A stretch of DNA of 64,000 bases from Lachnospiraceae bacterium. GTDB lineage: Bacteria > Bacillota > Clostridia > Lachnospirales > Lachnospiraceae. The stretch spans positions 1 through 64,000 of the forward strand of contig JAQUVX010000006.1 in assembly GCA_028693165.1 (NCBI GenBank), in the 5' to 3' direction. Of this stretch, positions 1 to 64,000 are shown piece by piece; the first letter of the stretch is position 1; each line of letters starts with the position of its first letter. Position numbers and translations under genes: made by a program. The notes under the pieces were generated by a model. That model did not search any database, had not been told where the DNA came from, and worked only from the letters and a program-made list of their open reading frames with translations.

Positions 1-210
1 TTGTTCGTTTGTGTCCCGGTTTCAAAATCAACTATGCTAGCTAATTATTAAACCGTTCTACTGTTGTTTGGTTTGTTTTTTGTTCTGAAATCTCTTTCAA
101 AGATGTCTTAACCATAAGACTCTTTTTCATTAGAATTTTCAGGGTTTTAAACACTGTTCAATCTTCTATTTTCAAGGTTCGCTTTGTTGCTTCCGTTTTC
201 GGCGACAACC
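1..210 (-). other. probable rRNA operon leader (16S gene beyond left edge)
   Basis: This AT-rich stretch has no open frame and lies downstream, on the minus strand, of two near-consensus promoters. On the minus strand it carries CTTTGAAAGAGATTTC and CCTTGAAAATAGAAG, which resemble the boxA and processing-stem sequences of clostridial pre-16S leaders. Tandem promoters with A-tracts upstream are typical of rRNA operons. No part of mature 16S is visible, so the assignment is an inference; another highly expressed stable RNA is possible. Confidence 0.5.
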
Positions 211-215
211 CGTTT

Positions 216-244
216 AGTATATCACTCTGTGTCGTCTTTGTCAA
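216..244 (-). promoter_or_regulatory. strong sigma-A promoter P2 (rRNA-type)
   Basis: On the minus strand TTGACA (239-244) and TATACT (216-221) are separated by exactly 17 bp. The sequence just upstream is an A-rich tract, AAAAAGATGAAAAAGTTG, like an UP element. The -35 region and A-tract are a near copy of those of P1, 84 bp upstream. Confidence 0.8.
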
Positions 245-299
245 CAACTTTTTCATCTTTTTTTCAAGATGTTTGCCCCGGTTTTACGGGGCGAGATTT

Positions 300-328
300 A
301 TAATACCAAACGGGGATACAAAAGTCAA
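300..328 (-). promoter_or_regulatory. strong sigma-A promoter P1 (rRNA-type)
   Basis: On the minus strand TTGACT (323-328) and TATTAT (300-305) are 17 bp apart, with the A-rich AAAAAGTGAAAAAGTTG upstream. The -35 is only about 22 bp from the trpF stop codon, so no trp terminator fits between the trp operon and this promoter. Confidence 0.75.
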
Positions 329-350
329 CAACTTTTTCACTTTTTACCCA

Positions 351-971
351 TTATTTTTCTTTTTGCGCCCCGCGCACGTTTCGAATCATCTTCTCGATCT
401 TTTGTGGATCCTTTTTTCCGCCGGTCTCCACACCGCTGCTCACGTCAATTCCGAAGGGGGCAAATCGTTGGATGGCATCGGCTGCATTGTCCGGATTCAT
501 CCCGCCTGCAAGAAACCACAGCTTTGTGATCTGACCGGCCCGCAGGATCAGATCGTGGTCAAATGCATTGCCCGTTCCTCCCGCCCCAGCATCCAGAAGA
601 AGGAAATCCACATCGCTCTCCTGCCACAGCTCAAGACTATGCCCCGATTCCATGCGGACGGCCTTGATGATCGGACAGTTCAGCCTGCTGCGCAGGGCAT
701 TCACCTGCTGCGGGGTCTCATGACCATGAAGCTGTACGATCCGTATCGTGTGTCTCTCCACCAACCGGCAGATCCGCTCCTCGTCCTCGTCCACGAACAC
801 CCCCACCGGGCAGATATTGGGGTGAAGCAGATTCTTTAAATATGCCGCCTGCTCTTCCCCCACCTGCCGCCTGCTTTTTGCAAACACAAAGCCGATATAA
901 TCCGGCTTCAGACGATTCACGGCTTCGATATCCTCCGGTCTGGTCAGACCGCAGATTTTGATCTTTGTCAT
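351..971 (-). CDS. trpF: phosphoribosylanthranilate isomerase TrpF
   Basis: TrpF isomerises N-(5-phosphoribosyl)anthranilate to CdRP in cytoplasmic tryptophan synthesis. The 206-aa (beta/alpha)8 protein has the usual family length and starts with KICGLTRPED, which holds the catalytic Cys7. VQLHGHE, LLLDAGAGGTG (catalytic Asp and phosphate loop), LAGGMNPDN and DVSSGVE follow in family order. Its ATG overlaps the trpC stop by 4 bp, so it is translationally coupled as the last gene of trpEGDCF. trpB and trpA, which often follow, are not present: the next thing downstream is the rRNA-type promoter pair. Confidence 0.95.
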   Translation of the reverse strand: MTKIKICGLTRPEDIEAVNRLKPDYIGFVFAKSRRQVGEEQAAYLKNLLHPNICPVGVFVDEDEERICRLVERHTIRIVQLHGHETPQQVNALRSRLNCPIIKAVRMESGHSLELWQESDVDFLLLDAGAGGTGNAFDHDLILRAGQITKLWFLAGGMNPDNAADAIQRFAPFGIDVSSGVETGGKKDPQKIEKMIRNVRGAQKEK

Positions 972-1759
972 ACCTGTCCTCTCAATCGTTCCAGCATGCC
1001 GCGTTTATCGCTGCTTCGCATCAGCGTCTCGCCGATCAGCACCGCATCGGTGCCATTTTCATAGAGCTGCCGGGTGTCTACCGGTCCCTTGATTCCGCTC
1101 TCGGACACGAAAATAATGTTCGGCGGAACCATGCCGCGCAGGCGGATGGAATTGTTCACATCTACCTGAAAAGTTTTCAGATCACGATTATTGACCCCGA
1201 TGATCTGTGCCCCCACGCGAAGCGCCCGCTCCACCTCACGGGCATCGTGGGCCTCCACCAGCGCCGACAGCCCCAGCTCGTTGGCCTGTGCCTGATATTC
1301 CTCCAGCTCTCCGTCCTCCAAAATCGCGCAGATCAGAAGGATTGCCGACGCGCCGAGTACCTTCGCCTGATCGATCATATACGGGTCAATCGTGAAATCC
1401 TTTCGAATGATCGGGATCTGCACCTGCTGCGCGATCTCCTGCAGATAGCGGTCACTTCCCTGAAAATAAAACGGTTCCGTCAGAACAGAGATCGCCGATG
1501 CCCCAGCCTCCTCATATTCGCGCGCAATCTGGCAATAGGGAAATGTGTGAGCAATCACCCCTTTTGAGGGCGACGCCTTTTTCACCTCGCAGATAAAGGA
1601 CAGTCCCGGCTGCCGCAAAGCCTTCGCAAACGGAAACTCCGCTCTGTCTCCGGCCTTTGCTGCCTCCTGCGCCATCCGCCGCACATTTTCTGCCGGAATG
1701 CGCTGTTTTTCCGCCTGAATCCGTTCCCGGGTTCTCGCCGCAATCTCATCCAGAATCAT
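968..1759 (-). CDS. trpC: indole-3-glycerol phosphate synthase TrpC
   Basis: TrpC closes the ring of CdRP to indole-3-glycerol phosphate with loss of CO2. The 263-aa TIM-barrel carries the family motifs in order: [11 protein letters not shown] (catalytic Lys), [46 protein letters not shown] and AVLIGETLM. Length is normal and the protein is a stand-alone enzyme, not fused to TrpF as in enteric bacteria. It overlaps trpD and trpF by 4 bp each (ATGA type), showing tight coupling within the T-box-controlled operon. Confidence 0.96.
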
Positions 1760-2775
1760 AATGTTTCCTCCGCGTTGGAATATCGGATAAACTGTTCCAG
1801 CTGCTGCTTTGCCCGGCCGCTGTCAAGAATTTCTTTTGCCAGATCAATACCGGCCTGAATGGAATCCGCTTTGCCTGCCATGTAGATGGCGGCGCCGGCA
1901 TTGATCAGGACTGCGTCCCGCTTCGGGCCTGGCTCTCCGTCCAGAATTTCGCGCGTGATCTGTGCGTTTTCTTCTGGAGTTCCGCCCACCAGATCTTCTT
2001 TGCTGCAGCGGGTAAATCCAAACTGCTCCGGTGTGACCTCATAGCACGTATACTGCCCGTCCTTCACCTCACAGATCTTCGTCGGAGCACTCATGGAAAT
2101 CTCGTCGAGCCCGTCAGTCCCGTACACAACCAGCGCGCGTTTAACACCGAGGTTGGTTAATACTCTCGCCAACGGCTCCACCAGCATCTCATCGTACACG
2201 CCCATCAGCTCCATATTGGCTCCGGCCGGATTCGCCAGCGGCCCAAGGATATTAAAAATAGTCCGAATTCCCAGTTCTTTTCTGACCGGTGCCACATACT
2301 TCATCGCGATATGATAATTCTGTGCAAATAAAAAGCAGATGCCGATCTTTTTCAAAAGCTCCGTGCTGACTTCCGGTTTTACCGTGATGTTGACCCCCAG
2401 CGCTTCGAGCACATCGGCTGCCCCGCATTTGCTGGAAGCCGCGCGGTTGCCATGCTTTGCCACCGGAATTCCCGCCGCCGAGATGACGAGCGCGGAGGTC
2501 GTGGATATATTGAAGGAATTGGAGCCGTCGCCGCCGGTTCCCACGATTTCGAGCACATCCATATCGTGCAGCAGTCTCACGCAGTGGCCGCGCATCCCGG
2601 CTGCCGAAGCGGTGATCTCCTCCACGGTCTCACCCTTCATGCTGAGTGCGGTCAGATAAGCGCTCATCTGCACTGCGCTGGCCTGGCCCTCCATAATTTC
2701 ATTCATGGCCGTCTCCGCTTCCTCATAAGTCAGATTCTCTTTGCGAAATACTTTTAAAATGGATTCCTTAATCAT
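1756..2775 (-). CDS. trpD: anthranilate phosphoribosyltransferase TrpD
   Basis: TrpD transfers phosphoribose from PRPP to anthranilate. The 339-aa protein has the PRPP/Mg loop [15 protein letters not shown] near residue 82, the anthranilate-binding [21 protein letters not shown] region and ILGPLANPA. Length matches the stand-alone enzyme. The gene lies 21 bp after trpG and overlaps trpC by 4 bp. Nothing unusual is visible. Confidence 0.96.
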
Positions 2776-2796
2776 GCCGTTGTCCTCATCTTTCTA

Positions 2797-3375
2797 CTAT
2801 TTTATCGTAATATTTTTCAGGAAATTTTCTACAATCTGTCTGCCGTCCGGGGTCAGGATCGATTCCGGATGGAACTGCACGCCGCACACCGGATACGTCT
2901 CATGCTCCACTGCCATGATCTCGCCGTCCGCGGTCAGCGCCGTGACCTTCAGGTCCTTTGGCATCGTCTCCGGCACCGCCGCCAGAGAATGATAACGTCC
3001 GACGGTAATCGGCGACTGCATTCCCGCAAACAACCCGCTGTCCGGTTCCATCCGAATCTCGGAAACCTTTCCGTGCATCAGTTGTTTCGCATAGGAAACT
3101 TCCGCGCCGTAAGCTTTGCAGATGGACTGGTGTCCCAGACAGACACCAAAGATCGGAATCTTTGGCCCCAGCTCCTGCACCACCTCGATACAGATACCGG
3201 CCTGTTCCGGGCGTCCCGGTCCCGGCGACAGGATGATGGCTTCCGGCTGCATCGCCTCCAGTTCCTGCACCGTGATCTTGTCATTTCGAATCACTCGGAT
3301 ATCCGGCCGGATACTTCCGATCAGCTGGTACAGGTTATAAGAAAAACTGTCATAATTATCAATCAGTACAATCAT
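2797..3375 (-). CDS. trpG: anthranilate synthase glutamine amidotransferase subunit TrpG
   Basis: TrpG is the glutaminase subunit that supplies ammonia to TrpE; in many bacteria the same protein also serves PabB. The 192-aa class I amidotransferase begins [14 protein letters not shown], has SPGPGRPEQAG for glutamine binding, the nucleophile Cys79 in GVCLGHQ, and a FHPES triad motif near the end. An open frame extends 55 codons further upstream inside trpE, but the start at 3375 has AGGAGG 9-10 bp upstream and overlaps the trpE stop as ATGA, so this start is chosen. Confidence 0.95.
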   Translation of the reverse strand: MIVLIDNYDSFSYNLYQLIGSIRPDIRVIRNDKITVQELEAMQPEAIILSPGPGRPEQAGICIEVVQELGPKIPIFGVCLGHQSICKAYGAEVSYAKQLMHGKVSEIRMEPDSGLFAGMQSPITVGRYHSLAAVPETMPKDLKVTALTADGEIMAVEHETYPVCGVQFHPESILTPDGRQIVENFLKNITIK

Positions 3376-4841
3376 CGTTCCATTCCCTCCTGTGCGGTCT
3401 TCACTGCGAGTATCACGGCCTTTGCCTTGTTTAAGCACTCCTCGTACTCGGTCTCCGGCACGCTGTCCGCCACGATGCCCGCCCCGGATCTGGCATAAAT
3501 CTTTCCTTTTTTCGCGTAGGCGATGCGGATGGCGATACACACATCCAGGTTGCCGGAAAAATCCAGATAACCGATCGCACCGCCGTAGATGCCTCTTCGT
3601 CCGCCTTCCAGCTCATGGATAATCTCGCAGGCGCGGAGCTTCGGTGCCCCGGAAAGTGTGCCTGCCGGAAGGATTGCATCCACCGCGTCGACACCGTCAC
3701 ATTCCGGGCGGATTTGTCCGCTCACGGTAGAACCGATGTGCATGACGTGAGAATAACGCTCGATCGCCATATATTTTTCCACGTTAACACTCCCGATCTG
3801 ACTGATTTTTCCGATGTCATTTCTTCCAAGATCGACCAGCATATTATGTTCGGCCCGCTCCTTCTCATCCTCCAGAAGCTCCTTCTCCAGCGCCTCATCC
3901 TCCGCAGCGGTCAGCCCGCGTGGTCTCGTGCCCGCCAGTGGGTAGGTGAAGAGCTTTCCGTCCTCCAGCTTTACCAGCGTCTCCGGCGATGCCCCCGCGA
4001 TCTCAATATCGTCACTGGAAAAATAAAACATATAGGGCGATGGATTCGATGTCCGCAGCACCCGGTAAACATCCAGAAGGCTTCCCTCCATGTCTGCCTC
4101 CAGCTGATTGGAGAGGACCACCTGGAAAATATCTCCCTCGCGGATGTATTGTTTTCCTTTTTCCACCATCTCACAGTAGGCTTCCTTTGAAAATACCGGG
4201 TGAAAATCACTTTTCAGCTTCAGCGGCTGCACCGGAGCCGGTGACTCATGATGAAGCAGATATACCAGTTTTTCCAGTTCCAACTGCGCCTTATGGTATT
4301 CCTCTTCCGGTGCATCCGTCTTCATATTGACGATCAAAATGATCTTTTGCCGGAAATGGTCAAACGCAATCACCTTGTCAAACAACATCAGATCTACATC
4401 CTGAAAGGAATCCGCATCTGCCTTTCCAAGATCCAGGGACGGCTCCGCATATTTGATATAATCGTAGGAAAAATACCCCACAAGACCACCGGTGAAGGTT
4501 GGCAGCTCCGGCAGCCGCGGGCTCCGGTTCTCTTTGAGAATCTGACGAATCGCCTCGCCCGGATGCTCGACCTTCTGTTCTATGGTGGAACCGCTCTTGA
4601 TGCGGAGACTGCCATCGGTGCAGGTCAGCTCCAATACCGGGTCAAAACCAAGGAAGGTGTAACGCCCCCATCGCTTGGACTCCTCGACACTCTCCAGTAG
4701 ATAACAGTGCCGGCTCACTTTTTTCAGAATCCGCAGCACCTCGATCGGGGTGCGGATATCCGCATAAATTTCTCTTGCCAGCGGGATGCGTCCGTAGCCG
4801 CCTTCCGCAATCAGTGCCTGTACCTGGTCCATTGTCATCAT
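3372..4841 (-). CDS. trpE: anthranilate synthase component I TrpE
   Basis: TrpE converts chorismate and ammonia to anthranilate, the committed step to tryptophan. The 489-aa protein has the feedback motif LLES (residues 48-51) that binds tryptophan in this family, and the chorismate-binding domain motifs [40 protein letters not shown] and [11 protein letters not shown]. The LLES element and the partner trpG favour TrpE over PabB. The start has AGGAGG 9 bp upstream. It is the first gene after the Trp T-box leader. Confidence 0.96.
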
Positions 4842-4871
4842 CGCTCTATTCCTCCTGTTTTTATATTTCCA

Positions 4872-5180
4872 TACAAAAAAGCCCGTCCCAGACAGACCAT
4901 ATCTAACATATAGTCTGTCAAGGACGGGCTAAACTTTTCCCGCGGTGCCACCTTGATTCACGTGCCGGAAGCATACTGCATAAACTCCGGCTTCCGTGCG
5001 CTTAACGGAATACCAACATATCCCCGGCATCTGACGTGTGCCTCACGTCGCAGAATACTTGGTCTCATATTTAAGACCTTTGACTGCGCCCTCTGCGGTC
5101 CATTTAACAAGCTGCGTTCTGATGGTTCTCAGCCTCCCATCTCTCTGTAAGTGCACGATTTGTTTTTATCTCCGCTTCAT
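4872..5180 (-). promoter_or_regulatory. tryptophan T-box leader riboswitch
   Basis: The leader carries the T-box core AAGGTGGCACCGCG (4941-4954 on the complement), whose GGTG pairs with the NCCA end of uncharged tRNA. Stem I includes ACAGAGAGATGGGAGGCTGAGAACCAT, with the AG-bulge region. The specifier loop reads TTAAATGGACCGC, giving TGG (Trp) at 5100-5102 followed by the usual ACC. The element ends in an intrinsic terminator, so uncharged tRNA-Trp should promote read-through into trpE. Confidence 0.92.
4875..4930 (-). terminator. T-box-controlled intrinsic terminator of the trp leader
   Basis: The minus strand forms a long stem, AGCCCGTCC-TTGACAGAC pairing with GTCTGTC-TGGGACGGGCT, followed directly by TTTTTT. 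The 5' arm starts just after the T-box sequence, the arrangement expected for mutually exclusive terminator and antiterminator structures. Confidence 0.9.
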
Positions 5181-5209
5181 CGGTTTCAATTAATATAGAA
5201 TTATATTTT

Positions 5210-5238
5210 ATAATAATGACATTCTTCTGATTTGTCAA
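5210..5238 (-). promoter_or_regulatory. trp operon promoter
   Basis: TTGACA (5233-5238) and TATTAT (5210-5215) lie 17 bp apart on the minus strand, about 30 bp upstream of T-box stem I. The predicted leader RNA is about 360 nt. Confidence 0.8.
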
Positions 5239-5260
5239 TCTCTTTTTCAGAAACTTTACT

Positions 5261-6988
5261 TTAAATTTCCGCGTTGCCGGCCAGTTCGTTTTCCGCCTGA
5301 TGTTCCGGCCGCGCTGCTTCCAGTGTAAACCAGAACTCCACGCCATCCTCCCGGTTGCATACCCCGCAAGTCTGATGATGCGCATCCATGATCGCCCTGA
5401 CGATCGACAGACCGATGCCGCTTCCGCCGTAAGCCCGCGTCCGCGCCTTGTCCACCTTATAAAACTTCGTCCACAGATTCGGCAGATCCTCTTCCGGGAT
5501 CGGACTTCCCGTATTGAAGATATGCACGGTAACTTTGTTCTCCCGCTGATCGGCCCAGATCTGAATCCTCCGCTCTCCGTCCAGATGATTCATGGCGTTG
5601 GTCAGATAATTGGTCACGACCTCCTCGATCTTGAATTCGTCACCGGTCACAAAAAGCTCCTCCGGCACTTCCAGCTTCACATTGGCCTCTTTCTGCTGCA
5701 TGAGAATGGAGGCGGAATTGACCAGCTCGCGGATCAGCTCCGCAACATCAAATGTTTCCAGAACCGGCGTATCATTGCCAAATTCCAGCGCCGTCAGCGT
5801 CAGGAGCTGCTTTACCATCTTGTTCATCTTGTTGGCTTCATCCATGATGACCTCACAATAATAATCGCGGCTCTCCTCGTCCTCGCACATCCCCTCGGTC
5901 AGCCCCTCCGCATACCCCTGAATCAGGGCGATCGGAGTCTTCAATTCGTGGGATACGTTGGCGATAAATTCCTTTCTCATCTCATCGATCTGGATCTTCT
6001 CCTCGATGTCGTGCTGAAGCTGCCTGTTCGCCTCCTGCAGGGCGCCGATCGTATCCTTCAGCGTAGTCGAGAGCACATTCATGCTTCGGCCCAGATCCCC
6101 GATCTCATCCTGCGCATCATCTTCGTAGGCCACGTCAAAATTCAGATTGGACATTTCCTTGGACACATCTGCCAGCTTCATCAGCGGTTTCGTCACCCGG
6201 TTCGTCGCAAAATACATCAGGACACCTCCAAGAACCAGGGCAATCAAGCCCACATAGGTGGTGAACCGGTTGGACAATGCTACGCTGTCGCGGATGCTCG
6301 CCAACGGCATGGACATGATAAACAGGGTACTGTTATCTGAGAAAAATCCCCAGCTCTCCATATAGATGGAATTCGTACGGAAATCATAGTTGGTTTCCAC
6401 CACGTAATTCTTGTGCTTCTTCATCGTCGTGGCACGGTTTTCTCCCTTGCCAAGCACATAGCGCTGTACCTTCTGCGCCAGAAAATCGCTCTCCCGGCCG
6501 GAGCTTAAGAGCGCACTTCCGGTATTGCTGTCAATCAATACCGTGGTAATATTATTCTTCTCCCCGTATGAGCGGATCGCGCCCAACAGTGTATTGTCCT
6601 GCTCCGGGTCCGGAGTCTGATCCGACCGTCTGCGGGGTTTCGGAAGATTCCCGGAATCATCGGGCTTCTCTGCATCGTCATCGGCTGCGTCGTTTCCCGG
6701 CTCGTCATCTTTTCTCGATGCCTCTCCCCAAAGCGCCCACTCCCTGGCCGCCTCTTTCTGGATCAGATCACCAATATTTTCTCCGGCATTGACCTTCTCC
6801 ATGATGACGGCGTTGATATTGGTATAGGCATCCTCCATCACGCCAAGACGCTGGTTCAGATAATACGGTTCCAGCCACCAGTTGTTGACCACCCAGATTG
6901 CAAACAGCATCACGGCCATCAGGCCGATAAAAATCGCCATGATCCGGTATCGGATGGAATGCCTTTGATTTCTTTTATTCCGTTTCAT
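5261..6988 (-). CDS. membrane sensor histidine kinase
   Basis: This is the sensor of a two-component pair with the regulator upstream. The 575-aa protein has a first membrane segment at about 15-35, an extracytoplasmic domain of about 200 residues, a second membrane segment at about 243-262, a HAMP linker (263-315), a HisKA domain with phospho-acceptor His347 in NVSHELKTP, and an HATPase domain with NYLTNAMNH (N box) and YGGSGIGLSIV (G2 box). The sensor domain contains an Asp/Pro-rich low-complexity insert (about 92-132). The stimulus cannot be read from the sequence. Domain order resembles the WalK/PhoR group but lacks a PAS domain. Confidence 0.93.
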   Translation of the reverse strand: MKRNKRNQRHSIRYRIMAIFIGLMAVMLFAIWVVNNWWLEPYYLNQRLGVMEDAYTNINAVIMEKVNAGENIGDLIQKEAAREWALWGEASRKDDEPGNDAADDDAEKPDDSGNLPKPRRRSDQTPDPEQDNTLLGAIRSYGEKNNITTVLIDSNTGSALLSSGRESDFLAQKVQRYVLGKGENRATTMKKHKNYVVETNYDFRTNSIYMESWGFFSDNSTLFIMSMPLASIRDSVALSNRFTTYVGLIALVLGGVLMYFATNRVTKPLMKLADVSKEMSNLNFDVAYEDDAQDEIGDLGRSMNVLSTTLKDTIGALQEANRQLQHDIEEKIQIDEMRKEFIANVSHELKTPIALIQGYAEGLTEGMCEDEESRDYYCEVIMDEANKMNKMVKQLLTLTALEFGNDTPVLETFDVAELIRELVNSASILMQQKEANVKLEVPEELFVTGDEFKIEEVVTNYLTNAMNHLDGERRIQIWADQRENKVTVHIFNTGSPIPEEDLPNLWTKFYKVDKARTRAYGGSGIGLSIVRAIMDAHHQTCGVCNREDGVEFWFTLEAARPEHQAENELAGNAEI

Positions 6989-7004
6989 TAGCCAAACCTC
7001 TTTC

Positions 7005-7679
7005 TCAGCTCACCTCGAACTTATAGCCCATACCCCAGATGGTCTTGATATAATCGCCCTTCTCCCCCATCTTGCTCCGCAGCTTTTTCACGTGGGTATC
7101 GATGGTGCGGGCATCGCCAAAATAATCATAATTCCACACATTATTGAGAATCTTCTCGCGGGACAGGGCCAGGCCCTGATTCTCCACGAAATAGGTGAGA
7201 AGTTCAAATTCCTTGTAGCTTAAATCGATATTGCTCCCGTCAATGCTGACCTGGTGGGCTGCCTTATCAATGGAAATTCCGCCGACCTCAAAAGCATCCG
7301 ACACGGTGGTATTGGTCCGGCGCAGTATCGCTTCCACGCGCGCCACCAGAATCTTCGGGCTGAACGGTTTGGAAATATATTCATCCACGCCCAGTTTGAA
7401 GCCCTGCAGTTCATCCCGCTCCTCCGCCCTGGCCGTCAGCATGATGATCGGCACCTTGGAATACTGGCGAATCGTCTTGCAGACCTCCCAGCCATCCATC
7501 TTCGGCATCATGACATCCAGAATGATCAGAGCGATATCCTTCTGCTGAAAGAACAGATCCACGGCCTGTTCGCCGTTCTCCGCCTCCACCACCTGGAATC
7601 CCTTGACCATCAGGAAGTCCTTTACCAGTTTCCGCATTCTGGCCTCATCATCTACCACAAGCACTTTCAATGTCTCCAT
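7005..7679 (-). CDS. OmpR-family response regulator
   Basis: The 224-aa protein has a receiver domain (VLVVDDEA acid pocket, phospho-acceptor Asp55 in LIILDVMMPKMDGWEV, LTARAE, and Lys in SKPFSPK) and a winged-helix DNA-binding domain (LSYKEFELLTYFVENQG to RTIDTHVKKLRSKMG). The frame opens with GTG at 7691, but that codon abuts the SD; ATG at 7679 has GAGAGGAG 11 bp upstream and is preferred. The kinase follows 16 bp downstream, so they form one operon. Confidence 0.94.
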   Translation of the reverse strand: METLKVLVVDDEARMRKLVKDFLMVKGFQVVEAENGEQAVDLFFQQKDIALIILDVMMPKMDGWEVCKTIRQYSKVPIIMLTARAEERDELQGFKLGVDEYISKPFSPKILVARVEAILRRTNTTVSDAFEVGGISIDKAAHQVSIDGSNIDLSYKEFELLTYFVENQGLALSREKILNNVWNYDYFGDARTIDTHVKKLRSKMGEKGDYIKTIWGMGYKFEVS

Positions 7680-7719
7680 CGTCTGCACCACTCCTCTCTG
7701 TCCTCGCTGTCTTTGCTTT

Positions 7720-7769
7720 ATTGTAGCAGATTGCTGACAGGTTTGCTACTTTTTCACAGAGATTTCACA
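7720..7769 (-). promoter_or_regulatory. promoter of the two-component operon with direct repeats
   Basis: TACAAT (7720-7725) has only a weak -35, TAGCAA (7743-7748), 17 bp upstream. Immediately upstream of that -35 is a direct repeat TGTGAAA-N4-TGTGAAA (7752-7758 and 7763-7769) with an 11-bp period, the geometry of an OmpR-family binding site. Autoactivation is an inference from this layout. Confidence 0.5.
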
Positions 7770-7827
7770 GTTCGTTCTTGCATCCTTCACGCATTTTGAG
7801 ATCATAGGACGTAATTTCGTATAATAC

Positions 7828-7867
7828 AAAAAGCGCGGGGTCACCACATTCCATAGCGCCCCCGCGC
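7828..7867 (-). terminator. intrinsic terminator after aspS
   Basis: On the minus strand GCGCGGGGGCGC pairs with GACCCCGCGC and is followed by TTTTTG. It lies about 47 bp after the aspS stop and closes the relA-hemZ-hisS-aspS side of the map. Confidence 0.85.
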
Positions 7868-7913
7868 ATTCATCACAACGCACTGCTGTCACAACACAAC
7901 CTAATCTCAATTC

Positions 7914-9713
7914 TTACGCTTCGGTCTCGTCTGCCTTGCTGACCTCAATCCCAAGCTCCTCCAGCTGCTTTGCATCGACCGGAGTCGGAGCTTTCGTCAT
8001 CAGGCAGGAGGCATCCTTTACCTTCGGGAAGGCAATCACTTCACGGATGCTGTCGCAGCCGCCCATCAGCATGGCTACGCGATCCAGACCGTAAGCCAGT
8101 CCTGCGTGAGGCGGAACGCCATACTTAAACGCCTCAAGAAGATAGCCGAACTTGTCCTGTGCTTCTTCTGCCGTCAGTCCCAGCACCTCAAACATCTTCG
8201 ACTGGATATCGTTCTGGTGAATACGAACCGATCCGCCGCCCAGCTCCGTGCCGTTGAGCACGATATCGTAGGCTTTCGCGCGCACCGCACCCGGATCGCT
8301 GTCGATCAGATGCCAGTCCTCGTCCATCGGCATGGTAAATGGATGGTGCATCGCCATGAATCTGCCTTCCTCCTCCGAATACTCAAGCAGCGGGAACTCG
8401 GTTACCCACAGGAACTTGAAGTCATCCTTTTTCAGCAGATCAAGCTGTTTTGCGATCTCCAGACGCAGGCTGCCCAGCACGTCACAGACTGTCTTGAACT
8501 TATCGGCAGCAAACAAAAGCAGGTCGCCCGGCTTTCCGCTCATGGCCGCAATCAATGCCGCCATCTGCTCGTCCGTCATGAATTTGGCAAAGGAAGATTT
8601 GATGGAACCGTCCTCCTGAATCGCAACATAAGCCAGACCCTTGGCACCATAGCCCTTGGCAAACTCAACCAGCGCGTCGATCTTCTTGCGCGGCATCGCT
8701 CCCTGACCTTCTGCGTTGATACCACGCACCGTGCCGCCGTGCTCCAAAGCGCCCTTAAATACGACGAACTCACAGTCCTTCACCACGTCGGATACATTCT
8801 GGATTTCCATGCCGACACGCAGATCCGGCTTGTCGGAGCCATAACGGTCCATCGCATCCTGCCAGGTCATCCGCTGGATCGGCTGCGGAATCTCCACATT
8901 TAAGATCTCCTTAAACAGCTTGTGCAGCAGACGCTCATTGACATCGATGACATCATCGACATCGACGAAGGACAATTCCATATCGATCTGGGTAAATTCC
9001 GGCTGACGATCCGCACGCAGATCCTCATCACGGTAACATCTTGCCAACTGGAAATAACGGTCATAGCCGGAGCACATCAAAAGCTGCTTGAACAGCTGCG
9101 GAGACTGCGGCAGTGCATAAAAGGAACCCGGATGTACACGGCTCGGCACCAGATAATCGCGGGCGCCCTCCGGGGAACTGTTGATCAGGGTCGGCGTCTC
9201 GATCTCGAAAAAGCCCTCCTCGGCCAGGAACTGGCGTGTCAGAATCGCAATCTTACTTCTGAGCATCAGGTTGCGCTGCATATCCGGGCGTCTCAGATCC
9301 AGATAACGGTATTTCAGGCGCAGTTCTTCCTTGGTCCTGGAATTCTCCTCGATCGGGAAGGGCGGAGTCTCGGACTCGGACAGAATCCGCATGCTTTCCG
9401 CGCGCACTTCGATGGCACCGGTAGCCAGATTCTCATTGGCACCGCCGGAACGGGCTTCCACGTGGCCGGTCACTGCAACGACAAACTCACTTCTGAGCTT
9501 CTCTGCCTTCGCAAAGCTCTCCTCGCCGCAGTCGCTCTCCTCGAAGATGATCTGTAAAAGACCGGAACGGTCCCGCAGATCCACGAATATAATACCGCCT
9601 TTATTTCTGCTTTTCTGAACCCAGCCCATCACGGTCACGTTCTGACCGATATTTGCCTCGCCAAGTTCTGCACATCGATGGGACCGTTTCAGTCCCAGCA
9701 TTGACTCTGCCAT
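7914..9713 (-). CDS. aspS: aspartyl-tRNA synthetase
   Basis: AspS charges tRNA-Asp in the cytoplasm. The 599-aa length is that of the bacterial type, with an N-terminal OB anticodon-binding domain (GWVQKSRNKGG, FVDLRDRSG), the class II core (RYLDLRR, TPTLINSSPEGARD, FTQIDMELSF), an inserted GAD domain and motif 3 GLAYGLDRVAMLMGG. It follows hisS by 45 bp in the same orientation; the hisS-aspS pairing is widespread in Firmicutes. Whether it is discriminating or also charges tRNA-Asn cannot be settled by eye. Confidence 0.97.
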   Translation of the reverse strand: MAESMLGLKRSHRCAELGEANIGQNVTVMGWVQKSRNKGGIIFVDLRDRSGLLQIIFEESDCGEESFAKAEKLRSEFVVAVTGHVEARSGGANENLATGAIEVRAESMRILSESETPPFPIEENSRTKEELRLKYRYLDLRRPDMQRNLMLRSKIAILTRQFLAEEGFFEIETPTLINSSPEGARDYLVPSRVHPGSFYALPQSPQLFKQLLMCSGYDRYFQLARCYRDEDLRADRQPEFTQIDMELSFVDVDDVIDVNERLLHKLFKEILNVEIPQPIQRMTWQDAMDRYGSDKPDLRVGMEIQNVSDVVKDCEFVVFKGALEHGGTVRGINAEGQGAMPRKKIDALVEFAKGYGAKGLAYVAIQEDGSIKSSFAKFMTDEQMAALIAAMSGKPGDLLLFAADKFKTVCDVLGSLRLEIAKQLDLLKKDDFKFLWVTEFPLLEYSEEEGRFMAMHHPFTMPMDEDWHLIDSDPGAVRAKAYDIVLNGTELGGGSVRIHQNDIQSKMFEVLGLTAEEAQDKFGYLLEAFKYGVPPHAGLAYGLDRVAMLMGGCDSIREVIAFPKVKDASCLMTKAPTPVDAKQLEELGIEVSKADETEA

Positions 9714-9758
9714 GATTCTTCTCCTTCTCTGTCTCCATGTGATTGTAGTTCGCCGCTT

Positions 9759-11021
9759 CTATTTCAGCGTATCTTTATAAAACTCCAGGAATTCCTCGTA
9801 GCCTTCTTTGCCCAGCTGCTCCTTCTGGAATTTCTTGTTCTTGTTCATCTGGGATACCAGCACCTGCACGCCGGCCTTCCGCTCTGCCATCGCCTGCTTC
9901 ATGATCTCGCTGAAACGGGCGGAATCCATCCCTTTTTCCACCAGGTATACCTTCTTTGCCGCCGCATTCTCCACGCTTGCGCCCTGATCCAGAAGGATTG
10001 TCACGATACGCTCAAAACCGATGGAAAATCCGCAGGCCGGAGTATCCACGCCCGTGAATTTGCCAATCATCTTGTCATAACGGCCGCCGCCTGCCACGGA
10101 ACCGCCGAAGCCTTCCATGGAAACCTCGAAGATGGTTCCTGTATAGTAGGACATGCCGCGTACCAGCGTCGGGTCAAACTGCAATGCAAATTCGGTCTCG
10201 GCAACCTCGGTAACTGTCTCCATGATCGTCGCCAGATTGTCCGCCACAGCCGTCGGAAGCACCGTGGCAAGCGTCTCGCCCAGCGCGCGGACCGCCGCCG
10301 CATCCAGGCCGACGCCGGCCAGAAGCTTCGTATACTGATCGACACTCTCTTTCGCATAGCCGGATTCCAGAAGCTCCGCTTCCACGCCCTCCATGCCAAT
10401 CTTGTCCATCTTGTCCAGGATGATAAATACCTGATCCAGGCTGTCCTCCGGGAAGCCGCAGTACACCGCCATCCCCTTCAAGATCTCGCGGTCATTGATC
10501 CGAACCGTAAAGCCATTGTCCGGGCAGATTCTGCCCAGCGCCGTGGTGGTCGCCAGAATCAGCTCGATCTCCGCCAGCGATGTGGCATCCCCCAGAATAT
10601 CGATATCGCACTGGGTGAACTGCCGGAAACGTCCCTTCTGCGGACGGTCCGCACGCCAGACACTGCCCATCTGCAGCGCCTTAAACGGAGCCGGAAGCTG
10701 GGCCGCATTATTGGAAAAATAGCGGGACAGCGGCAGGGTCAGATCATAGCGCAGGCCACTGTCTGCCAGATCATTCTCCGCCTGGGCCGTCTCAAGATTT
10801 AACTTCTCGCCGCGCTTTAAGATCTTGAAGATCAGTTTTTCATTGTCTCCGCCCTGCTTGCTGGTCAGATTCTCAATGTGCTCCACACAGGGAGTCTCGA
10901 TCTGCGTAAAGCCAAAGCTCTGATAGGTCTCCTTGATCTGGCTGGTCACATAATTGCGAATCAGCATCTCCGCAGGAAGGATATCTCTCATACCGGTAAC
11001 CGGTTTCTTTTTCAATGCCAT
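9759..11021 (-). CDS. hisS: histidyl-tRNA synthetase
   Basis: HisS charges tRNA-His. The 420-aa class II enzyme has motif 1 at the N terminus (GMRDILPAEM to IETPCVEHI), motif 2 VWRADRPQKGRFRQFTQCDID, the histidine-specific signatures LVRGMSYYTGTIFEV and GGRYDKMIGKFTG, and motif 3 CGFSIGFERI. The C-terminal anticodon domain ends with the helical KEQLGKEGYEEF tail. A promoter lies just upstream and aspS follows. Confidence 0.96.
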   Translation of the reverse strand: MALKKKPVTGMRDILPAEMLIRNYVTSQIKETYQSFGFTQIETPCVEHIENLTSKQGGDNEKLIFKILKRGEKLNLETAQAENDLADSGLRYDLTLPLSRYFSNNAAQLPAPFKALQMGSVWRADRPQKGRFRQFTQCDIDILGDATSLAEIELILATTTALGRICPDNGFTVRINDREILKGMAVYCGFPEDSLDQVFIILDKMDKIGMEGVEAELLESGYAKESVDQYTKLLAGVGLDAAAVRALGETLATVLPTAVADNLATIMETVTEVAETEFALQFDPTLVRGMSYYTGTIFEVSMEGFGGSVAGGGRYDKMIGKFTGVDTPACGFSIGFERIVTILLDQGASVENAAAKKVYLVEKGMDSARFSEIMKQAMAERKAGVQVLVSQMNKNKKFQKEQLGKEGYEEFLEFYKDTLK

Positions 11022-11067
11022 GGTATAGTCTCCATTCGTCTTCTTTTATATCCCATTTTGTCTTACG

Positions 11068-11096
11068 ATTATACTATTGTCCCTGTCAAATAGCAA
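11068..11096 (-). promoter_or_regulatory. hisS-aspS promoter
   Basis: TTGCTA (11091-11096) and TATAAT (11068-11073) are 17 bp apart on the minus strand, about 45 bp before the hisS start. No T-box motif is present in the short leader. Confidence 0.65.
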
Positions 11097-11127
11097 TGTT
11101 TTTCAGGCATTTTTTAAAGCGCTATTT

Positions 11128-12612
11128 TTAAAGCAGACGCTCCTTGCGTGCGATCATCTCATCGATCCGGCCGATGTACTGCTCCACATCCTTGACATTC
11201 TCCACGCGCTCCAAACGGTTCTCCTCCGCAAACAGACGCTTGGTCGTCGTGCCCGCGCCACAGCCGATGATGGTCTGCTTCTCCTCCATGATGAGGACAT
11301 TGTAGATGCAGGCTTTTCCCGGCAAGGCATAGCCGACATTCTCAAAATTCCCCGCCATGTTTTTCTGGCGATAGAGGTAATACGGCTCCAGCCCCATCTC
11401 GCGCGCATACTGAGCCGTCAGGTCGATCATCTCCTGGGTGTTCGTGATCTTCAAATCCTTGTAGACTTCCTTCATGGTGTTCAGCCGCGCCGCCCGTTTG
11501 ATGGCGAGTGAATGCACCGTCACACTATCCGGTGCCAGCTCCTTCACCGCCTCCATGGTGGCACGCACATCCTCCAGCTCTTCCTCCGGAAGCCCGATGA
11601 TCAGATCCATATTGATGTTGTCAAAGCCAAGCTCCCGCGCCAGACGGAACCGATCCTTCACATCCTCGACCGTGTGATGGCGGCCGATCAGCTTTAAGGT
11701 TTCCTGCTTCATGGTCTGCGGATTGATGGAAATACGGGTCACGCCGTGAGCCTTCAGCACCTCCAGCTTCTCGCGGGTAATGCTGTCCGGTCTCCCGGCC
11801 TCCACGGTAAACTCCTGCACGGTGGAAAAATCAAAGGTATGCTTCAGCTTCGTGATCAACTGATCCAAATCCTCCGCGGATAAGGACGTCGGCGTGCCTC
11901 CGCCAAAATACACCGTATCCAGCGTGCAGCCTGCCTTTTTCTGCGCCACGTAGTCCAGCTCCTCAAACAGCGCATCCAGATAAAGCTGTGTGCGCCCCTG
12001 CCATTTCCCGATCGGATAGGAGGTGAAAGAGCAGTAAAGACAAGTGGTCGGGCAGAACGGAATCCCCACGTAAAGGCTGTAGCCATTCCGGTAATCGATG
12101 GTGGATAAAAGCTCCTGCTCCCGCTTCGCGATCTCGATGCTGAGCTGGATCTTCTCATCACTGGTATAGTAGGTATTCTTCATATAGGAAGCGATCTCGG
12201 ATTCGCTCATCCCCTCGTCAAGCTTCGTCATGGCGATCTTGGTCGGACGGATTCCCGTCAGCGTGCCCCACGGCAGATGTTTGCCAGTGCAGGACTTTAA
12301 CACCACATAGAGCCGGCGCTTGATCTTGTTCTTCGTCTCAAACCGATCCTCGTAATCCACCGCGAGCGGCTCATCGAAAATCTCCATCTCGTGCCGCTCC
12401 TGCGCGCTCATCGCCCACGGATGAAACGGCATCTGTCCCCGCGCAACCGCCAGCAGCGCAAACTGCTTCCGATCCTCACTCAGCGTACCCTTCACGCAGA
12501 ACGACATGGTCGGCTGCACCTCGTGGCCAAACGTCTCGCCCGGAAAAAACGCCATCAGCAGCTCCCGGATATCCTGTTCGTATGCATTATCATTTAATAG
12601 AATTCCTATCAT
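11128..12612 (-). CDS. hemZ: HemZ-like coproporphyrinogen III oxidase-family radical SAM protein
   Basis: The 494-aa protein belongs to the HemN/HemZ radical SAM group. The iron-sulfur motif CPTTCLYCSF lies in the family context VGIPFCPTTC and is followed by VYFGGGTPTSLS (SAM-binding GGE-like motif), EFTVEAGRPDSI and ISINPQTM. It has the extra N-terminal domain of about 170 residues that separates HemZ from HemW; a separate hemW gene lies at 43050-44282. Many HemZ-type proteins are only putative coproporphyrinogen dehydrogenases, so the reaction is uncertain. It sits downstream of relA and an MBL hydrolase, a common clostridial neighbourhood. Confidence 0.85.
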   Translation of the reverse strand: MIGILLNDNAYEQDIRELLMAFFPGETFGHEVQPTMSFCVKGTLSEDRKQFALLAVARGQMPFHPWAMSAQERHEMEIFDEPLAVDYEDRFETKNKIKRRLYVVLKSCTGKHLPWGTLTGIRPTKIAMTKLDEGMSESEIASYMKNTYYTSDEKIQLSIEIAKREQELLSTIDYRNGYSLYVGIPFCPTTCLYCSFTSYPIGKWQGRTQLYLDALFEELDYVAQKKAGCTLDTVYFGGGTPTSLSAEDLDQLITKLKHTFDFSTVQEFTVEAGRPDSITREKLEVLKAHGVTRISINPQTMKQETLKLIGRHHTVEDVKDRFRLARELGFDNINMDLIIGLPEEELEDVRATMEAVKELAPDSVTVHSLAIKRAARLNTMKEVYKDLKITNTQEMIDLTAQYAREMGLEPYYLYRQKNMAGNFENVGYALPGKACIYNVLIMEEKQTIIGCGAGTTTKRLFAEENRLERVENVKDVEQYIGRIDEMIARKERLL

Positions 12613-12628
12613 GTTCTTCTTCCTGACA

Positions 12629-13285
12629 TTATGAGTGGCGGTTACAGTAAACTGCTACCGGATTGAATTGTTTCTCGTGTCCGATGGTCGTCGGATCGCC
12701 ATGCCCCGGATATACCATCGTATCCTCCGGCAATGCAAACAACGTCTCCGTGATGGAGCGAACGATCTTCGCGGAACTTCCCGTCGGCAGATCCGTGCGT
12801 CCCAGCGAATCTGCAAAGAGCGTATCTCCGGAAAACAGCACCTGTTCCGAGGCGATGTAAAAGCACACAGAGCCTTCGGTATGACCCGGCGTAAACAGCA
12901 CCTTCCAGTCACGCCCCAAAAACTTAAGCACCTCTCCGTCACGCATCAGATCATCTGCGTTGATTCCCATCTGCTCCGTGCCGAGAGTGCCCGACAGATT
13001 CAGCGACGGATCCCCAAGCATCCTCTCCTCGTTCATTCCCACGTAAATCTTGCAGCGGAATGCCCGGCGGATATCATCGGCCGCCAGAATATGGTCAAAA
13101 TGTCCATGAGTCAGCAGTACCGCGACCGGTTCCACGCCAAGCTCCCGGCACAAATTCAGAAGATAAGGGCCGTTGTCCGCGGGATCGATCAGCACGGCTT
13201 CCGTTCCGCCCTCCCGGTAAATCACATAGCAGTTGGTGCTGACACCGCCCAGCACACAGGTCTTAATCCGAAAATCGCTCATCAT
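12629..13285 (-). CDS. MBL-fold (glyoxalase II-like) hydrolase
   Basis: This is a cytoplasmic metallo-beta-lactamase-fold protein of about 218 aa with the metal motif LTHGHFDHI (HxHxDH), FTPGHTEGSVCFY, FSGDTLFADSLGRTDL and VYPGHGDPT. These are the signatures of small glyoxalase II-like hydrolases; the substrate is not determined by sequence. The frame extends 10 codons upstream, but GAGGA is placed correctly only for the ATG-ATG pair at 13285/13282. It lies between relA and hemZ with a gap of 62 bp and 16 bp respectively. Confidence 0.88.
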   Translation of the reverse strand: MMSDFRIKTCVLGGVSTNCYVIYREGGTEAVLIDPADNGPYLLNLCRELGVEPVAVLLTHGHFDHILAADDIRRAFRCKIYVGMNEERMLGDPSLNLSGTLGTEQMGINADDLMRDGEVLKFLGRDWKVLFTPGHTEGSVCFYIASEQVLFSGDTLFADSLGRTDLPTGSSAKIVRSITETLFALPEDTMVYPGHGDPTTIGHEKQFNPVAVYCNRHS

Positions 13286-13336
13286 CTTATCCTCGTCTTT
13301 CTTAGACATTATCATTCACAGCCGCTCAAAACGAAA

Positions 13337-13360
13337 GACTGCGAAGGTCACCCCGCAGTC
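13337..13360 (-). terminator. weak intrinsic terminator overlapping the relA stop
   Basis: On the minus strand GACTGCG pairs with CGCAGTC, spanning the relA stop codon, and TTTCGTTTTG follows. The short stem and broken T-run suggest partial termination at most. Confidence 0.35.
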
Positions 13361-15627
13361 CTTCCAATATCCAGTACACCCTCAATCTGTCTCAGCTTGT
13401 CCGTCAGACGGTTCAGCTCCTCGACCCCGTGAATGTCAAAGGTCATAATAATGGTCGCCTTGCCCTGCTTACTGGTTCGGACGTTCATCGAAGTAATATC
13501 GATCTGACGTTCGGTAAATACCTTGGAAATATCCACAAACATACCGATCCGGTTGTTTGCATAAATCTGAATCTCTGTCGAGTAACGCTCCTTGCTGTCA
13601 TCGCTCTCCGGTGTCTGCCACTCCGCGTCAATCAGGCGCGCACGCTCATCTGCCGGAAGATTGATGATGTTGACACAGTCCGTTCGGTGAATGGATACGC
13701 CGCGGCCTCTGGTCACGAAGCCCACGATCTCATCCCCCGGAACCGGGCTGCAGCACCTTGAAAACCGAACCGCGATATCATCAATGCCCTTGACCACAAT
13801 CCCGCTCTTGGACTTCTTGGAAACCGGAACCTTGTTGGTCATATCTCCGATGCCGTCCAGAATGTTCTTGTCCGTGACTTCCTTCTTCTGCTTCTTGGTC
13901 TGCTCTTCCAGCATCTTGTTGATGATCTGGCCTTCCTTCAGGCCGCCGTGGCCGATCGAAGCCAACACCGACTCCCAGTCGCGAAACGCGTAGCGCGCCA
14001 TCACCTTCTCCTGGAATTCCGGTTTGTTGATATCCGGGAAGTTGATCCCCTTGGCCTTGCAGTAGCGGTCGATCAGCTCTTTTCCCTTTAAGATGTTGTC
14101 TTCTTTTAATTCATTCTTGAACCACTGGTTGATCTTGTTCTTCGCCTGGGTACTCTTGACCAGGCCCAGCCAGTCTCGGCTCGGTCCCTTGGAGTTCTGA
14201 GAGGTGATGATCTCGATCCGGTCTCCGTTTTGAATCACGTAATCGATGGTCACCAGCTTGCCGTTGACTCTGGCCCCCACCATCTTATTGCCGACCGCAC
14301 TGTGAATCGCGTAGGCAAAATCGATCGGGGTGGAACCACTGGGCAGATTCTTCACATCGCCGGTCGGCGTAAAGCAATACACGCTGTCCGAGAACAGATC
14401 CAAATCGCTCTTGATCAGACTTAAGAATTCTTTGTTGTCGGACATGTCGCGCTGCCACTCCAGAATCTGACGCAGCCAGGAAAGCTTCGCCTCCTCATCG
14501 CCCGCAGCCACGGTGCCGCTTCCGCTCTCTTTGTATTTCCAGTGCGCCGCGATACCGTATTCGGCGGTGCGGTGCATCTCAAAGGTTCGGATCTGAATCT
14601 CAAAGGGCTGACCATTGCTCCCGATCAGCGTCGTGTGAAGAGACTGATACATGTTCGGTTTCGGCATGGCGATGTAATCCTTGAACCGCCCCGGAATCGG
14701 TTTGTACAATTCATGGATAACGCCCAGCGCCGCATAACAGTCCTTGACCGTCTCCACGATGATGCGGACCGCAAACAGATCATAAATCTGATCCAGCGTC
14801 TTGTCCTGATTCACCATCTTCTTATAAATACTAAAGAAGTGTTTGACACGTCCGTCCACCTTTGCATCAATGCTGGCTTCCTTCATGTGCTCCGACACTT
14901 CTGCTACAATCTGTTCTACAAATGCCTCCCGCGCGTCCTGCCGCAGCGAGATCTTCTCTGCCAGCTCATAATAGACCTCCGGCTGCAGATATTTCAAAGA
15001 AAGGTCATCCAGCTCCACCTTGATCTTGGAAATACCAAGACGATGCGCGATCGGCGCGTAGATGTCCATGGTCTCGCGGGCCTTTTCCTTCTGCTTCTCC
15101 GGGCGCATATACTGGAGCGTCCGCATATTGTGCAGGCGGTCGGCCAGCTTGATCAAGATCACCCGGATATCCTTTGCCATGGCAAGGAACATCTTGCGCA
15201 GGTTCTCCGCCTGAATCTCCACCTTGTCCATAGACCAGGACAACTGGGTCAGCTTGGTAACACCGTCCACTAACAGTGCCACCTCAGAGCCAAACTCCTT
15301 CTCCACCTCATCCAGTGTCAGAATCGTATCTTCGACCACATCGTGCAGAATACCTGCCACGATGGTCTCTTTATCCAGCTCCAGATCTGCCAGAATAATG
15401 GCAACACAAAGAGGGTGAATGATATATGGTTCACCCGATTTCCGCTTCTGGTCCTTGTGTGCATCACTGGCCAGACGATATGCTTTTTCAACCATGGAAA
15501 TATCATCAGAAGGATGGTACTTCCTGATGCTTCGGATCAAATCCTGATATAATTCTTCCGGGCTGGTAAAATCCGCGGGATTCTCCAGCTCGATACCCAA
15601 TTTTTTGTCCGTCTCTTCATTTGCCAT
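13348..15627 (-). CDS. relA: bifunctional (p)ppGpp synthetase/hydrolase RelA/SpoT
   Basis: This enzyme makes and degrades the stringent-response alarmones. The 759-aa protein has an N-terminal HD hydrolase domain with intact HDVVEDT, a synthetase domain (YKKMVNQDK, DLFAVRIIV, ECYAALG-like DCYAALGVIHELYKPIPGRFKDYI), a TGS domain (CFTPTGDVKNLPSGSTPIDFAYAIH), a Zn-finger/helical region (ISRCCSPVPGDEI-like FSRCCSPVPGDEIVG) and a C-terminal ACT domain. The frame runs 42 codons further upstream; ATG at 15627 with AAAGGTGG in front is preferred because MANEETDKK begins a normal N terminus. Both active sites look intact, so a Rel-type bifunctional enzyme is inferred. Confidence 0.95.
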   Translation of the reverse strand: MANEETDKKLGIELENPADFTSPEELYQDLIRSIRKYHPSDDISMVEKAYRLASDAHKDQKRKSGEPYIIHPLCVAIILADLELDKETIVAGILHDVVEDTILTLDEVEKEFGSEVALLVDGVTKLTQLSWSMDKVEIQAENLRKMFLAMAKDIRVILIKLADRLHNMRTLQYMRPEKQKEKARETMDIYAPIAHRLGISKIKVELDDLSLKYLQPEVYYELAEKISLRQDAREAFVEQIVAEVSEHMKEASIDAKVDGRVKHFFSIYKKMVNQDKTLDQIYDLFAVRIIVETVKDCYAALGVIHELYKPIPGRFKDYIAMPKPNMYQSLHTTLIGSNGQPFEIQIRTFEMHRTAEYGIAAHWKYKESGSGTVAAGDEEAKLSWLRQILEWQRDMSDNKEFLSLIKSDLDLFSDSVYCFTPTGDVKNLPSGSTPIDFAYAIHSAVGNKMVGARVNGKLVTIDYVIQNGDRIEIITSQNSKGPSRDWLGLVKSTQAKNKINQWFKNELKEDNILKGKELIDRYCKAKGINFPDINKPEFQEKVMARYAFRDWESVLASIGHGGLKEGQIINKMLEEQTKKQKKEVTDKNILDGIGDMTNKVPVSKKSKSGIVVKGIDDIAVRFSRCCSPVPGDEIVGFVTRGRGVSIHRTDCVNIINLPADERARLIDAEWQTPESDDSKERYSTEIQIYANNRIGMFVDISKVFTERQIDITSMNVRTSKQGKATIIMTFDIHGVEELNRLTDKLRQIEGVLDIGRTAG

Positions 15628-15724
15628 AGAAAAAGCCACCTTTTCTGCGCATAGTTGTGGTAATGCCTGTCTGTCAAAATGCGTCTGATCTGGATCGGCC
15701 CGCATTTTGGGATAGATAACTAGT

Positions 15725-15753
15725 ATTATAAATATATTTGTCGGAAAATGCAA
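15725..15753 (-). promoter_or_regulatory. relA promoter
   Basis: TTGCAT (15748-15753) and TATAAT (15725-15730) are 17 bp apart on the minus strand, leaving a leader of roughly 90 nt before the chosen relA start. Just upstream is a tandem GAACCGCTCA repeat (plus-strand reading). Confidence 0.65.
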
Positions 15754-15816
15754 GCAGATTCATGGAACCGCTCAGGAACCGCTCAAACCGCCGGGCGGAC
15801 GGCGTTCAGGCAGGCT

Positions 15817-17628
15817 TTACCGGACGGTGTTTACGCCCTCCAATATCAGGATCTCGAAGCCTTCCTTCTTGCCCTTGAGTCTGATCGGAATGTCTAACGG
15901 ACGCGTCTTGATCCGCTCTCCCAGGGCGTCCGCCACAGCGCGGGAGATGTAGATGGTGCCTGCCGGAGCATTGGACTCCAGCCTTGAGGCGGTGTTTACG
16001 GTATCACCGATAGCAGTGTAATCCATACGGTTGGCGGCACCGATATTGCCCACGACTGCCGGGCCGGTGTGAATGCCAATACCAAAGGACACGCTGCGCC
16101 CGAATTCTTTTTGCAGCTTCTCCGCCAGAACCTTAGAGCCTTCCACCATGTCCAGCGCGGTTAACACTGCGTTCATGACCGGGTCCTCCTGAGGAAGCGG
16201 CGCGCCCCAGAATGCCATGGTTGCGTCACCGATGAATTTGTCCAGGGTTCCTCCATGCTTCATGATGCAGGAGGAGGTCAGCGTCAGATATTCGTTCAGA
16301 ATGCCGACTACCTGCGGCGGCTCAAGCGATTCCGACATCGTGGTAAAGCCGCGGATATCCACAAACAGCACGGTAATGTCACACAGTTTTCCCCCCAGTC
16401 CCAGGGATTTTGTTCCTTCCCGGAGGATCTCATTGACGATCTCCGGGGCCACGTACCGCTTAAAGGTATCGGTCACATGACGTTTTTCCAGCAGATTCAC
16501 GACCGCATGATACAGGACAGAGGCAACATATAAAATGGTCATGCCGCAGGCAATCCACAGCGGATGAACCACCTGCCCCTGCCGATACAGCCATGCGCTG
16601 CCAAGGAGACTTCCGCCGGTGACCGCCAGCCAGAGCGCCGCCCCCGCCTTGAAGGAACAATCTTTTTTCGTCAGAAACAGGCCGCCCGCCAGCATGAGCA
16701 GAAAGAATACCGCCAGCTGGATGCCGTCCCCGGTCTCCTGCTTATAATCCCCTCGAAGCATGGCCTGAATCACATTGGCCTGATACTCCACGCCGTACAT
16801 CGGACGCGCGTGATCGATGGCCGTCGTATAATCATCCTGCATACCTGCCGCGTAAGGTCCGATCAGAACAATCTTTCCTGCGAAATAATCTGCGCCGATC
16901 TCACCTGAGATCAGATCTGCCACGGATATGGATTCGTCGTAGACCCCCGGTTTCCCCGAATAGGGCACATACCAAAAGCCCTGTGCATCCGTCGGAGGAA
17001 GGTTCACTTTGCGTTCCTTCTGATATGCCTGCGCGACAGCAGATGCAAAGGATGGAACCCGCGTCCCATCCTCCAGCGTGATATACAAAAGGCTGTGGCG
17101 AAGAATTCCGTCCTGATCCAGCATGGCATTGACGTGTCCCTGCTCCGTGACCCGCTGCAATGCTTCATAGGGCGCGTCGTAAGCCAGCACGGAAAAGGGA
17201 TCTACATAGAAACTCTTATCAGCATCTTCGACCAGACGGCTGCCAAACTCTGCCGCCGAAGCGGTGACCACATTGTGATACTGCCCCGCCGCCTCAGCAA
17301 GCCAGGCATCCATATCCGGGTCCGTTTCGCCCGCAAAAATCACGTCCACGCCAATAACTGCCGGCCTGCACGCCTCGGACTCATTGAGGGCTTCTATGGT
17401 CATCGCCAGGATGTCGCGCCCCCAATTCTGAAACGGTCCGATATCCTCCAGCGCCTTCTGGTCGATGCCCACAAGAACAATGTTCTCCTCGGTGCCCTCT
17501 CCCCTCTGGCAAAGCCGGTCGGCCACAAGCTGATCGGCCGTGTTTAATACACCACCCGCCAGCGCCAGGGTCAGCAGACCGGATAATGCACCTGCCGCCG
17601 CAAGCTTCTTTAATCTCTTCTTTTCCAT
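15817..17628 (-). CDS. CHASE2-domain class III adenylate/guanylate cyclase
   Basis: The 603-aa protein has an N-terminal membrane segment (about 9-30), an extracytoplasmic CHASE2 sensor domain (about 33-290, with VLVGIDQKALEDIG and KIVLIGPYAAGMQD), three membrane segments (about 305-385) and a cytoplasmic class III cyclase domain. The catalytic set looks complete: metal Asp in VLFVDIRGFTTMSE, Lys and second metal Asp in LDKFIGDATMAFWG, and YTAIGDTVNTASRLE supplying the base-recognition, Asn and Arg positions. The Lys favours ATP, so cAMP is the likeliest product. It is the last gene of a five-gene operon with FecR, NHL, HD-GYP and MBL proteins. Confidence 0.92.
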   Translation of the reverse strand: MEKKRLKKLAAAGALSGLLTLALAGGVLNTADQLVADRLCQRGEGTEENIVLVGIDQKALEDIGPFQNWGRDILAMTIEALNESEACRPAVIGVDVIFAGETDPDMDAWLAEAAGQYHNVVTASAAEFGSRLVEDADKSFYVDPFSVLAYDAPYEALQRVTEQGHVNAMLDQDGILRHSLLYITLEDGTRVPSFASAVAQAYQKERKVNLPPTDAQGFWYVPYSGKPGVYDESISVADLISGEIGADYFAGKIVLIGPYAAGMQDDYTTAIDHARPMYGVEYQANVIQAMLRGDYKQETGDGIQLAVFFLLMLAGGLFLTKKDCSFKAGAALWLAVTGGSLLGSAWLYRQGQVVHPLWIACGMTILYVASVLYHAVVNLLEKRHVTDTFKRYVAPEIVNEILREGTKSLGLGGKLCDITVLFVDIRGFTTMSESLEPPQVVGILNEYLTLTSSCIMKHGGTLDKFIGDATMAFWGAPLPQEDPVMNAVLTALDMVEGSKVLAEKLQKEFGRSVSFGIGIHTGPAVVGNIGAANRMDYTAIGDTVNTASRLESNAPAGTIYISRAVADALGERIKTRPLDIPIRLKGKKEGFEILILEGVNTVR

Positions 17629-17638
17629 ATGTTCCCCG

Positions 17639-18619
17639 CTATCTCGCTGCTGTTATGATCTTTTTTGAAAAATTGTCGCAGATGTATAAAGTATTCCCCT
17701 GAATCGCCATGCCCATGGGGCTGACCGGAATCATGTCCATATTCTTCTCATTGTTGACCAGCAGGGTCGTCACCTGTCCGCCGGATATTCTGCGGATAGC
17801 GCTGTTGCCCGTGTCGGACACATAGATCGTGCCATCCTCGGCAACTTCCACACCCTGCGGATTGGAGAAGCGGCTCTGTGCTGCCGGGCCTCCGGTACTG
17901 CCCTCCATGCCGTCGCCTGCTATGACGGTCTTCTGCCCGTCCTTGATCTGGATGATCCGGTGATTGCCGGACTCTGCGATGTAGAGGCTTCCATTCTGAT
18001 AGCACAGGCCGGTTGGTTCTGAGAGATCAGCGGCGTAAGTCGTGACCTTTCCCGTGAGGTCGACCTTACAGATTCTGTTGTTGGCGGTATCGGCAATGTA
18101 CAAGCTGCCGCCCTCATCCACCGCCAGGCCGGTCGGATTGGAAAATGCTGCCGCTGTTCCGATGCCATTGGCTGCGCCTGTTGTGCCGGACCCCACTGCG
18201 GTTCTGGTCAGCGTGGTATCGATAAACCGCACCACCTGATTGCCCGGGTCAGACACCGCATATCCATCCAGAAATGGGACGATCGCCCACGGTTCCTTAA
18301 AATAGGATTCTGACCGGGCGCTGTCGTGGTAGCCGCCCAAAGGTTCTCCATATAAATCCTGCGTGCTGAGCCGCCCCGCATACAAGGTGCTCTTACCGTC
18401 CTTCACACTCCATACGACCTTGTGGTAGGTATCCGTCACCAGCATGCTGCCGTCTCCGGCAAAGATCACGTCCGAGGGGGCACATATAATATCCATGGCA
18501 CTCGCATCGCCCCACGCGGTTCCCGCCAGCAGCAGCGCACCTGCGGCGGCCGCTGCTGCGGTAAGGATATGATGCCGGATTCCATGAATCGAAATTGCTT
18601 TTGAACGATTCTTTTTCAT
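17639..18619 (-). CDS. exported NHL-repeat beta-propeller protein
   Basis: The 326-aa protein has a signal sequence (basic SKAISIHGIRHH, hydrophobic Ala-rich core, TAWGDASA cleavage region). It continues as NHL repeats recognisable by GLAVDEGGSLYIADTANNRI, GLCYQNGSLYIAESGNHRI and GVEVAEDGTIYVSDTGNSAI, i.e. a six-bladed propeller facing outside the membrane. Such propellers bind ligands or proteins; no catalytic residues are claimed. The frame opens 15 codons upstream but ATG at 18619, 1 bp after the FecR stop and preceded by AAAGGGGGA, is the likely start. It lies between FecR and the CHASE2 cyclase and may be a sensory partner. Confidence 0.85.
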   Translation of the reverse strand: MKKNRSKAISIHGIRHHILTAAAAAAGALLLAGTAWGDASAMDIICAPSDVIFAGDGSMLVTDTYHKVVWSVKDGKSTLYAGRLSTQDLYGEPLGGYHDSARSESYFKEPWAIVPFLDGYAVSDPGNQVVRFIDTTLTRTAVGSGTTGAANGIGTAAAFSNPTGLAVDEGGSLYIADTANNRICKVDLTGKVTTYAADLSEPTGLCYQNGSLYIAESGNHRIIQIKDGQKTVIAGDGMEGSTGGPAAQSRFSNPQGVEVAEDGTIYVSDTGNSAIRRISGGQVTTLLVNNEKNMDMIPVSPMGMAIQGNTLYICDNFSKKIITAAR

Positions 18620-18620
18620 G

Positions 18621-21600
18621 TTATTCTTCCCCCTTTCGGCCGCCTGTGGTGGCTGCGGGATCAATCATGCTCTCTGTCGCCTTCGGGTCAGTCAGGTCGG
18701 TCGGTGCTGCACCTGCGGCCGGTATGGCGGTTTTCGCAGGATCGTCGGTCTCCGTCGGTTCTGCATTGGACTGCGTGGCTTTTGGTACTTCCTCTTTCTC
18801 CGGCCTTCCCTGTGCATGCGCCGCGTCGGATGATGCTGCATCAGACGGTGTCGCATCGGATGGGCTTGCCAGATCATTGATCAGATCTACGTCCTGGTCC
18901 TCGCCCTGATCCTCATCATCCACATAAGTCGGTGAAAGGATCACTTCCGGGAGCAGGGTCATGCGGGCAGGCTCACGCAGGCCGAGGTAGCTGATCCCGG
19001 CAGTATCTGTCAGCACTTGATAGATCTTCAGACCAGGATCGTTTTCCTCAAGCCAGTTCTCACGTTCCAAATCAGTTCCGTTCTCAATCTTTACTACGAG
19101 AGAATCTCTTCCGTGGCTTATCATCTGATCCTGACCATCAAGGTCAAAATCACCGGTCAATTTGATTGTCGAAAGATCCCGGTTCTCATCCCAATCAATA
19201 TATAACGCTCCGAAAGCACCCTCTCTCTGATCAATCACCTTCGCCCCGTTAAAATTCAGTTCCGTACCATTTGCTCTTCCGGCAACATAGATCAGGGCTG
19301 AATCAGCGGCAGCATCGCCGGCACCTGGCTCATTGGATATCTCGGTTCCATCATTTAAATTCACCTGTACATTCTCATCGTAAATCTGGATGGCAGAATT
19401 CGTGGGATTGGAAAATATGGTCGAATTGTTGATGTTCGCAACCATATGACCATCCATCAGCGGCTCCTCTCCCGGGTTCCCGAATGTAAGACAGCCGATG
19501 CATTCGGAGCCTTCTATCTTCACAGATACCGGTGCCGCATCCGATACCGCACAGATCAATCCCGCCCCATCTACGATGTCGCTGTCTGCGTACAAATTTA
19601 CCTGATCAATGTTCAGGGAAGCACCATCCTCCAGGTAAAAGAGCGCACGGTCACCCTCCCCCGATGGAATCAAGTTGACGCTGGCCACAGCATCACTGCC
19701 CTCTATATAACCGTCGTTTCTCAGGTTCAAGGTCACACTTCCCATCAAAGTTGCATCACCGGGATCGTTTGTCGCTGCTCCGACACTATACAGCCTGCTG
19801 CCATTGAGATTCAGTGTAATCTCCTTTTCGCCCCCTGCATCTGTGATCTGGAACGGTTCGCTTTCCTGGAAATTTCTATATATCGGAAGCAGTATCTGCC
19901 GCTTGTTCTCTGCGGACTCAAGCAATGGTTTTATGATATTCATGACCAAATGATCATCATTTTCCTCTATATTCCATATGTCTGCAATCCGGAGTCCATA
20001 ATCCGGCGACGGCTCCGCTATGAGAATTGCCGCTTCCCCATTAACCTCTGTCAGCTCTGTTTGAGTCGGGTCTTCCGGATACCGTCTCTGGTTTCGGAAT
20101 CGGATACCAGCACTGACACCGGACGGCATAAACTGTTTCAGCTCTCTGGCGTAAAGCTCCACCTCTTCGCCAATTTCCATCACGGAATCGCCGTCACATT
20201 TCAAGGTATAAGCGCGGTCAGAATCAGCGATGATCTGACCGCCACGGATGTCAACGGTACTTCCGGCTCCGATACTGTGAACCGCAGCCTCTGCATCGCC
20301 CGACCGGACGGTCCCGGATTCCATGGTATAGGTTCCGCCGTTTACCACAACGCCACCTGTCACAATGGCCGCACCGATCTGACACGATCCGCCCGTGATC
20401 TCCAGCCGGTTAATTTTGGCATCAGCCAGTGTCAGCCTGGCCGCTGCCGACAAACTTCCATCATGGACAAAACCTGCATTGGCCGTAAAGGTACCTGTGC
20501 TTGTCAGATTCCCATGATTCACCGAGCTGCCGTTCAATTCCAGCGTCCCATCGTTTTGAAACGTCCCCTGATTGTCAAAGGATTCATTGACCACCGCACG
20601 TCCCGTATTGAAAAAGGTTCCCGCGTTGACCATGCCCCGGTTCGCGGTATAGGTATGCATGCTGGTGTTGTTGATCGTGCCGTTGTTTGTTACCGCACCA
20701 TCCGTCGTGTAGGTACCGTCGACCTGGAAGGTGCGGCCGGAATTGACCACAGTATCCACCCCCTGCTCCATGTTTAAAAAACCACCGGCAGGAATCTGCA
20801 CATCATGATCAAGTTGCAGCGTCTGATGTGCTCCTCCCGAATTTAAGATCACGTTGCTGTCTGTCAGATGACGGTTCAGCACCTCTGCGGTGATTGGCAT
20901 GGACAGGGTTGTGGTCTTTCTGCCCGTCGTGGCCATAGTTCCGTCAGAATCCTTGTCCGTGGTCCCGGTCTTAAATACCGGATCCACGAGTTTCTGGCTC
21001 TCCTGCTGCTCCTGCATCGTAAGAATCTGCAACATCTTTCTTCTTGTCTCCGCCTCATCCTGCGCCAGACGTTCCCTGGCCTGTTCCAGCGTAAGCGTCA
21101 GGTCAAAGCCTGTGGCGGCCTCGATCTTTCGGCGCAGCTCAGAATCCCCTGTGATCTCCATAAGCACAAAACCCGGAATATTCGTTTCTGTGTAGTCCTC
21201 CAGAATGATCTCCGCGCGTCTGCCATTGACCGGTTCGTCATAGACAAAGGCTTTTCCCACCTTGCCCGGCGGGATCAAACACCGATCCTCGTCTCCGGTG
21301 ACCGGATTGCGCACGATACAGTCGACCAGTCCCTCCAGCACATAAAATTCGCTGTAATGGTCATTGATCACCTTGACCCACCCCGCGGTTCCACGGATTC
21401 CCGTGACCATGGTCGAAGTCCGGATATTCATATTCTCTTCCCCGCTCAGCGGCGCAGCCACGTTGAAGAACAGGTTGCCTGACTGAAGCATCAGCTCCAG
21501 CTCCTTCCCCTGCTGGCGGATCTCCGCCTGGCTGACTGCGTCCATTTTAGCTGCTCGGTTCTCGTCCAGCCCTATGTAAGCATAACTCCCCATCTCGGTT

Positions 21601-21824
21601 TTGACCTGATATCCATTATATAGCTTCATGTCATTGATCAGCGAAACTTCTCTTCCATTCTTGTTCCTGACCTTGACCGTTCCCTCTGTCTGGCTCAGCC
21701 GCAGTGTGGTCGCCCGCGCATTGTCTGCCAATGCAGGAAAGGTTCCCTCCGCGACCATGCAGATCATAAGCGCAACCGCACAGATTCTGCGTCTCCACTG
21801 GTGTACTCCGTTTCTCTTCTCCAT
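18621..21824 (-). CDS. large secreted FecR-domain protein with repeat-rich body
   Basis: The protein is about 1067 aa. It has an N-terminal signal peptide (RRRICAVALMICMVAEG to FPALADNA), then a FecR domain (about 40-210) with LRLSQTEGTVKVRNKNGREV, LQSGNLFFNVA and STMVTGIRGTAGWV. A coiled-coil-like stretch is followed by a beta-solenoid-like region (about 320-570) rich in short VNNGT, NQGTF, NDGTL, NHGNL turns, more Gly/Asn-rich sequence, and a Ser/Thr/Ala/Pro/Asp-rich tail. No sorting signal or transmembrane anchor is visible at the C terminus. Unlike classical FecR it is not a short anti-sigma partner, and no ECF sigma gene is near. ATG at 21824 fits the GAGGGT SD better than ATG at 21830. 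Confidence 0.85.
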   Translation of the reverse strand: MEKRNGVHQWRRRICAVALMICMVAEGTFPALADNARATTLRLSQTEGTVKVRNKNGREVSLINDMKLYNGYQVKTEMGSYAYIGLDENRAAKMDAVSQAEIRQQGKELELMLQSGNLFFNVAAPLSGEENMNIRTSTMVTGIRGTAGWVKVINDHYSEFYVLEGLVDCIVRNPVTGDEDRCLIPPGKVGKAFVYDEPVNGRRAEIILEDYTETNIPGFVLMEITGDSELRRKIEAATGFDLTLTLEQARERLAQDEAETRRKMLQILTMQEQQESQKLVDPVFKTGTTDKDSDGTMATTGRKTTTLSMPITAEVLNRHLTDSNVILNSGGAHQTLQLDHDVQIPAGGFLNMEQGVDTVVNSGRTFQVDGTYTTDGAVTNNGTINNTSMHTYTANRGMVNAGTFFNTGRAVVNESFDNQGTFQNDGTLELNGSSVNHGNLTSTGTFTANAGFVHDGSLSAAARLTLADAKINRLEITGGSCQIGAAIVTGGVVVNGGTYTMESGTVRSGDAEAAVHSIGAGSTVDIRGGQIIADSDRAYTLKCDGDSVMEIGEEVELYARELKQFMPSGVSAGIRFRNQRRYPEDPTQTELTEVNGEAAILIAEPSPDYGLRIADIWNIEENDDHLVMNIIKPLLESAENKRQILLPIYRNFQESEPFQITDAGGEKEITLNLNGSRLYSVGAATNDPGDATLMGSVTLNLRNDGYIEGSDAVASVNLIPSGEGDRALFYLEDGASLNIDQVNLYADSDIVDGAGLICAVSDAAPVSVKIEGSECIGCLTFGNPGEEPLMDGHMVANINNSTIFSNPTNSAIQIYDENVQVNLNDGTEISNEPGAGDAAADSALIYVAGRANGTELNFNGAKVIDQREGAFGALYIDWDENRDLSTIKLTGDFDLDGQDQMISHGRDSLVVKIENGTDLERENWLEENDPGLKIYQVLTDTAGISYLGLREPARMTLLPEVILSPTYVDDEDQGEDQDVDLINDLASPSDATPSDAASSDAAHAQGRPEKEEVPKATQSNAEPTETDDPAKTAIPAAGAAPTDLTDPKATESMIDPAATTGGRKGEE

Positions 21825-21850
21825 ATGCATACCCTCTTGCGTATCATATC

Positions 21851-23320
21851 TTACGCTTCCTTTGCATTGTCCCAGCTTCTGCTCTCGATAAACTGCCTCG
21901 TGAGTGCAATGTCAAGCTTTCCCTCTTTTTCCGCCATGGCCTGTAGAATCGATAATGCCTTCTCCGCCGGCATACCTGGTTTGTATGGTCTGTCGTCCGC
22001 CGTCAGGGCATCGTAAATGTCCAGAATGGTAAGAATACGGACCTCGTAGGGCACCGCTTCCCCGCTTATGTGCTCCGGATAACCGGTCCCGTTGATATAT
22101 TCGTGATGACTGGATGCCCAGCGAATCACATGCTCATACTGCTTCGGAAATTCAATCTCGGAGAGCAGCTTTCGCGTGATCTTGACATGTTCCTCCATGA
22201 TCTGGCGCTCCTCCCCGGTCAGCGTTCCTTTCCGGATCTGCAAACGATGAAGCTCATCCTCCGTCAGCCAGTGTTTCTTCGGATTCTCCGGGCAGGTATA
22301 TTCTGCCAGCCGCTCAATCTCCGCCAGCGTCTCATCCGGCAGAAAGCCCGCCTCATTGGCACGAAAGATCAGCTTCTCGCCCTCCTCCATGCGCGCAATG
22401 CCAGTGCTGTAATCTTCCTCTGACAGCTTCTGTTCCAATAGCTGAATTTTCAGCCGCAGCCTCATAGTTTCAAAACGATACTGAATATCCTTCATTTCCT
22501 GGGGCGTCAGGCGTGCCGCCTTATTCATGATCTCCAGAGGCGTCACCAGTTTTCCGATATCATGAAACCATACGCTCATAAGAAATTCTTCTTTTCGCTC
22601 CGGCCCAAACAGCACCTCTTCTCCCGCATCGGTCTGCTTCTGATTCAGGTAATCGACAAACCGCTCCCCATAGCGGACCATATTTCTGGTATGGGTGGCA
22701 TTGTACGGCGTCCTCTCATCAATCGCGGTGGACATGACCTGCACAAAGGAGTGAAACAGGCCCTTGATCGCCGTTAAATATTCCATATTCTGGATCGCTA
22801 CCGCCGCCTGAGAAGCCACGGATTCGACCAGGCGGACACAATCCTTCGCAAATGGAATCGTCTCCTTCGCTTCGTTCTGAGCATTGATGAGCTGTAAGAC
22901 GCCGCTGATCTCTCCTCTCCGGTTCTTCATGGGCACGACCAGCATGGACTGTGAATGATAGTGCGTAATCTTGTCATACTGAATCGGACCGGACAAATCA
23001 TATTCCCTGCAGTTCCACACATCGTCGATGCAGATCGTCTGCTCGGTCAGCGCCGCCAGTCCGCTGACCGTCCCGGATGAGATGGGTACCGGCGGAAGAT
23101 CCACCGCCTCGCCGTCGCCTCCCTGGTAGGTTTTCATGGTGTCATTTCTCATGATCTTGAAATTCAAATAATCGCCAGTCTTCAAATACAGCGTCCCTGC
23201 GTCACAGTTGGTCAGCCACATCACGTCGGATAAAATCTGTTCCAGAAGACGATTGTAATCCTTTTCCTCGGATAATGCGATGCCAATTTCCAATATTTTT
23301 TGCAGTTTTTCTGTCGTCAT
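21851..23320 (-). CDS. GAF-HD-GYP cyclic-nucleotide phosphodiesterase-like protein
   Basis: The 489-aa cytoplasmic protein has a GAF domain (about 15-178; TNCDAGTLYL, MLVVPMKNRRGEISGVLQLINA) and an HD-GYP domain: ATHTRNM (about 209), HDIGK (253-257), HHEYINGTGYP (405-415) and LDIYDALTADDRPYKPG. HD-GYP enzymes hydrolyse cyclic di-nucleotides. The spacing between HDIGK and HHE is about 150 residues because of a helical insert (about 272-362). ATG at 23320 overlaps the stop of the preceding MBL gene as ATGA and has GGAG 8 bp upstream, so it is preferred to the longer frame. Confidence 0.9.
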   Translation of the reverse strand: MTTEKLQKILEIGIALSEEKDYNRLLEQILSDVMWLTNCDAGTLYLKTGDYLNFKIMRNDTMKTYQGGDGEAVDLPPVPISSGTVSGLAALTEQTICIDDVWNCREYDLSGPIQYDKITHYHSQSMLVVPMKNRRGEISGVLQLINAQNEAKETIPFAKDCVRLVESVASQAAVAIQNMEYLTAIKGLFHSFVQVMSTAIDERTPYNATHTRNMVRYGERFVDYLNQKQTDAGEEVLFGPERKEEFLMSVWFHDIGKLVTPLEIMNKAARLTPQEMKDIQYRFETMRLRLKIQLLEQKLSEEDYSTGIARMEEGEKLIFRANEAGFLPDETLAEIERLAEYTCPENPKKHWLTEDELHRLQIRKGTLTGEERQIMEEHVKITRKLLSEIEFPKQYEHVIRWASSHHEYINGTGYPEHISGEAVPYEVRILTILDIYDALTADDRPYKPGMPAEKALSILQAMAEKEGKLDIALTRQFIESRSWDNAKEA

Positions 23321-24171
23321 AGTACGATCTCCATCCCCTCTTTTGCGAAGATACAATCCGGATCCTCGCGCTGCGCCAACTGTTCCTGAAACTCCAATTC
23401 CTGATCGGTCATCTGCCAGTCATAATGCGTGCATATGACCTTCTTCGCTCCGCTTCGCTGTTTCAGCCGGATTCCCGCATTCCAGGAGGAATGACCCCAG
23501 CCCTTTTTTTCTTCCAGCTGAGCTTCCAGATACTGAGCGTCGCTGATCAGCAGATCACAATCTCTGCAAAAGGGTGTCAGCCTGTCCAAAAGCTTTGCAT
23601 CCATCTCGCAGTCCAGCCCGTAGTACAAGGATTTCTCCCCCAGCTCCGCCCGGAAAAGCAGGGTGCCGTCCGGATGCTGCCCGGCTGCGGTGCGAACCGT
23701 CACGCCCTGACACTGCACACAATCTCCTGCCCGGATCGTGCGAAATTGGATTCGGGCCGGCATGTCAGCCAGCTTTACCGGCCAGTAAGGCGGCCGGATG
23801 AGATCGGTAAGCAGCGACTGAATCGAGACCCCATCCTTTTCCTCACCGTACAGTATAATTTCTCTTCCTGAATCAAAAAAAGGAGAAAAGAGATAAAACC
23901 CCATGACATGATCGATATGTACATGACTGAGAAATATACATATCATCTGTGGTTTTAACTCGTTTTCTCCTTGTTTATAACCCGTATCTTCCTGATGCCT
24001 GATCCAGTTTCCAAGCTCCGCCAGTCCGCTTCCTGCATCGAAAACAAGCAGTCCCTGGCCGGTTTCAACAGAAACACAGCTGGTATTGCCGCCATACCGC
24101 ATATGGTTTTCTTTTGTGCTGGGGAAGGAACCTCTGGTTCCCCAAAAATGGATCTTCATCTGGTTTGTCAT
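23317..24171 (-). CDS. MBL-fold phosphodiesterase-like hydrolase
   Basis: The 284-aa protein starts with KIHFWGTRGSFPS and YGGNTSCVSV, followed by VFDAGSGLAELG and the metal motif LSHVHIDHVMGF (His83, His85, Asp87, His88), and late HSSWN and ICTHYDW His residues. This GTRGS-type MBL family includes phosphoribosyl-cyclic-phosphate and 3',5'-cyclic-nucleotide phosphodiesterases. Its placement as first gene of an operon that ends with a cyclase suggests turnover of a cyclic nucleotide, which is an inference. The start has AGAGGT 8 bp upstream. Confidence 0.85.
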   Translation of the reverse strand: MTNQMKIHFWGTRGSFPSTKENHMRYGGNTSCVSVETGQGLLVFDAGSGLAELGNWIRHQEDTGYKQGENELKPQMICIFLSHVHIDHVMGFYLFSPFFDSGREIILYGEEKDGVSIQSLLTDLIRPPYWPVKLADMPARIQFRTIRAGDCVQCQGVTVRTAAGQHPDGTLLFRAELGEKSLYYGLDCEMDAKLLDRLTPFCRDCDLLISDAQYLEAQLEEKKGWGHSSWNAGIRLKQRSGAKKVICTHYDWQMTDQELEFQEQLAQREDPDCIFAKEGMEIVL

Positions 24172-24204
24172 ACGATTGACCTCTTTTTCTAAAACTTTGT
24201 GCTT

Positions 24205-24233
24205 ATTATACTAAATTCGGCACTCTTTTTCCA
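24205..24233 (-). promoter_or_regulatory. possible promoter of the MBL/HD-GYP/FecR/NHL/cyclase operon
   Basis: TATAAT (24205-24210) lies about 35 bp before the first start codon. The matching -35 position holds TGGAAA (24228-24233, 17 bp spacing), which is poor and suggests activator dependence. A perfect 13-bp tandem repeat (24244-24269) lies just upstream. Confidence 0.45.
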
Positions 24234-24243
24234 GTATAAGAGA

Positions 24244-24269
24244 AAAAATAACAATCAAAAATAACAATC
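24244..24269. repeat. perfect 13-bp tandem repeat upstream of the signalling operon
   Basis: AAAAATAACAATC occurs twice back to back (24244-24256 and 24257-24269). It sits just upstream of the weak -35 of the operon promoter and after the cbiC stop. Confidence 0.8.
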
Positions 24270-24299
24270 TTAACCCAACCATATCCAATTTACCGGACG

Positions 24300-24938
24300 C
24301 TATCTGGTCACGAGATACATCAGGGCATTGCAGATTGCGGCGGCGATATTGCTGCCCCCTTTCCGCCCCTTCGCGACGATACAGGGAATCGCACACTGTG
24401 CGATCAGCTCCTTGGATTCCACCACATTCACAAACCCAACCGGCGCACCGATAATGAACGCCGGATGCAGCTCACCGCTGCCGATCATCTCATAGAGGCG
24501 GATCAGCGCGGTCGGCGCATTGCCGATGGCAAACAGAACCGGACCGGAAAGCCGCGCCGCATGTTCCATGCTGACGATGGCACGGGTCACGCCGCGCTGT
24601 TTCGCCTCGGCGGCAACCGCTTCCTCCGCCATGAAACAGCGCACCGATCCGCCCAGCTTTTGCAGCGCACCCTTGTTAATCCCGGCGGCGGCCATATTGG
24701 TGTCTGTCACAATCGTAAATCCGGTTCCGCTTCGGAAGATATCCAGTGCGCGTTCCACCGCCTCCGGCGAAAAATACAGGGCAGACGCATAGTCAAAATC
24801 CGCCGAGGTGTGAATGCAGCGTTTGACCACCGCAAGCTCTCCCTCTGTCCAGTCGCCCTTTGGCATCTCCTGCTCAATGATTTCCATGCTCCGCGCCTCG
24901 ATCTCTTCCGGGCGAACCCATTGCATCTGTTCCAGCAT
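24300..24938 (-). CDS. cbiC: precorrin-8X/cobalt-precorrin-8 methylmutase CbiC
   Basis: CbiC moves the C11 methyl group to C12, forming hydrogenobyrinate or cobyrinate. The 212-aa protein has the catalytic His in RCIHTSADFDYA (about residue 47), VTDTNMAAAGINK, FAIGNAPTAL and IIGAPVGFVNVVESKE, all typical of the family. Length is normal. It is the last gene of the five-gene cobalamin cluster, 2 bp after cobQ. Confidence 0.95.
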   Translation of the reverse strand: MLEQMQWVRPEEIEARSMEIIEQEMPKGDWTEGELAVVKRCIHTSADFDYASALYFSPEAVERALDIFRSGTGFTIVTDTNMAAAGINKGALQKLGGSVRCFMAEEAVAAEAKQRGVTRAIVSMEHAARLSGPVLFAIGNAPTALIRLYEMIGSGELHPAFIIGAPVGFVNVVESKELIAQCAIPCIVAKGRKGGSNIAAAICNALMYLVTR

Positions 24939-24940
24939 TT

Positions 24941-26542
24941 TTATTCCTCCATCAGGCGGTAGATCGCCTCCAGATCCAGGGAACTGCGCACCAGATCTGC
25001 CAGCTTGTCATATTGCCGCTCCTTATAGTCTTTCCGGCTCTCGCCGGTTGTTTCCAGGGAAATCCCCTTCTTCTTTGCCAGGTGGGAAAGCAATGCTTCC
25101 GTCCACGCTTCATTGTCAAACAGTCCGTGCAGATAGCTTCCAAACACCAGACCATCGTCCCGCACCAGACCGTCCAGACGGCCATCCTCCAGAAGGATCG
25201 CCGGGGTGGCGGAGGGGTGCGTTGAAGACATGGCCGGATGCGCAGATGCCGGGGCAAGCGCAGATGTCAGGGCTGATCCCTGCGCGTCCGACTCCGGCAC
25301 GTCGCACAGGCGCGTCACTCCCATATGAATCTCATATCCCACAACCGGGAGCTCTGCTCCCTCTGCATACATTCCGGCCGCAGCCTGCATGACACCCTGA
25401 ATCTGCGTCCGGGTCTTCCGGCTTGCAAAAATCGTTTCCGCCGGCAAAAGTCCCATGCCCCGCATGGTTCCTCCATGCTCCACCTGCTCCGGGTCGGCCA
25501 GCCGTTCTCCCAGCATCTGATACCCGCCGCAGATGCCGATGAGCGGTATTTTCTCCGACACCTGATGTGCGATGGCCGCCTCCAGCCCGGATTCCCGCAG
25601 CCATGCAAGATCCGCCATGGTATTCTTCGTCCCCGGAAGGAGGATCAGATCCGGCTTTCCAAGCTGTGCCGCGCGGTTCACATAGCGCAAGGCCACACCG
25701 CCAAACTGCTCCAGCGCATTAAAATCCGTAAAGTTGGAAATATGCGGCAGATGAATGACCGCGATATCCAGTCCATTCGCGGATGCATCCCCTGCGCTCT
25801 GCCCAGATCCCACCTGACTCAGCCGGTCAGACAGGCTGTCCTCGTCGTCCAGATCAATCTGCTCCATGGGAATGACCCCAAGCACCGGGATATGCAGCCG
25901 CTCCTCGATCATGCGAAGCCCCAGCTCCAGAATCTTCACATCGCCGCGGAATTTGTTGATCAGAAGTCCTTTGATCCGCGCCTGCTCCTCCGGCTCCAAA
26001 AGACTGACGGTCCCGTAAAGAGATGCAAACACACCGCCCCGGTCGATATCTCCCACCAGCAGAACCGGTGCATCTGCCAGCTTCGCCATACCCATGTTGA
26101 CGATGTCATTGTCCCGCAGATTGATTTCCGCCGGGCTTCCGGCTCCCTCCAGCACAATGATGTCGTACTGCTCTTCCAGCCTTGCAAACGCCTCCCGAAT
26201 GACCGGGATAAATTCCGGCTTCCGCCGATAGTATTCCATCGCCTTTAAATTGCCGTAAACCTCACCGTTTACGATGACCTGACTTCCCATCTGGCTCGTC
26301 GGCTTCAACAGGATCGGATTCATATCCACCGTCGGTGCAATCCCCGCCGCCTCCGCCTGCATGGCCTGAGCGCGGCCGATCTCCAGCCCGTCTTTGGTAA
26401 TGTAGGAGTTCAGCGCCATATTCTGCGATTTAAAGGGGGCCACCCGGTATCCGTCCTGGCGGAAAATGCGGCACAGTGCCGCCACCAGAAAGCTCTTCCC
26501 GGAATTGGACATGGTGCCCTGAATCATAAGTTTCTTTGCCAT
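24941..26542 (-). CDS. cobQ: cobyric acid synthase CbiP/CobQ
   Basis: This ATP-dependent amidotransferase amidates four side chains of adenosyl-cobyrinate diamide. The 533-aa protein has an N-terminal P-loop-like synthetase domain (GTMSNSGKSFLVAALCRIF, SQNMALNSYIT, LEGAGSPAEINL) and a C-terminal glutaminase domain with the nucleophile Cys in IGICGGYQMLG and a late SYLHGLFDN His motif. ATG at 26542 overlaps the preceding TGA (TGATG); a TTG one codon earlier is possible. A Ser/Ala/Pro-rich insert (around residues 415-445) interrupts the glutaminase domain and looks like a flexible loop. Confidence 0.95.
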   Translation of the reverse strand: MAKKLMIQGTMSNSGKSFLVAALCRIFRQDGYRVAPFKSQNMALNSYITKDGLEIGRAQAMQAEAAGIAPTVDMNPILLKPTSQMGSQVIVNGEVYGNLKAMEYYRRKPEFIPVIREAFARLEEQYDIIVLEGAGSPAEINLRDNDIVNMGMAKLADAPVLLVGDIDRGGVFASLYGTVSLLEPEEQARIKGLLINKFRGDVKILELGLRMIEERLHIPVLGVIPMEQIDLDDEDSLSDRLSQVGSGQSAGDASANGLDIAVIHLPHISNFTDFNALEQFGGVALRYVNRAAQLGKPDLILLPGTKNTMADLAWLRESGLEAAIAHQVSEKIPLIGICGGYQMLGERLADPEQVEHGGTMRGMGLLPAETIFASRKTRTQIQGVMQAAAGMYAEGAELPVVGYEIHMGVTRLCDVPESDAQGSALTSALAPASAHPAMSSTHPSATPAILLEDGRLDGLVRDDGLVFGSYLHGLFDNEAWTEALLSHLAKKKGISLETTGESRKDYKERQYDKLADLVRSSLDLEAIYRLMEE

Positions 26543-27297
26543 CAAGCCTTCCCCTTTCGGTACGCGTGGGTGAACGTTTCATCGTACAGCTTCGACAAGG
26601 CAAACTCGTCTCCCAAAAATCTGCCCACCGTCACAAGCGCCGTCTTCCGAATGCCCGCCGCCTGCACCTTCGCCGCGATATCTGTGAGCGTTCCCTGCAC
26701 AATTTTTTCATCCTGCCAGGATGCCTTGTACACCACCGCCGCCGGGGTATCCGCCGGATATCCGCCCTGCTGCAGCCGCCTGCTCAGCTCGTCCATCTGC
26801 CCGACGCTCAGGAAAATGATCATGGTCGCCTGATGCGCCGCCAATGCCTCGATCTGTTCCTTTTCCGGCATGGGGGTTCTGCCCTCCATGCGGGTCAGAA
26901 TAACGGTCTGGCTGACTTCCGGAAGTGTATATTCCCGCTTCATCGCCGCGGCCGCCGCCAGAAACGAGCTGACTCCCGGCACCACATCATAGGCAATGCC
27001 CAGACGGTCAAGCTCCGTCATCTGTTCCCGATGCGCCCCGTAGATCGAAGGGTCGCCGGTATGCACCCGCACCACCTGTCTGCCCTGTTCCTCGCCCGCC
27101 TGCATCACGGAGATCACTTCTGGAAGCGTCATCGTGGCGCTGTTGTAAATCTCCGCCTCCGGCTTTGCGCCCTGCAGCACCTGGGGATTGACCAGAGAGC
27201 CTGCATAAATAATGATATCTGCCTCATCGATCAGCCGTTTTCCTTTCAATGTAATCAGCTCCGGGTCACCGGGACCCGCTCCGATAAAATGTATCAT
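26542..27297 (-). CDS. cbiF: (cobalt-)precorrin-4 C11-methyltransferase CbiF/CobM
   Basis: CbiF transfers a methyl group from SAM to C11 of the corrin ring. The 251-aa protein opens IHFIGAGPGDPELITLKG, then IIIYAGSLVNP, RVHTGDPSIYGAHREQM and VPGVSSFLAAAAAM, the standard tetrapyrrole methylase core in the C11 subfamily form. An upstream open frame of 18 codons is rejected because GGAGG stands 7-8 bp before ATG 27297. It overlaps cobQ by one base (TGATG). Confidence 0.94.
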   Translation of the reverse strand: MIHFIGAGPGDPELITLKGKRLIDEADIIIYAGSLVNPQVLQGAKPEAEIYNSATMTLPEVISVMQAGEEQGRQVVRVHTGDPSIYGAHREQMTELDRLGIAYDVVPGVSSFLAAAAAMKREYTLPEVSQTVILTRMEGRTPMPEKEQIEALAAHQATMIIFLSVGQMDELSRRLQQGGYPADTPAAVVYKASWQDEKIVQGTLTDIAAKVQAAGIRKTALVTVGRFLGDEFALSKLYDETFTHAYRKGKA

Positions 27298-27351
27298 GGG
27301 TTTTCCTCCATCCTGACTGCCGCCGCATAACCGGCCGGCCTCTATGTGCAA

Positions 27352-28428
27352 TTACTGTAATTTTTCATAAGCATCAATCTGAATTTCTGCAAAAGTGCTG
27401 TTCTCCAGATAGACGGTGTAAGCCATCTCCAGCAGCGGAAACAGCATGACCGCACCGGTTCCCTCGCCCAGGGCCAGCGCCCCATAAATGACCGGCTCCA
27501 GCCCAAGCTTCTCCATCGCAAGACGACAGGCCGGCTCTTTTCCCAAATGGGAGGGCAGGATGTAATCCGTGACCTGCGGGCAGAATGCCTGGGCCAGAAG
27601 CGCCGCCACCGCCGAGATCATCCCGTCCAGCACGACCGGAATCCCATAAATGGCCCCGCCCAGCAAAAGTCCCGTCATTCCGGCAATGTCAAAGCCGCCC
27701 AGTGCCGCCAATGCAGGAAGGGGTCTGGACGCATCCGGCTGATGCAGGCGGATCGCATCCTCGATAACCTGGATTTTCCGCTGCAGTCCGTCTCCGGACA
27801 AGCCTGCGCCGCGCCCGGTCACCGCCTCCACCGGCTGCCCCAGCAGAACACTGGCCAGTGCACTGCTGGTCGTGGTATTGCCGATCCCCATCTCGCCTAC
27901 AGCGAGCAGATCATATCCGGCATCCTTAAGCTCTCCCGCCAGCGCAATCCCCGTATGGATTGCCTCCAGCGCCTGTTCCTCGCTCATGGCCGGCTCCCTG
28001 CGCAGATTCGCAGTCCCGCGGGCGATCTTGCAATTTCGCACCCCCGGCTCCCGAATCTCGCCTGCAACCCCCATGTCCACCGGAAGCACATCGGCTCCGG
28101 CCACCGCCGCCATGCGGTTGACGCTTGCAATGCCTTTTGCAAAATTTTCCGTCACCACGGCGGTCACGCTGCTGTCCGTCTGGGTCACGCCCTCCGCGAC
28201 CACGCCATTGTCCGCACAGAATACGACCACGGCTTTTCGCTCCAGCGACACCGCCTCGGTTTTCTGAATCCCGGCAATCTTCGTGATCATCTTCTCAAAC
28301 TGCCCCAGCCCCTCCAGCGGTTTTGCGATTCCGTCCCAATGCCTGCGCGCCGCGTCCATCGACGCCGGATCCGCCGGATGAATATTTTTGCAAAGGCAGG
28401 CAAGCTGCTGCCGATAATAAGTTTCCAT
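27352..28428 (-). CDS. cobT: nicotinate-nucleotide:dimethylbenzimidazole phosphoribosyltransferase CobT
   Basis: CobT activates the lower-ligand base by making alpha-ribazole phosphate. The 358-aa protein has GLGQFEKMITKIAG, VFCADNGVVAEGVTQT, VDMGVAGE, GEMGIGNTTTSSAL, TGRGAGLSGDGLQRK and the catalytic Glu region LALGEGTGAVMLFPLLEMA. The frame extends 16 codons upstream; ATG at 28428 with AAAGGAG upstream is chosen. It lies between cbiH and cbiF, coupling lower-ligand activation with ring synthesis. Confidence 0.95.
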   Translation of the reverse strand: METYYRQQLACLCKNIHPADPASMDAARRHWDGIAKPLEGLGQFEKMITKIAGIQKTEAVSLERKAVVVFCADNGVVAEGVTQTDSSVTAVVTENFAKGIASVNRMAAVAGADVLPVDMGVAGEIREPGVRNCKIARGTANLRREPAMSEEQALEAIHTGIALAGELKDAGYDLLAVGEMGIGNTTTSSALASVLLGQPVEAVTGRGAGLSGDGLQRKIQVIEDAIRLHQPDASRPLPALAALGGFDIAGMTGLLLGGAIYGIPVVLDGMISAVAALLAQAFCPQVTDYILPSHLGKEPACRLAMEKLGLEPVIYGALALGEGTGAVMLFPLLEMAYTVYLENSTFAEIQIDAYEKLQ

Positions 28429-28468
28429 TATTGTGTCACTCCTTTTGTGCATGATCTGGCTGGCCCTG

Positions 28469-29290
28469 TCAGCCAATCTTATATCCCCGCGGCGTCACCA
28501 TTCGGCCGCCGATCACCTTCGTCTGCGAATTGCCGATGAACACGGTGGTAAACATATCCACCTGGCGATCCTTTAACTGGGAAAGTGTCATCACTTCCGC
28601 CATCTCGCCTTCCCGACCGATCTGGCTGACAATTCCGCAGACCCGCTCGCCGTCCAGCTCCTCCATCATGATCTCGCAGGCCCGCCGCAGATAATCCGCA
28701 CGCTTTTTGCTGGACGGATTGTAGATGCAGACTGCAAAGTCCCCCGCCGCCGCACAGCGCAGACGTTTTTCAATCTTCTCCCACGGAGTCAGCAGATCAC
28801 TCAGACTGATGACCGCAAAATCATGCATCAGCGGAGCGCCAAGCACCGCACCGCCAGCCAGCGCCGCAGTCACGCCGGAAATCACATTGACCCGGCAGTC
28901 AGGGTATTCCTCGCCCAGCTCCAGCATCAGCCCGGACATGCCATACACCCCCGCATCTCCGCTGCAAACCATCGCCACACGCTTGCCCTTTCGCGCCTCC
29001 TCAAATGCCATGCGGCACCGATCCACCTCCTGACGCATGGGCGTCGTCAGATATTCCTTTTCCGGAAACATCGTCTGAAGCAGCTCCACATATACAGTAT
29101 ATCCCACAATCATGTCACTTTGCTCCAGCGCCTGCCGCGCCTCCAGCGTCATCTGCTCCATGCTCCCCGGCCCCATGCCGATTACGTCGATGTGACGTAA
29201 GGCTTCTGCCTGCATTTCTGCTTCTGTTCCTGCTTCCGTTCCTGCTTCCTTCATATAACGCGCATCCTGATATTCGCCCAGTCCCTTCAT
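28469..29290 (-). CDS. cbiH: (cobalt-)precorrin-3B C17-methyltransferase CbiH/CobJ
   Basis: CbiH methylates C17 and drives ring contraction. The roughly 273-aa protein has VIGMGPGSMEQMTLEARQAL, MIVGYTVYVELL, VCSGDAGVYGMSGLMLEL, GVTAALAGGAVLGAPL and IYNPSSKKR, typical of the family. The family core starts near residue 34: a Glu/Ala/Thr-rich N-terminal extension with tandem EAGTEAGTEAE precedes it, so a start further inside cannot be excluded. ATG 29290 has AGAGGTGG 8 bp upstream; the longer frame would use GTG 29302. Confidence 0.93.
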   Translation of the reverse strand: MKGLGEYQDARYMKEAGTEAGTEAEMQAEALRHIDVIGMGPGSMEQMTLEARQALEQSDMIVGYTVYVELLQTMFPEKEYLTTPMRQEVDRCRMAFEEARKGKRVAMVCSGDAGVYGMSGLMLELGEEYPDCRVNVISGVTAALAGGAVLGAPLMHDFAVISLSDLLTPWEKIEKRLRCAAAGDFAVCIYNPSSKKRADYLRRACEIMMEELDGERVCGIVSQIGREGEMAEVMTLSQLKDRQVDMFTTVFIGNSQTKVIGGRMVTPRGYKIG

Positions 29291-29389
29291 CACGCATTCC
29301 ACCTCTTATCTATTTTCTCAAATGTTAGTCCGATTTCAATTCTTACCTGATGTATCATAGCATATCACTCATTATTTTGCATCAAAATA

Positions 29390-29424
29390 CGGGCAAAATC
29401 GCTTCCTGTCCGCGATTTTGCCCG
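29390..29424. repeat. perfect 13-bp inverted repeat
   Basis: CGGGCAAAATCGC (29390-29402) and its exact complement (29412-29424) flank a 9-nt loop. Neither side has a strong T-run, so it is not a clear terminator. Confidence 0.8.
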
Positions 29425-29446
29425 TTGGTTGCACCTGTTCTTTTCC

Positions 29447-29694
29447 TTTTTGGTAGCCAGCACATCATCTGGCATATTTTTACCAAATATATACTCCCAC
29501 TGTGAAGGATAGCAAGCTGTTTTGGTAATTGGCCTCCTAAAACAATATCCGCTACCAAAAAAATCCTCGAAATCAAGAAATTTTTGGTAGCCCAGCATCA
29601 ATAAGCCGCAAAACTACCAAAACACGCTATTTTCCATGGTTGGAAGCCACTAATTTTGGTAATTTGCAGGGTAATTAGATGGAAATTACCAAAA
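29447..29694. repeat. interspersed TTTTGGTA(GCC/ATT) repeat cluster A
   Basis: Eight copies of TTTTGGTAGCC or TTTTGGTAATT occur in 248 bp, at about 29447, 29481(-), 29520, 29551(-), 29581, 29614(-), 29654 and 29684(-), where (-) marks the complementary orientation. Neighbouring copies can pair, for example GCTACCAAAAA (29551) with TTTTTGGTAGC (29581). The same motif recurs in the gene-free stretch at 42697-42875. Confidence 0.75.
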
Positions 29695-29755
29695 CATCGA
29701 ACATGTAGCGCTGCGAGGAGTACAATCCAAACGCCCTGCTCCGCCCCGCTCAACC

Positions 29756-30211
29756 TCATACAAGCTTCTTCATCTCCAGATACGGCAAAACATCATATCC
29801 GCACTTCTCATACAGTTTCACGGCCCCTTCGTTCTCCGCCTCGGCCTCCAGGCGGAAGATCACGCCGGGGTACTTATCCTCAATAAATTCAAAAAACTGT
29901 CGGCCCATCCCCAATCCGCGGCACTCCGGTTTCAGATAAATATCCTCGATCCAGATGCAGGGTCTCCCGAATTCTGTGGAAAAGCTCTTGGCAAGCATTG
30001 CGTAGCCCCCGATTTCGGATCCTGTTTCCAAACCCACCTCAAAAACATAGCCCTCAATATAAGGATTCTCGCTGACACACTGTTCAAAATCACTGCAAAA
30101 AATCTCTTCCGATCCATCGCTTAACACCGCCGGTGATGCATAAAATACGCGCATCATAGCAAGCACACACTCCCGATCCTTCGCAAGCATTTCCCTGATT
30201 CCTGTATTCAT
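29756..30211 (-). CDS. GNAT-family N-acetyltransferase
   Basis: The 151-aa protein has a GNAT fold: EIGGYAMLAKSFS (beta 4), IEDIYLKPECRGLGMGRQFFEFIE containing the acetyl-CoA loop RGLGMG, and VKLYEKCGYDVLPYLEM at the C terminus. The acceptor is unknown. The start has AGGAGGG 10 bp upstream. It is the last gene of a small accessory group (HTH-desulfoferrodoxin, DUF3781-like, SRPBCC, GNAT). Confidence 0.88.
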   Translation of the reverse strand: MNTGIREMLAKDRECVLAMMRVFYASPAVLSDGSEEIFCSDFEQCVSENPYIEGYVFEVGLETGSEIGGYAMLAKSFSTEFGRPCIWIEDIYLKPECRGLGMGRQFFEFIEDKYPGVIFRLEAEAENEGAVKLYEKCGYDVLPYLEMKKLV

Positions 30212-30228
30212 TTCTTAGTTCCCTCCTG

Positions 30229-30340
30229 TTTCAACGTCGTTACCAAATCCCTCACGTCGTTTCCTTCTCTTTCAACGTCATTACCAAATCCCACGCGTCG
30301 TTTCCTTCTCTTTCAGCACCTTCATCAAATCCTGCACATA
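30229..30340. repeat. 41-bp tandem repeat covering the 3' end of the SRPBCC gene
   Basis: A unit beginning TTTCAACGTCRTTACCAAATCC is present at 30229-30269 and 30270-30310 with few differences. A degenerate third copy begins at 30311 inside the coding region. The SRPBCC stop codon (30281) lies within the second unit, so the array looks like a duplicated gene end. Confidence 0.75.
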
Positions 30341-30700
30341 CTGTGCCTGCTGCTTCTTTAAATACCCCTTAACAAATGGCTTCATGATCAACTTCTTCGC
30401 CGTGACATCTTCGGTGAAATCGATCACGGTCTGACCGTCCTTGTTCGAAAAAAGTCCCGTCCAATGCCCCTTCAGGTTCTCATTTTCCATGTCAAATTCC
30501 CAGCGTCTGCACACTTCTTTTGCCGTGGTGGTAAAGCTTGTGGTGTATCCTTCCTTCGTGTATTCGACAAATTGATGCTCATTTACAACCTCAATTCTGC
30601 TCAAATCACTGCGCCAGGCATATTGTTCCAGAGACGTTACCACGTCCCACACGGTTTGAATATCATTTGAAAATACTGCTGTTGCATTGGAAACTGCCAT
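30281..30700 (-). CDS. SRPBCC-family (START-like) protein
   Basis: The 139-aa protein shows the pattern of small polyketide-cyclase/START-like proteins: SNATAVFSNDIQTVWDVVTSLEQYAWRSDL at the N terminus, alternating strands in the middle (WTGLFSNKDGQTVIDFTEDV) and a long C-terminal helix (KGYLKKQQAQYVQDLMKVLKE). Members bind hydrophobic ligands; no substrate can be named. The start is supported by AAGGGGGA 7 bp upstream. Its last residues are encoded within a tandem repeat, so the C terminus may be a recent replacement. Confidence 0.8.
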   Translation of the reverse strand: MAVSNATAVFSNDIQTVWDVVTSLEQYAWRSDLSRIEVVNEHQFVEYTKEGYTTSFTTTAKEVCRRWEFDMENENLKGHWTGLFSNKDGQTVIDFTEDVTAKKLIMKPFVKGYLKKQQAQYVQDLMKVLKEKETTRGIW

Positions 30701-30712
30701 ACAGATTCCCCC

Positions 30713-30964
30713 TTATCCCTTCTTTTTATGCGCAGTTATAATCGTAAAACTATAGGCATTCACCGTAATCACGCACCCATCGACCGCGATATACCAGTTC
30801 TTTCCATTCCGCGTAATCTCCGCGCCCGACGATTCGATCTTTTCTCTGCACCAGGCAACGACATCCGCGGTATCCAGAGACAGATTTTTCCGAATGCGTC
30901 CGATGCCAAGCGCGGTAGTATGCAGCCGCGCCAGACTGCTCCGTAATGCTTCGGCAGTATCCAT
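30713..30964 (-). CDS. DUF3781-like small protein
   Basis: The 83-aa protein reads LARLHTTALGIGRIRKNL, DVVAWCREKIESSGAEI, GKNWYIAVDGCVITVNAYSFTIITAHKKKG. This pattern matches, from memory, the DUF3781 family of small cytoplasmic proteins with no known function. ATG at 30964 follows AAAGGAAG and is preferred to an upstream frame that begins 17 codons earlier. It lies 12 bp before the SRPBCC gene and 47 bp after the HTH gene, so the three are probably cotranscribed. Confidence 0.75.
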   Translation of the reverse strand: MDTAEALRSSLARLHTTALGIGRIRKNLSLDTADVVAWCREKIESSGAEITRNGKNWYIAVDGCVITVNAYSFTIITAHKKKG

Positions 30965-31011
30965 TTTTCTTCCTTTCAAGCCATGATAAAAGTGCCATGA
31001 TAAAAAAGCCA

Positions 31012-31593
31012 TCACAACCGCTTCCGAAACAATCCATGCCGGTTGCAGTACCCATACAGCATCCCATGTCCACGTTTCCTGAAACGGACGATCACATCCT
31101 GTTCCGGGTAGAGCTTGACCATCTCGCAGGTGTCGGATGTGACATACGCCAAAAACGAAATGTAATGGGTCTTCTCCATCGGATGCTGCATACTGACTGC
31201 ATATTCATGTTCGATGAGCTCGACCTTTATCTCATGCTGTTCGTCATCAGGCTCCGTTTCCAGTTCATGCAGTGTAATCCCACAGCACGAATAACTGCCT
31301 TTCCCCACCGCCGTAATGATGTTTCCGCAGACCGGGCAGACGTAAAACAGCATTTTCTTCATGTTGGCAGAACGATTTTCATTTTCCTTGTACTCCCCGG
31401 TCAGAAGCTCTGCAACAGAGACATCCAGCGCCCTGGCCAGCTCGTCAATGATCCCGATATCCGGAAGTCCACGATTCGTCTCCCATTTTGAAACGGTCTT
31501 GTCGCTGACCAGAATGCATTCCGCCAGCTCCTTCTGCGTCATTTTTTTCTTTTCCCGCAATTCTTTTATGATACTTCCTGTTACATAATTCAT
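31012..31593 (-). CDS. HTH regulator fused to a complete desulfoferrodoxin (Dx + superoxide reductase domain)
   Basis: The 193-aa protein has an XRE-type HTH at 5-65 (LREKKKMTQKELAECILVSDKTVSKWE). A desulforedoxin-like iron site follows with CPVCGN and YSCCGITL (Cys86, 89, 103, 104). The C-terminal superoxide reductase domain keeps HPMEKTHYI (His137, His143) and YCNRHGLF (Cys183, His186), plus His120 at the expected fourth-His position. The centre II ligand set therefore appears complete. A redox- or superoxide-responsive repressor, or a regulated reductase, is inferred. It heads the accessory group with DUF3781, SRPBCC and GNAT genes. Confidence 0.88.
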   Translation of the reverse strand: MNYVTGSIIKELREKKKMTQKELAECILVSDKTVSKWETNRGLPDIGIIDELARALDVSVAELLTGEYKENENRSANMKKMLFYVCPVCGNIITAVGKGSYSCCGITLHELETEPDDEQHEIKVELIEHEYAVSMQHPMEKTHYISFLAYVTSDTCEMVKLYPEQDVIVRFRKRGHGMLYGYCNRHGLFRKRL

Positions 31594-31755
31594 ACGACAT
31601 GCTCACTTTCTTTTCTTCCAATTTCCCCCGGCAGTCCGCCGAAGGCCAGATCTTCCAGAAGATGAGCTAAGTATAAAATCTCCCGGCTCGCCCCGCAACC
31701 TGCGAAGCGTAGAGTCCCAACAGCCCGGCACGCAATCTCCCCGAATGATGCACAA

Positions 31756-31784
31756 AGAGCACAGGCCATCCCAGCCCATGCTCT
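31756..31784 (-). terminator. probable terminator after apt
   Basis: On the minus strand AGAGCATGGGC pairs with GCCTGTGCTCT (two G-U pairs) and is followed by TTTGTG. It lies 10 bp after the apt stop. Confidence 0.5.
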
Positions 31785-31793
31785 CTATCGATC

Positions 31794-32318
31794 CTATTTT
31801 CCTTCGTACACAATCGCCGAGTCCACGTCATATCCCTTCAGGCATTCACGGCCGTTCAGCCCGGCCAGTTCCATGATGAAGCAAATCTTGACCACTTCCC
31901 CGCCCAGTTCTTCGATCAGGCGAATGATGGCAGCCATCGTGCCGCCGGTCGCGATCAGGTCGTCGATGATGACCACCTTCTGGCCCGGTTTGATGGCATC
32001 CTTGTGAATCTCGATCTCTGCGGTGCCGTATTCCAGATCGTATTTTGCACAGACCGTCTCCCGCGGCAGCTTGCCCTTCTTGCGGATCGGCACGAAGCTC
32101 TTGTGATCCACATAAGCCACCGGCATTCCGAAGATGAAACCGCGGGCCTCCGGCCCCACCACCACATCAAACTCCACGCCATGCAGCATCTCAAGGAGTT
32201 TGTCAATCGCCAGATGCAGTCCGTCTGCATCCTGCAAAATCGTGGTCACGTCGCGGAAAATAATGCCCGGCTCCGGAAAATCAGGGATACTCTTCACATA
32301 ATCTGCTAACTGTTTCAT
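31794..32318 (-). CDS. apt: adenine phosphoribosyltransferase
   Basis: Apt salvages adenine to AMP using PRPP. The 174-aa protein has the usual length and the motifs IPDFPEPGIIFRDVT, GPEARGFIFG, KLPRETVCAKYDLEYG and the PRPP loop VVIIDDLIATGGTMAA. The start is preceded by AGAGAGGA. In many Firmicutes apt lies just upstream of relA; here it is separated and follows the GHL10 gene by 64 bp. Confidence 0.97.
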   Translation of the reverse strand: MKQLADYVKSIPDFPEPGIIFRDVTTILQDADGLHLAIDKLLEMLHGVEFDVVVGPEARGFIFGMPVAYVDHKSFVPIRKKGKLPRETVCAKYDLEYGTAEIEIHKDAIKPGQKVVIIDDLIATGGTMAAIIRLIEELGGEVVKICFIMELAGLNGRECLKGYDVDSAIVYEGK

Positions 32319-32382
32319 CGTTTCTTGTTCCTCTCTTCTCTGTCATCAAATTTCGGCTGGGATCTGGCTCAGCGAAAAGCAC

Positions 32383-33612
32383 TTATCGGAAAACACTCAT
32401 CAACTGCTCTACTTCCTTCTGACACGCTTCCTCCTGGAAGGAACTGTACGCGTAGAAGCAGTATCCGGAAACCTCTCCGGTCGCCCGGCCCGCCTCCACC
32501 TGGCGTTTCATGATGTCATCGTAGCGCAGCCACTCCGACACGTCGTTGTTGTCCGCGGTATTCGATCCGGTCTTGTACATGGCAAGCCCCAGATACAGCC
32601 TTGCATTTCCCCGCTTCTTCAGCGCAGTCCAGGTTCGCAGGTTGTTGGAAAATGCAAACGGCGCGGTTTTCCCGCTGCTTAGCTTGTGTTCAAATCCCCA
32701 GTAAATCTGAGGCATAATGTAATCGATATAGCCATCCTGTGACATCCAGGTATCCACGTCCGCAAACAGCCTGTTGTCACTGCGCAGATGATCCACATAC
32801 CCCTCTGGGCTGATGCCGAACTGTACCGCCGGCTTCACCGCCTTGATCGTGCTGTAGACGCTGCGGATCAGACTGTTGATGTTCTCACGGCGCCAGTTGG
32901 TGATCGTCATCCGGCTGCCGGACGCCTCATACTCCGGCTTATCAAACCAGCGGCCCGGGTCATCGTTGTCTACCTCCGGGTAGAAATAATCATCAAAATG
33001 AATTCCGTCCACATCATAATTCTGCACCACTTCCCGCACTCCATTCACGATCAGGTCACGAACCTGCGGAACAGCCGGATTCAAGTAGTAGGCACCATTC
33101 TGCTTCAGCACCCAGCGGTCATTCGCCGGATCGCTGTCGCTCAGCCAGACCTTCGCCGGACTCTGCGCTGAAACCTGATCCCAGGTATTGTGGTATCCGG
33201 TCACGCGATACGGATTGATCCACGCATGGAACTGCAATCCCTTGCTGTGGGCCGCCTGCACAAAATACGCCAGCGGGTCATACCCCGGATTCTCCCCCTG
33301 CGTTCCCGTCAGGAAACGGGACCAGGGAAAATAGGAGGACGGATACAATGCATCGGCATCCGGCCGCACATGGACAAAGACCGCGTTCATCTTCAAATCC
33401 ACGCAGCGAAGCAGCATCCGATCCACCGAGGCCCGAAACTCCGCCTCTGCCGTCGGCAGCTTCTCCCAGTCCAGATAGGAGATCCAGACTCCCCGCAGCT
33501 CATTCTCATCCTTCGTCTTCATGGCGGTCGCCGCCATCGACTGCATCGACATGCTGCCCACCAATAAAATACAAGTCAGTAAATAACAGAATATTCTTCG
33601 TTTGTTGTTCAT
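32383..33612 (-). CDS. secreted GHL10 family (UPF0748/DUF187) glycoside hydrolase-like protein
   Basis: The 409-aa protein starts with a signal peptide (NNKRRIFCYLLTCILLVGSM to SMAATA). It continues with the GHL10 TIM-barrel motifs ELRGVWISYLDWEKLP, MNAVFVHVRPDADALYPS, FHAWINPYRVT, VVQNYDVDGIHFDDYFYP and YIDYIMPQIYWGFEH. The acidic pair in DGIHFDDYFYP lies where the family places its putative catalytic residues. Family members act on polysaccharides or peptidoglycan-related glycans; the substrate is not known. A clear promoter lies upstream and the LacI regulator gene precedes it. Confidence 0.88.
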   Translation of the reverse strand: MNNKRRIFCYLLTCILLVGSMSMQSMAATAMKTKDENELRGVWISYLDWEKLPTAEAEFRASVDRMLLRCVDLKMNAVFVHVRPDADALYPSSYFPWSRFLTGTQGENPGYDPLAYFVQAAHSKGLQFHAWINPYRVTGYHNTWDQVSAQSPAKVWLSDSDPANDRWVLKQNGAYYLNPAVPQVRDLIVNGVREVVQNYDVDGIHFDDYFYPEVDNDDPGRWFDKPEYEASGSRMTITNWRRENINSLIRSVYSTIKAVKPAVQFGISPEGYVDHLRSDNRLFADVDTWMSQDGYIDYIMPQIYWGFEHKLSSGKTAPFAFSNNLRTWTALKKRGNARLYLGLAMYKTGSNTADNNDVSEWLRYDDIMKRQVEAGRATGEVSGYCFYAYSSFQEEACQKEVEQLMSVFR

Positions 33613-33657
33613 ATACCCTCCCGGCTTTCTTTTTTCCAGTAACTGCCAGATATGGAT

Positions 33658-33686
33658 AGTATAGCAAATTCTATGGGAAAGAACAA
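33658..33686 (-). promoter_or_regulatory. promoter of the GHL10 gene
   Basis: TTGTTC (33681-33686) and TATACT (33658-33663) are 17 bp apart on the minus strand, about 45 bp before the start codon. Confidence 0.6.
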
Positions 33687-33702
33687 CAACTTAAGAAACT
33701 CT

Positions 33703-34698
33703 TCATTTTTGCCGGATATCCCGCACCGTGTCCCGGATAATCAGCTTGTTATCCAGATAAATTCTCCGGTTATCCACGACTCCGTCCTCCAGTCTGCGAA
33801 GCAGCGCACGGGTTCCCTCCTGGGCGATCTCGCTCATGTTCCGCTCGACGGTGGTCAGACGCATACTGTTGTAGCCGGACAGATCCCAGTTATCAAAACC
33901 GATCAGCGACACGTCCTCCGGCACCTTCAGCCCGGCCTCGGCAATCGCCTCGCGGGCCCCAAAGGCCATCTCATCATTAAAGCAGAGAATCGCGGTCGGA
34001 TGATGCTCCAGAAGCACCTTCGCCCCCTGATAGCCGCTGGCGTAGCGATAGGTTCCGCCAATGACCGGGATCTCCTCCGGATTCATGCCGTGCTTGCGCA
34101 GCGAGGCCTGCCAGCCGCGGTGGCGCAGCCGGGTGGAATCGAGATTGGGGCCGCCCTCGATCACACAGATCTTTTGATGCCCGTTCTCGATCAGATAATC
34201 CATCGCCTTCTCCATCGCCTTCGCCTCGTCGGTCGTCACATTCGGCGCGTCCACAAACACCGTCCTGCAGATGACCACCATCGGAATGTTCTTCTCCATG
34301 ACCTCCTCCATGAAGGTCTGGTCCTCGCTCCGCTGGCTCAGCACGATGATTCCATCATAATAACTCGGGTTTAACGTGCCCGGTTCATGCATATCAATAC
34401 CCTTGACCACCACATTGTATTTACTTCCCACGATGCTGTAGACCCCCGTCAACACATCATGCAGTACAAAGGGTGAAGACATCTTGCTGATGGTCGAAAA
34501 ATAAAGTCCGATCACACAGGATCTGGATAATTTTAAATTGATGGCCGCCTGATTCGGCACATAGCCCATCTCTTGTGCGATCTCCAGAATCCGTTTCCGC
34601 CGGTCGTTATTCTCTCCGCCGATCCCATTCAGCGCACGCGACACGGTGGAATACGACACCCCCGCCCGCTTTGCTACATCTTTGATTGTCACCGCCAT
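33703..34698 (-). CDS. LacI-family transcriptional regulator of the pectin locus
   Basis: The 331-aa protein has an N-terminal LacI HTH (TIKDVAKRAGVSYSTVSRALNG), a hinge region near 45-60 and a periplasmic-binding-protein-like effector domain (YYDGIIVLSQR, CVIEGGPN, ILCFNDEMAFGAREAIAEAG, SLIGFDNWDLSGY, LTTVERN). It follows the GH28 gene and is probably the local regulator. Two TGCAAA-type palindromes in the divergent promoter region (39999 and 40221) are candidate operators; an unsaturated galacturonide inducer is an inference. Confidence 0.93.
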   Translation of the reverse strand: MAVTIKDVAKRAGVSYSTVSRALNGIGGENNDRRKRILEIAQEMGYVPNQAAINLKLSRSCVIGLYFSTISKMSSPFVLHDVLTGVYSIVGSKYNVVVKGIDMHEPGTLNPSYYDGIIVLSQRSEDQTFMEEVMEKNIPMVVICRTVFVDAPNVTTDEAKAMEKAMDYLIENGHQKICVIEGGPNLDSTRLRHRGWQASLRKHGMNPEEIPVIGGTYRYASGYQGAKVLLEHHPTAILCFNDEMAFGAREAIAEAGLKVPEDVSLIGFDNWDLSGYNSMRLTTVERNMSEIAQEGTRALLRRLEDGVVDNRRIYLDNKLIIRDTVRDIRQK

Positions 34699-34754
34699 AC
34701 CTGCTCATCTCCATCTTCTGCCGACCGCACGCCTTCACAATCCCCCTGTGCGGT

Positions 34755-36311
34755 CTACTCTTCCAGTCTGTCAATATGTTTCAGGATAAAAGCCTCTCCA
34801 TCCTGGCCTTCCACGCTTACGTCACGCAGCGTCAGTTCTTCAATATTCTCTGCAAAAATCCCCACTCTGGAACATGGTTCCAGTCCGTCCATCATAGCCG
34901 GCACATCGCAGCTTGGATGTTCTGCGTAGGTCACGTGGACATGCTCCATGATGACCTTTTCAATCTTCTGCTCCGGCAGGCCGTACAGATAGGCCGCCGC
35001 CACATGACAGTTTTCCGCTTCAATATTGCGAAATACCATCGTCCGGATCCTGGGCGTCCGCTCATCCACCGGAAGCGCCTCCTTGCTGCGCACATACTCC
35101 GTGTGTCCGTCCGGATCACAGAAATAAAAACAGTTGATCACAAACGGCGTCATCACATGATCCATCCGAATACGCTCAAACAGCACCCCGTCAATCACCG
35201 CCGCCTGCCCTCTTCCGCGCCGGGTCTTGATCCGCAGTCCGCGATCCGTGTGGAAAAACAGACAATCCTTCACGGTTAAGTTCTTCACGCCCCCCGCCAT
35301 CTCGCTGCCGATGGTGATCGAACCATGTCCGTCCCGCATACAGCACTGGCGGATGGTGATGTCCTCACAGGGCGTCTTGTACTTCGCTCCCATATAGATC
35401 TTGCCGGATTTGAGCGCAATGCAGTCATCTCCCAGCGAAAAATAGATCCCCACGATCTCCACATCCTTACAGGACTCCGGATCCAGTCCGTCGGTATTGG
35501 GGGAATCCTTCGGGTTTAAGACGGTCAGATCAATAAACCGCAGGTGGTCGGAGAAATACGGGTGGATGTTCCAGCTCGGGCTGTTCTGCACCCGAATCCC
35601 CTGCAATACCACATCCTCACAGTGATTTAAAAAGATCATCCGCGGACGAAATGCAATCCGTTTTTCCTTAGCATGATACCACCAATTATCCGATTTGTCA
35701 CTCGCATTTCCTTCAATCGTGCCCTGTCCGTAAATTTTCACGTGTTTTACATGCACCCCCGTGATAATTCCCGAAAACATCGGCAGCGGATTGCCCTCCC
35801 AGGTGCCCAGATTGTACTCCGATTCCTCATCATAGCTCTGGATCAGTCCCGGGAAAACCGGAAATTTCGTCCGGTCGGTTTCAGCAGAAAGCACGGCCCC
35901 CTTCACCAGCTCCAGATTCAGATCATCCTTCAAAAACAGGCTGGTGATCCGGTACGTCCCCTCCGGGATCAGCACCCGGCTCTGCTTCGGGCAGGCCATG
36001 ACCGCCGCCTGGATAAAGAGCGTGTCGTCGCAGATCCCATCGCCCTTTGCCCCGAAATCGCGGACATTGAGTGTCACAAACTCGGTGTCCGTCCTCACAG
36101 TGAGGGCCGCGCGCGCCCCGTCGCCTTCCACACGAATCTCATATTCCGTATCCGGCTTCAGGTCATAGATGCTGGTGATGACCCGCTCCGTTTTCCCGTA
36201 AAGCCGATCATTTACATAAATGTCATACGGCTGTCCGGTCTGAAAGATGCCGCCGTCTGCCAGTTCAATCGTCACACATCTTGCCGTCTTAAAAATACTG
36301 CTAACTCTCAT
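34755..36311 (-). CDS. glycoside hydrolase family 28 (polygalacturonase-like)
   Basis: The 518-aa protein has an N-terminal fibronectin-like domain (about 1-85; YDLKPDTEYEIRVEG), then a right-handed parallel beta-helix opening with LNVRDFGAKGDGICDDT. The GH28 catalytic signatures are present: NTDGLDPESC, SLGDDCIALKSG, DGHGSITIGSEM and RGLRIKTRRG. No signal peptide is seen, so it probably acts on imported oligogalacturonides or rhamnogalacturonides. ATG at 36311 with AGAGGAG upstream is chosen over a frame 8 codons longer. It lies after a terminator that separates it from the transporter genes. Confidence 0.94.
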   Translation of the reverse strand: MRVSSIFKTARCVTIELADGGIFQTGQPYDIYVNDRLYGKTERVITSIYDLKPDTEYEIRVEGDGARAALTVRTDTEFVTLNVRDFGAKGDGICDDTLFIQAAVMACPKQSRVLIPEGTYRITSLFLKDDLNLELVKGAVLSAETDRTKFPVFPGLIQSYDEESEYNLGTWEGNPLPMFSGIITGVHVKHVKIYGQGTIEGNASDKSDNWWYHAKEKRIAFRPRMIFLNHCEDVVLQGIRVQNSPSWNIHPYFSDHLRFIDLTVLNPKDSPNTDGLDPESCKDVEIVGIYFSLGDDCIALKSGKIYMGAKYKTPCEDITIRQCCMRDGHGSITIGSEMAGGVKNLTVKDCLFFHTDRGLRIKTRRGRGQAAVIDGVLFERIRMDHVMTPFVINCFYFCDPDGHTEYVRSKEALPVDERTPRIRTMVFRNIEAENCHVAAAYLYGLPEQKIEKVIMEHVHVTYAEHPSCDVPAMMDGLEPCSRVGIFAENIEELTLRDVSVEGQDGEAFILKHIDRLEE

Positions 36312-36341
36312 CGTTAAGCTCCTCTGCTCCTTCATTTTTTG

Positions 36342-36370
36342 AAAAAAGGGAACTCCAAAGCGGAGTCCCC
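36342..36370 (-). terminator. intrinsic terminator between the transporter and GH28
   Basis: On the minus strand GGGGACTCCGC pairs with GGAGTTCCC and is followed by TTTTTT. It lies 7 bp after the permease stop and 31 bp before the GH28 start, with no promoter in between, so it may act as an attenuator inside the operon. Confidence 0.85.
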
Positions 36371-36376
36371 TTGTGA

Positions 36377-37228
36377 TTAACCTTTTACGCCGCCGGCTGC
36401 GATACCGTCAATGAACGAGTCCTGCGCACAGAAGAACACAATCAGAGAAGGAATGACCGAGATCAGTGACATCGCCAGAATACGGTTCCACTGGAACCCT
36501 ACGTCACCGTCCATGGACATACGCAGGTAGATGGAGTTGGTGTATTTCGGCATATCCGATATGTAAATCAATGGTCCCATGAAGTCATTGGAGGTCCACA
36601 TGAACTGGAACAGCGCACAGGATACCAGTGACGGCTTCAGCATCGGAACAATGACATACCACAGAGTCTTGAGCGCATTGCAGCCGTCGATCTTGGCCGC
36701 CTCCTCAAGCTCCTTTGGGATACTTCTGGTAAACTGCACCAGCATGTAGACAAAATAGGTGTCCGCTGCAAACAATGACGGAATCACCAGCGGGAGATAG
36801 GAGTTTGTCCAGCCCCATTGGTTGAACATGATGTACTGCGGTGCATTCAGCACCACCTGCGGCAGAAACAGCGTTGCCATCATGAGGGCGAACAGGCTGT
36901 TCTTGCCCTTGAAGTTGAAGCGTGCGAATCCGTAGGCGGTAACCGTTGCGGAGATCAGGGTGAAGATGACCTTCGGAACCACGACCTTGTAGGTGTTGAT
37001 CATGGAGGTGAGCAGGTTAATCTTGCCGCCGTAGCTCTTAAATGCATTCTCATATCCGTCAAATACCGGGTTCTTCGGCCAGAACCATGCGCTGGTAAAG
37101 ATCTCCGAGTTGGTCTTAAAGGTAGCACCGACCATCCAGATCAGAGGATAAACCATGATGAATCCGATTGCAACCAGGACTGCATAACGCACAACCGCGC
37201 TGATCTTTGCTTTTTGTTCTCTTGTCAT
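36377..37228 (-). CDS. carbohydrate ABC transporter permease (MalG type)
   Basis: The 283-aa inner-membrane protein has six predicted membrane segments, starting at about 14-34 (VLVAIGFIMVYPLIWMVGA). The EAA loop ELEEAAKIDGCNALKTLWYVIVPMLKP contacts the ATPase. The C terminus IDGIAAGGVKG is typical of the MalG family. It is the second permease gene, 5 bp after the MalF-type gene. No ATPase gene is in the locus, so a shared MsmX-like ATPase is assumed. Confidence 0.93.
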   Translation of the reverse strand: MTREQKAKISAVVRYAVLVAIGFIMVYPLIWMVGATFKTNSEIFTSAWFWPKNPVFDGYENAFKSYGGKINLLTSMINTYKVVVPKVIFTLISATVTAYGFARFNFKGKNSLFALMMATLFLPQVVLNAPQYIMFNQWGWTNSYLPLVIPSLFAADTYFVYMLVQFTRSIPKELEEAAKIDGCNALKTLWYVIVPMLKPSLVSCALFQFMWTSNDFMGPLIYISDMPKYTNSIYLRMSMDGDVGFQWNRILAMSLISVIPSLIVFFCAQDSFIDGIAAGGVKG

Positions 37229-37233
37229 GTCTT

Positions 37234-38133
37234 CTACCTCCCATCCTCGTCAGAATAATAAACCCATTTCTTCTGGCTGATAAATGCAACTGCCGTCAGC
37301 GTCATTACAATCAGGAACAGAACCCATGCCTGAGCACTTGCCATACCCATCTTATGACGCAGGAATGCATTGTTGTAAATCAGGATCGAAATCAGGGTCG
37401 TCGCACCGTTTGGTCCGCCCTTGGTTACCAGGAACGGTCCGTTGAACTCCTGGAATGCCTGGCAGAGCTGTGTGATCAGATTGTAGAAAATGATCGGTGT
37501 GATGATCGGCACGGTAATCTTGAAAAACTGCGTCCATTTGCCGGCACCATCGATGGAAGCCGCCTCATACAAATCCTCCGACACGCCTTTCAAGGCTGCG
37601 AGGAAAATGACCATGGCGGAACCGAACTGCCACACACGCAGCAGGACGATGACGAACAATGCGCCGTTGGCACTGGCCATCCAGTTGATCTTTTCTCCTC
37701 CGAAGAAGGTGACAACCGTATTGATCAGACCATCTGTATTGAATACGGCTCTCCACAGAATCGCGATCGCAATGGAACCGCCCAGGATGGACGGGATGTA
37801 GTAAGCCGTACGGAAGAAGTTGACTCCCTTCAGCTTAAAGTTCAGAATATATGCAATGAAGAGCGCAAATGCCAGCTTCATCGGCACATCGAAGATCGCA
37901 TATTTAAAGGTTACTGCAAATGCCCTGATGATGTCATCGTTGGTAAAAATCTTCTGATAGTTCATGATACCGGTCTTTGTAATGCCAGTGAATAAATCGT
38001 AGTTTGTAAAGCTGTAATACAAAGACGATGCGAACGGATATACTTTAAATAAGCAAAATCCGATCAGCCACGGTATTACAAAAAAGAAGCCGACATTCTC
38101 TGCCATGATCTTGCTGATGCTTTTTTTCTGCAT
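37234..38133 (-). CDS. carbohydrate ABC transporter permease (MalF type)
   Basis: The 299-aa membrane protein starts with a cytoplasmic tail and a first membrane segment GFFFVIPWLIGFCLF. It has the P-domain-lacking MalF form and the EAA loop DLYEAASIDGAGKWTQFFKITVPIITP. The tail LTAVAFISQKKWVYYSDE is typical for oligosaccharide permeases such as YtcP/LplB-type or UgpA-type. It lies between the unknown 113-aa gene and the MalG-type permease. Confidence 0.93.
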   Translation of the reverse strand: MQKKSISKIMAENVGFFFVIPWLIGFCLFKVYPFASSLYYSFTNYDLFTGITKTGIMNYQKIFTNDDIIRAFAVTFKYAIFDVPMKLAFALFIAYILNFKLKGVNFFRTAYYIPSILGGSIAIAILWRAVFNTDGLINTVVTFFGGEKINWMASANGALFVIVLLRVWQFGSAMVIFLAALKGVSEDLYEAASIDGAGKWTQFFKITVPIITPIIFYNLITQLCQAFQEFNGPFLVTKGGPNGATTLISILIYNNAFLRHKMGMASAQAWVLFLIVMTLTAVAFISQKKWVYYSDEDGR

Positions 38134-38147
38134 ACGGTTACCTCCTG

Positions 38148-38489
38148 TTATCCTTGTGATAAGTGCGCCACCATGTCCTCGTATTTCTCGGACAGGATCA
38201 TGTTCCGGTCACATGCTTTGCGCAGCACGTAGGCCATCTGTTTCCGGCCGGAAGCATCCAGGAACCCATCAGGGGTTCCCTTCTCCCGGTCCATTCTCCG
38301 GATTCTCTGTAACTCCTCCCGGAGCAGATCCAGGAGTGCCTTATAATATTCAAATATCTCTTCCGACATCGCGTCGATGGTATCCACCAGAACTACCAGC
38401 TGATCCGGCTCCAGCGGTCTCTGCGCCTGAAACCAGCTCACAATCTCAGAATAATTTGCCTTGTCTTTGACGGCCGTTTTGATATCCAT
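38148..38489 (-). CDS. unknown 113-aa helical protein within the transporter operon
   Basis: This gene is not recognised. The 113-aa product has no signal or membrane segment and reads as mostly helical and charged (EEIFEYYKALLDLLREELQR, KYEDMVAHL), with a short Gly/Pro-containing turn near KGTPDGFLD. It lies 14 bp before the MalF-type permease and 88 bp after the binding-protein gene, an unusual place for an extra gene in a MalEFG-type operon. A role in regulating or assembling the transporter is possible but rests only on position. Alternative: a fortuitous insertion of an unrelated gene. Confidence 0.75.
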   Translation of the reverse strand: MDIKTAVKDKANYSEIVSWFQAQRPLEPDQLVVLVDTIDAMSEEIFEYYKALLDLLREELQRIRRMDREKGTPDGFLDASGRKQMAYVLRKACDRNMILSEKYEDMVAHLSQG

Positions 38490-38510
38490 ATTGAATCCTT
38501 TTCTTGATAG

Positions 38511-38539
38511 AAGCCGCCAAAGTTACGCCCTGGCGGCTT
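38511..38539 (-). promoter_or_regulatory. hairpin between binding-protein gene and downstream operon
   Basis: On the minus strand AAGCCGCCA pairs perfectly with TGGCGGCTT, with an 11-nt loop and no T-run after it. Such stems after a solute-binding-protein gene commonly stabilise or partly terminate the mRNA so that the binding protein is made in excess. Confidence 0.6.
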
Positions 38540-38577
38540 ATGCTCCATCATGCTGTCAAACTGTTATGCAGTAATCA

Positions 38578-39945
38578 TTAGTTGCCCATGCACTCGTTGA
38601 TGCCGTCAACCAGCTCTTTTGTTGCCTCTGCGCTGTCGATATCGCCTGCACTCAGCTTACCGAATACTTTGTAGTAAACGCCGTCCGGGTTCGCCTTCAG
38701 ATCGTTGTGCTCAAACTTGGTGTCCAGCGGGAATGGGGAGTATGCAAGCACTTTCGCATTTGCCTCTTTTACCAGTGCATTGCCAAGATCCTTCTCGTCC
38801 AGAACGCTCACACCTGCTGCGGAACACGGAATACCACGCTCCGTAGAGCAGATCTCAACGCCTTCCGGATCATTCAACAGAAAGTTGATCAGCATTGCTG
38901 CTTCCTTCGGATGAGCGGAGGTTGCTGCTACCGCCAGACCCATGGAGATCTTGGTGAAGCCGCCCGCATAATCGCCGAATTTGACGAAATCGCCGATCAC
39001 GAATTCCTGGTTCGGCTTGTTGGTAGACTCTACTACTGCCTTCTCGAACTTGCTTGCAGAAGAATCCCACTCGAAGATACCTGCGTATTTGCCGTCGATC
39101 CATTTTGCATTCTTGTCAAGCGAATCTGCCATGTCGCCGTTGATGGTTGCCAGAGTCGGGATCACGTGGCCCTGCTCCAGCTTGGTGATGAAGTCCATCG
39201 CACCCTGAATCTCTTCTGCGGTGTACTGGATCTCGCCGTCTGCCACCCACGGTTTGTTGTATACGGACTCAAGATAGTAAACCATGAAGATCATGCGGTC
39301 GTACTCGCCAAGTGCCAGCGGATAGTAATCTTCGTTGAAGGCCTTGAACGCCTCGCCTGCTGCCATCAGAGATGCCTCGTCGGTCGGAAGTGCACAGCCA
39401 ACCTCGTCGAAGGTGGTCTTGTTCCAGTAGAACAGACGTCCGGTCAGTGCTACCGGCACAGCCATCAGCTTTCCGTCAGCCTTGCACAGATCCAGAGATG
39501 CCTGCGGGAACTGCGTCAGATCCAGCACATCGGAATAATCCTCCAGGTTTGCAAAATTGGTGCCGTTGTTCGAATAAGATTCGATCCAGTTCCAGTTGAT
39601 CTGCATGACATCTGCCGCATTGCCGCCCAGGATATTTAAGGACTGCTTCTCTTCCCATCCGGTCCATGCGCCGTACTCAGGTGTCACGGTGATGTTCGGG
39701 TATTTTGCCATAAATGCTGCGATGGCTTTCTCGGTTGCCTCATGTCTGGAGTCGCCGCCCCACCAGGAAAACTTCAGTTCAACTGCCTCGTCGCTTGCGG
39801 CTGCCTCTCCGCCTGCTGCCGGTGCTGCTCCCGCTGCCGGTGCTGCATTGGTTGCTGCGGTGCTTCCGCCTCCACATGCGGTCAGAGATGCTGCGGTAAC
39901 AACTGCCATGGTCAATGCTGCTGCCTGTTTCATGCTTCTTCTCAT
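38578..39945 (-). CDS. extracellular sugar-binding lipoprotein
   Basis: The 455-aa protein starts with a lipoprotein signal peptide (MRRSMKQ, hydrophobic core, lipobox SLTAC), then an Ala/Gly-rich linker and a family 1 solute-binding domain (LKFSWWGGDSRHEATEKAIAAF, YPNITVTPEYG, VMQINWNWIESY, DWDSSASK-like EWDSSASKFEKAV, AAMLINFLLND). The two permeases and pectin hydrolases suggest an oligogalacturonide or rhamnogalacturonan fragment as ligand. A strong promoter and a LacI-type palindrome lie upstream. Confidence 0.94.
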   Translation of the reverse strand: MRRSMKQAAALTMAVVTAASLTACGGGSTAATNAAPAAGAAPAAGGEAAASDEAVELKFSWWGGDSRHEATEKAIAAFMAKYPNITVTPEYGAWTGWEEKQSLNILGGNAADVMQINWNWIESYSNNGTNFANLEDYSDVLDLTQFPQASLDLCKADGKLMAVPVALTGRLFYWNKTTFDEVGCALPTDEASLMAAGEAFKAFNEDYYPLALGEYDRMIFMVYYLESVYNKPWVADGEIQYTAEEIQGAMDFITKLEQGHVIPTLATINGDMADSLDKNAKWIDGKYAGIFEWDSSASKFEKAVVESTNKPNQEFVIGDFVKFGDYAGGFTKISMGLAVAATSAHPKEAAMLINFLLNDPEGVEICSTERGIPCSAAGVSVLDEKDLGNALVKEANAKVLAYSPFPLDTKFEHNDLKANPDGVYYKVFGKLSAGDIDSAEATKELVDGINECMGN

Positions 39946-39998
39946 AAGATTGTTCTCCCTTTCTTTCCTTTGTCACACCGTGCACGTTTTACCCGTTT

Positions 39999-40012
39999 TG
40001 CAAAGGTTTGCA
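39999..40012. promoter_or_regulatory. LacI-type operator O1
   Basis: TGCAAAGGTTTGCA is a perfect 6-bp palindrome around a central GG, matching LacI-family operators. It lies in the 5' untranslated region of the binding-protein gene, about 54 bp before its start codon. Confidence 0.65.
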
Positions 40013-40104
40013 TACATGTGACAAAAAATTATGCATTTCTGCTATTTGTAAGCAATTACAATTTTTAATATCCAGCAGTCCTACACTAGTTTGTTGATGT
40101 TTTT

Positions 40105-40133
40105 ACTATAACACCGTTCACTTTCTCTGTCAA
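40105..40133 (-). promoter_or_regulatory. promoter of the sugar ABC transporter operon
   Basis: TTGACA (40128-40133) and TATAGT (40105-40110) are 17 bp apart on the minus strand. The predicted leader of about 150 nt contains operator O1. Confidence 0.8.
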
Positions 40134-40220
40134 TTAGCTAATTCGCTTAGTTTTTATCTTTCTTTTTGTGCATTATGTCCAATTCTTTTCCCCTCTGTTT
40201 TGTGATAGAATTACCTTAAT

Positions 40221-40234
40221 TGCAAACGTTTGTA
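40221..40234. promoter_or_regulatory. LacI-type operator O2
   Basis: TGCAAACGTTTGTA is a near-perfect palindrome around CG. It lies about 10 bp downstream of a possible -10 (TAGAAT, 40206-40211; -35 poor) and just before the SD of the GH105 gene, a position suited to block transcription start. Confidence 0.7.
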
Positions 40235-40261
40235 TTTTCGTTATAGAAGGAGTTCATGAAC

Positions 40262-41398
40262 ATGGAGATTCTCGATCGTTATATCGACCAGCTGCTGGAA
40301 AAGAGCAGCCCCCAGATGCCAGTCTGGAATATTGAAAAAATCAAGCAGGGATCAAAGTCCTCCTGGAACTACATGGATGGCTGCATGATCAACGCTATTC
40401 TGGAATTGTACCATATTACAAAGAAGGAAGAATATCTGGCCTTCGCCGACAACTTCATTGATTACTTTGTGCGGGAGGACGGTTCCATCGAGTCCTACTC
40501 CCCCGAAGAATATAATCTGGACAATGTCAATGCAGGCAAAACCCTGTTCGCTCTGTACGAGCTGACCGGTAAAGAGAAATACCGCAAGGCCATCGATACC
40601 GTGTACAGCCAGCTTAAGCATCAGCCGCGCACCTCGACGGGAAACTTCTGGCACAAGATGATCTACCCGAATCAGATCTGGCTGGACGGTCTCTATATGG
40701 CGCAGCCCTTTTACATGCAGTACGAAGTGACCTATCATAATGGAGAACACTGTCTGGACAGCTACAACCAGTTCCTCCAGGTCTACCATCTGATGCGCGA
40801 TCTGCGAAACGGGCTCTACTACCACGCCTACGACGATTCCCGCCAGGCCTTCTGGTGTGACAAAGTCACCGGGCTGTCCGACAACTTCTGGCTGCGCGCG
40901 CTCGGCTGGTACGCCATGGCCCTGATCGACACCGTGGATGTGATGCCGGAAGCGACACTCGGCAAAGAGAAGCACGAGCTGATCCGCATCTACAAAGAGC
41001 TGATCGACTCCATGCTGCCCTATCAGGATGAGGCGACCGGCATGTGGTATCAGGTCGTGAACCGCGGTGGCATCAGCCCCAACTACTTAGAGACCTCCGG
41101 CTCCGCCATCTTCGCCTACGCCATCATGAAGAGCGTCCGCCTCGGCATCCTGGACGAATCCTACTTCGGCTATGGCCAAAAAGCCTTCGACGGCATCTGC
41201 GCCAACTACCTTTCCGAGAAGGACGGAGAGCTTCAGCTCGGCGGCATCTGCCTCGTGGCCGGCCTCGGAAACAAGGAGATGCGCGAAGGAACCTTCGACT
41301 ACTATATGCGTGAGCCGATCGTAAAGAACGAGGCCAAAGGCGTCGCTCCGCTGATACTGGCTTATATTGAAACCATGTTTCACGAGAACAAATTCTAA
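40262..41398 (+). CDS. GH88/GH105 unsaturated rhamnogalacturonyl/glucuronyl hydrolase
   Basis: The enzyme removes the unsaturated uronic acid from the non-reducing end of pectin lyase products. The 378-aa alpha/alpha-barrel has SSWNYMDGCMINAILELY, YNLDNVNAGKTLFALYE, QIWLDGLYMAQPFYMQYE (putative catalytic Asp), DNFWLRALGWYAMALIDTV and YLETSGSAIFAYAIMK, typical of the YteR/YesR group. No signal peptide is present, so it acts in the cytoplasm. AAGGAG is 9 bp before ATG 40262 but only 3 bp before ATG 40256; the former is chosen. It is one of only two plus-strand genes here and is divergent from the transporter. Confidence 0.93.
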   Translation: MEILDRYIDQLLEKSSPQMPVWNIEKIKQGSKSSWNYMDGCMINAILELYHITKKEEYLAFADNFIDYFVREDGSIESYSPEEYNLDNVNAGKTLFALYELTGKEKYRKAIDTVYSQLKHQPRTSTGNFWHKMIYPNQIWLDGLYMAQPFYMQYEVTYHNGEHCLDSYNQFLQVYHLMRDLRNGLYYHAYDDSRQAFWCDKVTGLSDNFWLRALGWYAMALIDTVDVMPEATLGKEKHELIRIYKELIDSMLPYQDEATGMWYQVVNRGGISPNYLETSGSAIFAYAIMKSVRLGILDESYFGYGQKAFDGICANYLSEKDGELQLGGICLVAGLGNKEMREGTFDYYMREPIVKNEAKGVAPLILAYIETMFHENKF

Positions 41399-41418
41399 AC
41401 TCCAATCAAATGGAAACG

Positions 41419-41468
41419 AAAAAGTACCACGGAAGCAGATGTCATATTCTGCCGCCGTGGTACTTTTT
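41419..41468. terminator. bidirectional intrinsic terminator
   Basis: AAAAAGTACCACGG (41419-41432) pairs with CCGTGGTACTTTTT (41455-41468), giving a T-run on both strands. It serves the convergent GH105 and YiaK-like genes. Confidence 0.9.
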
Positions 41469-41490
41469 GATTGTCTCATCACACAAGGCA

Positions 41491-42507
41491 TCATGCCTTC
41501 GCCAAAATCTTCTCCCAGGTTCCTTCCAGAACCGGTACGCCCTCCGCCTCGGCCTTCGCGCGCTTCTCAAGAATCGACTGACCCGGAATGCGGATCTCGG
41601 TTCCGGAGCCATCCGGCTCGCTCGCCAGATATGCCGCCTCTGCTTCTTCCAGAAGCTGGTCTGCCTGATCCGGGTCTGCCACCGCCGCGCAGTTGATTGC
41701 AATAAACATCTGGCAGTGCCCGGCCTCCGCACCATTTTCAGCCCGTGCCTCACTCACCTTCGGCGTACTCATGCCAAGGCTGCTCACCACGCAGGCAAAA
41801 TCCATGACCATGGCAAATGCGCTGCCCTTCCAGTACCCCGTCGGAAGCAGACGCTTCGTCCGCAGCACCGTCTCCGGGTCTGTCGTCAGATTGCCGTCCT
41901 CATCCCAGCCGCAGGGCATCGGCATCTGTTCGCCCTTCTGCTTTGCCACTTCCAGTTTTCCGTTCGCGAATTGGCTCATCGCCATATCGACCATGACCGG
42001 CCCACGCTTGCCCGGAACCGCGATCACGATCGGATTGTTGCCCATGCGGACATCCTTCGCTCCCCAGACCGGCATGTTGCCGCCCGTGTTGCTCCAGCAG
42101 ATTCCGATCATCCCGGCCTCCGCCGCCTGCCAGCCAAAGCGCCCCGGTCTCATCCAGTGATTCGAGTTGCGCAGAGACACACAGCCAATCCCGTGAACCT
42201 TCGCCATCTCCACAGCCCGGTTCATCGCCTCCTCCGCATTCAGAGGGCCAAATCCAAATCCGCCGTCCCAGACTTCCAATCCGCCAAAGCCCGACACCTT
42301 CGTCATGGCTCCATCCAGCCGGATCACGCCGGACTTCACCTCATCCACCAGCCTTGGAAAGCGATTCGCGCCATGGGTTGCACTGCCGTCCATCGTATTC
42401 TCCGTCACGATCTGCGCCAGCCGCCGCGCCCGAACCTCGTCGCACCCGGCCTTCCCCAGCGCCCGCTCCATCACCGTTTCCATTTCCTGTTTCGCGATAT
42501 ACAGCAT
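41491..42507 (-). CDS. yiaK: YiaK-like 2,3-diketo-L-gulonate reductase (Ldh_2 family)
   Basis: The 338-aa protein belongs to the malate/L-lactate dehydrogenase-like NAD(P)H oxidoreductases. It follows E. coli YiaK closely in THGANRFPRLVDEV, VSLRNSNHWMRPGRFGWQAAE, GICWSNTGGNMPVWGAKDVRMGNNP, MVDMAMSQFANGKLEV, LPTGYWKGSAFAMVMD and QMFIAIN. YiaK reduces 2,3-diketo-L-gulonate to 3-dehydro-L-gulonate. Here it may process a keto-uronate intermediate of pectin breakdown, which is an inference from the neighbourhood. The start has GGAGG 10 bp upstream. Confidence 0.85.
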   Translation of the reverse strand: MLYIAKQEMETVMERALGKAGCDEVRARRLAQIVTENTMDGSATHGANRFPRLVDEVKSGVIRLDGAMTKVSGFGGLEVWDGGFGFGPLNAEEAMNRAVEMAKVHGIGCVSLRNSNHWMRPGRFGWQAAEAGMIGICWSNTGGNMPVWGAKDVRMGNNPIVIAVPGKRGPVMVDMAMSQFANGKLEVAKQKGEQMPMPCGWDEDGNLTTDPETVLRTKRLLPTGYWKGSAFAMVMDFACVVSSLGMSTPKVSEARAENGAEAGHCQMFIAINCAAVADPDQADQLLEEAEAAYLASEPDGSGTEIRIPGQSILEKRAKAEAEGVPVLEGTWEKILAKA

Positions 42508-42696
42508 ATCTCTCGTACCTCCCTGTGTTTGCTTGTACTGTTTGTGCGTCCTGTTTCTATTCTGCTCTGCTCGTGCTGCCTGTGCGTCCTGTCTATTTGC
42601 TCTGTTTCTGCTCTCCCCTGCGTGATTGGATCATTTTCAAATAAAGATCGCTGGAGTTGTCCAAACATCGACGCATTACCTCTGCGGCAATTACTC

Positions 42697-42875
42697 TTTT
42701 GGTAATTTCCGCAATTTCACATCTTCAATTACAAAATTCACGCTGTTTTTCGCTCGAATAGCCCCTATTTAACCGGCCCTTTTGGTAATTTCCTCTCCAA
42801 TATAGGCTTGGCTACCAAAATCTCATCATATTTTTGGTAGCCAAGCGCTATAATGGCATTCGGCTACCAAAAAAC
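42697..42875. repeat. interspersed TTTTGGTA(GCC/ATT) repeat cluster B
   Basis: Copies are TTTTGGTAATTTCC at 42697 and 42780, GGCTACCAAAA at 42810 and 42862, and TTTTTGGTAGCC at 42831. TTGGCTACCAAAA (42808-42820) and TTTTTGGTAGCCAA (42831-42844) form a near-perfect stem with a 10-nt loop. The motif and the alternating layout match cluster A at 29447-29694. Confidence 0.75.
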
Positions 42876-42897
42876 TAAATTTGATAGGATCGCGAGG

Positions 42898-43015
42898 GCG
42901 TATATTGGATAGCAGTGCGTATCCAGACAGTAAAATTGTCCAAAAACGAAAAGTGCCATACTCTATGCGTGCGTGTATTGGGCAGCTGCACATATCCAGA
43001 TAGCAAAATGACCCA
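42898..43015. repeat. 45-bp imperfect direct repeat
   Basis: Units at 42898-42942 and 42971-43015 both follow GCGTRTATTGGRYAGC, then CAKATCCAGAYAGYAAAAT-like sequence ending in CCCA or TCCA. They are 73 bp apart and lie just before the hemW stop. Confidence 0.7.
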
Positions 43016-43049
43016 ATAGGAAGTCCAACACACAGGCAGATCGCTTGAC

Positions 43050-44282
43050 TCACTTCAGCAAAAATTCACTCAGTACACGGTTGCTCACATCCACACCCAG
43101 TTCCGTCAGCCGCACCATCGGAATCTCCACTTCCAAAAGTCCTTCCTTTTGCAGCCTCTCAATCACATCTCCATACACGTTCCACATATTCTGTCCAAAC
43201 CGCGCCAGAAACTCGCTTCCCGACACGCCGCCCGTCATGCGAAGTCCCAGGAACATGAATTCCTCCATGCGCTCTTCTACACTCAAAAGCTCGATCTCCC
43301 GTGCCGCCGCGCCCGCCTCATACAGATTCAGTGAAAGGTACTCCTTCAAATCTCCCGTATTGTGGTAGCGATAGCCGTGGGTATAGGACGACGCGCCCAG
43401 CCCCAGCCCCAGATACTCCACACCGGTCCAGTAGCCGATATTGTGTCTGCATGCAAAGCCCGGCTTCGCGTAATTGGAAATTTCATACCGGAAAAATCCC
43501 TGCGCCGCCATCAGTTCCTTCGTCAGATGATACATCTCCCGATCCACATCCTCCTCCGGCAGATCCGGCAGCGTCATCACCGATGCGCGGGCCGCAAGCT
43601 CCGCAGCCGTGTGCGGATTCTGCGGCAGAACCGGCACATGCTTCGGATCTGCCGCATCTTCCCCAAAGCGTTCATAAAACGGCGTTTTCTCCTCAATAAT
43701 CAGACTGTACGCCGAAATATGCTCCGGCTTCAGCATCAGAACCTTGCGCAGCGTCGTCTTCCACGAATGCACGTCCTGCCCCGGCAGCGCCGACATCAGA
43801 TCGATATTGATGTTGGTAAAACCCGCCTGTCTCGCCCTCTGATAACTTTTCAAAAAATCATCATAAGAATGAATCCGTCCCAGATACTTAAGCTCCTGAT
43901 CGTCCGCCGACTGCAGACCAAGGCTCAGACGGTTGATGCCGCTCTGGCGGTACACCTCCAGCTTTTCCATCGTCAGCGTCCCCGGATTGGCCTCGATCGT
44001 AATCTCCGCATCCGCATCAATCTCAAAGCATTCGTAAAGCGCGCCAAACAAAGCCTCCATCAGATATGCAGGCAAAATAGAAGGCGTGCCGCCTCCGAGA
44101 AAGATCGTGGTCACATGCGTATCTGCGAAATTGCCGCTCTGTCCATAGATCTCCTCGATCAATTTGTTCACGTATTCCTCATAGACCCGTTCCGGCGCAG
44201 CAAAGGACAAAAAATCACAGTAAGCACATTTGCGCGCACAAAACGGAATGTGAATATATAATTCCAGTTCTTTTTTATTCAT
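43050..44282 (-). CDS. hemW: radical SAM heme chaperone HemW
   Basis: HemW binds heme and delivers it to acceptor proteins; it is not the coproporphyrinogen oxidase. The 410-aa protein has the iron-sulfur motif [13 protein letters not shown], lacking the extra Cys of HemN, then [31 protein letters not shown] and [14 protein letters not shown]. Length fits the family (about 380-410). Its start overlaps the lepA stop by 8 bp, the standard lepA-hemW arrangement in Firmicutes. Confidence 0.94.
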
Positions 44283-46089
44283 CGTCTAATTTCAGCACAC
44301 TCATGAATGCCTTCTGCGGGATATCCACATTACCCACCTGACGCATTCTCTTCTTTCCTTCTTTTTGTTTCTCCAGAAGCTTTCTCTTACGGGAAATATC
44401 GCCGCCGTAACATTTTGCGAGAACGTCCTTGCGCATGGCCTTGACCGTCTCGCGGGCAATGATCTTGCCGCCCACGGCCGCCTGAATCGGGATCTCAAAC
44501 AGATGTCTCGGAATCTCATCCTTGAGCTTCTCACACATCCTTCTTCCGCGCTCATAGGCAGATTCGGCATGCACGATAAAGGAGAGCGCATCCACCTCTT
44601 CTTTGTTGATCAGGATATCCAGCTTCACAAGCTCAGACCGCTCATAGCCCTTCATCTCATAGTCAAACGACGCATAACCCTTCGAACGGGATTTCAGCGC
44701 GTCGAAGAAATCATAAATGATCTCGTTTAACGGCAGATCATAACGCAGCAGTGCGCGGGTTCCCTCGATATACTCCATTCCGTTGTAGATGCCGCGGCGC
44801 TCCTGGCACAGGGTCATAATAGCACCGACAAATTCTGTCGTCACCATGATCTCCGCCTTGACAATCGGTTCTTCCATATAGTCGATCTCCGTCGGATCCG
44901 GCAGATTGGACGGATTCGTCAGCTCGATCATGTCGCCGTTGGTCTTGTACACACGGTACACAACGCCCGGTGCCGTGGTAACCAGATCCAGATTGTATTC
45001 GCGCTCCAGGCGTTCCTGAATGATCTCCAGATGCAGAAGTCCCAAAAATCCGCAGCGGAATCCAAAGCCCAGCGCGACGGAAGTCTCCGGCTCGAAGAAC
45101 AGGGAGGCATCGTTGAGCTGCAGCTTATCCAACGCATCCCGCAGGTCATTGTACTTTGCACCGTCAGCCGGATACAGGCCGCAGTACACCATCGAAGTCA
45201 CCTTCTTGTAGCCCGGCAGCGGCTTCTCACAGGGATTGGCCGCATCCGTCACCGTATCGCCCACGCGGGTATCTTTTACATTCTTAATGCTGGCCGTGAT
45301 ATAGCCAACCATGCCGGCGCTCAGCTCCTCACAGGGAATGAACTGCCCCGCACCGAAATAGCCGACCTCCACCACTTCTTCTTCCGCTCCCGTCGCCATC
45401 ATGCGGACGCGGGTGCCCTTCTTCACCGTACCCTGTTTGATCCGGCTGAAAATAATCACGCCCTTATACGAATCGTACAGCGAGTCAAAAATCAGTCCCT
45501 GCAGCGGTGCCGTGGGGTCTCCAACCGGTGCCGGAATCTTGTGTACGATCGCCTCCAGCACATCGCTCACATTCAGTCCGGTCTTCGCAGAAATTCTCGG
45601 CGCATCATGTGCCTCGATTCCGATGACGTCCTCAATCTCAGCCGCCACCCAGTCTGGCCGCGCGCTCGGCAGATCGATCTTGTTGATCACCGGGAACACA
45701 TCCAGATCATGATCCAGTGCCAGATAAACGTTCGCCAGCGTCTGTGCCTCGATTCCCTGTGCCGCATCCACCACAAGGATCGCACCGTCGCAGGCCGCCA
45801 GACTGCGCGATACCTCATAGTTGAAATCCACGTGCCCTGGTGTGTCAATCAGGTTAAATATATATTCTTCTCCGTCGTTGGCGTGATAAACAGTACGCAC
45901 TGCCTGAGACTTGATGGTAATGCCCCGCTCCCGTTCCAGCTCCATATTATCCAGCACCTGCGACTGCATCTCGCGGCTGGTCAAAAGTCCGGTCATCTCA
46001 ATAATCCGGTCCGCCAGCGTGGATTTGCCGTGATCAATGTGTGCAATAATACAGAAATTGCGGATCTTGCTCTGGTCTATTGTTGCCAT
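44275..46089 (-). CDS. lepA: elongation factor 4 (LepA)
   Basis: LepA is a ribosome-associated translational GTPase. The 604-aa protein has all G motifs ([39 protein letters not shown]), domains II and III, and the LepA-specific C-terminal domain with [26 protein letters not shown], the signature that enters the A site. Length is typical. It lies 67 bp after spoIIP. Confidence 0.98.
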
Positions 46090-46156
46090 ATATCTGTTTT
46101 CCTCTTCTTTCTCTCAATGTATCTCTCAAAGGATTCTCATAGAATATAACATTTTT

Positions 46157-47350
46157 TCAGTTCCCTTGCAACACCATATCCAAAAGTTTGGCCAACGGCT
46201 CCATGGCATTGCGCGCCTCTTCCCCGGTATTGGTCTGGGCTCCCACCTCGATCAGCGCCGAGCGCGGCCGCAGATGGAGATTGTAGCGCAGTCCCTTCAG
46301 ATAAATCTTCCGCATGAGGCCGGGGTATTCATGCTGCGCCGCAAGCTGCATCTGAAAGGAAAACGCCAGATTCTCCTTCAGATACGGGTTGGGCAGGTAT
46401 TCAATCACACCGTCCGGAGTGCGGCTCATCCCCTGGAAAAACATGATGTTGGCCGTGGGCTTCCCCTCCACCTCCGTCACCAGCCTCAGCCCCTCCCGCA
46501 CGCCGTCCCGGTGCAGATCCAGGACGACCTGGATCGTCGGATGCTCCTGTAAAATCCCGGTGATGCCCTCCAGCGCATACGTATAGGCCCGGTTGCGGTC
46601 CAGCTTGCCGCCCTGAATGTCGTAGGTGCTGGTGTCATGGATGACATTCCAGCCTCTCGCCTGCAAAAGCTCAGTCAGATATCTGCCGTTTTCCACCACA
46701 TTGGCACCCCGGTTATCCGGCCCGTAGTCCGCGTAGGTCTCCTGAGAGTGGGTGTGATAGATCAGAATCTGCGGAACCGACGGATCCTTCTCAAGCCGCA
46801 GACTGGTTCCCAAAAGCAGATCCGCCCGCACCACTTCCCGGTCCGCCGTCGTCGAAGCATGGACGCTGTAAAAATGGCGCATGAGAAAATCATAATCCTG
46901 AAGCTGCTCCATACTGATGGAACTCAGTGCCTCGGAGAGCGCTACTCCCGGCCCCGCCTGTGCCGCAGTGCCACCCACCTGGGCCCCTGCGCCGCCTGCT
47001 TCCGCTGCCGCCCCACCTGCCTCCGCTCCCGCTGCTGCGCCACCTGCTTGTGCCCCTGCGCCGCTTCCTTCCGTCGTCGCACCGCCTACCTGTGTCCCAG
47101 CACCGCCTGCTCCCGCCCCCGTGCCGCCTGCCTCTGCCGCCGCACCACCTTCCCCTATTCCCTCCCCGGTTTCTTCCGCCAAAAACAGGTATCCGTATGT
47201 ATCATACGCATACCTGTACCTCTGATAAACCGCATAGGCCGGGTCCGGTTCCCGAAATGGTTTTTCCCGGGCCGGCACTGCCGCCGGCCAGCGAAGCTGC
47301 AGCAATGCCAGGGCGATGCCCTGAAAAACCCAGGCCAGAACGCTACTCAA
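46157..47350 (-). CDS. spoIIP: stage II sporulation protein P (SpoIIP)
   Basis: SpoIIP is a cell-wall amidase/endopeptidase of the DMP engulfment machine in the mother cell. The 397-aa protein has an N-terminal membrane segment (about 3-20) and a C-terminal SpoIIP domain with [45 protein letters not shown] and [15 protein letters not shown] Gly/Ala-rich low-complexity linker fills residues 62-136. The start is TTG at 47350, overlapping sigE by 8 bp and preceded by GAAGGA. It follows sigE directly, where sigG is usual in Clostridia. Confidence 0.92.
46943..47167 (-). repeat. Gly/Ala-rich coding repeat in spoIIP
   Basis: About 75 codons encode degenerate units of the form [16 protein letters not shown] between the membrane segment and the amidase domain. 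The DNA is very GC-rich and repetitive, so copy number may vary. Confidence 0.8.
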
Positions 47351-48083
47351 ACCGGACGATTTCCTTCTTCAGACGTTTCATAATCTTCTTTTCCAGCCTG
47401 GATATGTAAGATTGTGAGATGCCAAGCAGATCCGCCACCTCTTTCTGCGTCATCTCGGTTCCTTCCGCATCCTTCAGTCCATAGCGCAGCTCCACGATCT
47501 TTCGCTCCCGTGGATTTAAACGGCTGATGGCTGATTTCAAAAGCTCCTTTTCGGTTTCGTCCTCCAGACCCCGGTATATGATATCCTCGTCCGTCCCGAG
47601 AATGTCGGACAGCAGCAGTTCATTTCCGTCCCAGTCCACATTCAGCGGCTCGTCGATGGACACCTCCATCCGCGTCTTGTTGTTTCGCCGCAGATACATC
47701 AGGATCTCATTCTCAATGCACCGCGATGCATAGGTCGCCAGCTTGATGTTTTTGTCCGGCTTAAAGGTGTTGATCGCCTTGATCAGACCAATGGTTCCGA
47801 TGGAAATCAGATCCTCCACACCCACGCAGGTATTGTCAAACTTCTTGGCGATGTATACCACCAGACGAAGATTATGCTCGATCAGGGTCGCACGCGCCTC
47901 CTTCTCGGTCTCCGTCCCCAGCCGCCCGATCATCTCCGCCTCATTCTTACTGTCCAGCGGCGGCGGAAGAATATCCGCACCGCCTATGTAATGTACTTCC
48001 CCCTGCTTCTGCCACAGCATCGTCTTGAACGACGACACCGCCTTAAACTGAAATCGGTTCGGTATGGAAACCTTTACTATCAT
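47343..48083 (-). CDS. sigE: RNA polymerase sporulation sigma factor SigE
   Basis: SigE drives early mother-cell gene expression. The 246-aa protein has a pro-sequence-like N terminus ([14 protein letters not shown]), region 2 ([54 protein letters not shown]), region 3 and region 4 ([45 protein letters not shown]). The frame extends 11 codons upstream, but GGAGG 8 bp before ATG 48083 decides the start. It follows the protease gene spoIIGA, which processes pro-SigE. Confidence 0.96.
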
Positions 48084-48116
48084 GATTTTGTCCTCCACTC
48101 TCTGTTGTTCTGTCAA

Positions 48117-48932
48117 CTATTCTTGTTCTCCATGCAGAAGCATTTCATATTGATGTCCGGTTGAAAGCGATTTGCGGCTGACGGCCAGCCACGGCTTCTC
48201 GAAACGGCGGATCAGTTTTCCGCCCTGTGCCACCTCCATCTCATCGATCTGAATTCCCGGCAGCATGCCATATTCTGCCCCGACCGAGTGAAACGGGATA
48301 TAGATGACTCCCGGAACCCGATCGCACAGCCCGCGGCATGCCTCATAGGTAATCACGTGAACCGGCTGATGACTATAAGGCTCGTAGAGCTGGTTTCCCG
48401 TATCCCACAGCGCCGGAAGCGTCTTTTCCCGCCCCTGGTACCGCAGCGTCGCTTCATAGAGACAGCGCCGCATACGCAGCCAGTCTCTGCCCACCCCCGC
48501 AAGCAGATGCCCCGCAAGCCCAAGGCCGCAGGCAATGCAAAGCAGTACGGAAAGGGGAAAACGACCAATGCTTCTCTGTCCGAACAGTTCAAAGACACCG
48601 CCCGCCATGGTACTGAGCACCCAGAACATCAGCAGTTCCTTTCCAAGCACCGGCATGCTGCATCTGCCAAAGGCAATCACCAGCATCACACTGCCTGCCA
48701 CCACCCAGCTCCATGCACTGCCGACCCACCACACCTTTGGCGGCAGGTACAGCCACGCACAGGACCAGAGTGCCCCAAACGCGGCAGCCGCGATCACCCG
48801 CAGGCCTCTTCGCAGCGGACCGCCTCTCACGCGCCCTGCTGCCGCGGCTCCAATTATCTGCCGCGTCAGCACCAGCAGCAGATAATTCATCAGAGCATTC
48901 ACCGCAAAATATACATCCAGATAGACGATCAC
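48117..48932 (-). CDS. spoIIGA: sigma-E processing peptidase SpoIIGA
   Basis: SpoIIGA is a membrane aspartic protease that matures pro-SigE at the septum. The 271-aa protein has five hydrophobic segments in its first 150 residues (from YLDVYFAVNALMNYLLLVLT) and a cytoplasmic protease domain with the signature PALWDTGNQLYEP. Length is usual. The start is GTG at 48932 with an SD, GGGAGG, unusually far upstream (about 17 bp), which suggests weak or regulated initiation. It precedes sigE by 33 bp. Confidence 0.93.
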   Translation of the reverse strand: MIVYLDVYFAVNALMNYLLLVLTRQIIGAAAAGRVRGGPLRRGLRVIAAAAFGALWSCAWLYLPPKVWWVGSAWSWVVAGSVMLVIAFGRCSMPVLGKELLMFWVLSTMAGGVFELFGQRSIGRFPLSVLLCIACGLGLAGHLLAGVGRDWLRMRRCLYEATLRYQGREKTLPALWDTGNQLYEPYSHQPVHVITYEACRGLCDRVPGVIYIPFHSVGAEYGMLPGIQIDEMEVAQGGKLIRRFEKPWLAVSRKSLSTGHQYEMLLHGEQE

Positions 48933-49013
48933 TGTCCCACAGTCACGTTCCTCCCTGCTTCCACCTCATTCTCAACCTGCCGAAGATTCTTTTTCAAACC
49001 TTCGATAGACCCC

Positions 49014-49081
49014 ATTATAATCATTCTCAAGAGCATATTTTGTCAATCCGAGGGGAGCGGACCGGCTTTTTGAGCGACAAA
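49014..49081 (-). promoter_or_regulatory. Spo0A-type spoIIG promoter with two 0A boxes
   Basis: TTGACA (49041-49046) and TATAAT (49014-49019) are separated by 21 bp, too far for a normal sigma-A promoter but close to the 22-bp spacing of the B. subtilis spoIIG promoter, which needs Spo0A-P. TTTGTCAAT (49039-49047, plus strand) overlaps the -35 and TTTGTCGCT (49073-49081, minus strand) lies upstream; both resemble the 0A box TTTGTCRAA. Confidence 0.7.
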
Positions 49082-49176
49082 ATTTGCGTCCCCCGCAGCA
49101 GTCTTCTTCCACCGGCGCGGCATGCGCATCCTCGCAGAACGTTTTGATATCACAGGATACAAGTTTCTGTAACGCA

Positions 49177-49217
49177 AAAAAGAGCCAAAAATCGCACGTT
49201 ACGATCTTTGACTCTTT
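49177..49217 (-). terminator. intrinsic terminator after ftsZ
   Basis: On the minus strand AAAGAGTCAAAGATCG pairs with CGATTTTTGGCTCTTT and continues into a T-run. It lies 35 bp after the ftsZ stop and separates ftsZ from the spoIIG operon. Confidence 0.85.
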
Positions 49218-49251
49218 CTCTCTATGCTGTTTATGTATCACAACTGCACAA

Positions 49252-50484
49252 TTAACGTTTGTTCTTTAAGAAATCCGGAATATTGATCTGGGTCTGGTTC
49301 ATCGGACGGAAAGCACCTGCGCCCGGTGTCGTCGGCTGCTGCGCTGCCGGTTTTGCTGCTGCCGGTCTCTGCGTCGGTGTCGTCGGCTGCTGTGCTGCCG
49401 GCTTTACTGCGGTCGCACTTGCCTCTGCCGCTGCGTGGTTCATATTCGGGATGTTTAAGTTCATGTTGGTCGGCATCTTCGGCTTGAAGGTGTTGAATCC
49501 AGCCATGGCCTTGTTTACTGCGGTGTTTGCACCATGTGCATCCAGTCCGGTCGCGATCACCGTGATGGTAGCCTCGTCCTGCGCGTTCTCATCGTACATC
49601 GCACCAAAAATAATGTTGGCATCGTCGCCTGCCAGCTCCTGAACATAGCTTGCAGCCTCATTGGCCTCGATCAGGCTGATATCGCCGGAAATGTTGATGA
49701 TCACGTGGGTAGCACCCTCGATGGTCGTCTCAAGCAGCGGGCTTGCAACGGCCTGCTTCACTGCCTCAACGGCCTTGTCATCGCCCTTGGCATGTCCAAT
49801 ACCGATGTGTGCGATGCCCTTGTCGGTCATAACCGTCTGTACATCTGCAAAGTCCAGGTTGATCAGACCCGGTACGTTGATCAGGTCTGTGATGCCCTGT
49901 ACGGCCTGCTGCAATACTTCATCTGCCTTCTTCAATGCGTCCGGCATGGTGGTTCTGCGGTCTACGATCTCCAGAAGCTTATCATTCGGAATCACAATCA
50001 GCGTGTCAACGCTCTCTTTCAGATGCTCAATACCGGTCAGAGCATTGCTCATACGGGTCTTTGCCTCGAAACGGAACGGCTTGGTCACAACGCCGACGGT
50101 CAGGATACCCATATCCTTCGCAATCTTTGCGATCACCGGAGCTGCACCGGTTCCGGTTCCGCCGCCCATACCACAGGTCACGAATACCATGTCAGCACCC
50201 TTGATGGTCTGTGCCAGCTCTTCGGAGCTCTCCTCGGCAGCCTTCTCACCAACCTCCGGCTTCGCACCTGCGCCGAGTCCCTTGGTCAGCTTCTCACCGA
50301 TCTGCATGGCAGTCGGAGCTTTACAAAACTGCAAAGCCTGCTTATCGGTGTTGATGCCGATAAACTCAACTCCTGCAATATTCTCATCGATCATGCGGTT
50401 CACTGCGTTGTTGCCTGCGCCGCCGACACCTACTACCACGATTCTGGCGGAATTCTCCGCTTCATTTATCTTAATCTCTAACAA
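49252..50484 (-). CDS. ftsZ: cell division GTPase FtsZ
   Basis: FtsZ polymerises into the division ring. The 410-aa protein has [15 protein letters not shown], the tubulin signature [19 protein letters not shown] and the T7 region [12 protein letters not shown] variable Pro/Ala/Gln linker with two [10 protein letters not shown] copies precedes the C-terminal conserved peptide [11 protein letters not shown], which binds SepF/FtsA-like partners. The start is TTG at 50484 with a strong AAGGAGG 8 bp upstream. It has its own promoter downstream of ftsQ; no ftsA lies before it. Confidence 0.97.
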
Positions 50485-50559
50485 GACTTCTTCCTCCTTA
50501 ACCTCTTGGGCCTAACATTGTAACACATCTGTAATAAAAGCAAAACTAGTCTATCTAAT

Positions 50560-50588
50560 ACTATATGTGATTTTCGAAAAAATATCAA
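50560..50588 (-). promoter_or_regulatory. ftsZ promoter
   Basis: TTGATA (50583-50588) and TATAGT (50560-50565) are 17 bp apart on the minus strand, in the 146-bp gap between ftsQ and ftsZ. Confidence 0.65.
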
Positions 50589-50630
50589 CCTCTAATTTGC
50601 AGTTTTTCTGCACAATTTTTTCCTTCGGGG

Positions 50631-51359
50631 TCACTTTTTTGGCTTGAAGGCATACATGGCCCCTGAATTGGTCTCATCATAGGTATCCAGATACAGAGTC
50701 CCGCTCAAACCAGTCAACTGCGGTATCATATCATTCAGTTCTGCGATCTTTCCATTCAGGCTGTCATTGCTACCGAGCACCACCTCGATATCCCCCATGT
50801 ACAAATTCGCCTCACCGAAACTGTTATATTGAATCCGATCCACCTGTAGCCCGTAAATAGACAAAATTTGCGTCAGATTCAGGATCTCATCAAAAACCGC
50901 CTGACTGCCCACCGGAAGCTTCTGATACAGCACGATCTGACCGAACTTCAGTCCCGTGATCCACGGAATCCCGGGAAGCATCTGATTCGCGCTCTCCACG
51001 ATGATACCATCCTTGTCAAAATACATATAGCTGCTCATGTAGGATACGTAGCCGACCACGCTCTTCTCGTAAACGATCACTTCCACCCTGTTCGGTCCCT
51101 GAAAGACCAGCTTGTAATCCTCCACAAACGGTATCTTCTCGTGTTCCTGAAGCCGGTCCTTCAGATAACACACCCCCGCATTGCGGCTCACATTGTCCGG
51201 AAACAGGAGCGCGATCATCTGCTCGTCCGTGTAACGTTCATTTCCGGTCACGGTAATATGGGTGATCTTCACCGACACGATCAGGAGCACAAGCAGCAGC
51301 AGAATCACAACCGCTGCCAGAACCCCGATTTTCTTTTTATCTGGTAATGTCTCTTTCAT
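50631..51359 (-). CDS. ftsQ: division protein FtsQ/DivIB
   Basis: FtsQ/DivIB is a bitopic divisome protein. The 242-aa product has a short cytoplasmic tail (KETLPDKKK), one membrane segment (about 11-30), a POTRA domain (VKITHITVTGNERYTDEQM to YLKDRL) and the beta domain (VEVIVYEKSVVGYV, VDRIQYNSFGEANLYM). The frame continues 22 codons upstream within murA; GGAGG 6 bp before ATG 51359 settles the start. It overlaps the murA end by 23 bp. Confidence 0.88.
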   Translation of the reverse strand: MKETLPDKKKIGVLAAVVILLLLVLLIVSVKITHITVTGNERYTDEQMIALLFPDNVSRNAGVCYLKDRLQEHEKIPFVEDYKLVFQGPNRVEVIVYEKSVVGYVSYMSSYMYFDKDGIIVESANQMLPGIPWITGLKFGQIVLYQKLPVGSQAVFDEILNLTQILSIYGLQVDRIQYNSFGEANLYMGDIEVVLGSNDSLNGKIAELNDMIPQLTGLSGTLYLDTYDETNSGAMYAFKPKK

Positions 51360-52617
51360 CTTCTGCCTCCCGGACCAGCATAATATCCGCCCCTGCACGA
51401 TGCAGGTCCCGGCAAATGTCTTCATAGCCCCTTCGAATATGTGTATAGCCGGTCACCCGTGTCAGTCCGTCTGCCGCCAGCCCCGCCACCACAAGGGCCG
51501 CTCCGCCCCGCAGGTCCAGCGCCTCTGCACAGCCCCCCGTCAGCGGAAAATGTCCCTCCACTCGGGCCACACCTTTTTCTATTATAATATGTGCGCCCAG
51601 TTTCTGCAATTCTTTTGCCGTAGAAAAACGATTTTCGAACACGGTTTCCTCAATATGGGACACGCCGTCAGCCGTTGACGCCACTGCCAGCATCACAGAC
51701 TGCAAATCCGTAGGAAATCCCGGATAAGGCCCCGTCACAAAATCCGCCGGCCTCGGCCGGGCCGCCATGTGCACCAAAACCCCCTCCGGCACCTGTTTTA
51801 ACTCTGCTCCCATCTGCTGCGCCACGCGCAGGTTCTCCTCCATATGGCGCACCGGCGCACCGCGCAGCAAAAGCGTTCCGCCCGCATTCATGACAGCGCC
51901 GAGATAAGTCCCCGCCACAATCCGGTCTCCCGGGATGCAAAACGTGACATCGTGAAGCGATTTTCCGCCTTCGATGAGCAGCCGCGCGCTTCCGATTCCA
52001 TCGATCCGTGCACCAAGCTCCGTCAGGAACTGACACAGGATCTCGATCTCCGGCTCTCTGGCCGCCCCCTCCAAAACTGTGATCCCCCGCGCCGCAACCG
52101 CCGCGAGAATCACATTCTCCGTCGCTCCGACGCTGGGATAGGCAAGCGTCACGCGGCTGCCGCGCAGACCAACGGTCGACGCGGTAATCCGCTCCCCCTC
52201 CACCCGAACCGAGGCCCCCAGCTGACGAAGGCCATACAGGTGCAGATCAATCGGCCGTTTCCCGATGGAACAGCCTCCCGGACAGCTGCTGACCGCCTCC
52301 CCGAAGCGCCCCAGCATCGCACCGAGGAGCATAATTGAGGAGCGCATCTGTCTGGCCATCGTATCGGATATGGGCATCATCGAAGCCTGACTGGCATCAA
52401 TCTCCACGGTCCCGGCCCGGAACGCACATCTGCACCCCAAATGCTCCAATATCCCCAACATGCAGGACACGTCCTGTATATTGGGGACATTGGTTATCAC
52501 AGTGGTTCCCCTATGAAGCAGCGAAGCTGCCATCACCGGCAGCACCGCATTCTTAGAACCCTGTATCTCTATTTCTCCCTCCAAGCAATGGTAACCGTGG
52601 ATATGAATCACAGACAA
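51337..52617 (-). CDS. murA: UDP-N-acetylglucosamine 1-carboxyvinyltransferase MurA
   Basis: MurA adds enolpyruvate to UDP-GlcNAc, the first step of peptidoglycan synthesis, and is the fosfomycin target. The roughly 426-aa protein has IQGSKNAVLPVMAASLL, the active-site loop with Cys in SSCPGGCSIGKRPIDLHL, VTLAYPSVGATENVI and GPYPGFPTDLQSVML. The catalytic Cys is retained, so fosfomycin sensitivity is expected. GGAGG fits TTG 52617 (8 bp) better than ATG 52623 (2 bp), but either is possible. Its place between ftsW and ftsQ is that of murG or murB in many other bacteria. Confidence 0.94.
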   Translation of the reverse strand: MSVIHIHGYHCLEGEIEIQGSKNAVLPVMAASLLHRGTTVITNVPNIQDVSCMLGILEHLGCRCAFRAGTVEIDASQASMMPISDTMARQMRSSIMLLGAMLGRFGEAVSSCPGGCSIGKRPIDLHLYGLRQLGASVRVEGERITASTVGLRGSRVTLAYPSVGATENVILAAVAARGITVLEGAAREPEIEILCQFLTELGARIDGIGSARLLIEGGKSLHDVTFCIPGDRIVAGTYLGAVMNAGGTLLLRGAPVRHMEENLRVAQQMGAELKQVPEGVLVHMAARPRPADFVTGPYPGFPTDLQSVMLAVASTADGVSHIEETVFENRFSTAKELQKLGAHIIIEKGVARVEGHFPLTGGCAEALDLRGGAALVVAGLAADGLTRVTGYTHIRRGYEDICRDLHRAGADIMLVREAEDERDITR

Positions 52618-52691
52618 GCACATTCCCTCCTGCAGCAACTGTCTCTATTCCATCCTATGTATTCCATGGCAAAAAAGTTTTCGTCCGTGTT

Positions 52692-53825
52692 TTATTTTTC
52701 CAGCTTTATCTGATTGGAGACGCTTAGCACCATCCCCATCTCCACCATCAGAAACAGGACTGACGTACCTCCATAGCTGATAAACGGCAGCGTAATGCCG
52801 GTGTTTGGTATGGTGTTGGTTACCACCGCAATGTTTAAGATTACCTGTATCGAAATATGGGCCATAACTCCCACCACCAGCAGCGCTCCGAACAGATCCG
52901 GCGCATTGCCCGCAATCAGCATAAAACGGTAGATCATGAACAAAAAGATCAGGATCACGGAAACCGCGCCAAACAGGCCCAGTTCCTCACAGATGATCGC
53001 GAAGATCATATCGTTCTGCGCCTCCGGCACAAAGCCCATCTTCTGGATGCTCTCGCCCAGACCCTTGCCGACCAGACCGCCCGAACCGATGGCGTAAAGG
53101 CCCTGCAGCACCTGATAGCCTCCGTCCAGACGATACGCCTCCGGATCCAGCCATACATGGATTCGGTTGAGCTGATAGCTCTTTAAGATTTTCATCTTCT
53201 CAAGGGCGATCGACAGCGGACCCGCAATCGCAACCGCCGCAAGTCCCGCGCCGCCGCACGCCAGAAACGGCCAGACCTTTTTGCTTGCCACAAACAGCAT
53301 GACAAAGGCAATGCCCACAATGATGATACCGGAGCTTAAGTTGTTCGCCGCCACGATCGCCGCGATCGGAAAGGTAAGCAACATGATGATCCCCATGGAT
53401 TTCCAGGTACTGACCTGCTTGCCCATCTTGGTAATCACCGCCGCCAGCAGTACGATCAGCGCAATCTTGACAAATTCCGTCGGCTGAAAGCTGAGCGGTC
53501 CGATTCCCAGCCACCGCTTCTTGCCGTTCACCGCTCTTCCGAAGATGGAAACCGCAATCATCAGTACATAAGAAAGGATATAGGCAAAGACCGCAAACTT
53601 GACATACCAGTGGTAATCCAGTTTCGATATGATGATGGCCAGCACAAGACCGGCCAGCGCAATCTTTAACTGACGCATCATAAAGTACGATGCATCGTGA
53701 TATTTCAGTTGAGCGGTATAGGAGCTGGCGCTGTAGATCATCAGCAGTCCAAACGCTGTCAGAAAAATAATACAGAACAGCAGGCTGTAATCATAAAACC
53801 GTCTTGGTCTGTTCTTCTTTGCCAT
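52692..53825 (-). CDS. ftsW: SEDS peptidoglycan polymerase FtsW
   Basis: FtsW polymerises septal glycan with a class B PBP. The 377-aa membrane protein has about ten membrane segments and the SEDS motifs GKKRWLGIGPLSFQPTEFVKIALI, YQVLQGLYAIGSGGLVGKGLGES, PEAQNDMIFAIICEELG and ITLPFISYGGTSVLF. It starts after AGGAGGAAATT, 9 bp from murD. Position in the dcw cluster favours FtsW over RodA/SpoVE; in spore formers the dcw copy may serve as SpoVE. Confidence 0.93.
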   Translation of the reverse strand: MAKKNRPRRFYDYSLLFCIIFLTAFGLLMIYSASSYTAQLKYHDASYFMMRQLKIALAGLVLAIIISKLDYHWYVKFAVFAYILSYVLMIAVSIFGRAVNGKKRWLGIGPLSFQPTEFVKIALIVLLAAVITKMGKQVSTWKSMGIIMLLTFPIAAIVAANNLSSGIIIVGIAFVMLFVASKKVWPFLACGGAGLAAVAIAGPLSIALEKMKILKSYQLNRIHVWLDPEAYRLDGGYQVLQGLYAIGSGGLVGKGLGESIQKMGFVPEAQNDMIFAIICEELGLFGAVSVILIFLFMIYRFMLIAGNAPDLFGALLVVGVMAHISIQVILNIAVVTNTIPNTGITLPFISYGGTSVLFLMVEMGMVLSVSNQIKLEK

Positions 53826-53834
53826 AATTTCCTC

Positions 53835-55190
53835 CTACAGATTTCTTACACACTCCTTGAATATCTCGCCGCGCTGTTCGTAATTATCGAACATCCCCCA
53901 GCTTGCACAGGCCGGAGAGAGCAGCACATTGTCACCGGTATTGGCATAGGCCGCACAGACACGCACCGCCTCCGCCATATCCTCCGCGTACATGATTTCC
54001 GTAAATCCGTGCTGTCTGGCGCACTCCGCGATCTTATCCCGCGTCTGTCCGATCAGCACCATATACTTCACCTTATCGCCAAAGGATTCGATCCATTCAT
54101 CATACTCACTGTACTTGTCGTAGCCGCCTGCGATCAGCACCGTCGGACCGGGCATCGCACGGATCGCCTGGATGGCCGCATCCGGATTGGTTCCCTTGGA
54201 ATCATTGTAATATTTCACGCCGCAGCGCTCCAGCACAAACTCGATGCGGTGCTCAACCGCCTTGAACTCCTTCACCGTCCTGCGGATGGAATCCATCGGC
54301 ACGCCCATGCGGATGCTCATGGCAACTGCCGCCATCACGTTCTCATGGTTGTGCTTGCCCAGAAGCTGCAATTCACGCACATCCACGATGTCCTCTTTCT
54401 TGCCTCCGTGAGCATAGACGATCATCGTCCCTTCCAGATACAGTCCCTCTTTCAGAACCTGCGTGCTGGAGAAGAACAGCACCTCCGGCTTCAAGGTCTC
54501 CTGCTCGCCGAATTCCTTCAGCACCGGATCGTCATAGTTGAGTACCACGCAGTCCTCCGCCGTCTGATTGATCGTAACCCGTTCCTTGATTTCGATATAA
54601 TTTTCCATTGTGCCATGGCGGTTCAAATGATCTGGTGTAATATTCAAAATCGCGCTGACATTCGGGTGGAAATCCATGATGGTCTCAAGCTGGAAGCTGG
54701 AAACCTCCGCCACCGTCACCGACTGCTCCGTGGTGTCCAGTGCGGTCTCCGTGTACGGGATTCCGATATTGCCGACCACAAATACCTCTTCAAAATAAGA
54801 CTTCATGATCTCGCCAGTCAGAGCCGTCGTCGTCGTCTTGCCATTGGTTCCGGTGATCGCGATCAGCTTGCCCTTCGCCACATGATACGCCAGCTGAATC
54901 TCGCTCCAGATCGGAATCTTCGCCTCATCCAGCACCGCGACAAACGGAGCATCCAGCGGAATACCAGGACTGATGATGGAAAGCTCCACGCCCAGAAGGT
55001 CTGTTCTGGACAATTCGCCCAGCACCACCGTCACCTTTGCGCCCTCGTCAAACTGCGCTTTGAGCTTCTCCGCCTCCAGTTTCTCGTTGCCGTCATACAG
55101 CACCACTTCTCCGCCAATCTTCAAAAGAAGCTTTGCCGCGGCGATGCCGCTCTTGCCGGAGCCTGCCACTAACACTTTCTGTTCACTCAT
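53835..55190 (-). CDS. murD: UDP-N-acetylmuramoylalanine--D-glutamate ligase MurD
   Basis: MurD adds D-Glu to UDP-MurNAc-L-Ala. The 451-aa protein has VLVAGSGKSGIAAAKLL (UDP-binding), the ATP loop ITGTNGKTTTTAL, ILNITPDHLNRHGTM, KHNHENVMAAVA and YNDSKGTNPDAAIQAI, typical of Mur ligases and specific to MurD in the last motif. It lies 12 bp after mraY with AGGAGG before the start. Confidence 0.97.
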   Translation of the reverse strand: MSEQKVLVAGSGKSGIAAAKLLLKIGGEVVLYDGNEKLEAEKLKAQFDEGAKVTVVLGELSRTDLLGVELSIISPGIPLDAPFVAVLDEAKIPIWSEIQLAYHVAKGKLIAITGTNGKTTTTALTGEIMKSYFEEVFVVGNIGIPYTETALDTTEQSVTVAEVSSFQLETIMDFHPNVSAILNITPDHLNRHGTMENYIEIKERVTINQTAEDCVVLNYDDPVLKEFGEQETLKPEVLFFSSTQVLKEGLYLEGTMIVYAHGGKKEDIVDVRELQLLGKHNHENVMAAVAMSIRMGVPMDSIRRTVKEFKAVEHRIEFVLERCGVKYYNDSKGTNPDAAIQAIRAMPGPTVLIAGGYDKYSEYDEWIESFGDKVKYMVLIGQTRDKIAECARQHGFTEIMYAEDMAEAVRVCAAYANTGDNVLLSPACASWGMFDNYEQRGEIFKECVRNL

Positions 55191-55202
55191 GTCTCTTTCC
55201 TC

Positions 55203-56171
55203 CTATAGTCCCAAGTATGCCACCAGGCAAAGAATTGCGGTTGTAATGGAAAAAACAGCTACAACCCTTGTCTCCGACCAGCCGCACAGCTCAAAATGAT
55301 GATGAATCGGAGCCATTTTAAAAATCCGTTTTCCGCCGGTCGCCTTGAAATAAGACACCTGCATGATGACGGAAAGTACCTCCACCAGATAAATCAGTCC
55401 GACAATCGGGATGAAAAACGGCATCTGCATCATGAAGGCGCTGGATGCCACGAAACCGCCTAACGCCAGAGAACCGGTATCCCCCATGAACACCTTCGCC
55501 GGATATACATTGAACAGAAGAAAGCCCAAAAGACTTCCCACCACCGCACCGGTAATCGGGCTGATGCCGCTCTTCTCACCGAGCGCCACGATGGTCATGA
55601 AGGTGGCAATCAGAATCGTCACGCTGGTACACAGGCCGTCTAAGCCATCCGTAAAATTCACGCCGTTGTCCGTGCCCAGAACCACGAAGAATACAAACGG
55701 CACAAACAAAAATCCCAGATTCAGGAAATATCCGTCCCGAAAGCCTCCGGTAAACGGGATCAGCGCCGTCGTCCCGACCTCCTTGGAGCAGACCAGATAA
55801 TAGGCAAAAATACCGGTGATGATAAACTGTCCGATCAGCTTCTGTATGGGATTGAGTCCCTCGGACCGCTTCATCACAATCTTAATATAGTCATCCAGAA
55901 ATCCGATGATGCCAAAGCCCACAGTCATGAACAGCACCGGGATGATCTTCGGATAATCCTTTAAATAGAACAGCGACGTGATGACAATGCTGGTCAGGAT
56001 CACCAGGCCGCCCATCGTCGGAGTTCCCTGCTTCTTTAAATGTGCCTGCGGGCCGTCATCCCGCACCTGCTGTCCAAACTTAAGCTTGTGAAGAAACGGA
56101 ATCACGATCGGACACAGGATCGCGCTGATTGCAAAGGCAATAATAATCGCCAGTATGGTTTCGTTAATCAT
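55203..56171 (-). CDS. mraY: phospho-N-acetylmuramoyl-pentapeptide transferase MraY
   Basis: MraY forms lipid I by moving phospho-MurNAc-pentapeptide to undecaprenyl phosphate. The 322-aa membrane protein has about ten membrane segments and the motifs QQVRDDGPQAHLKKQGTPTMGG, FLDDYIKIV, NFTDGLDGL, VFMGDTGSLALGG and the HHHFE motif in MAPIHHHFELCGW. It has an internal promoter of its own overlapping the preceding PBP gene. Confidence 0.97.
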   Translation of the reverse strand: MINETILAIIIAFAISAILCPIVIPFLHKLKFGQQVRDDGPQAHLKKQGTPTMGGLVILTSIVITSLFYLKDYPKIIPVLFMTVGFGIIGFLDDYIKIVMKRSEGLNPIQKLIGQFIITGIFAYYLVCSKEVGTTALIPFTGGFRDGYFLNLGFLFVPFVFFVVLGTDNGVNFTDGLDGLCTSVTILIATFMTIVALGEKSGISPITGAVVGSLLGFLLFNVYPAKVFMGDTGSLALGGFVASSAFMMQMPFFIPIVGLIYLVEVLSVIMQVSYFKATGGKRIFKMAPIHHHFELCGWSETRVVAVFSITTAILCLVAYLGL

Positions 56172-56220
56172 GTTGAACTCCTATCAGTTATGTAGTCATA
56201 TGTGCCTGCGCACATTCAAT

Positions 56221-56249
56221 AGTATACGTCTTTTTATAGGAATAATCAA
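56221..56249 (-). promoter_or_regulatory. internal promoter for mraY and downstream genes
   Basis: TTGATT (56244-56249) and TATACT (56221-56226) are 17 bp apart on the minus strand. The -35 overlaps the stop of the upstream PBP gene, so mraY-murD-ftsW-murA-ftsQ can be transcribed apart from the rest of the dcw operon. Confidence 0.65.
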
Positions 56250-57982
56250 CCTGTTTCCGACCTTTCCTCAATTCCCAAATACGGTAAAATATTCTGAAAA
56301 ATATCCGAAACAACCGGAGCTGCAATCGTTCCTCCGTAATAAACTCCCTGCGGTTCGTCGATGGTAATCAGTGCGATGACCTGCGGATCATCCGCCGGCG
56401 CAAAGCCGATAAACGAGGAAATATATTTTTTCATACTGCGCGGCAGCTTCTCTGAGGTGGCCGTTTTTCCGCCGATGCGGTAGCCTGCAATGGCCGCCCG
56501 CTTGCCGCTTCCTTCCGCCACCACTTGCTCCAGAATATAGCGCATGGTTTCGCTGGTCTGCTCCGACACGATATGCTCCCGGACCGGATAGGAAAACGTG
56601 TGAATCATGGTCTGATCCGCACTGATGGAGCGGACACCAAAATGCGGGGTAATCCGGTTCCCGCCGTTGACGATGGAGGCCGCGGTGGTAATCAGCTGGA
56701 TCGGCGTGATCTGAAAGGACTGCCCGAAGGAGACCGTCGCCAGCTCCACCAGCCCCATATTCTCCTTCTTGTGCATGATGGTCGCCGCCTCGCCGGGCAG
56801 GTCAATCCCCGTCTTTTCCTTCAGTCCGAACTGCTCAAAATACCGGTAATAATTGTCCACCCCCAGCCGCTGTCCCACATCGATAAATACCGGATTGCAG
56901 GAGTTCATTGCCCCCTGCAAAAAGTTCTCGCTCCCATGTCCGCCCACCTTGTGACAGCGGATCTTCCGGTCCTCCACGACGCGAAAACCGGGGCAGGAAA
57001 AACGATCCTCCAGCGTGACCACCCCCGCCTCCAAACCGGCGGCAGCCGTGATGATCTTGAAGGTGGAGCCCGGCTCGTAGGTATCGTTGATGGCAGGATT
57101 GCGCCACATCTGATTGAGCAGCTCCTGCTTCTCCTTCAGCGAGCGGACCGCCGGGGAATCCTCCGGCAGTGCAAAGGGCTCATTTAAGTTAAACTCCGGC
57201 ACATTGACCATCGCCATGATCTCCCCGTTTTGCGGATTCATGACGATAATCGACACCCGCTTTGCACCTTTGCGCTCCATGACCGTATAGGCGGCCTGCT
57301 GCGCATACTGCTGAATGTTGACATCCAGACTGATTTGCAGATCATTGCCTGCGATCGGCTCCACCCGGTCCTCGGAGGCGTTCTCGATCTCCACCCCCGC
57401 CGCATCCGTCATTGTCAGAATCGTGCCGTTGATGCCCTTTAGACAGGACTCGTAATGCACCTCAAGCCCGACGATTCCCTGATTGTCTCCCCCTGTGAAG
57501 CCAAGCACCCGGGAAGCCAGGCTGTCGTAGGGATAGAAGCGTTTGAAGTCCTCATCCACCTTGACGCCCGCCAGATAAAAGTTTCGAATCTTATCCCCGG
57601 TCGCTTTGTCCACGTTGGTGCGGATGATCTCCCGGGAGCTGCGCTTCTCCACCTTTTTCCGTACCGTCTCCTCATCCAGTGCCAGTTCCCGGCACAGGAC
57701 GCGGATCACCTCCTCCCGGTCCTTCACCTGATTGTAGATCACTGAGACCGTGCAGACCGTACGGTTGTCGGCAATCACAGTTCCTTTTGCGTCGAGAATC
57801 CGCCCGCGGGCCGCCTTGATCGCGCGCTCCCGCTGGTGCAGCTCCTCCGCCATCGCACTGTAATATTCCGAACGGTACAGCATCAGATAAAAGAGCCGCC
57901 CTGTGAGTCCCGCCATACACAGGCACAACAGGAAACACAGGACGGCAATTCTTTTTCGATGGTGGGTCTGATTTGAACTCAT
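56246..57982 (-). CDS. class B penicillin-binding protein (SpoVD/FtsI-like), second copy
   Basis: The 578-aa bitopic transpeptidase has an N-terminal membrane segment (about 11-34), a dimerisation domain (RERAIKAARGRILDAKGTVIA, FKRFYPYDSLASRVLGF) and a transpeptidase domain. The active-site motifs are STFK in YEPGSTFKIITAAA, SCN in MNSCNPVFIDVG, and KTAT in GGKTATSEKLPR, where the last has Ala in place of the usual Gly of KTG. No PASTA domain is present. It follows another class B PBP by 66 bp; one is probably the vegetative FtsI and the other SpoVD, but they cannot be told apart by eye. Confidence 0.92.
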   Translation of the reverse strand: MSSNQTHHRKRIAVLCFLLCLCMAGLTGRLFYLMLYRSEYYSAMAEELHQRERAIKAARGRILDAKGTVIADNRTVCTVSVIYNQVKDREEVIRVLCRELALDEETVRKKVEKRSSREIIRTNVDKATGDKIRNFYLAGVKVDEDFKRFYPYDSLASRVLGFTGGDNQGIVGLEVHYESCLKGINGTILTMTDAAGVEIENASEDRVEPIAGNDLQISLDVNIQQYAQQAAYTVMERKGAKRVSIIVMNPQNGEIMAMVNVPEFNLNEPFALPEDSPAVRSLKEKQELLNQMWRNPAINDTYEPGSTFKIITAAAGLEAGVVTLEDRFSCPGFRVVEDRKIRCHKVGGHGSENFLQGAMNSCNPVFIDVGQRLGVDNYYRYFEQFGLKEKTGIDLPGEAATIMHKKENMGLVELATVSFGQSFQITPIQLITTAASIVNGGNRITPHFGVRSISADQTMIHTFSYPVREHIVSEQTSETMRYILEQVVAEGSGKRAAIAGYRIGGKTATSEKLPRSMKKYISSFIGFAPADDPQVIALITIDEPQGVYYGGTIAAPVVSDIFQNILPYLGIEERSETG

Positions 57983-58048
57983 AACCGACTCCCGAAACGC
58001 TCATTATTATACTATATGAATCCATTCAGACTTTAGAACCGGCCTGTC

Positions 58049-60340
58049 TTATTCTGCCGCGCTTTCCTCCGCTGCCGATGGTTCTTCCGGCACCGTTTCC
58101 GATGGCTGTGACGGCCCCGCCGACTGCGGATCCGATCCCGCCTGCTCCAGCAGATCTCCCACAGGATAGCCCGCATCCTCTCCGGCTGCACCCTCTGGCA
58201 GATCTTCCGGAACGCCGCTGTCCTCCGCCGGGCTGTCCACATATTCATCGGTCTCATAGACCTTCGTCTCCTCGGCCGGGGTGCCATCCGGCTGTAAACC
58301 GCTGTTGTCCGTGATGCCCTCCTCTGCCGGAAGCTGGTCGGTCACCGGACTCTCCTCCGCATCAAAATCGATGGATGGGAACACGTTTAAGTAAGGCAGA
58401 ATTTCCTGCATGATCTTCTGGAACACGCCGCTGGCATAGGTGCTGTGCGGCTGATCCGCCACATGAGGCGTATCGATGATGACATACACCAGCACCTGAG
58501 GGTCATTGGCCGGTGCAAAGCCGCAGAAGGAAACCAGATAGTTGTGAGTGCCTCGCGGATATTTCTCTGCGGTACCCGTCTTTCCGGCGATATCGTAGCC
58601 CGCCACGGCCGCCGCCTTACCGGTACCCTCCGCAACGGTTCTGCGCAGCGCTTCTTTGATGTAGTTGCTGGTACTTTCCGACACAGTCTCGCGCACCAGC
58701 TTCGGTTCCTGCTTTTTCACAATGGAACCCTGCTCATTGAGAATCTGCTTAACCACATGGGGTTCGTAGTAGGAACCGCCATTGATGACGGAGCAATAGG
58801 CCGCCGCCATCTGAATCATCGTACAGTTGTAGTTCTGGCCGAATGAGTTCGTCGCCAGATCCGCCGACTTCATGTTTTCCGTATTGTAGACCAGCCCCTT
58901 GGAATCTGCCTCGCCCGGAAGATCAATCCCGGTCTTGGCTCCAAATCCGAACATATGCTGGTATTTCGAGAAGGTGTTGACACCGGTACGTGCCGCAATC
59001 TGCATCATCGCATCATTGCAGGACTGCATCAGCGATTCCGCCAGTGTCAGCATCCCGTGGCCGGTTCGCTTGACACATCGGATCACATGGCCGCCGACTT
59101 CCTGGAAGCCGTCACAGAAGAAGGAATCGTTGGGACTGATCACAGCCTCCTCCAGCGCCGCCGCCACGGTGAAAATCTTGGAGGGCGAACCCGGTTCATA
59201 GGTATCGCTCACGCAGTAGTTACGCCATTCCTGATTCCACGCCACCTGCATACCGAACGAACGGATCTCCTCCGGGGTGTAATGGGCCGAAGCCTGATCC
59301 GGCGTAATAGTTTCACCGGTGCTCCGGTGCTGGCGTTTGTAGGTGTCCGCCGCCTCCTGGATACCAAACTGGTAAATCTCTTCATCCGTGTAGTGGCTGG
59401 CCGCATCCCGTGGATTATTTAAATCAAACATCCGGTCATTGGCCATGGCAAGCACCTCTCCGCTGTTCGGGTCCATCACAACCACGCCCACACGGTCCGA
59501 GCCTACCTCTGTCTGCCATACATTGATCTGTTTTTCCACCACGTTCTGAATATTGACATCGATCGTAGACACAACGGTGTTGCCGTTCTCCGCAGATTTG
59601 ATCACGCGCTCCAGATTGGAATCGTCATTCAGATAACCGTACTCACGGCCATTGATGCCGATCAGGGAACCATTGTAGGACTGCTCGATTCCGCCGTTTC
59701 CGGTGCCGCCGTCACTGGTCGCAAAGCCGATCACATTGCAGGCAAGGGAGTTGTACGGATAGATCCGCTTGTATTCATCCTCAAACCACACGCCCTTGAC
59801 CCGCGCCTTGGAATCATTCTTTCCGTTGGCCTTGTTGGTGTCGGTCTGGTAGGTCTCGAAGGCTTCTTTCTGATCATAGGAAAGCTGTCTCGCATAGCGC
59901 AGATAGGCATTTTCCGGATTGGCCGCTATCAGATTCCGCATTTCATCGGCATCGTAGCCAAATACCGTCACCAGCGCCGTCACGGTGGCCTCTAAGTAAT
60001 CCTCTTTGTCCGACATGATCTGTTTCGGATCGATAATCAGATTGTACACCTTCTCCGTGGTCGCCAGATAGGTCCCGTTGCGGTCCACGATGTCTCCGCG
60101 GCGATAGGGAATGACGCGGCTGTCATATTCCTGCTGGGAAAGGACAATCTGATTGTAGCTGTCCTGATTCTTGTTTACGATATCGTATAAGACGTAAATT
60201 AAAGCAAACAAAGCCAGCGTAATCACAACGACTGTGATCGCCAGCTTTTCCTGCATATATTTCATGAAAATGCGCCGTCTGCCTGTATTGCGTCCGGCGC
60301 GTTTGTCTCTGTCTGAATTAGTGTTTTGGGATGTCCTCAT
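58049..60340 (-). CDS. class B penicillin-binding protein (FtsI/SpoVD-like), first copy
   Basis: The 763-aa protein has a basic cytoplasmic tail, one membrane segment (about 33-53), a dimerisation domain (YRRGDIVDRNGTYLA, IYPYNSLACNVIGF) and a transpeptidase domain with SPSK in YEPGSPSKIFTVAA, SCN in MQSCNDAMMQIA and KTGT in AGKTGTAEKYPRG. Two similar HYT(D/P)EEI segments, about 45 residues apart, precede the SxxK motif. The C-terminal ~110 residues are acidic and Pro/Glu/Ser-rich instead of PASTA. Start codon 60340 overlaps ftsL by 23 bp and has only a weak SD, which fits translational coupling. Confidence 0.92.
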   Translation of the reverse strand: MRTSQNTNSDRDKRAGRNTGRRRIFMKYMQEKLAITVVVITLALFALIYVLYDIVNKNQDSYNQIVLSQQEYDSRVIPYRRGDIVDRNGTYLATTEKVYNLIIDPKQIMSDKEDYLEATVTALVTVFGYDADEMRNLIAANPENAYLRYARQLSYDQKEAFETYQTDTNKANGKNDSKARVKGVWFEDEYKRIYPYNSLACNVIGFATSDGGTGNGGIEQSYNGSLIGINGREYGYLNDDSNLERVIKSAENGNTVVSTIDVNIQNVVEKQINVWQTEVGSDRVGVVVMDPNSGEVLAMANDRMFDLNNPRDAASHYTDEEIYQFGIQEAADTYKRQHRSTGETITPDQASAHYTPEEIRSFGMQVAWNQEWRNYCVSDTYEPGSPSKIFTVAAALEEAVISPNDSFFCDGFQEVGGHVIRCVKRTGHGMLTLAESLMQSCNDAMMQIAARTGVNTFSKYQHMFGFGAKTGIDLPGEADSKGLVYNTENMKSADLATNSFGQNYNCTMIQMAAAYCSVINGGSYYEPHVVKQILNEQGSIVKKQEPKLVRETVSESTSNYIKEALRRTVAEGTGKAAAVAGYDIAGKTGTAEKYPRGTHNYLVSFCGFAPANDPQVLVYVIIDTPHVADQPHSTYASGVFQKIMQEILPYLNVFPSIDFDAEESPVTDQLPAEEGITDNSGLQPDGTPAEETKVYETDEYVDSPAEDSGVPEDLPEGAAGEDAGYPVGDLLEQAGSDPQSAGPSQPSETVPEEPSAAEESAAE

Positions 60341-60794
60341 ACTGTCTTACATACTCACTTTCTGTTTTGTCATACAGAAGCACCTGCTTACGGTTTGCAT
60401 AAACCATGCCCAATTCCTCCGTAGCCACTTTGTAAACGTGATCCAGGTCAATGTCAGTATTAATCCGCGTCTGAAGTGCATCATTCTCTGATTTCAGCTG
60501 TTCTAACTGCTGTTCCAGCGCTTCGATGTTGTAAATACGGCCGGTAATTGAAGACTGTACATGCAGATAACTCACACAGATGTAAAGTGCACACACCGCC
60601 GCAATCGTCAGCAGAACAATGTATGGCAGATCCATCTGAAGTGCTTTTTCCTGATTTCTGCGAACACGATGATCGGTACGCTGCTGCTCTCGCGGATTTG
60701 TCCTTACCGGCATTTCCCTCTGCGGTGCTGCTACACGTACTGTGTTTCCTGAGACGTACGTTCTTTGCATTCTGTTTACACTTGTTGCAGCCAT
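60318..60794 (-). CDS. ftsL: FtsL-like septum formation protein
   Basis: The 158-aa protein has a long basic, Pro/Arg-rich cytoplasmic region (about 1-60), one membrane segment (PYIVLLTIAAVCALYICVSY) and an extracytoplasmic coiled coil (IEALEQQLEQLKSENDALQTRI) with a C-terminal LDHVYKVATEELGMVYA motif, typical of FtsL/DivIC proteins. ATG at 60794 is 7 bp after GGAGGA and is preferred to two earlier ATGs. It lies between rsmH and the PBPs, the normal ftsL position. Confidence 0.88.
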   Translation of the reverse strand: MAATSVNRMQRTYVSGNTVRVAAPQREMPVRTNPREQQRTDHRVRRNQEKALQMDLPYIVLLTIAAVCALYICVSYLHVQSSITGRIYNIEALEQQLEQLKSENDALQTRINTDIDLDHVYKVATEELGMVYANRKQVLLYDKTESEYVRQYEDIPKH

Positions 60795-60836
60795 ACTCAT
60801 TCCTCCCATTCCCTTTTCACCCGCCTGACCGAACGC

Positions 60837-61772
60837 TTATCTGCGCTCGAAAACGCGGAGCTTTGAACTTTTCGCCCTTTTGTTTTCCTCAATTTCTTCT
60901 TCTGACGGCACGATCGGTTTTCGTGTGACCACGATCCCCTTGCTCTTCTTACCGCACATGCATACCGGAAAATCCGGGGGACAGACACATGGATTCTCGT
61001 TGTTGCGGAACCGCGTCTTCACGATCCGATCCTCCAGCGAATGAAACGTGATGATACTCAGCCGTCCGCCTGAATTCAGCAACTCGATCATCGTGTCGAT
61101 CGAACGGTTCAGCACATCCAGCTCATGGTTTAACTCGATCCGGATCGCCTGAAACGTCTTCTTCGCCGGATGTCCGCCGGTCGCCCGGATCTTCATCGGA
61201 ATCGCCGCCTTGATCGTCTCAATCAGTTCTCCTGTCGTCTCGAAAGGCTTCTCCTGCCGCACTCGCACGATATGCTTGGCGATGTTCTTGGCAAATTTAT
61301 CTTCCCCGTAATCCCGGATGATCCGGTATAAATCGGATTCACTGTAATTATTTACGATATCGGCTGCGGTCTGCATGTTCCGCTGATCCATCCGCATATC
61401 CAACGGTGCATCCTCCCGGTAGGTAAAACCGCGCTGTGCGGTGTCAAGCTGATACGAGGAAACTCCCAGATCCAGATAGATCCCATCCACCTTCTCGATC
61501 TGAAGTGTCTGAAGAACCTGTGCAATGTTCTCGTAGTTGCTCCGCACGATGGTCACCTTCTCTCCGAAGGCTTCCAGCCGCTTCGATGCCGCCGCAATCG
61601 CATCCGCATCCTGATCGATTCCAATCAGGCGTCCCTGTTCACCCAGGCGTCTGCATACTTCCGATGCATGTCCGCCTCCCCCGAGTGTACCGTCCACATA
61701 AATACCGTCAGGTTTGATTGCAAGACTGTCGATTGTCTCTTCCAGCAGGACTGATTTGTGTTCAAATGCCAT
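60837..61772 (-). CDS. rsmH: 16S rRNA m4C1402 methyltransferase RsmH (MraW)
   Basis: RsmH methylates N4 of C1402 in the 16S rRNA P site. The 311-aa protein has [88 protein letters not shown] and [14 protein letters not shown] 36-codon upstream extension lies inside mraZ and is not coding for this family. ATG 61772 follows the mraZ stop by 1 bp. Confidence 0.96.
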
Positions 61773-61773
61773 A

Positions 61774-62199
61774 TTATATACCAAGGCCTTCCATGTTTTC
61801 TGCGATTTCTTCCATGTCATCATAGGTATTGGACTGATTCCAGGTCTCACGGTTCCAGATCTCAATCCGGCTTCCGACACCTACCAGCACTACATCCTTG
61901 TCGATCTTCGCAAACTCACGAAGTACCGCCGGCAAAAGGATACGTCCCTGCCGATCCACCTCGCAGGTCGTTGCTCCTGCCAGAAAGAACCGGGAAAACT
62001 TTCGTGCATTGGTATTGGTCAGCGGCAGTGCGTGCAGTTTTTCTTCCAGGGCGCTCCATTCGGTATTTTCATAGACAAATAAACAGCCATCGAGTCCCTT
62101 CGTTACGACGAACTCTTCCCCCAGCTGCTCTCTGAATTTGGAAGGGACAATCAATCTGCCCTTCGCATCTACCGTATGATTATACTCACCCATGAACAT
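61774..62199 (-). CDS. mraZ: transcriptional regulator MraZ
   Basis: MraZ is a ring-shaped AbrB-like DNA-binding protein that represses its own dcw operon. The 141-aa product has two SpoVT/AbrB-type repeats, opening [23 protein letters not shown], and repeating as [22 protein letters not shown], with the conserved DxKGR and DRQGR motifs. ATG at 62199 matches the family start; the longer frame would begin at GTG 62208. An array of its likely binding repeats lies directly upstream. Confidence 0.96.
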
Positions 62200-62224
62200 A
62201 CGTATCACCCGCTACCCTATCACG

Positions 62225-62272
62225 CCACCTTAGCACCATTATCTACCACTTTGTTCCACTTCCTACCACTTG
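62225..62272 (-). promoter_or_regulatory. MraZ operator array
   Basis: On the minus strand five repeats follow at 10-11 bp steps: AAGTGGTAGG, AAGTGGAACA, AAGTGGTAGA, TAATGGTGCT, AAGGTGGCG. This resembles the AAAGTG(G/T) boxes reported for MraZ of Mollicutes. The array lies between the promoter and the mraZ start, a road-block position for autorepression. Confidence 0.75.
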
Positions 62273-62279
62273 TACACTC

Positions 62280-62308
62280 ATTTTAGTACATCCGTAAGAA
62301 AATAGCAA
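62280..62308 (-). promoter_or_regulatory. dcw operon promoter (PmraZ)
   Basis: TTGCTA (62303-62308) and TAAAAT (62280-62285) are 17 bp apart on the minus strand, directly upstream of the MraZ repeats. Confidence 0.7.
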
Positions 62309-62317
62309 GGAATTTTA

Positions 62318-62367
62318 AATAAAAAAACACAAAAAAACAAGGCAGCCGCAAGGTTTTTGCGACTGCC
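62318..62367 (-). terminator. intrinsic terminator of the lgt-spo0E operon
   Basis: On the minus strand GGCAGTCGCAA pairs with TTGCGGCTGCC (one G-U pair) and is followed by TTGTTTTTTTGTG. It isolates the lgt operon from PmraZ. Confidence 0.88.
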
Positions 62368-62385
62368 TCCAGATTATGTATCTTC

Positions 62386-62541
62386 TTAAAATCCGGCTAC
62401 AACATATTGTTCGATCAACTGATCCAGTTTTACACTGTTCTCATAAATTTCTTCGTAGTGTTCCTTCTTTTCAATGCTGGTATTCAGTTTATATCTTGCT
62501 GTCTCAATTTTTTTCATCAATTCTTCTTTTGAAGTTCTCAT
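62386..62541 (-). CDS. Spo0E-like aspartyl-phosphate phosphatase
   Basis: This 51-aa protein is too short for most gene callers. It is two helices with the Spo0E-family signature SVKLDQLIEQY (S-x3-D) at the end of KKEHYEEIYEN. Family members dephosphorylate Spo0A-P and delay sporulation. ATG at 62541 has AAGGAG 9 bp upstream; an ATG two codons earlier is too close. It follows lgt by 13 bp and is cotranscribed with it. Confidence 0.85.
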   Translation of the reverse strand: MRTSKEELMKKIETARYKLNTSIEKKEHYEEIYENSVKLDQLIEQYVVAGF

Positions 62542-62554
62542 TTCCATCTTCTCC

Positions 62555-63427
62555 TTATGTTGATTTTTCAAGTTTATGCAGGTTTCTGTGCCGCAAAAGG
62601 AGCATGACTGCCGCCGCCAGCATGAGCACCAGTGACAAGGCCTGTGACACCGGAATTCCCGTTCCAAACAAAATAAGCTGATCTGTGCGCAGTCCCTCAA
62701 TCCAGAAGCGTCCCGCACCATAACCCAACAGATAGATCCACAACATCTCACCGTCAAACTTCTTGCGTTTGCGGTACCAGAGCATAAAACACAAAAGTCC
62801 CAGATTCCAGAGCGATTCATACAAAAAGGTCGGATGTACCTGGATATATTCCACACCATCAGCCACAATGCTGTGACTGAGCACATCTGCATTCAGCATA
62901 TTCTCATTGACCAGCGCCCGGCGGATCCGCATGGCAAACAGGCTGTCCGTATAACCGCCAAATGCCTCGCAGTTAAAAAAGTTGCCCCATCGTCCAATGA
63001 TCTGTCCCGCTACAAGTCCCAGAACCCCCGTGTCCGCCATCGAAAAGAAGGACACCTTCTTGATGCGCGTATAGACAATCATCGTCAGAACCGCAGCGAT
63101 CACGCCTCCGTAAATAGCCAGGCCGCCTGCCCTTAAATTGAAAATCTGCATTAAATTTTCCTTATAGTAGTCCCACTCAAATACTACATAATAGATTCTC
63201 GCCCCGATGATGGAACACACAATCCCATACAAAGCAAAATCCATATAAAGCTCCGGGTCCTGACCTCTTCGCTTCGCATCGGACTGCGCGATCCAGATGC
63301 CTGCAAGCATTCCAAGCCCGATTATGATTCCGTAGTATGCAATTCGGAATCCAAACACCGAAACACTGTTTCGCAAATGCTGTATCGCGATACCCAGATG
63401 TACGAAACTGATATCCGCTCCCTCCAT
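62555..63427 (-). CDS. lgt: prolipoprotein diacylglyceryl transferase Lgt
   Basis: Lgt transfers diacylglycerol to the lipobox Cys of prelipoproteins in the membrane. The 290-aa protein has about seven membrane segments and the signatures GFRIAYYGIIIGLGMLAG, GARIYYVVFEWDYY, NLRAGGLAIYGGVI, GQIIGRWGNFFNCEAFGG and VHPTFLYESLWNLG. The Arg in GRWGNFFN and the His in VHPTFLYES are the key conserved positions. It starts its own operon with the Spo0E-like gene. Confidence 0.95.
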   Translation of the reverse strand: MEGADISFVHLGIAIQHLRNSVSVFGFRIAYYGIIIGLGMLAGIWIAQSDAKRRGQDPELYMDFALYGIVCSIIGARIYYVVFEWDYYKENLMQIFNLRAGGLAIYGGVIAAVLTMIVYTRIKKVSFFSMADTGVLGLVAGQIIGRWGNFFNCEAFGGYTDSLFAMRIRRALVNENMLNADVLSHSIVADGVEYIQVHPTFLYESLWNLGLLCFMLWYRKRKKFDGEMLWIYLLGYGAGRFWIEGLRTDQLILFGTGIPVSQALSLVLMLAAAVMLLLRHRNLHKLEKST

Positions 63428-63456
63428 GATTTATATCTCCTTTCGATGTTAATCAC

Positions 63457-63485
63457 ATTTTACCGCCAAGATACCCGAAAATCAA
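63457..63485 (-). promoter_or_regulatory. lgt promoter
   Basis: TTGATT (63480-63485) and TAAAAT (63457-63462) are 17 bp apart on the minus strand, about 30 bp before the lgt start. Confidence 0.55.
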
Positions 63486-63630
63486 ACAAATTCGTCCGAC
63501 TAATGTTGACAGGATTCGACAAAAACGGGTATTTGGTCTTTTCATTGCGTAGATTCTATGCTACAATTAATCCGCATGAAAATCAAGTACAAATTTCATC
63601 CAAACTTCAAAGAACAGGAAGGTAACCGAT

Positions 63631-64000
63631 ATGAAATTAGGTATTGTGGGGCTGCCAAACGTTGGCAAAAGTACCCTGTTTAACTCTCTGACCAAGGCCG
63701 GCGCCGAGTCCGCCAACTATCCGTTCTGTACCATAGATCCGAATGTAGGTGTCGTTCCGGTTCCGGACCGCCGCCTCAAGCTGCTGGGAGATCTGTATCA
63801 TTCCAAGAAGGTGACCCCGGCCGTGATCGAATTTGTCGATATTGCAGGGCTGGTAAAGGGCGCTTCCAAGGGCGAAGGTCTGGGCAACCAGTTCCTTGCC
63901 AACATCCGCGAGGTGGACGCGATCGTTCATGTCGTCCGCTGCTTCGAGGATCCGAACGTCATCCACGTGGAGGGAAGCGTGGATCCGCTGCGTGACATCG
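63631..64000 (+). CDS. ychF: redox-regulated ATPase YchF (N-terminal part)
   Basis: The reading frame starts at ATG 63631 with GGAAGG just upstream and runs off the right edge. The first 123 residues show the Obg-family G1 loop [14 protein letters not shown], the YchF-specific [16 protein letters not shown], the G3 motif [20 protein letters not shown] and [16 protein letters not shown]. YchF is a ribosome-associated ATPase of the Obg family. It is divergent from lgt and is the second plus-strand gene of the window; the fragment is intact as far as seen. Confidence 0.96.

Follow-up and report, generated by a model that had tools for sequence, protein, structure and literature searches.

Whether Firmicutes use cAMP is disputed: the available part of PMC5217690 describes conflicting evidence, states that the majority lack adenylate cyclases, and links a Tyr or Phe residue in TrmD to the cAMP-making members. 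The locus studied here raises the question of what an operon combining a CHASE2 cyclase with two hydrolases and two likely exported proteins does in a member of the Lachnospiraceae. It lies in the window, that is, the whole 64,000-nt stretch of DNA analysed. The TrmD residue is uninformative here because Tyr or Phe was present in all 30 genomes inspected, both with (16/16) and without (14/14) a class III cyclase.

Results

The operon comprises five same-strand genes on the minus strand, transcribed from 24171 to 15817 in the order MBL, GAF-HD-GYP, FecR, NHL and CHASE2-cyclase. The distances between them are −4, 20, 1 and 10 nt in transcription order, which bears out the tightly packed minus-strand operon of a preliminary description, including the ATGA overlap of MBL and GAF-HD-GYP (the −4) and the 1-bp gap between FecR and NHL; the intact catalytic motifs that it had noted in the cyclase, MBL and HD-GYP proteins were confirmed by the residue and motif checks given below. 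Upstream lies a promoter-like site (TGGAAA-17-TATAAT, 24205..24233, minus strand) with 10 of 12 consensus matches, which is weak evidence by itself, as the promoter scan found 15 sites where shuffled sequence would be expected to give 10.1. A downstream RSH gene was considered as an operon member and rejected: in the stretches read at 49 family loci, the RSH label was carried only by a 149-aa fragment at L077.

The last gene (15817..17628, minus strand) encodes a CHASE2 sensor and a class III adenylate cyclase (Pfam CHASE2 and Guanylate_cyc), with hydrophobic segments at residues 9–28, 300–321 and 353–372. Residues D424, K464, D468, T538, N545 and R549 are present; we take them to be the two metal Asp, the substrate Lys/Thr and the transition-state Asn/Arg, and with this set the protein qualifies by sequence as a class III adenylate cyclase of the Lys/Thr type. 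The Lys/Thr pair in class III cyclases denotes ATP as the substrate. All six residues were kept in 43 of the 46 aligned CHASE2-labelled proteins, the window protein among them; of the exceptions, L050 and L054 differ and L079 is a fragment. The top PDB matches of the window cyclase are adenylate cyclases, and we infer that its product is cAMP. The closest cyclase relative (L094, 60% identity) has no operon partner within 10 kb. In the 3.6-Mb draft genome, the searches found one FecR, one CHASE2 and one class III cyclase domain, all inside the operon.

The FecR-domain protein (18621..21830, minus strand; 1069 aa) and the NHL-repeat propeller (17639..18619, minus strand; 326 aa; Pfam NHL) each have one N-terminal hydrophobic segment and are likely exported. 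The former scores 33.2 bits against Pfam FecR (PF04773; gathering cut-off 24).

Co-occurrence of the operon genes in the family, which the preliminary description had named as a check, proved to be strong over 250 genomes, 45 with the CHASE2 marker (one of them, G187, has CHASE2 solely as an HD-GYP fusion) and 205 without. FecR was found in 37/45 CHASE2-positive versus 4/205 other genomes (Fisher p = 8e-32), GAF-HD-GYP in 29/45 versus 3/205 (4e-23), the operon-type MBL in 16/45 versus 2/205 (1e-11) and NHL in 9/45 versus 0/205 (1e-7), p values that are optimistic since the genomes share kinship. Profiles A1, A3 and A4 derive from CHASE2 loci and match their own members by construction, so that the informative counts are those elsewhere (2, 0 and 3 of the 205 genomes, respectively). 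The Pfam genome search found no FecR in 8/45 CHASE2-positive genomes, at least one of these being a miss (the G019 FecR protein, scanned by itself, reaches 42 bits), and 29/45 showed no operon-type MBL. The sole sampled congener, G172, gave no CHASE2, FecR, MBL, NHL or GAF-HD-GYP match.

Partners were counted at the 67 distinct loci flanked by 5 kb or more on each side: MBL was present alone or fused at 44, GAF-HD-GYP, GAF-GGDEF or MBL-GAF-GGDEF at 48, and a protein of any kind bearing a cyclic-nucleotide-type sensor domain at 56. A FecR label from our local profile was found at 58/67 loci (with a G.RGT-like motif in 39 of the 58), possibly an overcount, because among seven such proteins given single Pfam scans five exceeded the FecR cut-off and two (L099 and L140) had no FecR hit. 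The five-gene order is identical in L052, L095 and L099. Twenty arbitrary 20-kb stretches of CHASE2-positive genomes, taken as controls, contained no FecR and no operon-type MBL; they gave three HD-GYP matches (HD-GYP part only, no GAF) and single matches to NHL (partial), to part of SpoIIE and to RsbW. On these controls and the 250-genome co-occurrence, a chance neighbourhood was rejected. The named relatives belong to the Lachnospiraceae, Oscillospiraceae, Selenomonadales and other Clostridia. Gene order and content differ between their loci.

The slot next to the cyclase is filled in relatives by GAF-HD-GYP, GAF-GGDEF or an MBL-GAF-GGDEF fusion, the GAF domain being kept while the output is exchanged. 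The GGDEF forms have a GAF of the cAMP-binding type: the positions of CyaB2 R291 and D356 and the Asn and Lys of the NKFDE motif were kept in 14/14 fusions and 8/9 short GGDEF proteins, all chosen without any Arg-containing motif filter, the ninth being a receiver-domain protein. In the PDB, the GAF of the L140 GAF-GGDEF protein matched a GAF-HD-GYP (4mcw, 3e-26) and then CyaB2 (2e-25), with further matches to PDE5, PDE10 (4e-16), PDE2 and PDE6. Further relatives encode, within the same gene run, cNMP_binding-SpoIIE or cNMP_binding-DUF2225 proteins (Pfam-checked for L032, L051 and L045, by local profile elsewhere), and a GE...RSA cassette was seen in the DUF2225 type; GE...R[ST] is the phosphate-binding cassette of CRP-type cAMP receptors. 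Some genomes have CHASE2-HD-GYP fusions, in which HD-GYP stands where the cyclase would be, and FecR accompanies the CHASE2 sensor even there, at three of four such loci.

The first gene (23317..24171, minus strand; Pfam Lactamase_B_2) encodes an MBL-fold hydrolase of the GTRGS family, a candidate cAMP phosphodiesterase. H83, H85, D87, H88, H166, D187 and H249 (HxHxDH and further positions), presumably metal ligands, are invariant in 15/15 proteins. The MBL superfamily includes cyclic-nucleotide phosphodiesterases; the window protein scores 31.5 bits against the NCBIfam phosphodiesterase model NF041851, far under its cut-off of 400. Profile A1 reaches Apyc1 (7u2s) at 3e-4, a link made by profile only, and the MBL domains of the relatives' fusions match Pfam Apyc1 weakly, under its cut-off. 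Alternatively, the substrate of the MBL protein would be RNA-like or a nucleotide further down the pathway, and the cell would dispose of cAMP by export or with a different enzyme. Its closest PDB relative in a single-sequence search, RNase Z, fits this alternative, but we consider it unlikely, if a serious contender, given that the family hardly occurs outside CHASE2 genomes (which make up 16 of the 18 that have it) and that an MBL domain is fused to GAF-GGDEF next to the same cyclase type.

The second gene (21851..23320, minus strand; ATG start; Pfam GAF and HD_5) encodes a GAF-HD-GYP protein, a candidate cAMP-regulated cyclic-dinucleotide phosphodiesterase. Its HDxGK, HH and GYP motifs are all present; among HD-GYP proteins of 450–570 aa, HDxGK was found in 52/52 and G.GYP in 51/52. 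To our knowledge, HD-GYP substrates are cyclic dinucleotides, not cAMP. Such a substrate can be made in this genome, since it has 15 GGDEF matches. The GAF domain had only PDE5 (best 4e-11) and CyaB2 (1e-7) as PDB matches at E 0.01. Compared with the CyaB2 GAF (1ykd; described in the accessible part of PMC4411481), to which its match is significant, it keeps two of five contact positions (Thr293 and Asp356) whereas Arg291 is replaced by Ala, Ile308 by Arg and Asn359 by Thr; in the NKFDE motif Asn is kept and Lys is Ala. The R291 position is A or G in 51/52 HD-GYP proteins, the window's included, and gapped in the remaining one; at the NKFDE lysine, 41/52 of the set have A, as does the window GAF. 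The ligand of the window GAF may be other than cAMP.

Discussion

From what the sequences show (gene and domain content, motifs, conserved linkage, fusions and the swapping of output domains), we propose an extracytoplasmic sensing module that would comprise the CHASE2 domain together with the likely exported FecR and NHL proteins and would regulate the intracellular adenylate cyclase. In this genome, the most likely receiver of the cAMP is the GAF domain of the HD-GYP protein encoded alongside, and degradation of c-di-GMP, or of a different cyclic dinucleotide, would change as a result; the MBL hydrolase would remove the cAMP. We rate this scheme as evenly balanced between right and wrong. 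The earlier view that FecR and NHL feed the CHASE2 cyclase holds in that exported proteins, cyclase and cytoplasmic enzymes form a conserved unit; action of the two proteins on CHASE2, like binding of cAMP by the GAF and its hydrolysis by the MBL protein, is a prediction from sequence.

The main challenge concerns the GAF step. The HD-GYP GAF set may respond to another ligand, the two branches reading the same envelope signal in parallel and the cAMP receptor lying elsewhere. Such an arrangement agrees with the absence of the Arg and the Lys from this set and, to judge by the CHASE2-HD-GYP fusions, CHASE2 may be able to act on HD-GYP with no cAMP in between. However, GAF-GGDEF proteins in the same slot keep cAMP-type residues, and the four PF00027 proteins of the genome include no better receptor, none having the GE...R[ST] cassette by eye; we think parallel branches rather improbable.

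The preliminary description had both hydrolases clearing the cyclase product, so that one messenger is made and degraded. The phosphodiesterases in the MBL superfamily and the weak Apyc1 similarities are compatible with half of this, and the MBL protein is the sole candidate for cAMP clearance, likelier than HD-GYP. The HD-GYP part, however, has V-cGAP3, a cGAMP phosphodiesterase, as its best solved-structure match. Clearance of cAMP by HD-GYP was rejected on its cyclic-dinucleotide substrate and its replacement in some relatives by a GGDEF synthase with a cAMP-type GAF, and a double clearance is quite improbable. Because of this substrate and substitution, HD-GYP is better read as a receiver, more likely one coupling cAMP to c-di-GMP, by analogy with Tlr0485 and Lcd1. 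Mere packing of unrelated signalling genes, to which the varying order and content and the solitary L094 cyclase might point, is highly improbable in view of the co-occurrence and proximity statistics, the controls devoid of FecR and MBL, and the MBL-GAF-GGDEF and CHASE2-HD-GYP fusions.

As described in the available part of PMC8846402, Lcd1 (Leptospira, GAF-GGDEF) and the c-di-GMP phosphodiesterase Tlr0485 (Thermosynechococcus, GAF-HD-GYP) are cAMP-activated. The window protein resembles Tlr0485 in architecture and proposed logic, although its GAF lacks two canonical positions and an insertion separates HDxGK from HHE in its HD-GYP; the likeness to Lcd1, by architecture alone, is found at relatives' loci and not in the window. 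The preliminary description had presented the unit as new. A cluster of CHASE2 adenylate cyclase, phosphodiesterase, FecR and TPR proteins is, however, already described in Campylobacterota in the accessible part of PMC9239204, and shares with the operon the grouping of such a cyclase with a FecR-domain protein and a phosphodiesterase, for which hydrolysis of cAMP is stated there. The Campylobacterota cluster differs in that its FecR protein is in the outer membrane and in having a TPR protein; the operon, in Bacillota, has an NHL propeller, a GTRGS MBL and a GAF-HD-GYP, and no TPR family was detected in its five proteins (Pfam, E 0.01). No account of the Clostridial form, in which NHL, MBL and GAF/c-di-GMP enzymes take part, turned up in the openly licensed literature searched. 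By sequence, the operon is a variant of a known CHASE2-cyclase/FecR cluster type that is new in its Clostridial gene set. In Sinorhizobium, too, a FecR-domain protein belongs to a cAMP pathway: SMc02177 is targeted by the cAMP regulator Clr (PMC5498481), with no MBL, NHL or GAF enzyme mentioned in the available part of that source.

More tentatively, and with a little more doubt than confidence, we suggest a modular relay from envelope to cAMP to c-di-GMP, with swappable receivers and, in some genomes, a CHASE2-HD-GYP short circuit, widespread in Clostridia and Selenomonadales. A single extracytoplasmic module of FecR, NHL and CHASE2 would drive the adenylate cyclase in it. The receivers counted in it are GAF-HD-GYP, GAF-GGDEF, MBL-GAF-GGDEF and cNMP-SpoIIE with STAS/RsbW. 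If the relay is true, the sign of the c-di-GMP response would differ between lineages.

In summary, the operon offers a concrete genetic system for asking whether Firmicutes use cAMP, with a gene set that recurs in many gut Clostridia, a group whose cAMP signalling is little known. It also suggests that FecR and NHL proteins take part in sensing, and it predicts a connection between two second messengers; the presence of HD-GYP or GGDEF in the operon would tell the sign of that connection.

Results

The tight same-strand packing given in the preliminary description was borne out. The genes for an MBL-fold hydrolase, a GAF-HD-GYP protein, a FecR-domain protein (1069 aa), an NHL propeller and a CHASE2 class III cyclase occupy 15817-24171 on the minus strand, with intergenic distances, from MBL to cyclase, of -4, 20, 1 and 10 nt. 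ATG starts are possible for NHL (18619) and HD-GYP (23320), making the ORF tool's longer TTG starts unneeded. The FecR and NHL proteins each have a single N-terminal hydrophobic segment, predicted to be export-like, and the cyclase has three: residues 9-28, N-terminal to CHASE2, and a further two at the end of CHASE2 or past it. Upstream, the genes at 24300-29302 resemble, by eye, a cobalamin biosynthesis cluster. A gene assigned by eye to a RelA/SpoT-type (p)ppGpp enzyme (RSH; 13348-15627) lies 189 nt downstream of the cyclase, and the minus strand of this interval gave no terminator-like site. If RSH is cotranscribed with the operon, a third nucleotide messenger would be joined to it; RSH is no usual neighbour, only a 149-aa fragment in L077 being so labelled among 49 family loci.

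Searches of the window's genome found a single CHASE2, a single class III cyclase domain and a single FecR domain, each in the operon. The match of a second HD-GYP in this genome (G000:C32:87854-88762) to the GAF-HD-GYP profile begins at position 187 and does not include the GAF. The co-occurrence check proposed in the preliminary description, applied to 250 Lachnospiraceae genomes, placed the partners mostly in the 45 genomes with a CHASE2 match. FecR was found in 41 genomes at E 1e-3 (40 above cut-off), 37 of them with CHASE2, and 41 of 57 FecR matches lay within 10 kb of a CHASE2. For the operon-type MBL, matches at E below 1e-80 were present in 18 genomes, 16 with CHASE2, leaving out two weak genomes, G065 and G092 (16/20 with them), and 15/19 matches lay within 12 kb of CHASE2. 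Full-length GAF-HD-GYP was present in 32 genomes, leaving out six matching the HD-GYP part only; 29 had CHASE2, and 26/32 matches lay within 12 kb of it. NHL was confined to nine genomes, all with CHASE2 and all matches within 12 kb, by a model built with eight of the nine; the ninth (G074) was found by the model. Fisher values overstate independence here because the sampled genomes are related. FecR was absent from 8/45 CHASE2 genomes in the genome search, at least one of these (G019) being a false absence. Genome searches of a sampled congener (G172) gave no match to CHASE2, FecR, MBL, HD-GYP or NHL.

We read 130 loci (49 family, 80 named and the window); removal of four CHASE2-HD-GYP fusions, one fragment and three duplicates left 122 distinct loci, of which the 67 flanked on each side by 5 kb or more were used for neighbourhood rates (same strand, within 10 kb). 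FecR-profile proteins were present at 58 loci, MBL, alone or fused, at 44, GAF-HD-GYP, GAF-GGDEF or MBL-GAF-GGDEF at 48, any cyclic-nucleotide-type receiver at 56 and NHL at 15; only L050 and L094 had no labelled partner. These rates hold for the kin of the window cyclase, since the 80 named loci are those closest to it. The gene order MBL, HD-GYP, FecR, NHL, CHASE2 was repeated in L052, L095 and L099, with FecR confirmed by Pfam in the first two and resting on the local profile and a GIRGT motif in L099. The neighbourhood, whose absence from relatives would have spoken against the operon, is conserved. Twenty arbitrary 20-kb control stretches from CHASE2 genomes contained no FecR and no MBL; they contained three HD-GYP proteins (HD-GYP part only, without GAF or insertion), along with single matches for NHL (partial), SpoIIE (part) and RsbW. 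L094, the nearest cyclase among the 80 named loci, had no partners within 10 kb; small exported proteins precede it (L094:1-9721), with a sortase and a TasA or pilin-type surface protein look by eye. A xylose-isomerase-like TIM barrel of about 260 aa with a FEYNDFF-like motif lies near the cyclase in 21/122 loci (e.g., L032:7669-8448; PF01261 assigned by Pfam on L032).

The FecR label at all 58 loci denotes a match to a profile whose seed was the FecR domain of the window; a G.RGT-like motif is seen at 39 of them, and 5/7 single proteins scanned passed the Pfam cut-off, L099 and L140 giving no FecR hit. Beyond the FecR domain the proteins vary, their C-terminal parts having BspA-type leucine-rich repeats in L095 (2889-8414), Big_2 repeats in the FecR-labelled protein of L140 (6583-9993) and an EndoS-type LRR in L045 (5676-7943), a pattern that would suit the attachment of different surface modules. 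Four genomes have CHASE2 fused directly to HD-GYP (L058:8418-10466, L065:9656-11710, L068:8612-10654 and L074:8403-10517). Three of these have FecR as the neighbouring gene, linking FecR with the CHASE2 sensor and not with the cyclase.

Discussion

The preliminary description had both hydrolases clearing the cyclase's messenger. For the HD-GYP protein this was not borne out: GAF-GGDEF takes its place in L066 of the window's family, in Lachnospiraceae L123, L131 and L140 and in Selenomonadales L166, L169 and L171, and other loci have a single protein uniting MBL, GAF and a GGDEF output (14 distinct proteins). The HD-GYP protein is thus more likely a receiver. Its HD-GYP domain, in the window (21851-23320) and the family, has an insertion of about 95 residues separating HDxGK from HHE; the spacing is 152-154 in 47/52 proteins of 450-570 aa and, in 12 of other lengths, 52-60 in six and 148-154 in six.

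Contacts described for the CyaB2 GAF include Arg291, Thr293, Asp356, Asn359 and Ile308 (PMC4411481). Read at the first four of these and then at the Asn and Lys of NKFDE, the MBL-GAF-GGDEF fusions give R, S, D, T (S in one), N and K in 14/14. Of the short GGDEF proteins, 8/9 show this series, with T in every case at the fourth position; the ninth (L095) is by eye a receiver-domain protein. The L140 GAF best matched GAF-HD-GYP 4mcw (3e-26) among solved structures, followed by CyaB2 and by GAFs of cyclic-nucleotide phosphodiesterases, PDE5, PDE10, PDE2 and PDE6 among them. The GAF of the window departs from this pattern, reading A, T, D, T, N and A at the six positions and R in place of Ile308; even so, its only solved-structure matches at E 0.01 are PDE5 and CyaB2. 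The family context favours cAMP sensing, for which the diverged GAF of the window is a candidate. Lcd1 and Tlr0485, GAF enzymes that act in c-di-GMP turnover, are listed as responding to cAMP (PMC8846402).

Other receivers occur in some relatives (Pfam applied at L032, L045 and L051): a cNMP_binding-SpoIIE phosphatase in a run with STAS, RsbW-type and GGDEF proteins (e.g., L032, L034, L039 and L048), and a cNMP_binding-DUF2225 protein (e.g., L045, L047 and L048). The latter type has GEMAIFDN..RSAS, a usual cAMP cassette; the SpoIIE type deviates from it with GELGL....RGA.

For the MBL protein, the hydrolase role stands as the likeliest: it is a candidate cAMP phosphodiesterase, since it is nearly confined to CHASE2 genomes and is fused in the MBL-GAF-GGDEF proteins. 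All 15 sequences compared keep its seven putative metal ligands. RNase Z is closest by single sequence; by profile the nearest are 1zkp, RNase Z and 6kns, and Apyc1, a cyclic-nucleotide hydrolase, is reached at 3e-4.

Evidence on cAMP in Firmicutes is described as conflicting (PMC5217690). TrmD was uninformative as a marker for cAMP: a position reported to protect against this nucleotide was Tyr or Phe in 30/30 genomes (L194-L223), whether or not a class III cyclase was present.

The preliminary description proposed that such a unit would be new. Its Clostridial form was not found described in the open-licence literature, but the kind has already been glimpsed in another phylum, the Campylobacterota, as a cluster of CHASE2 cyclase, phosphodiesterase, FecR and TPR genes (PMC9239204); it is the present variant that is new. 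The operon is a real, conserved signalling unit whose functional steps are predicted, and the novelty of the variant likely lies in its predicted coupling to c-di-GMP.
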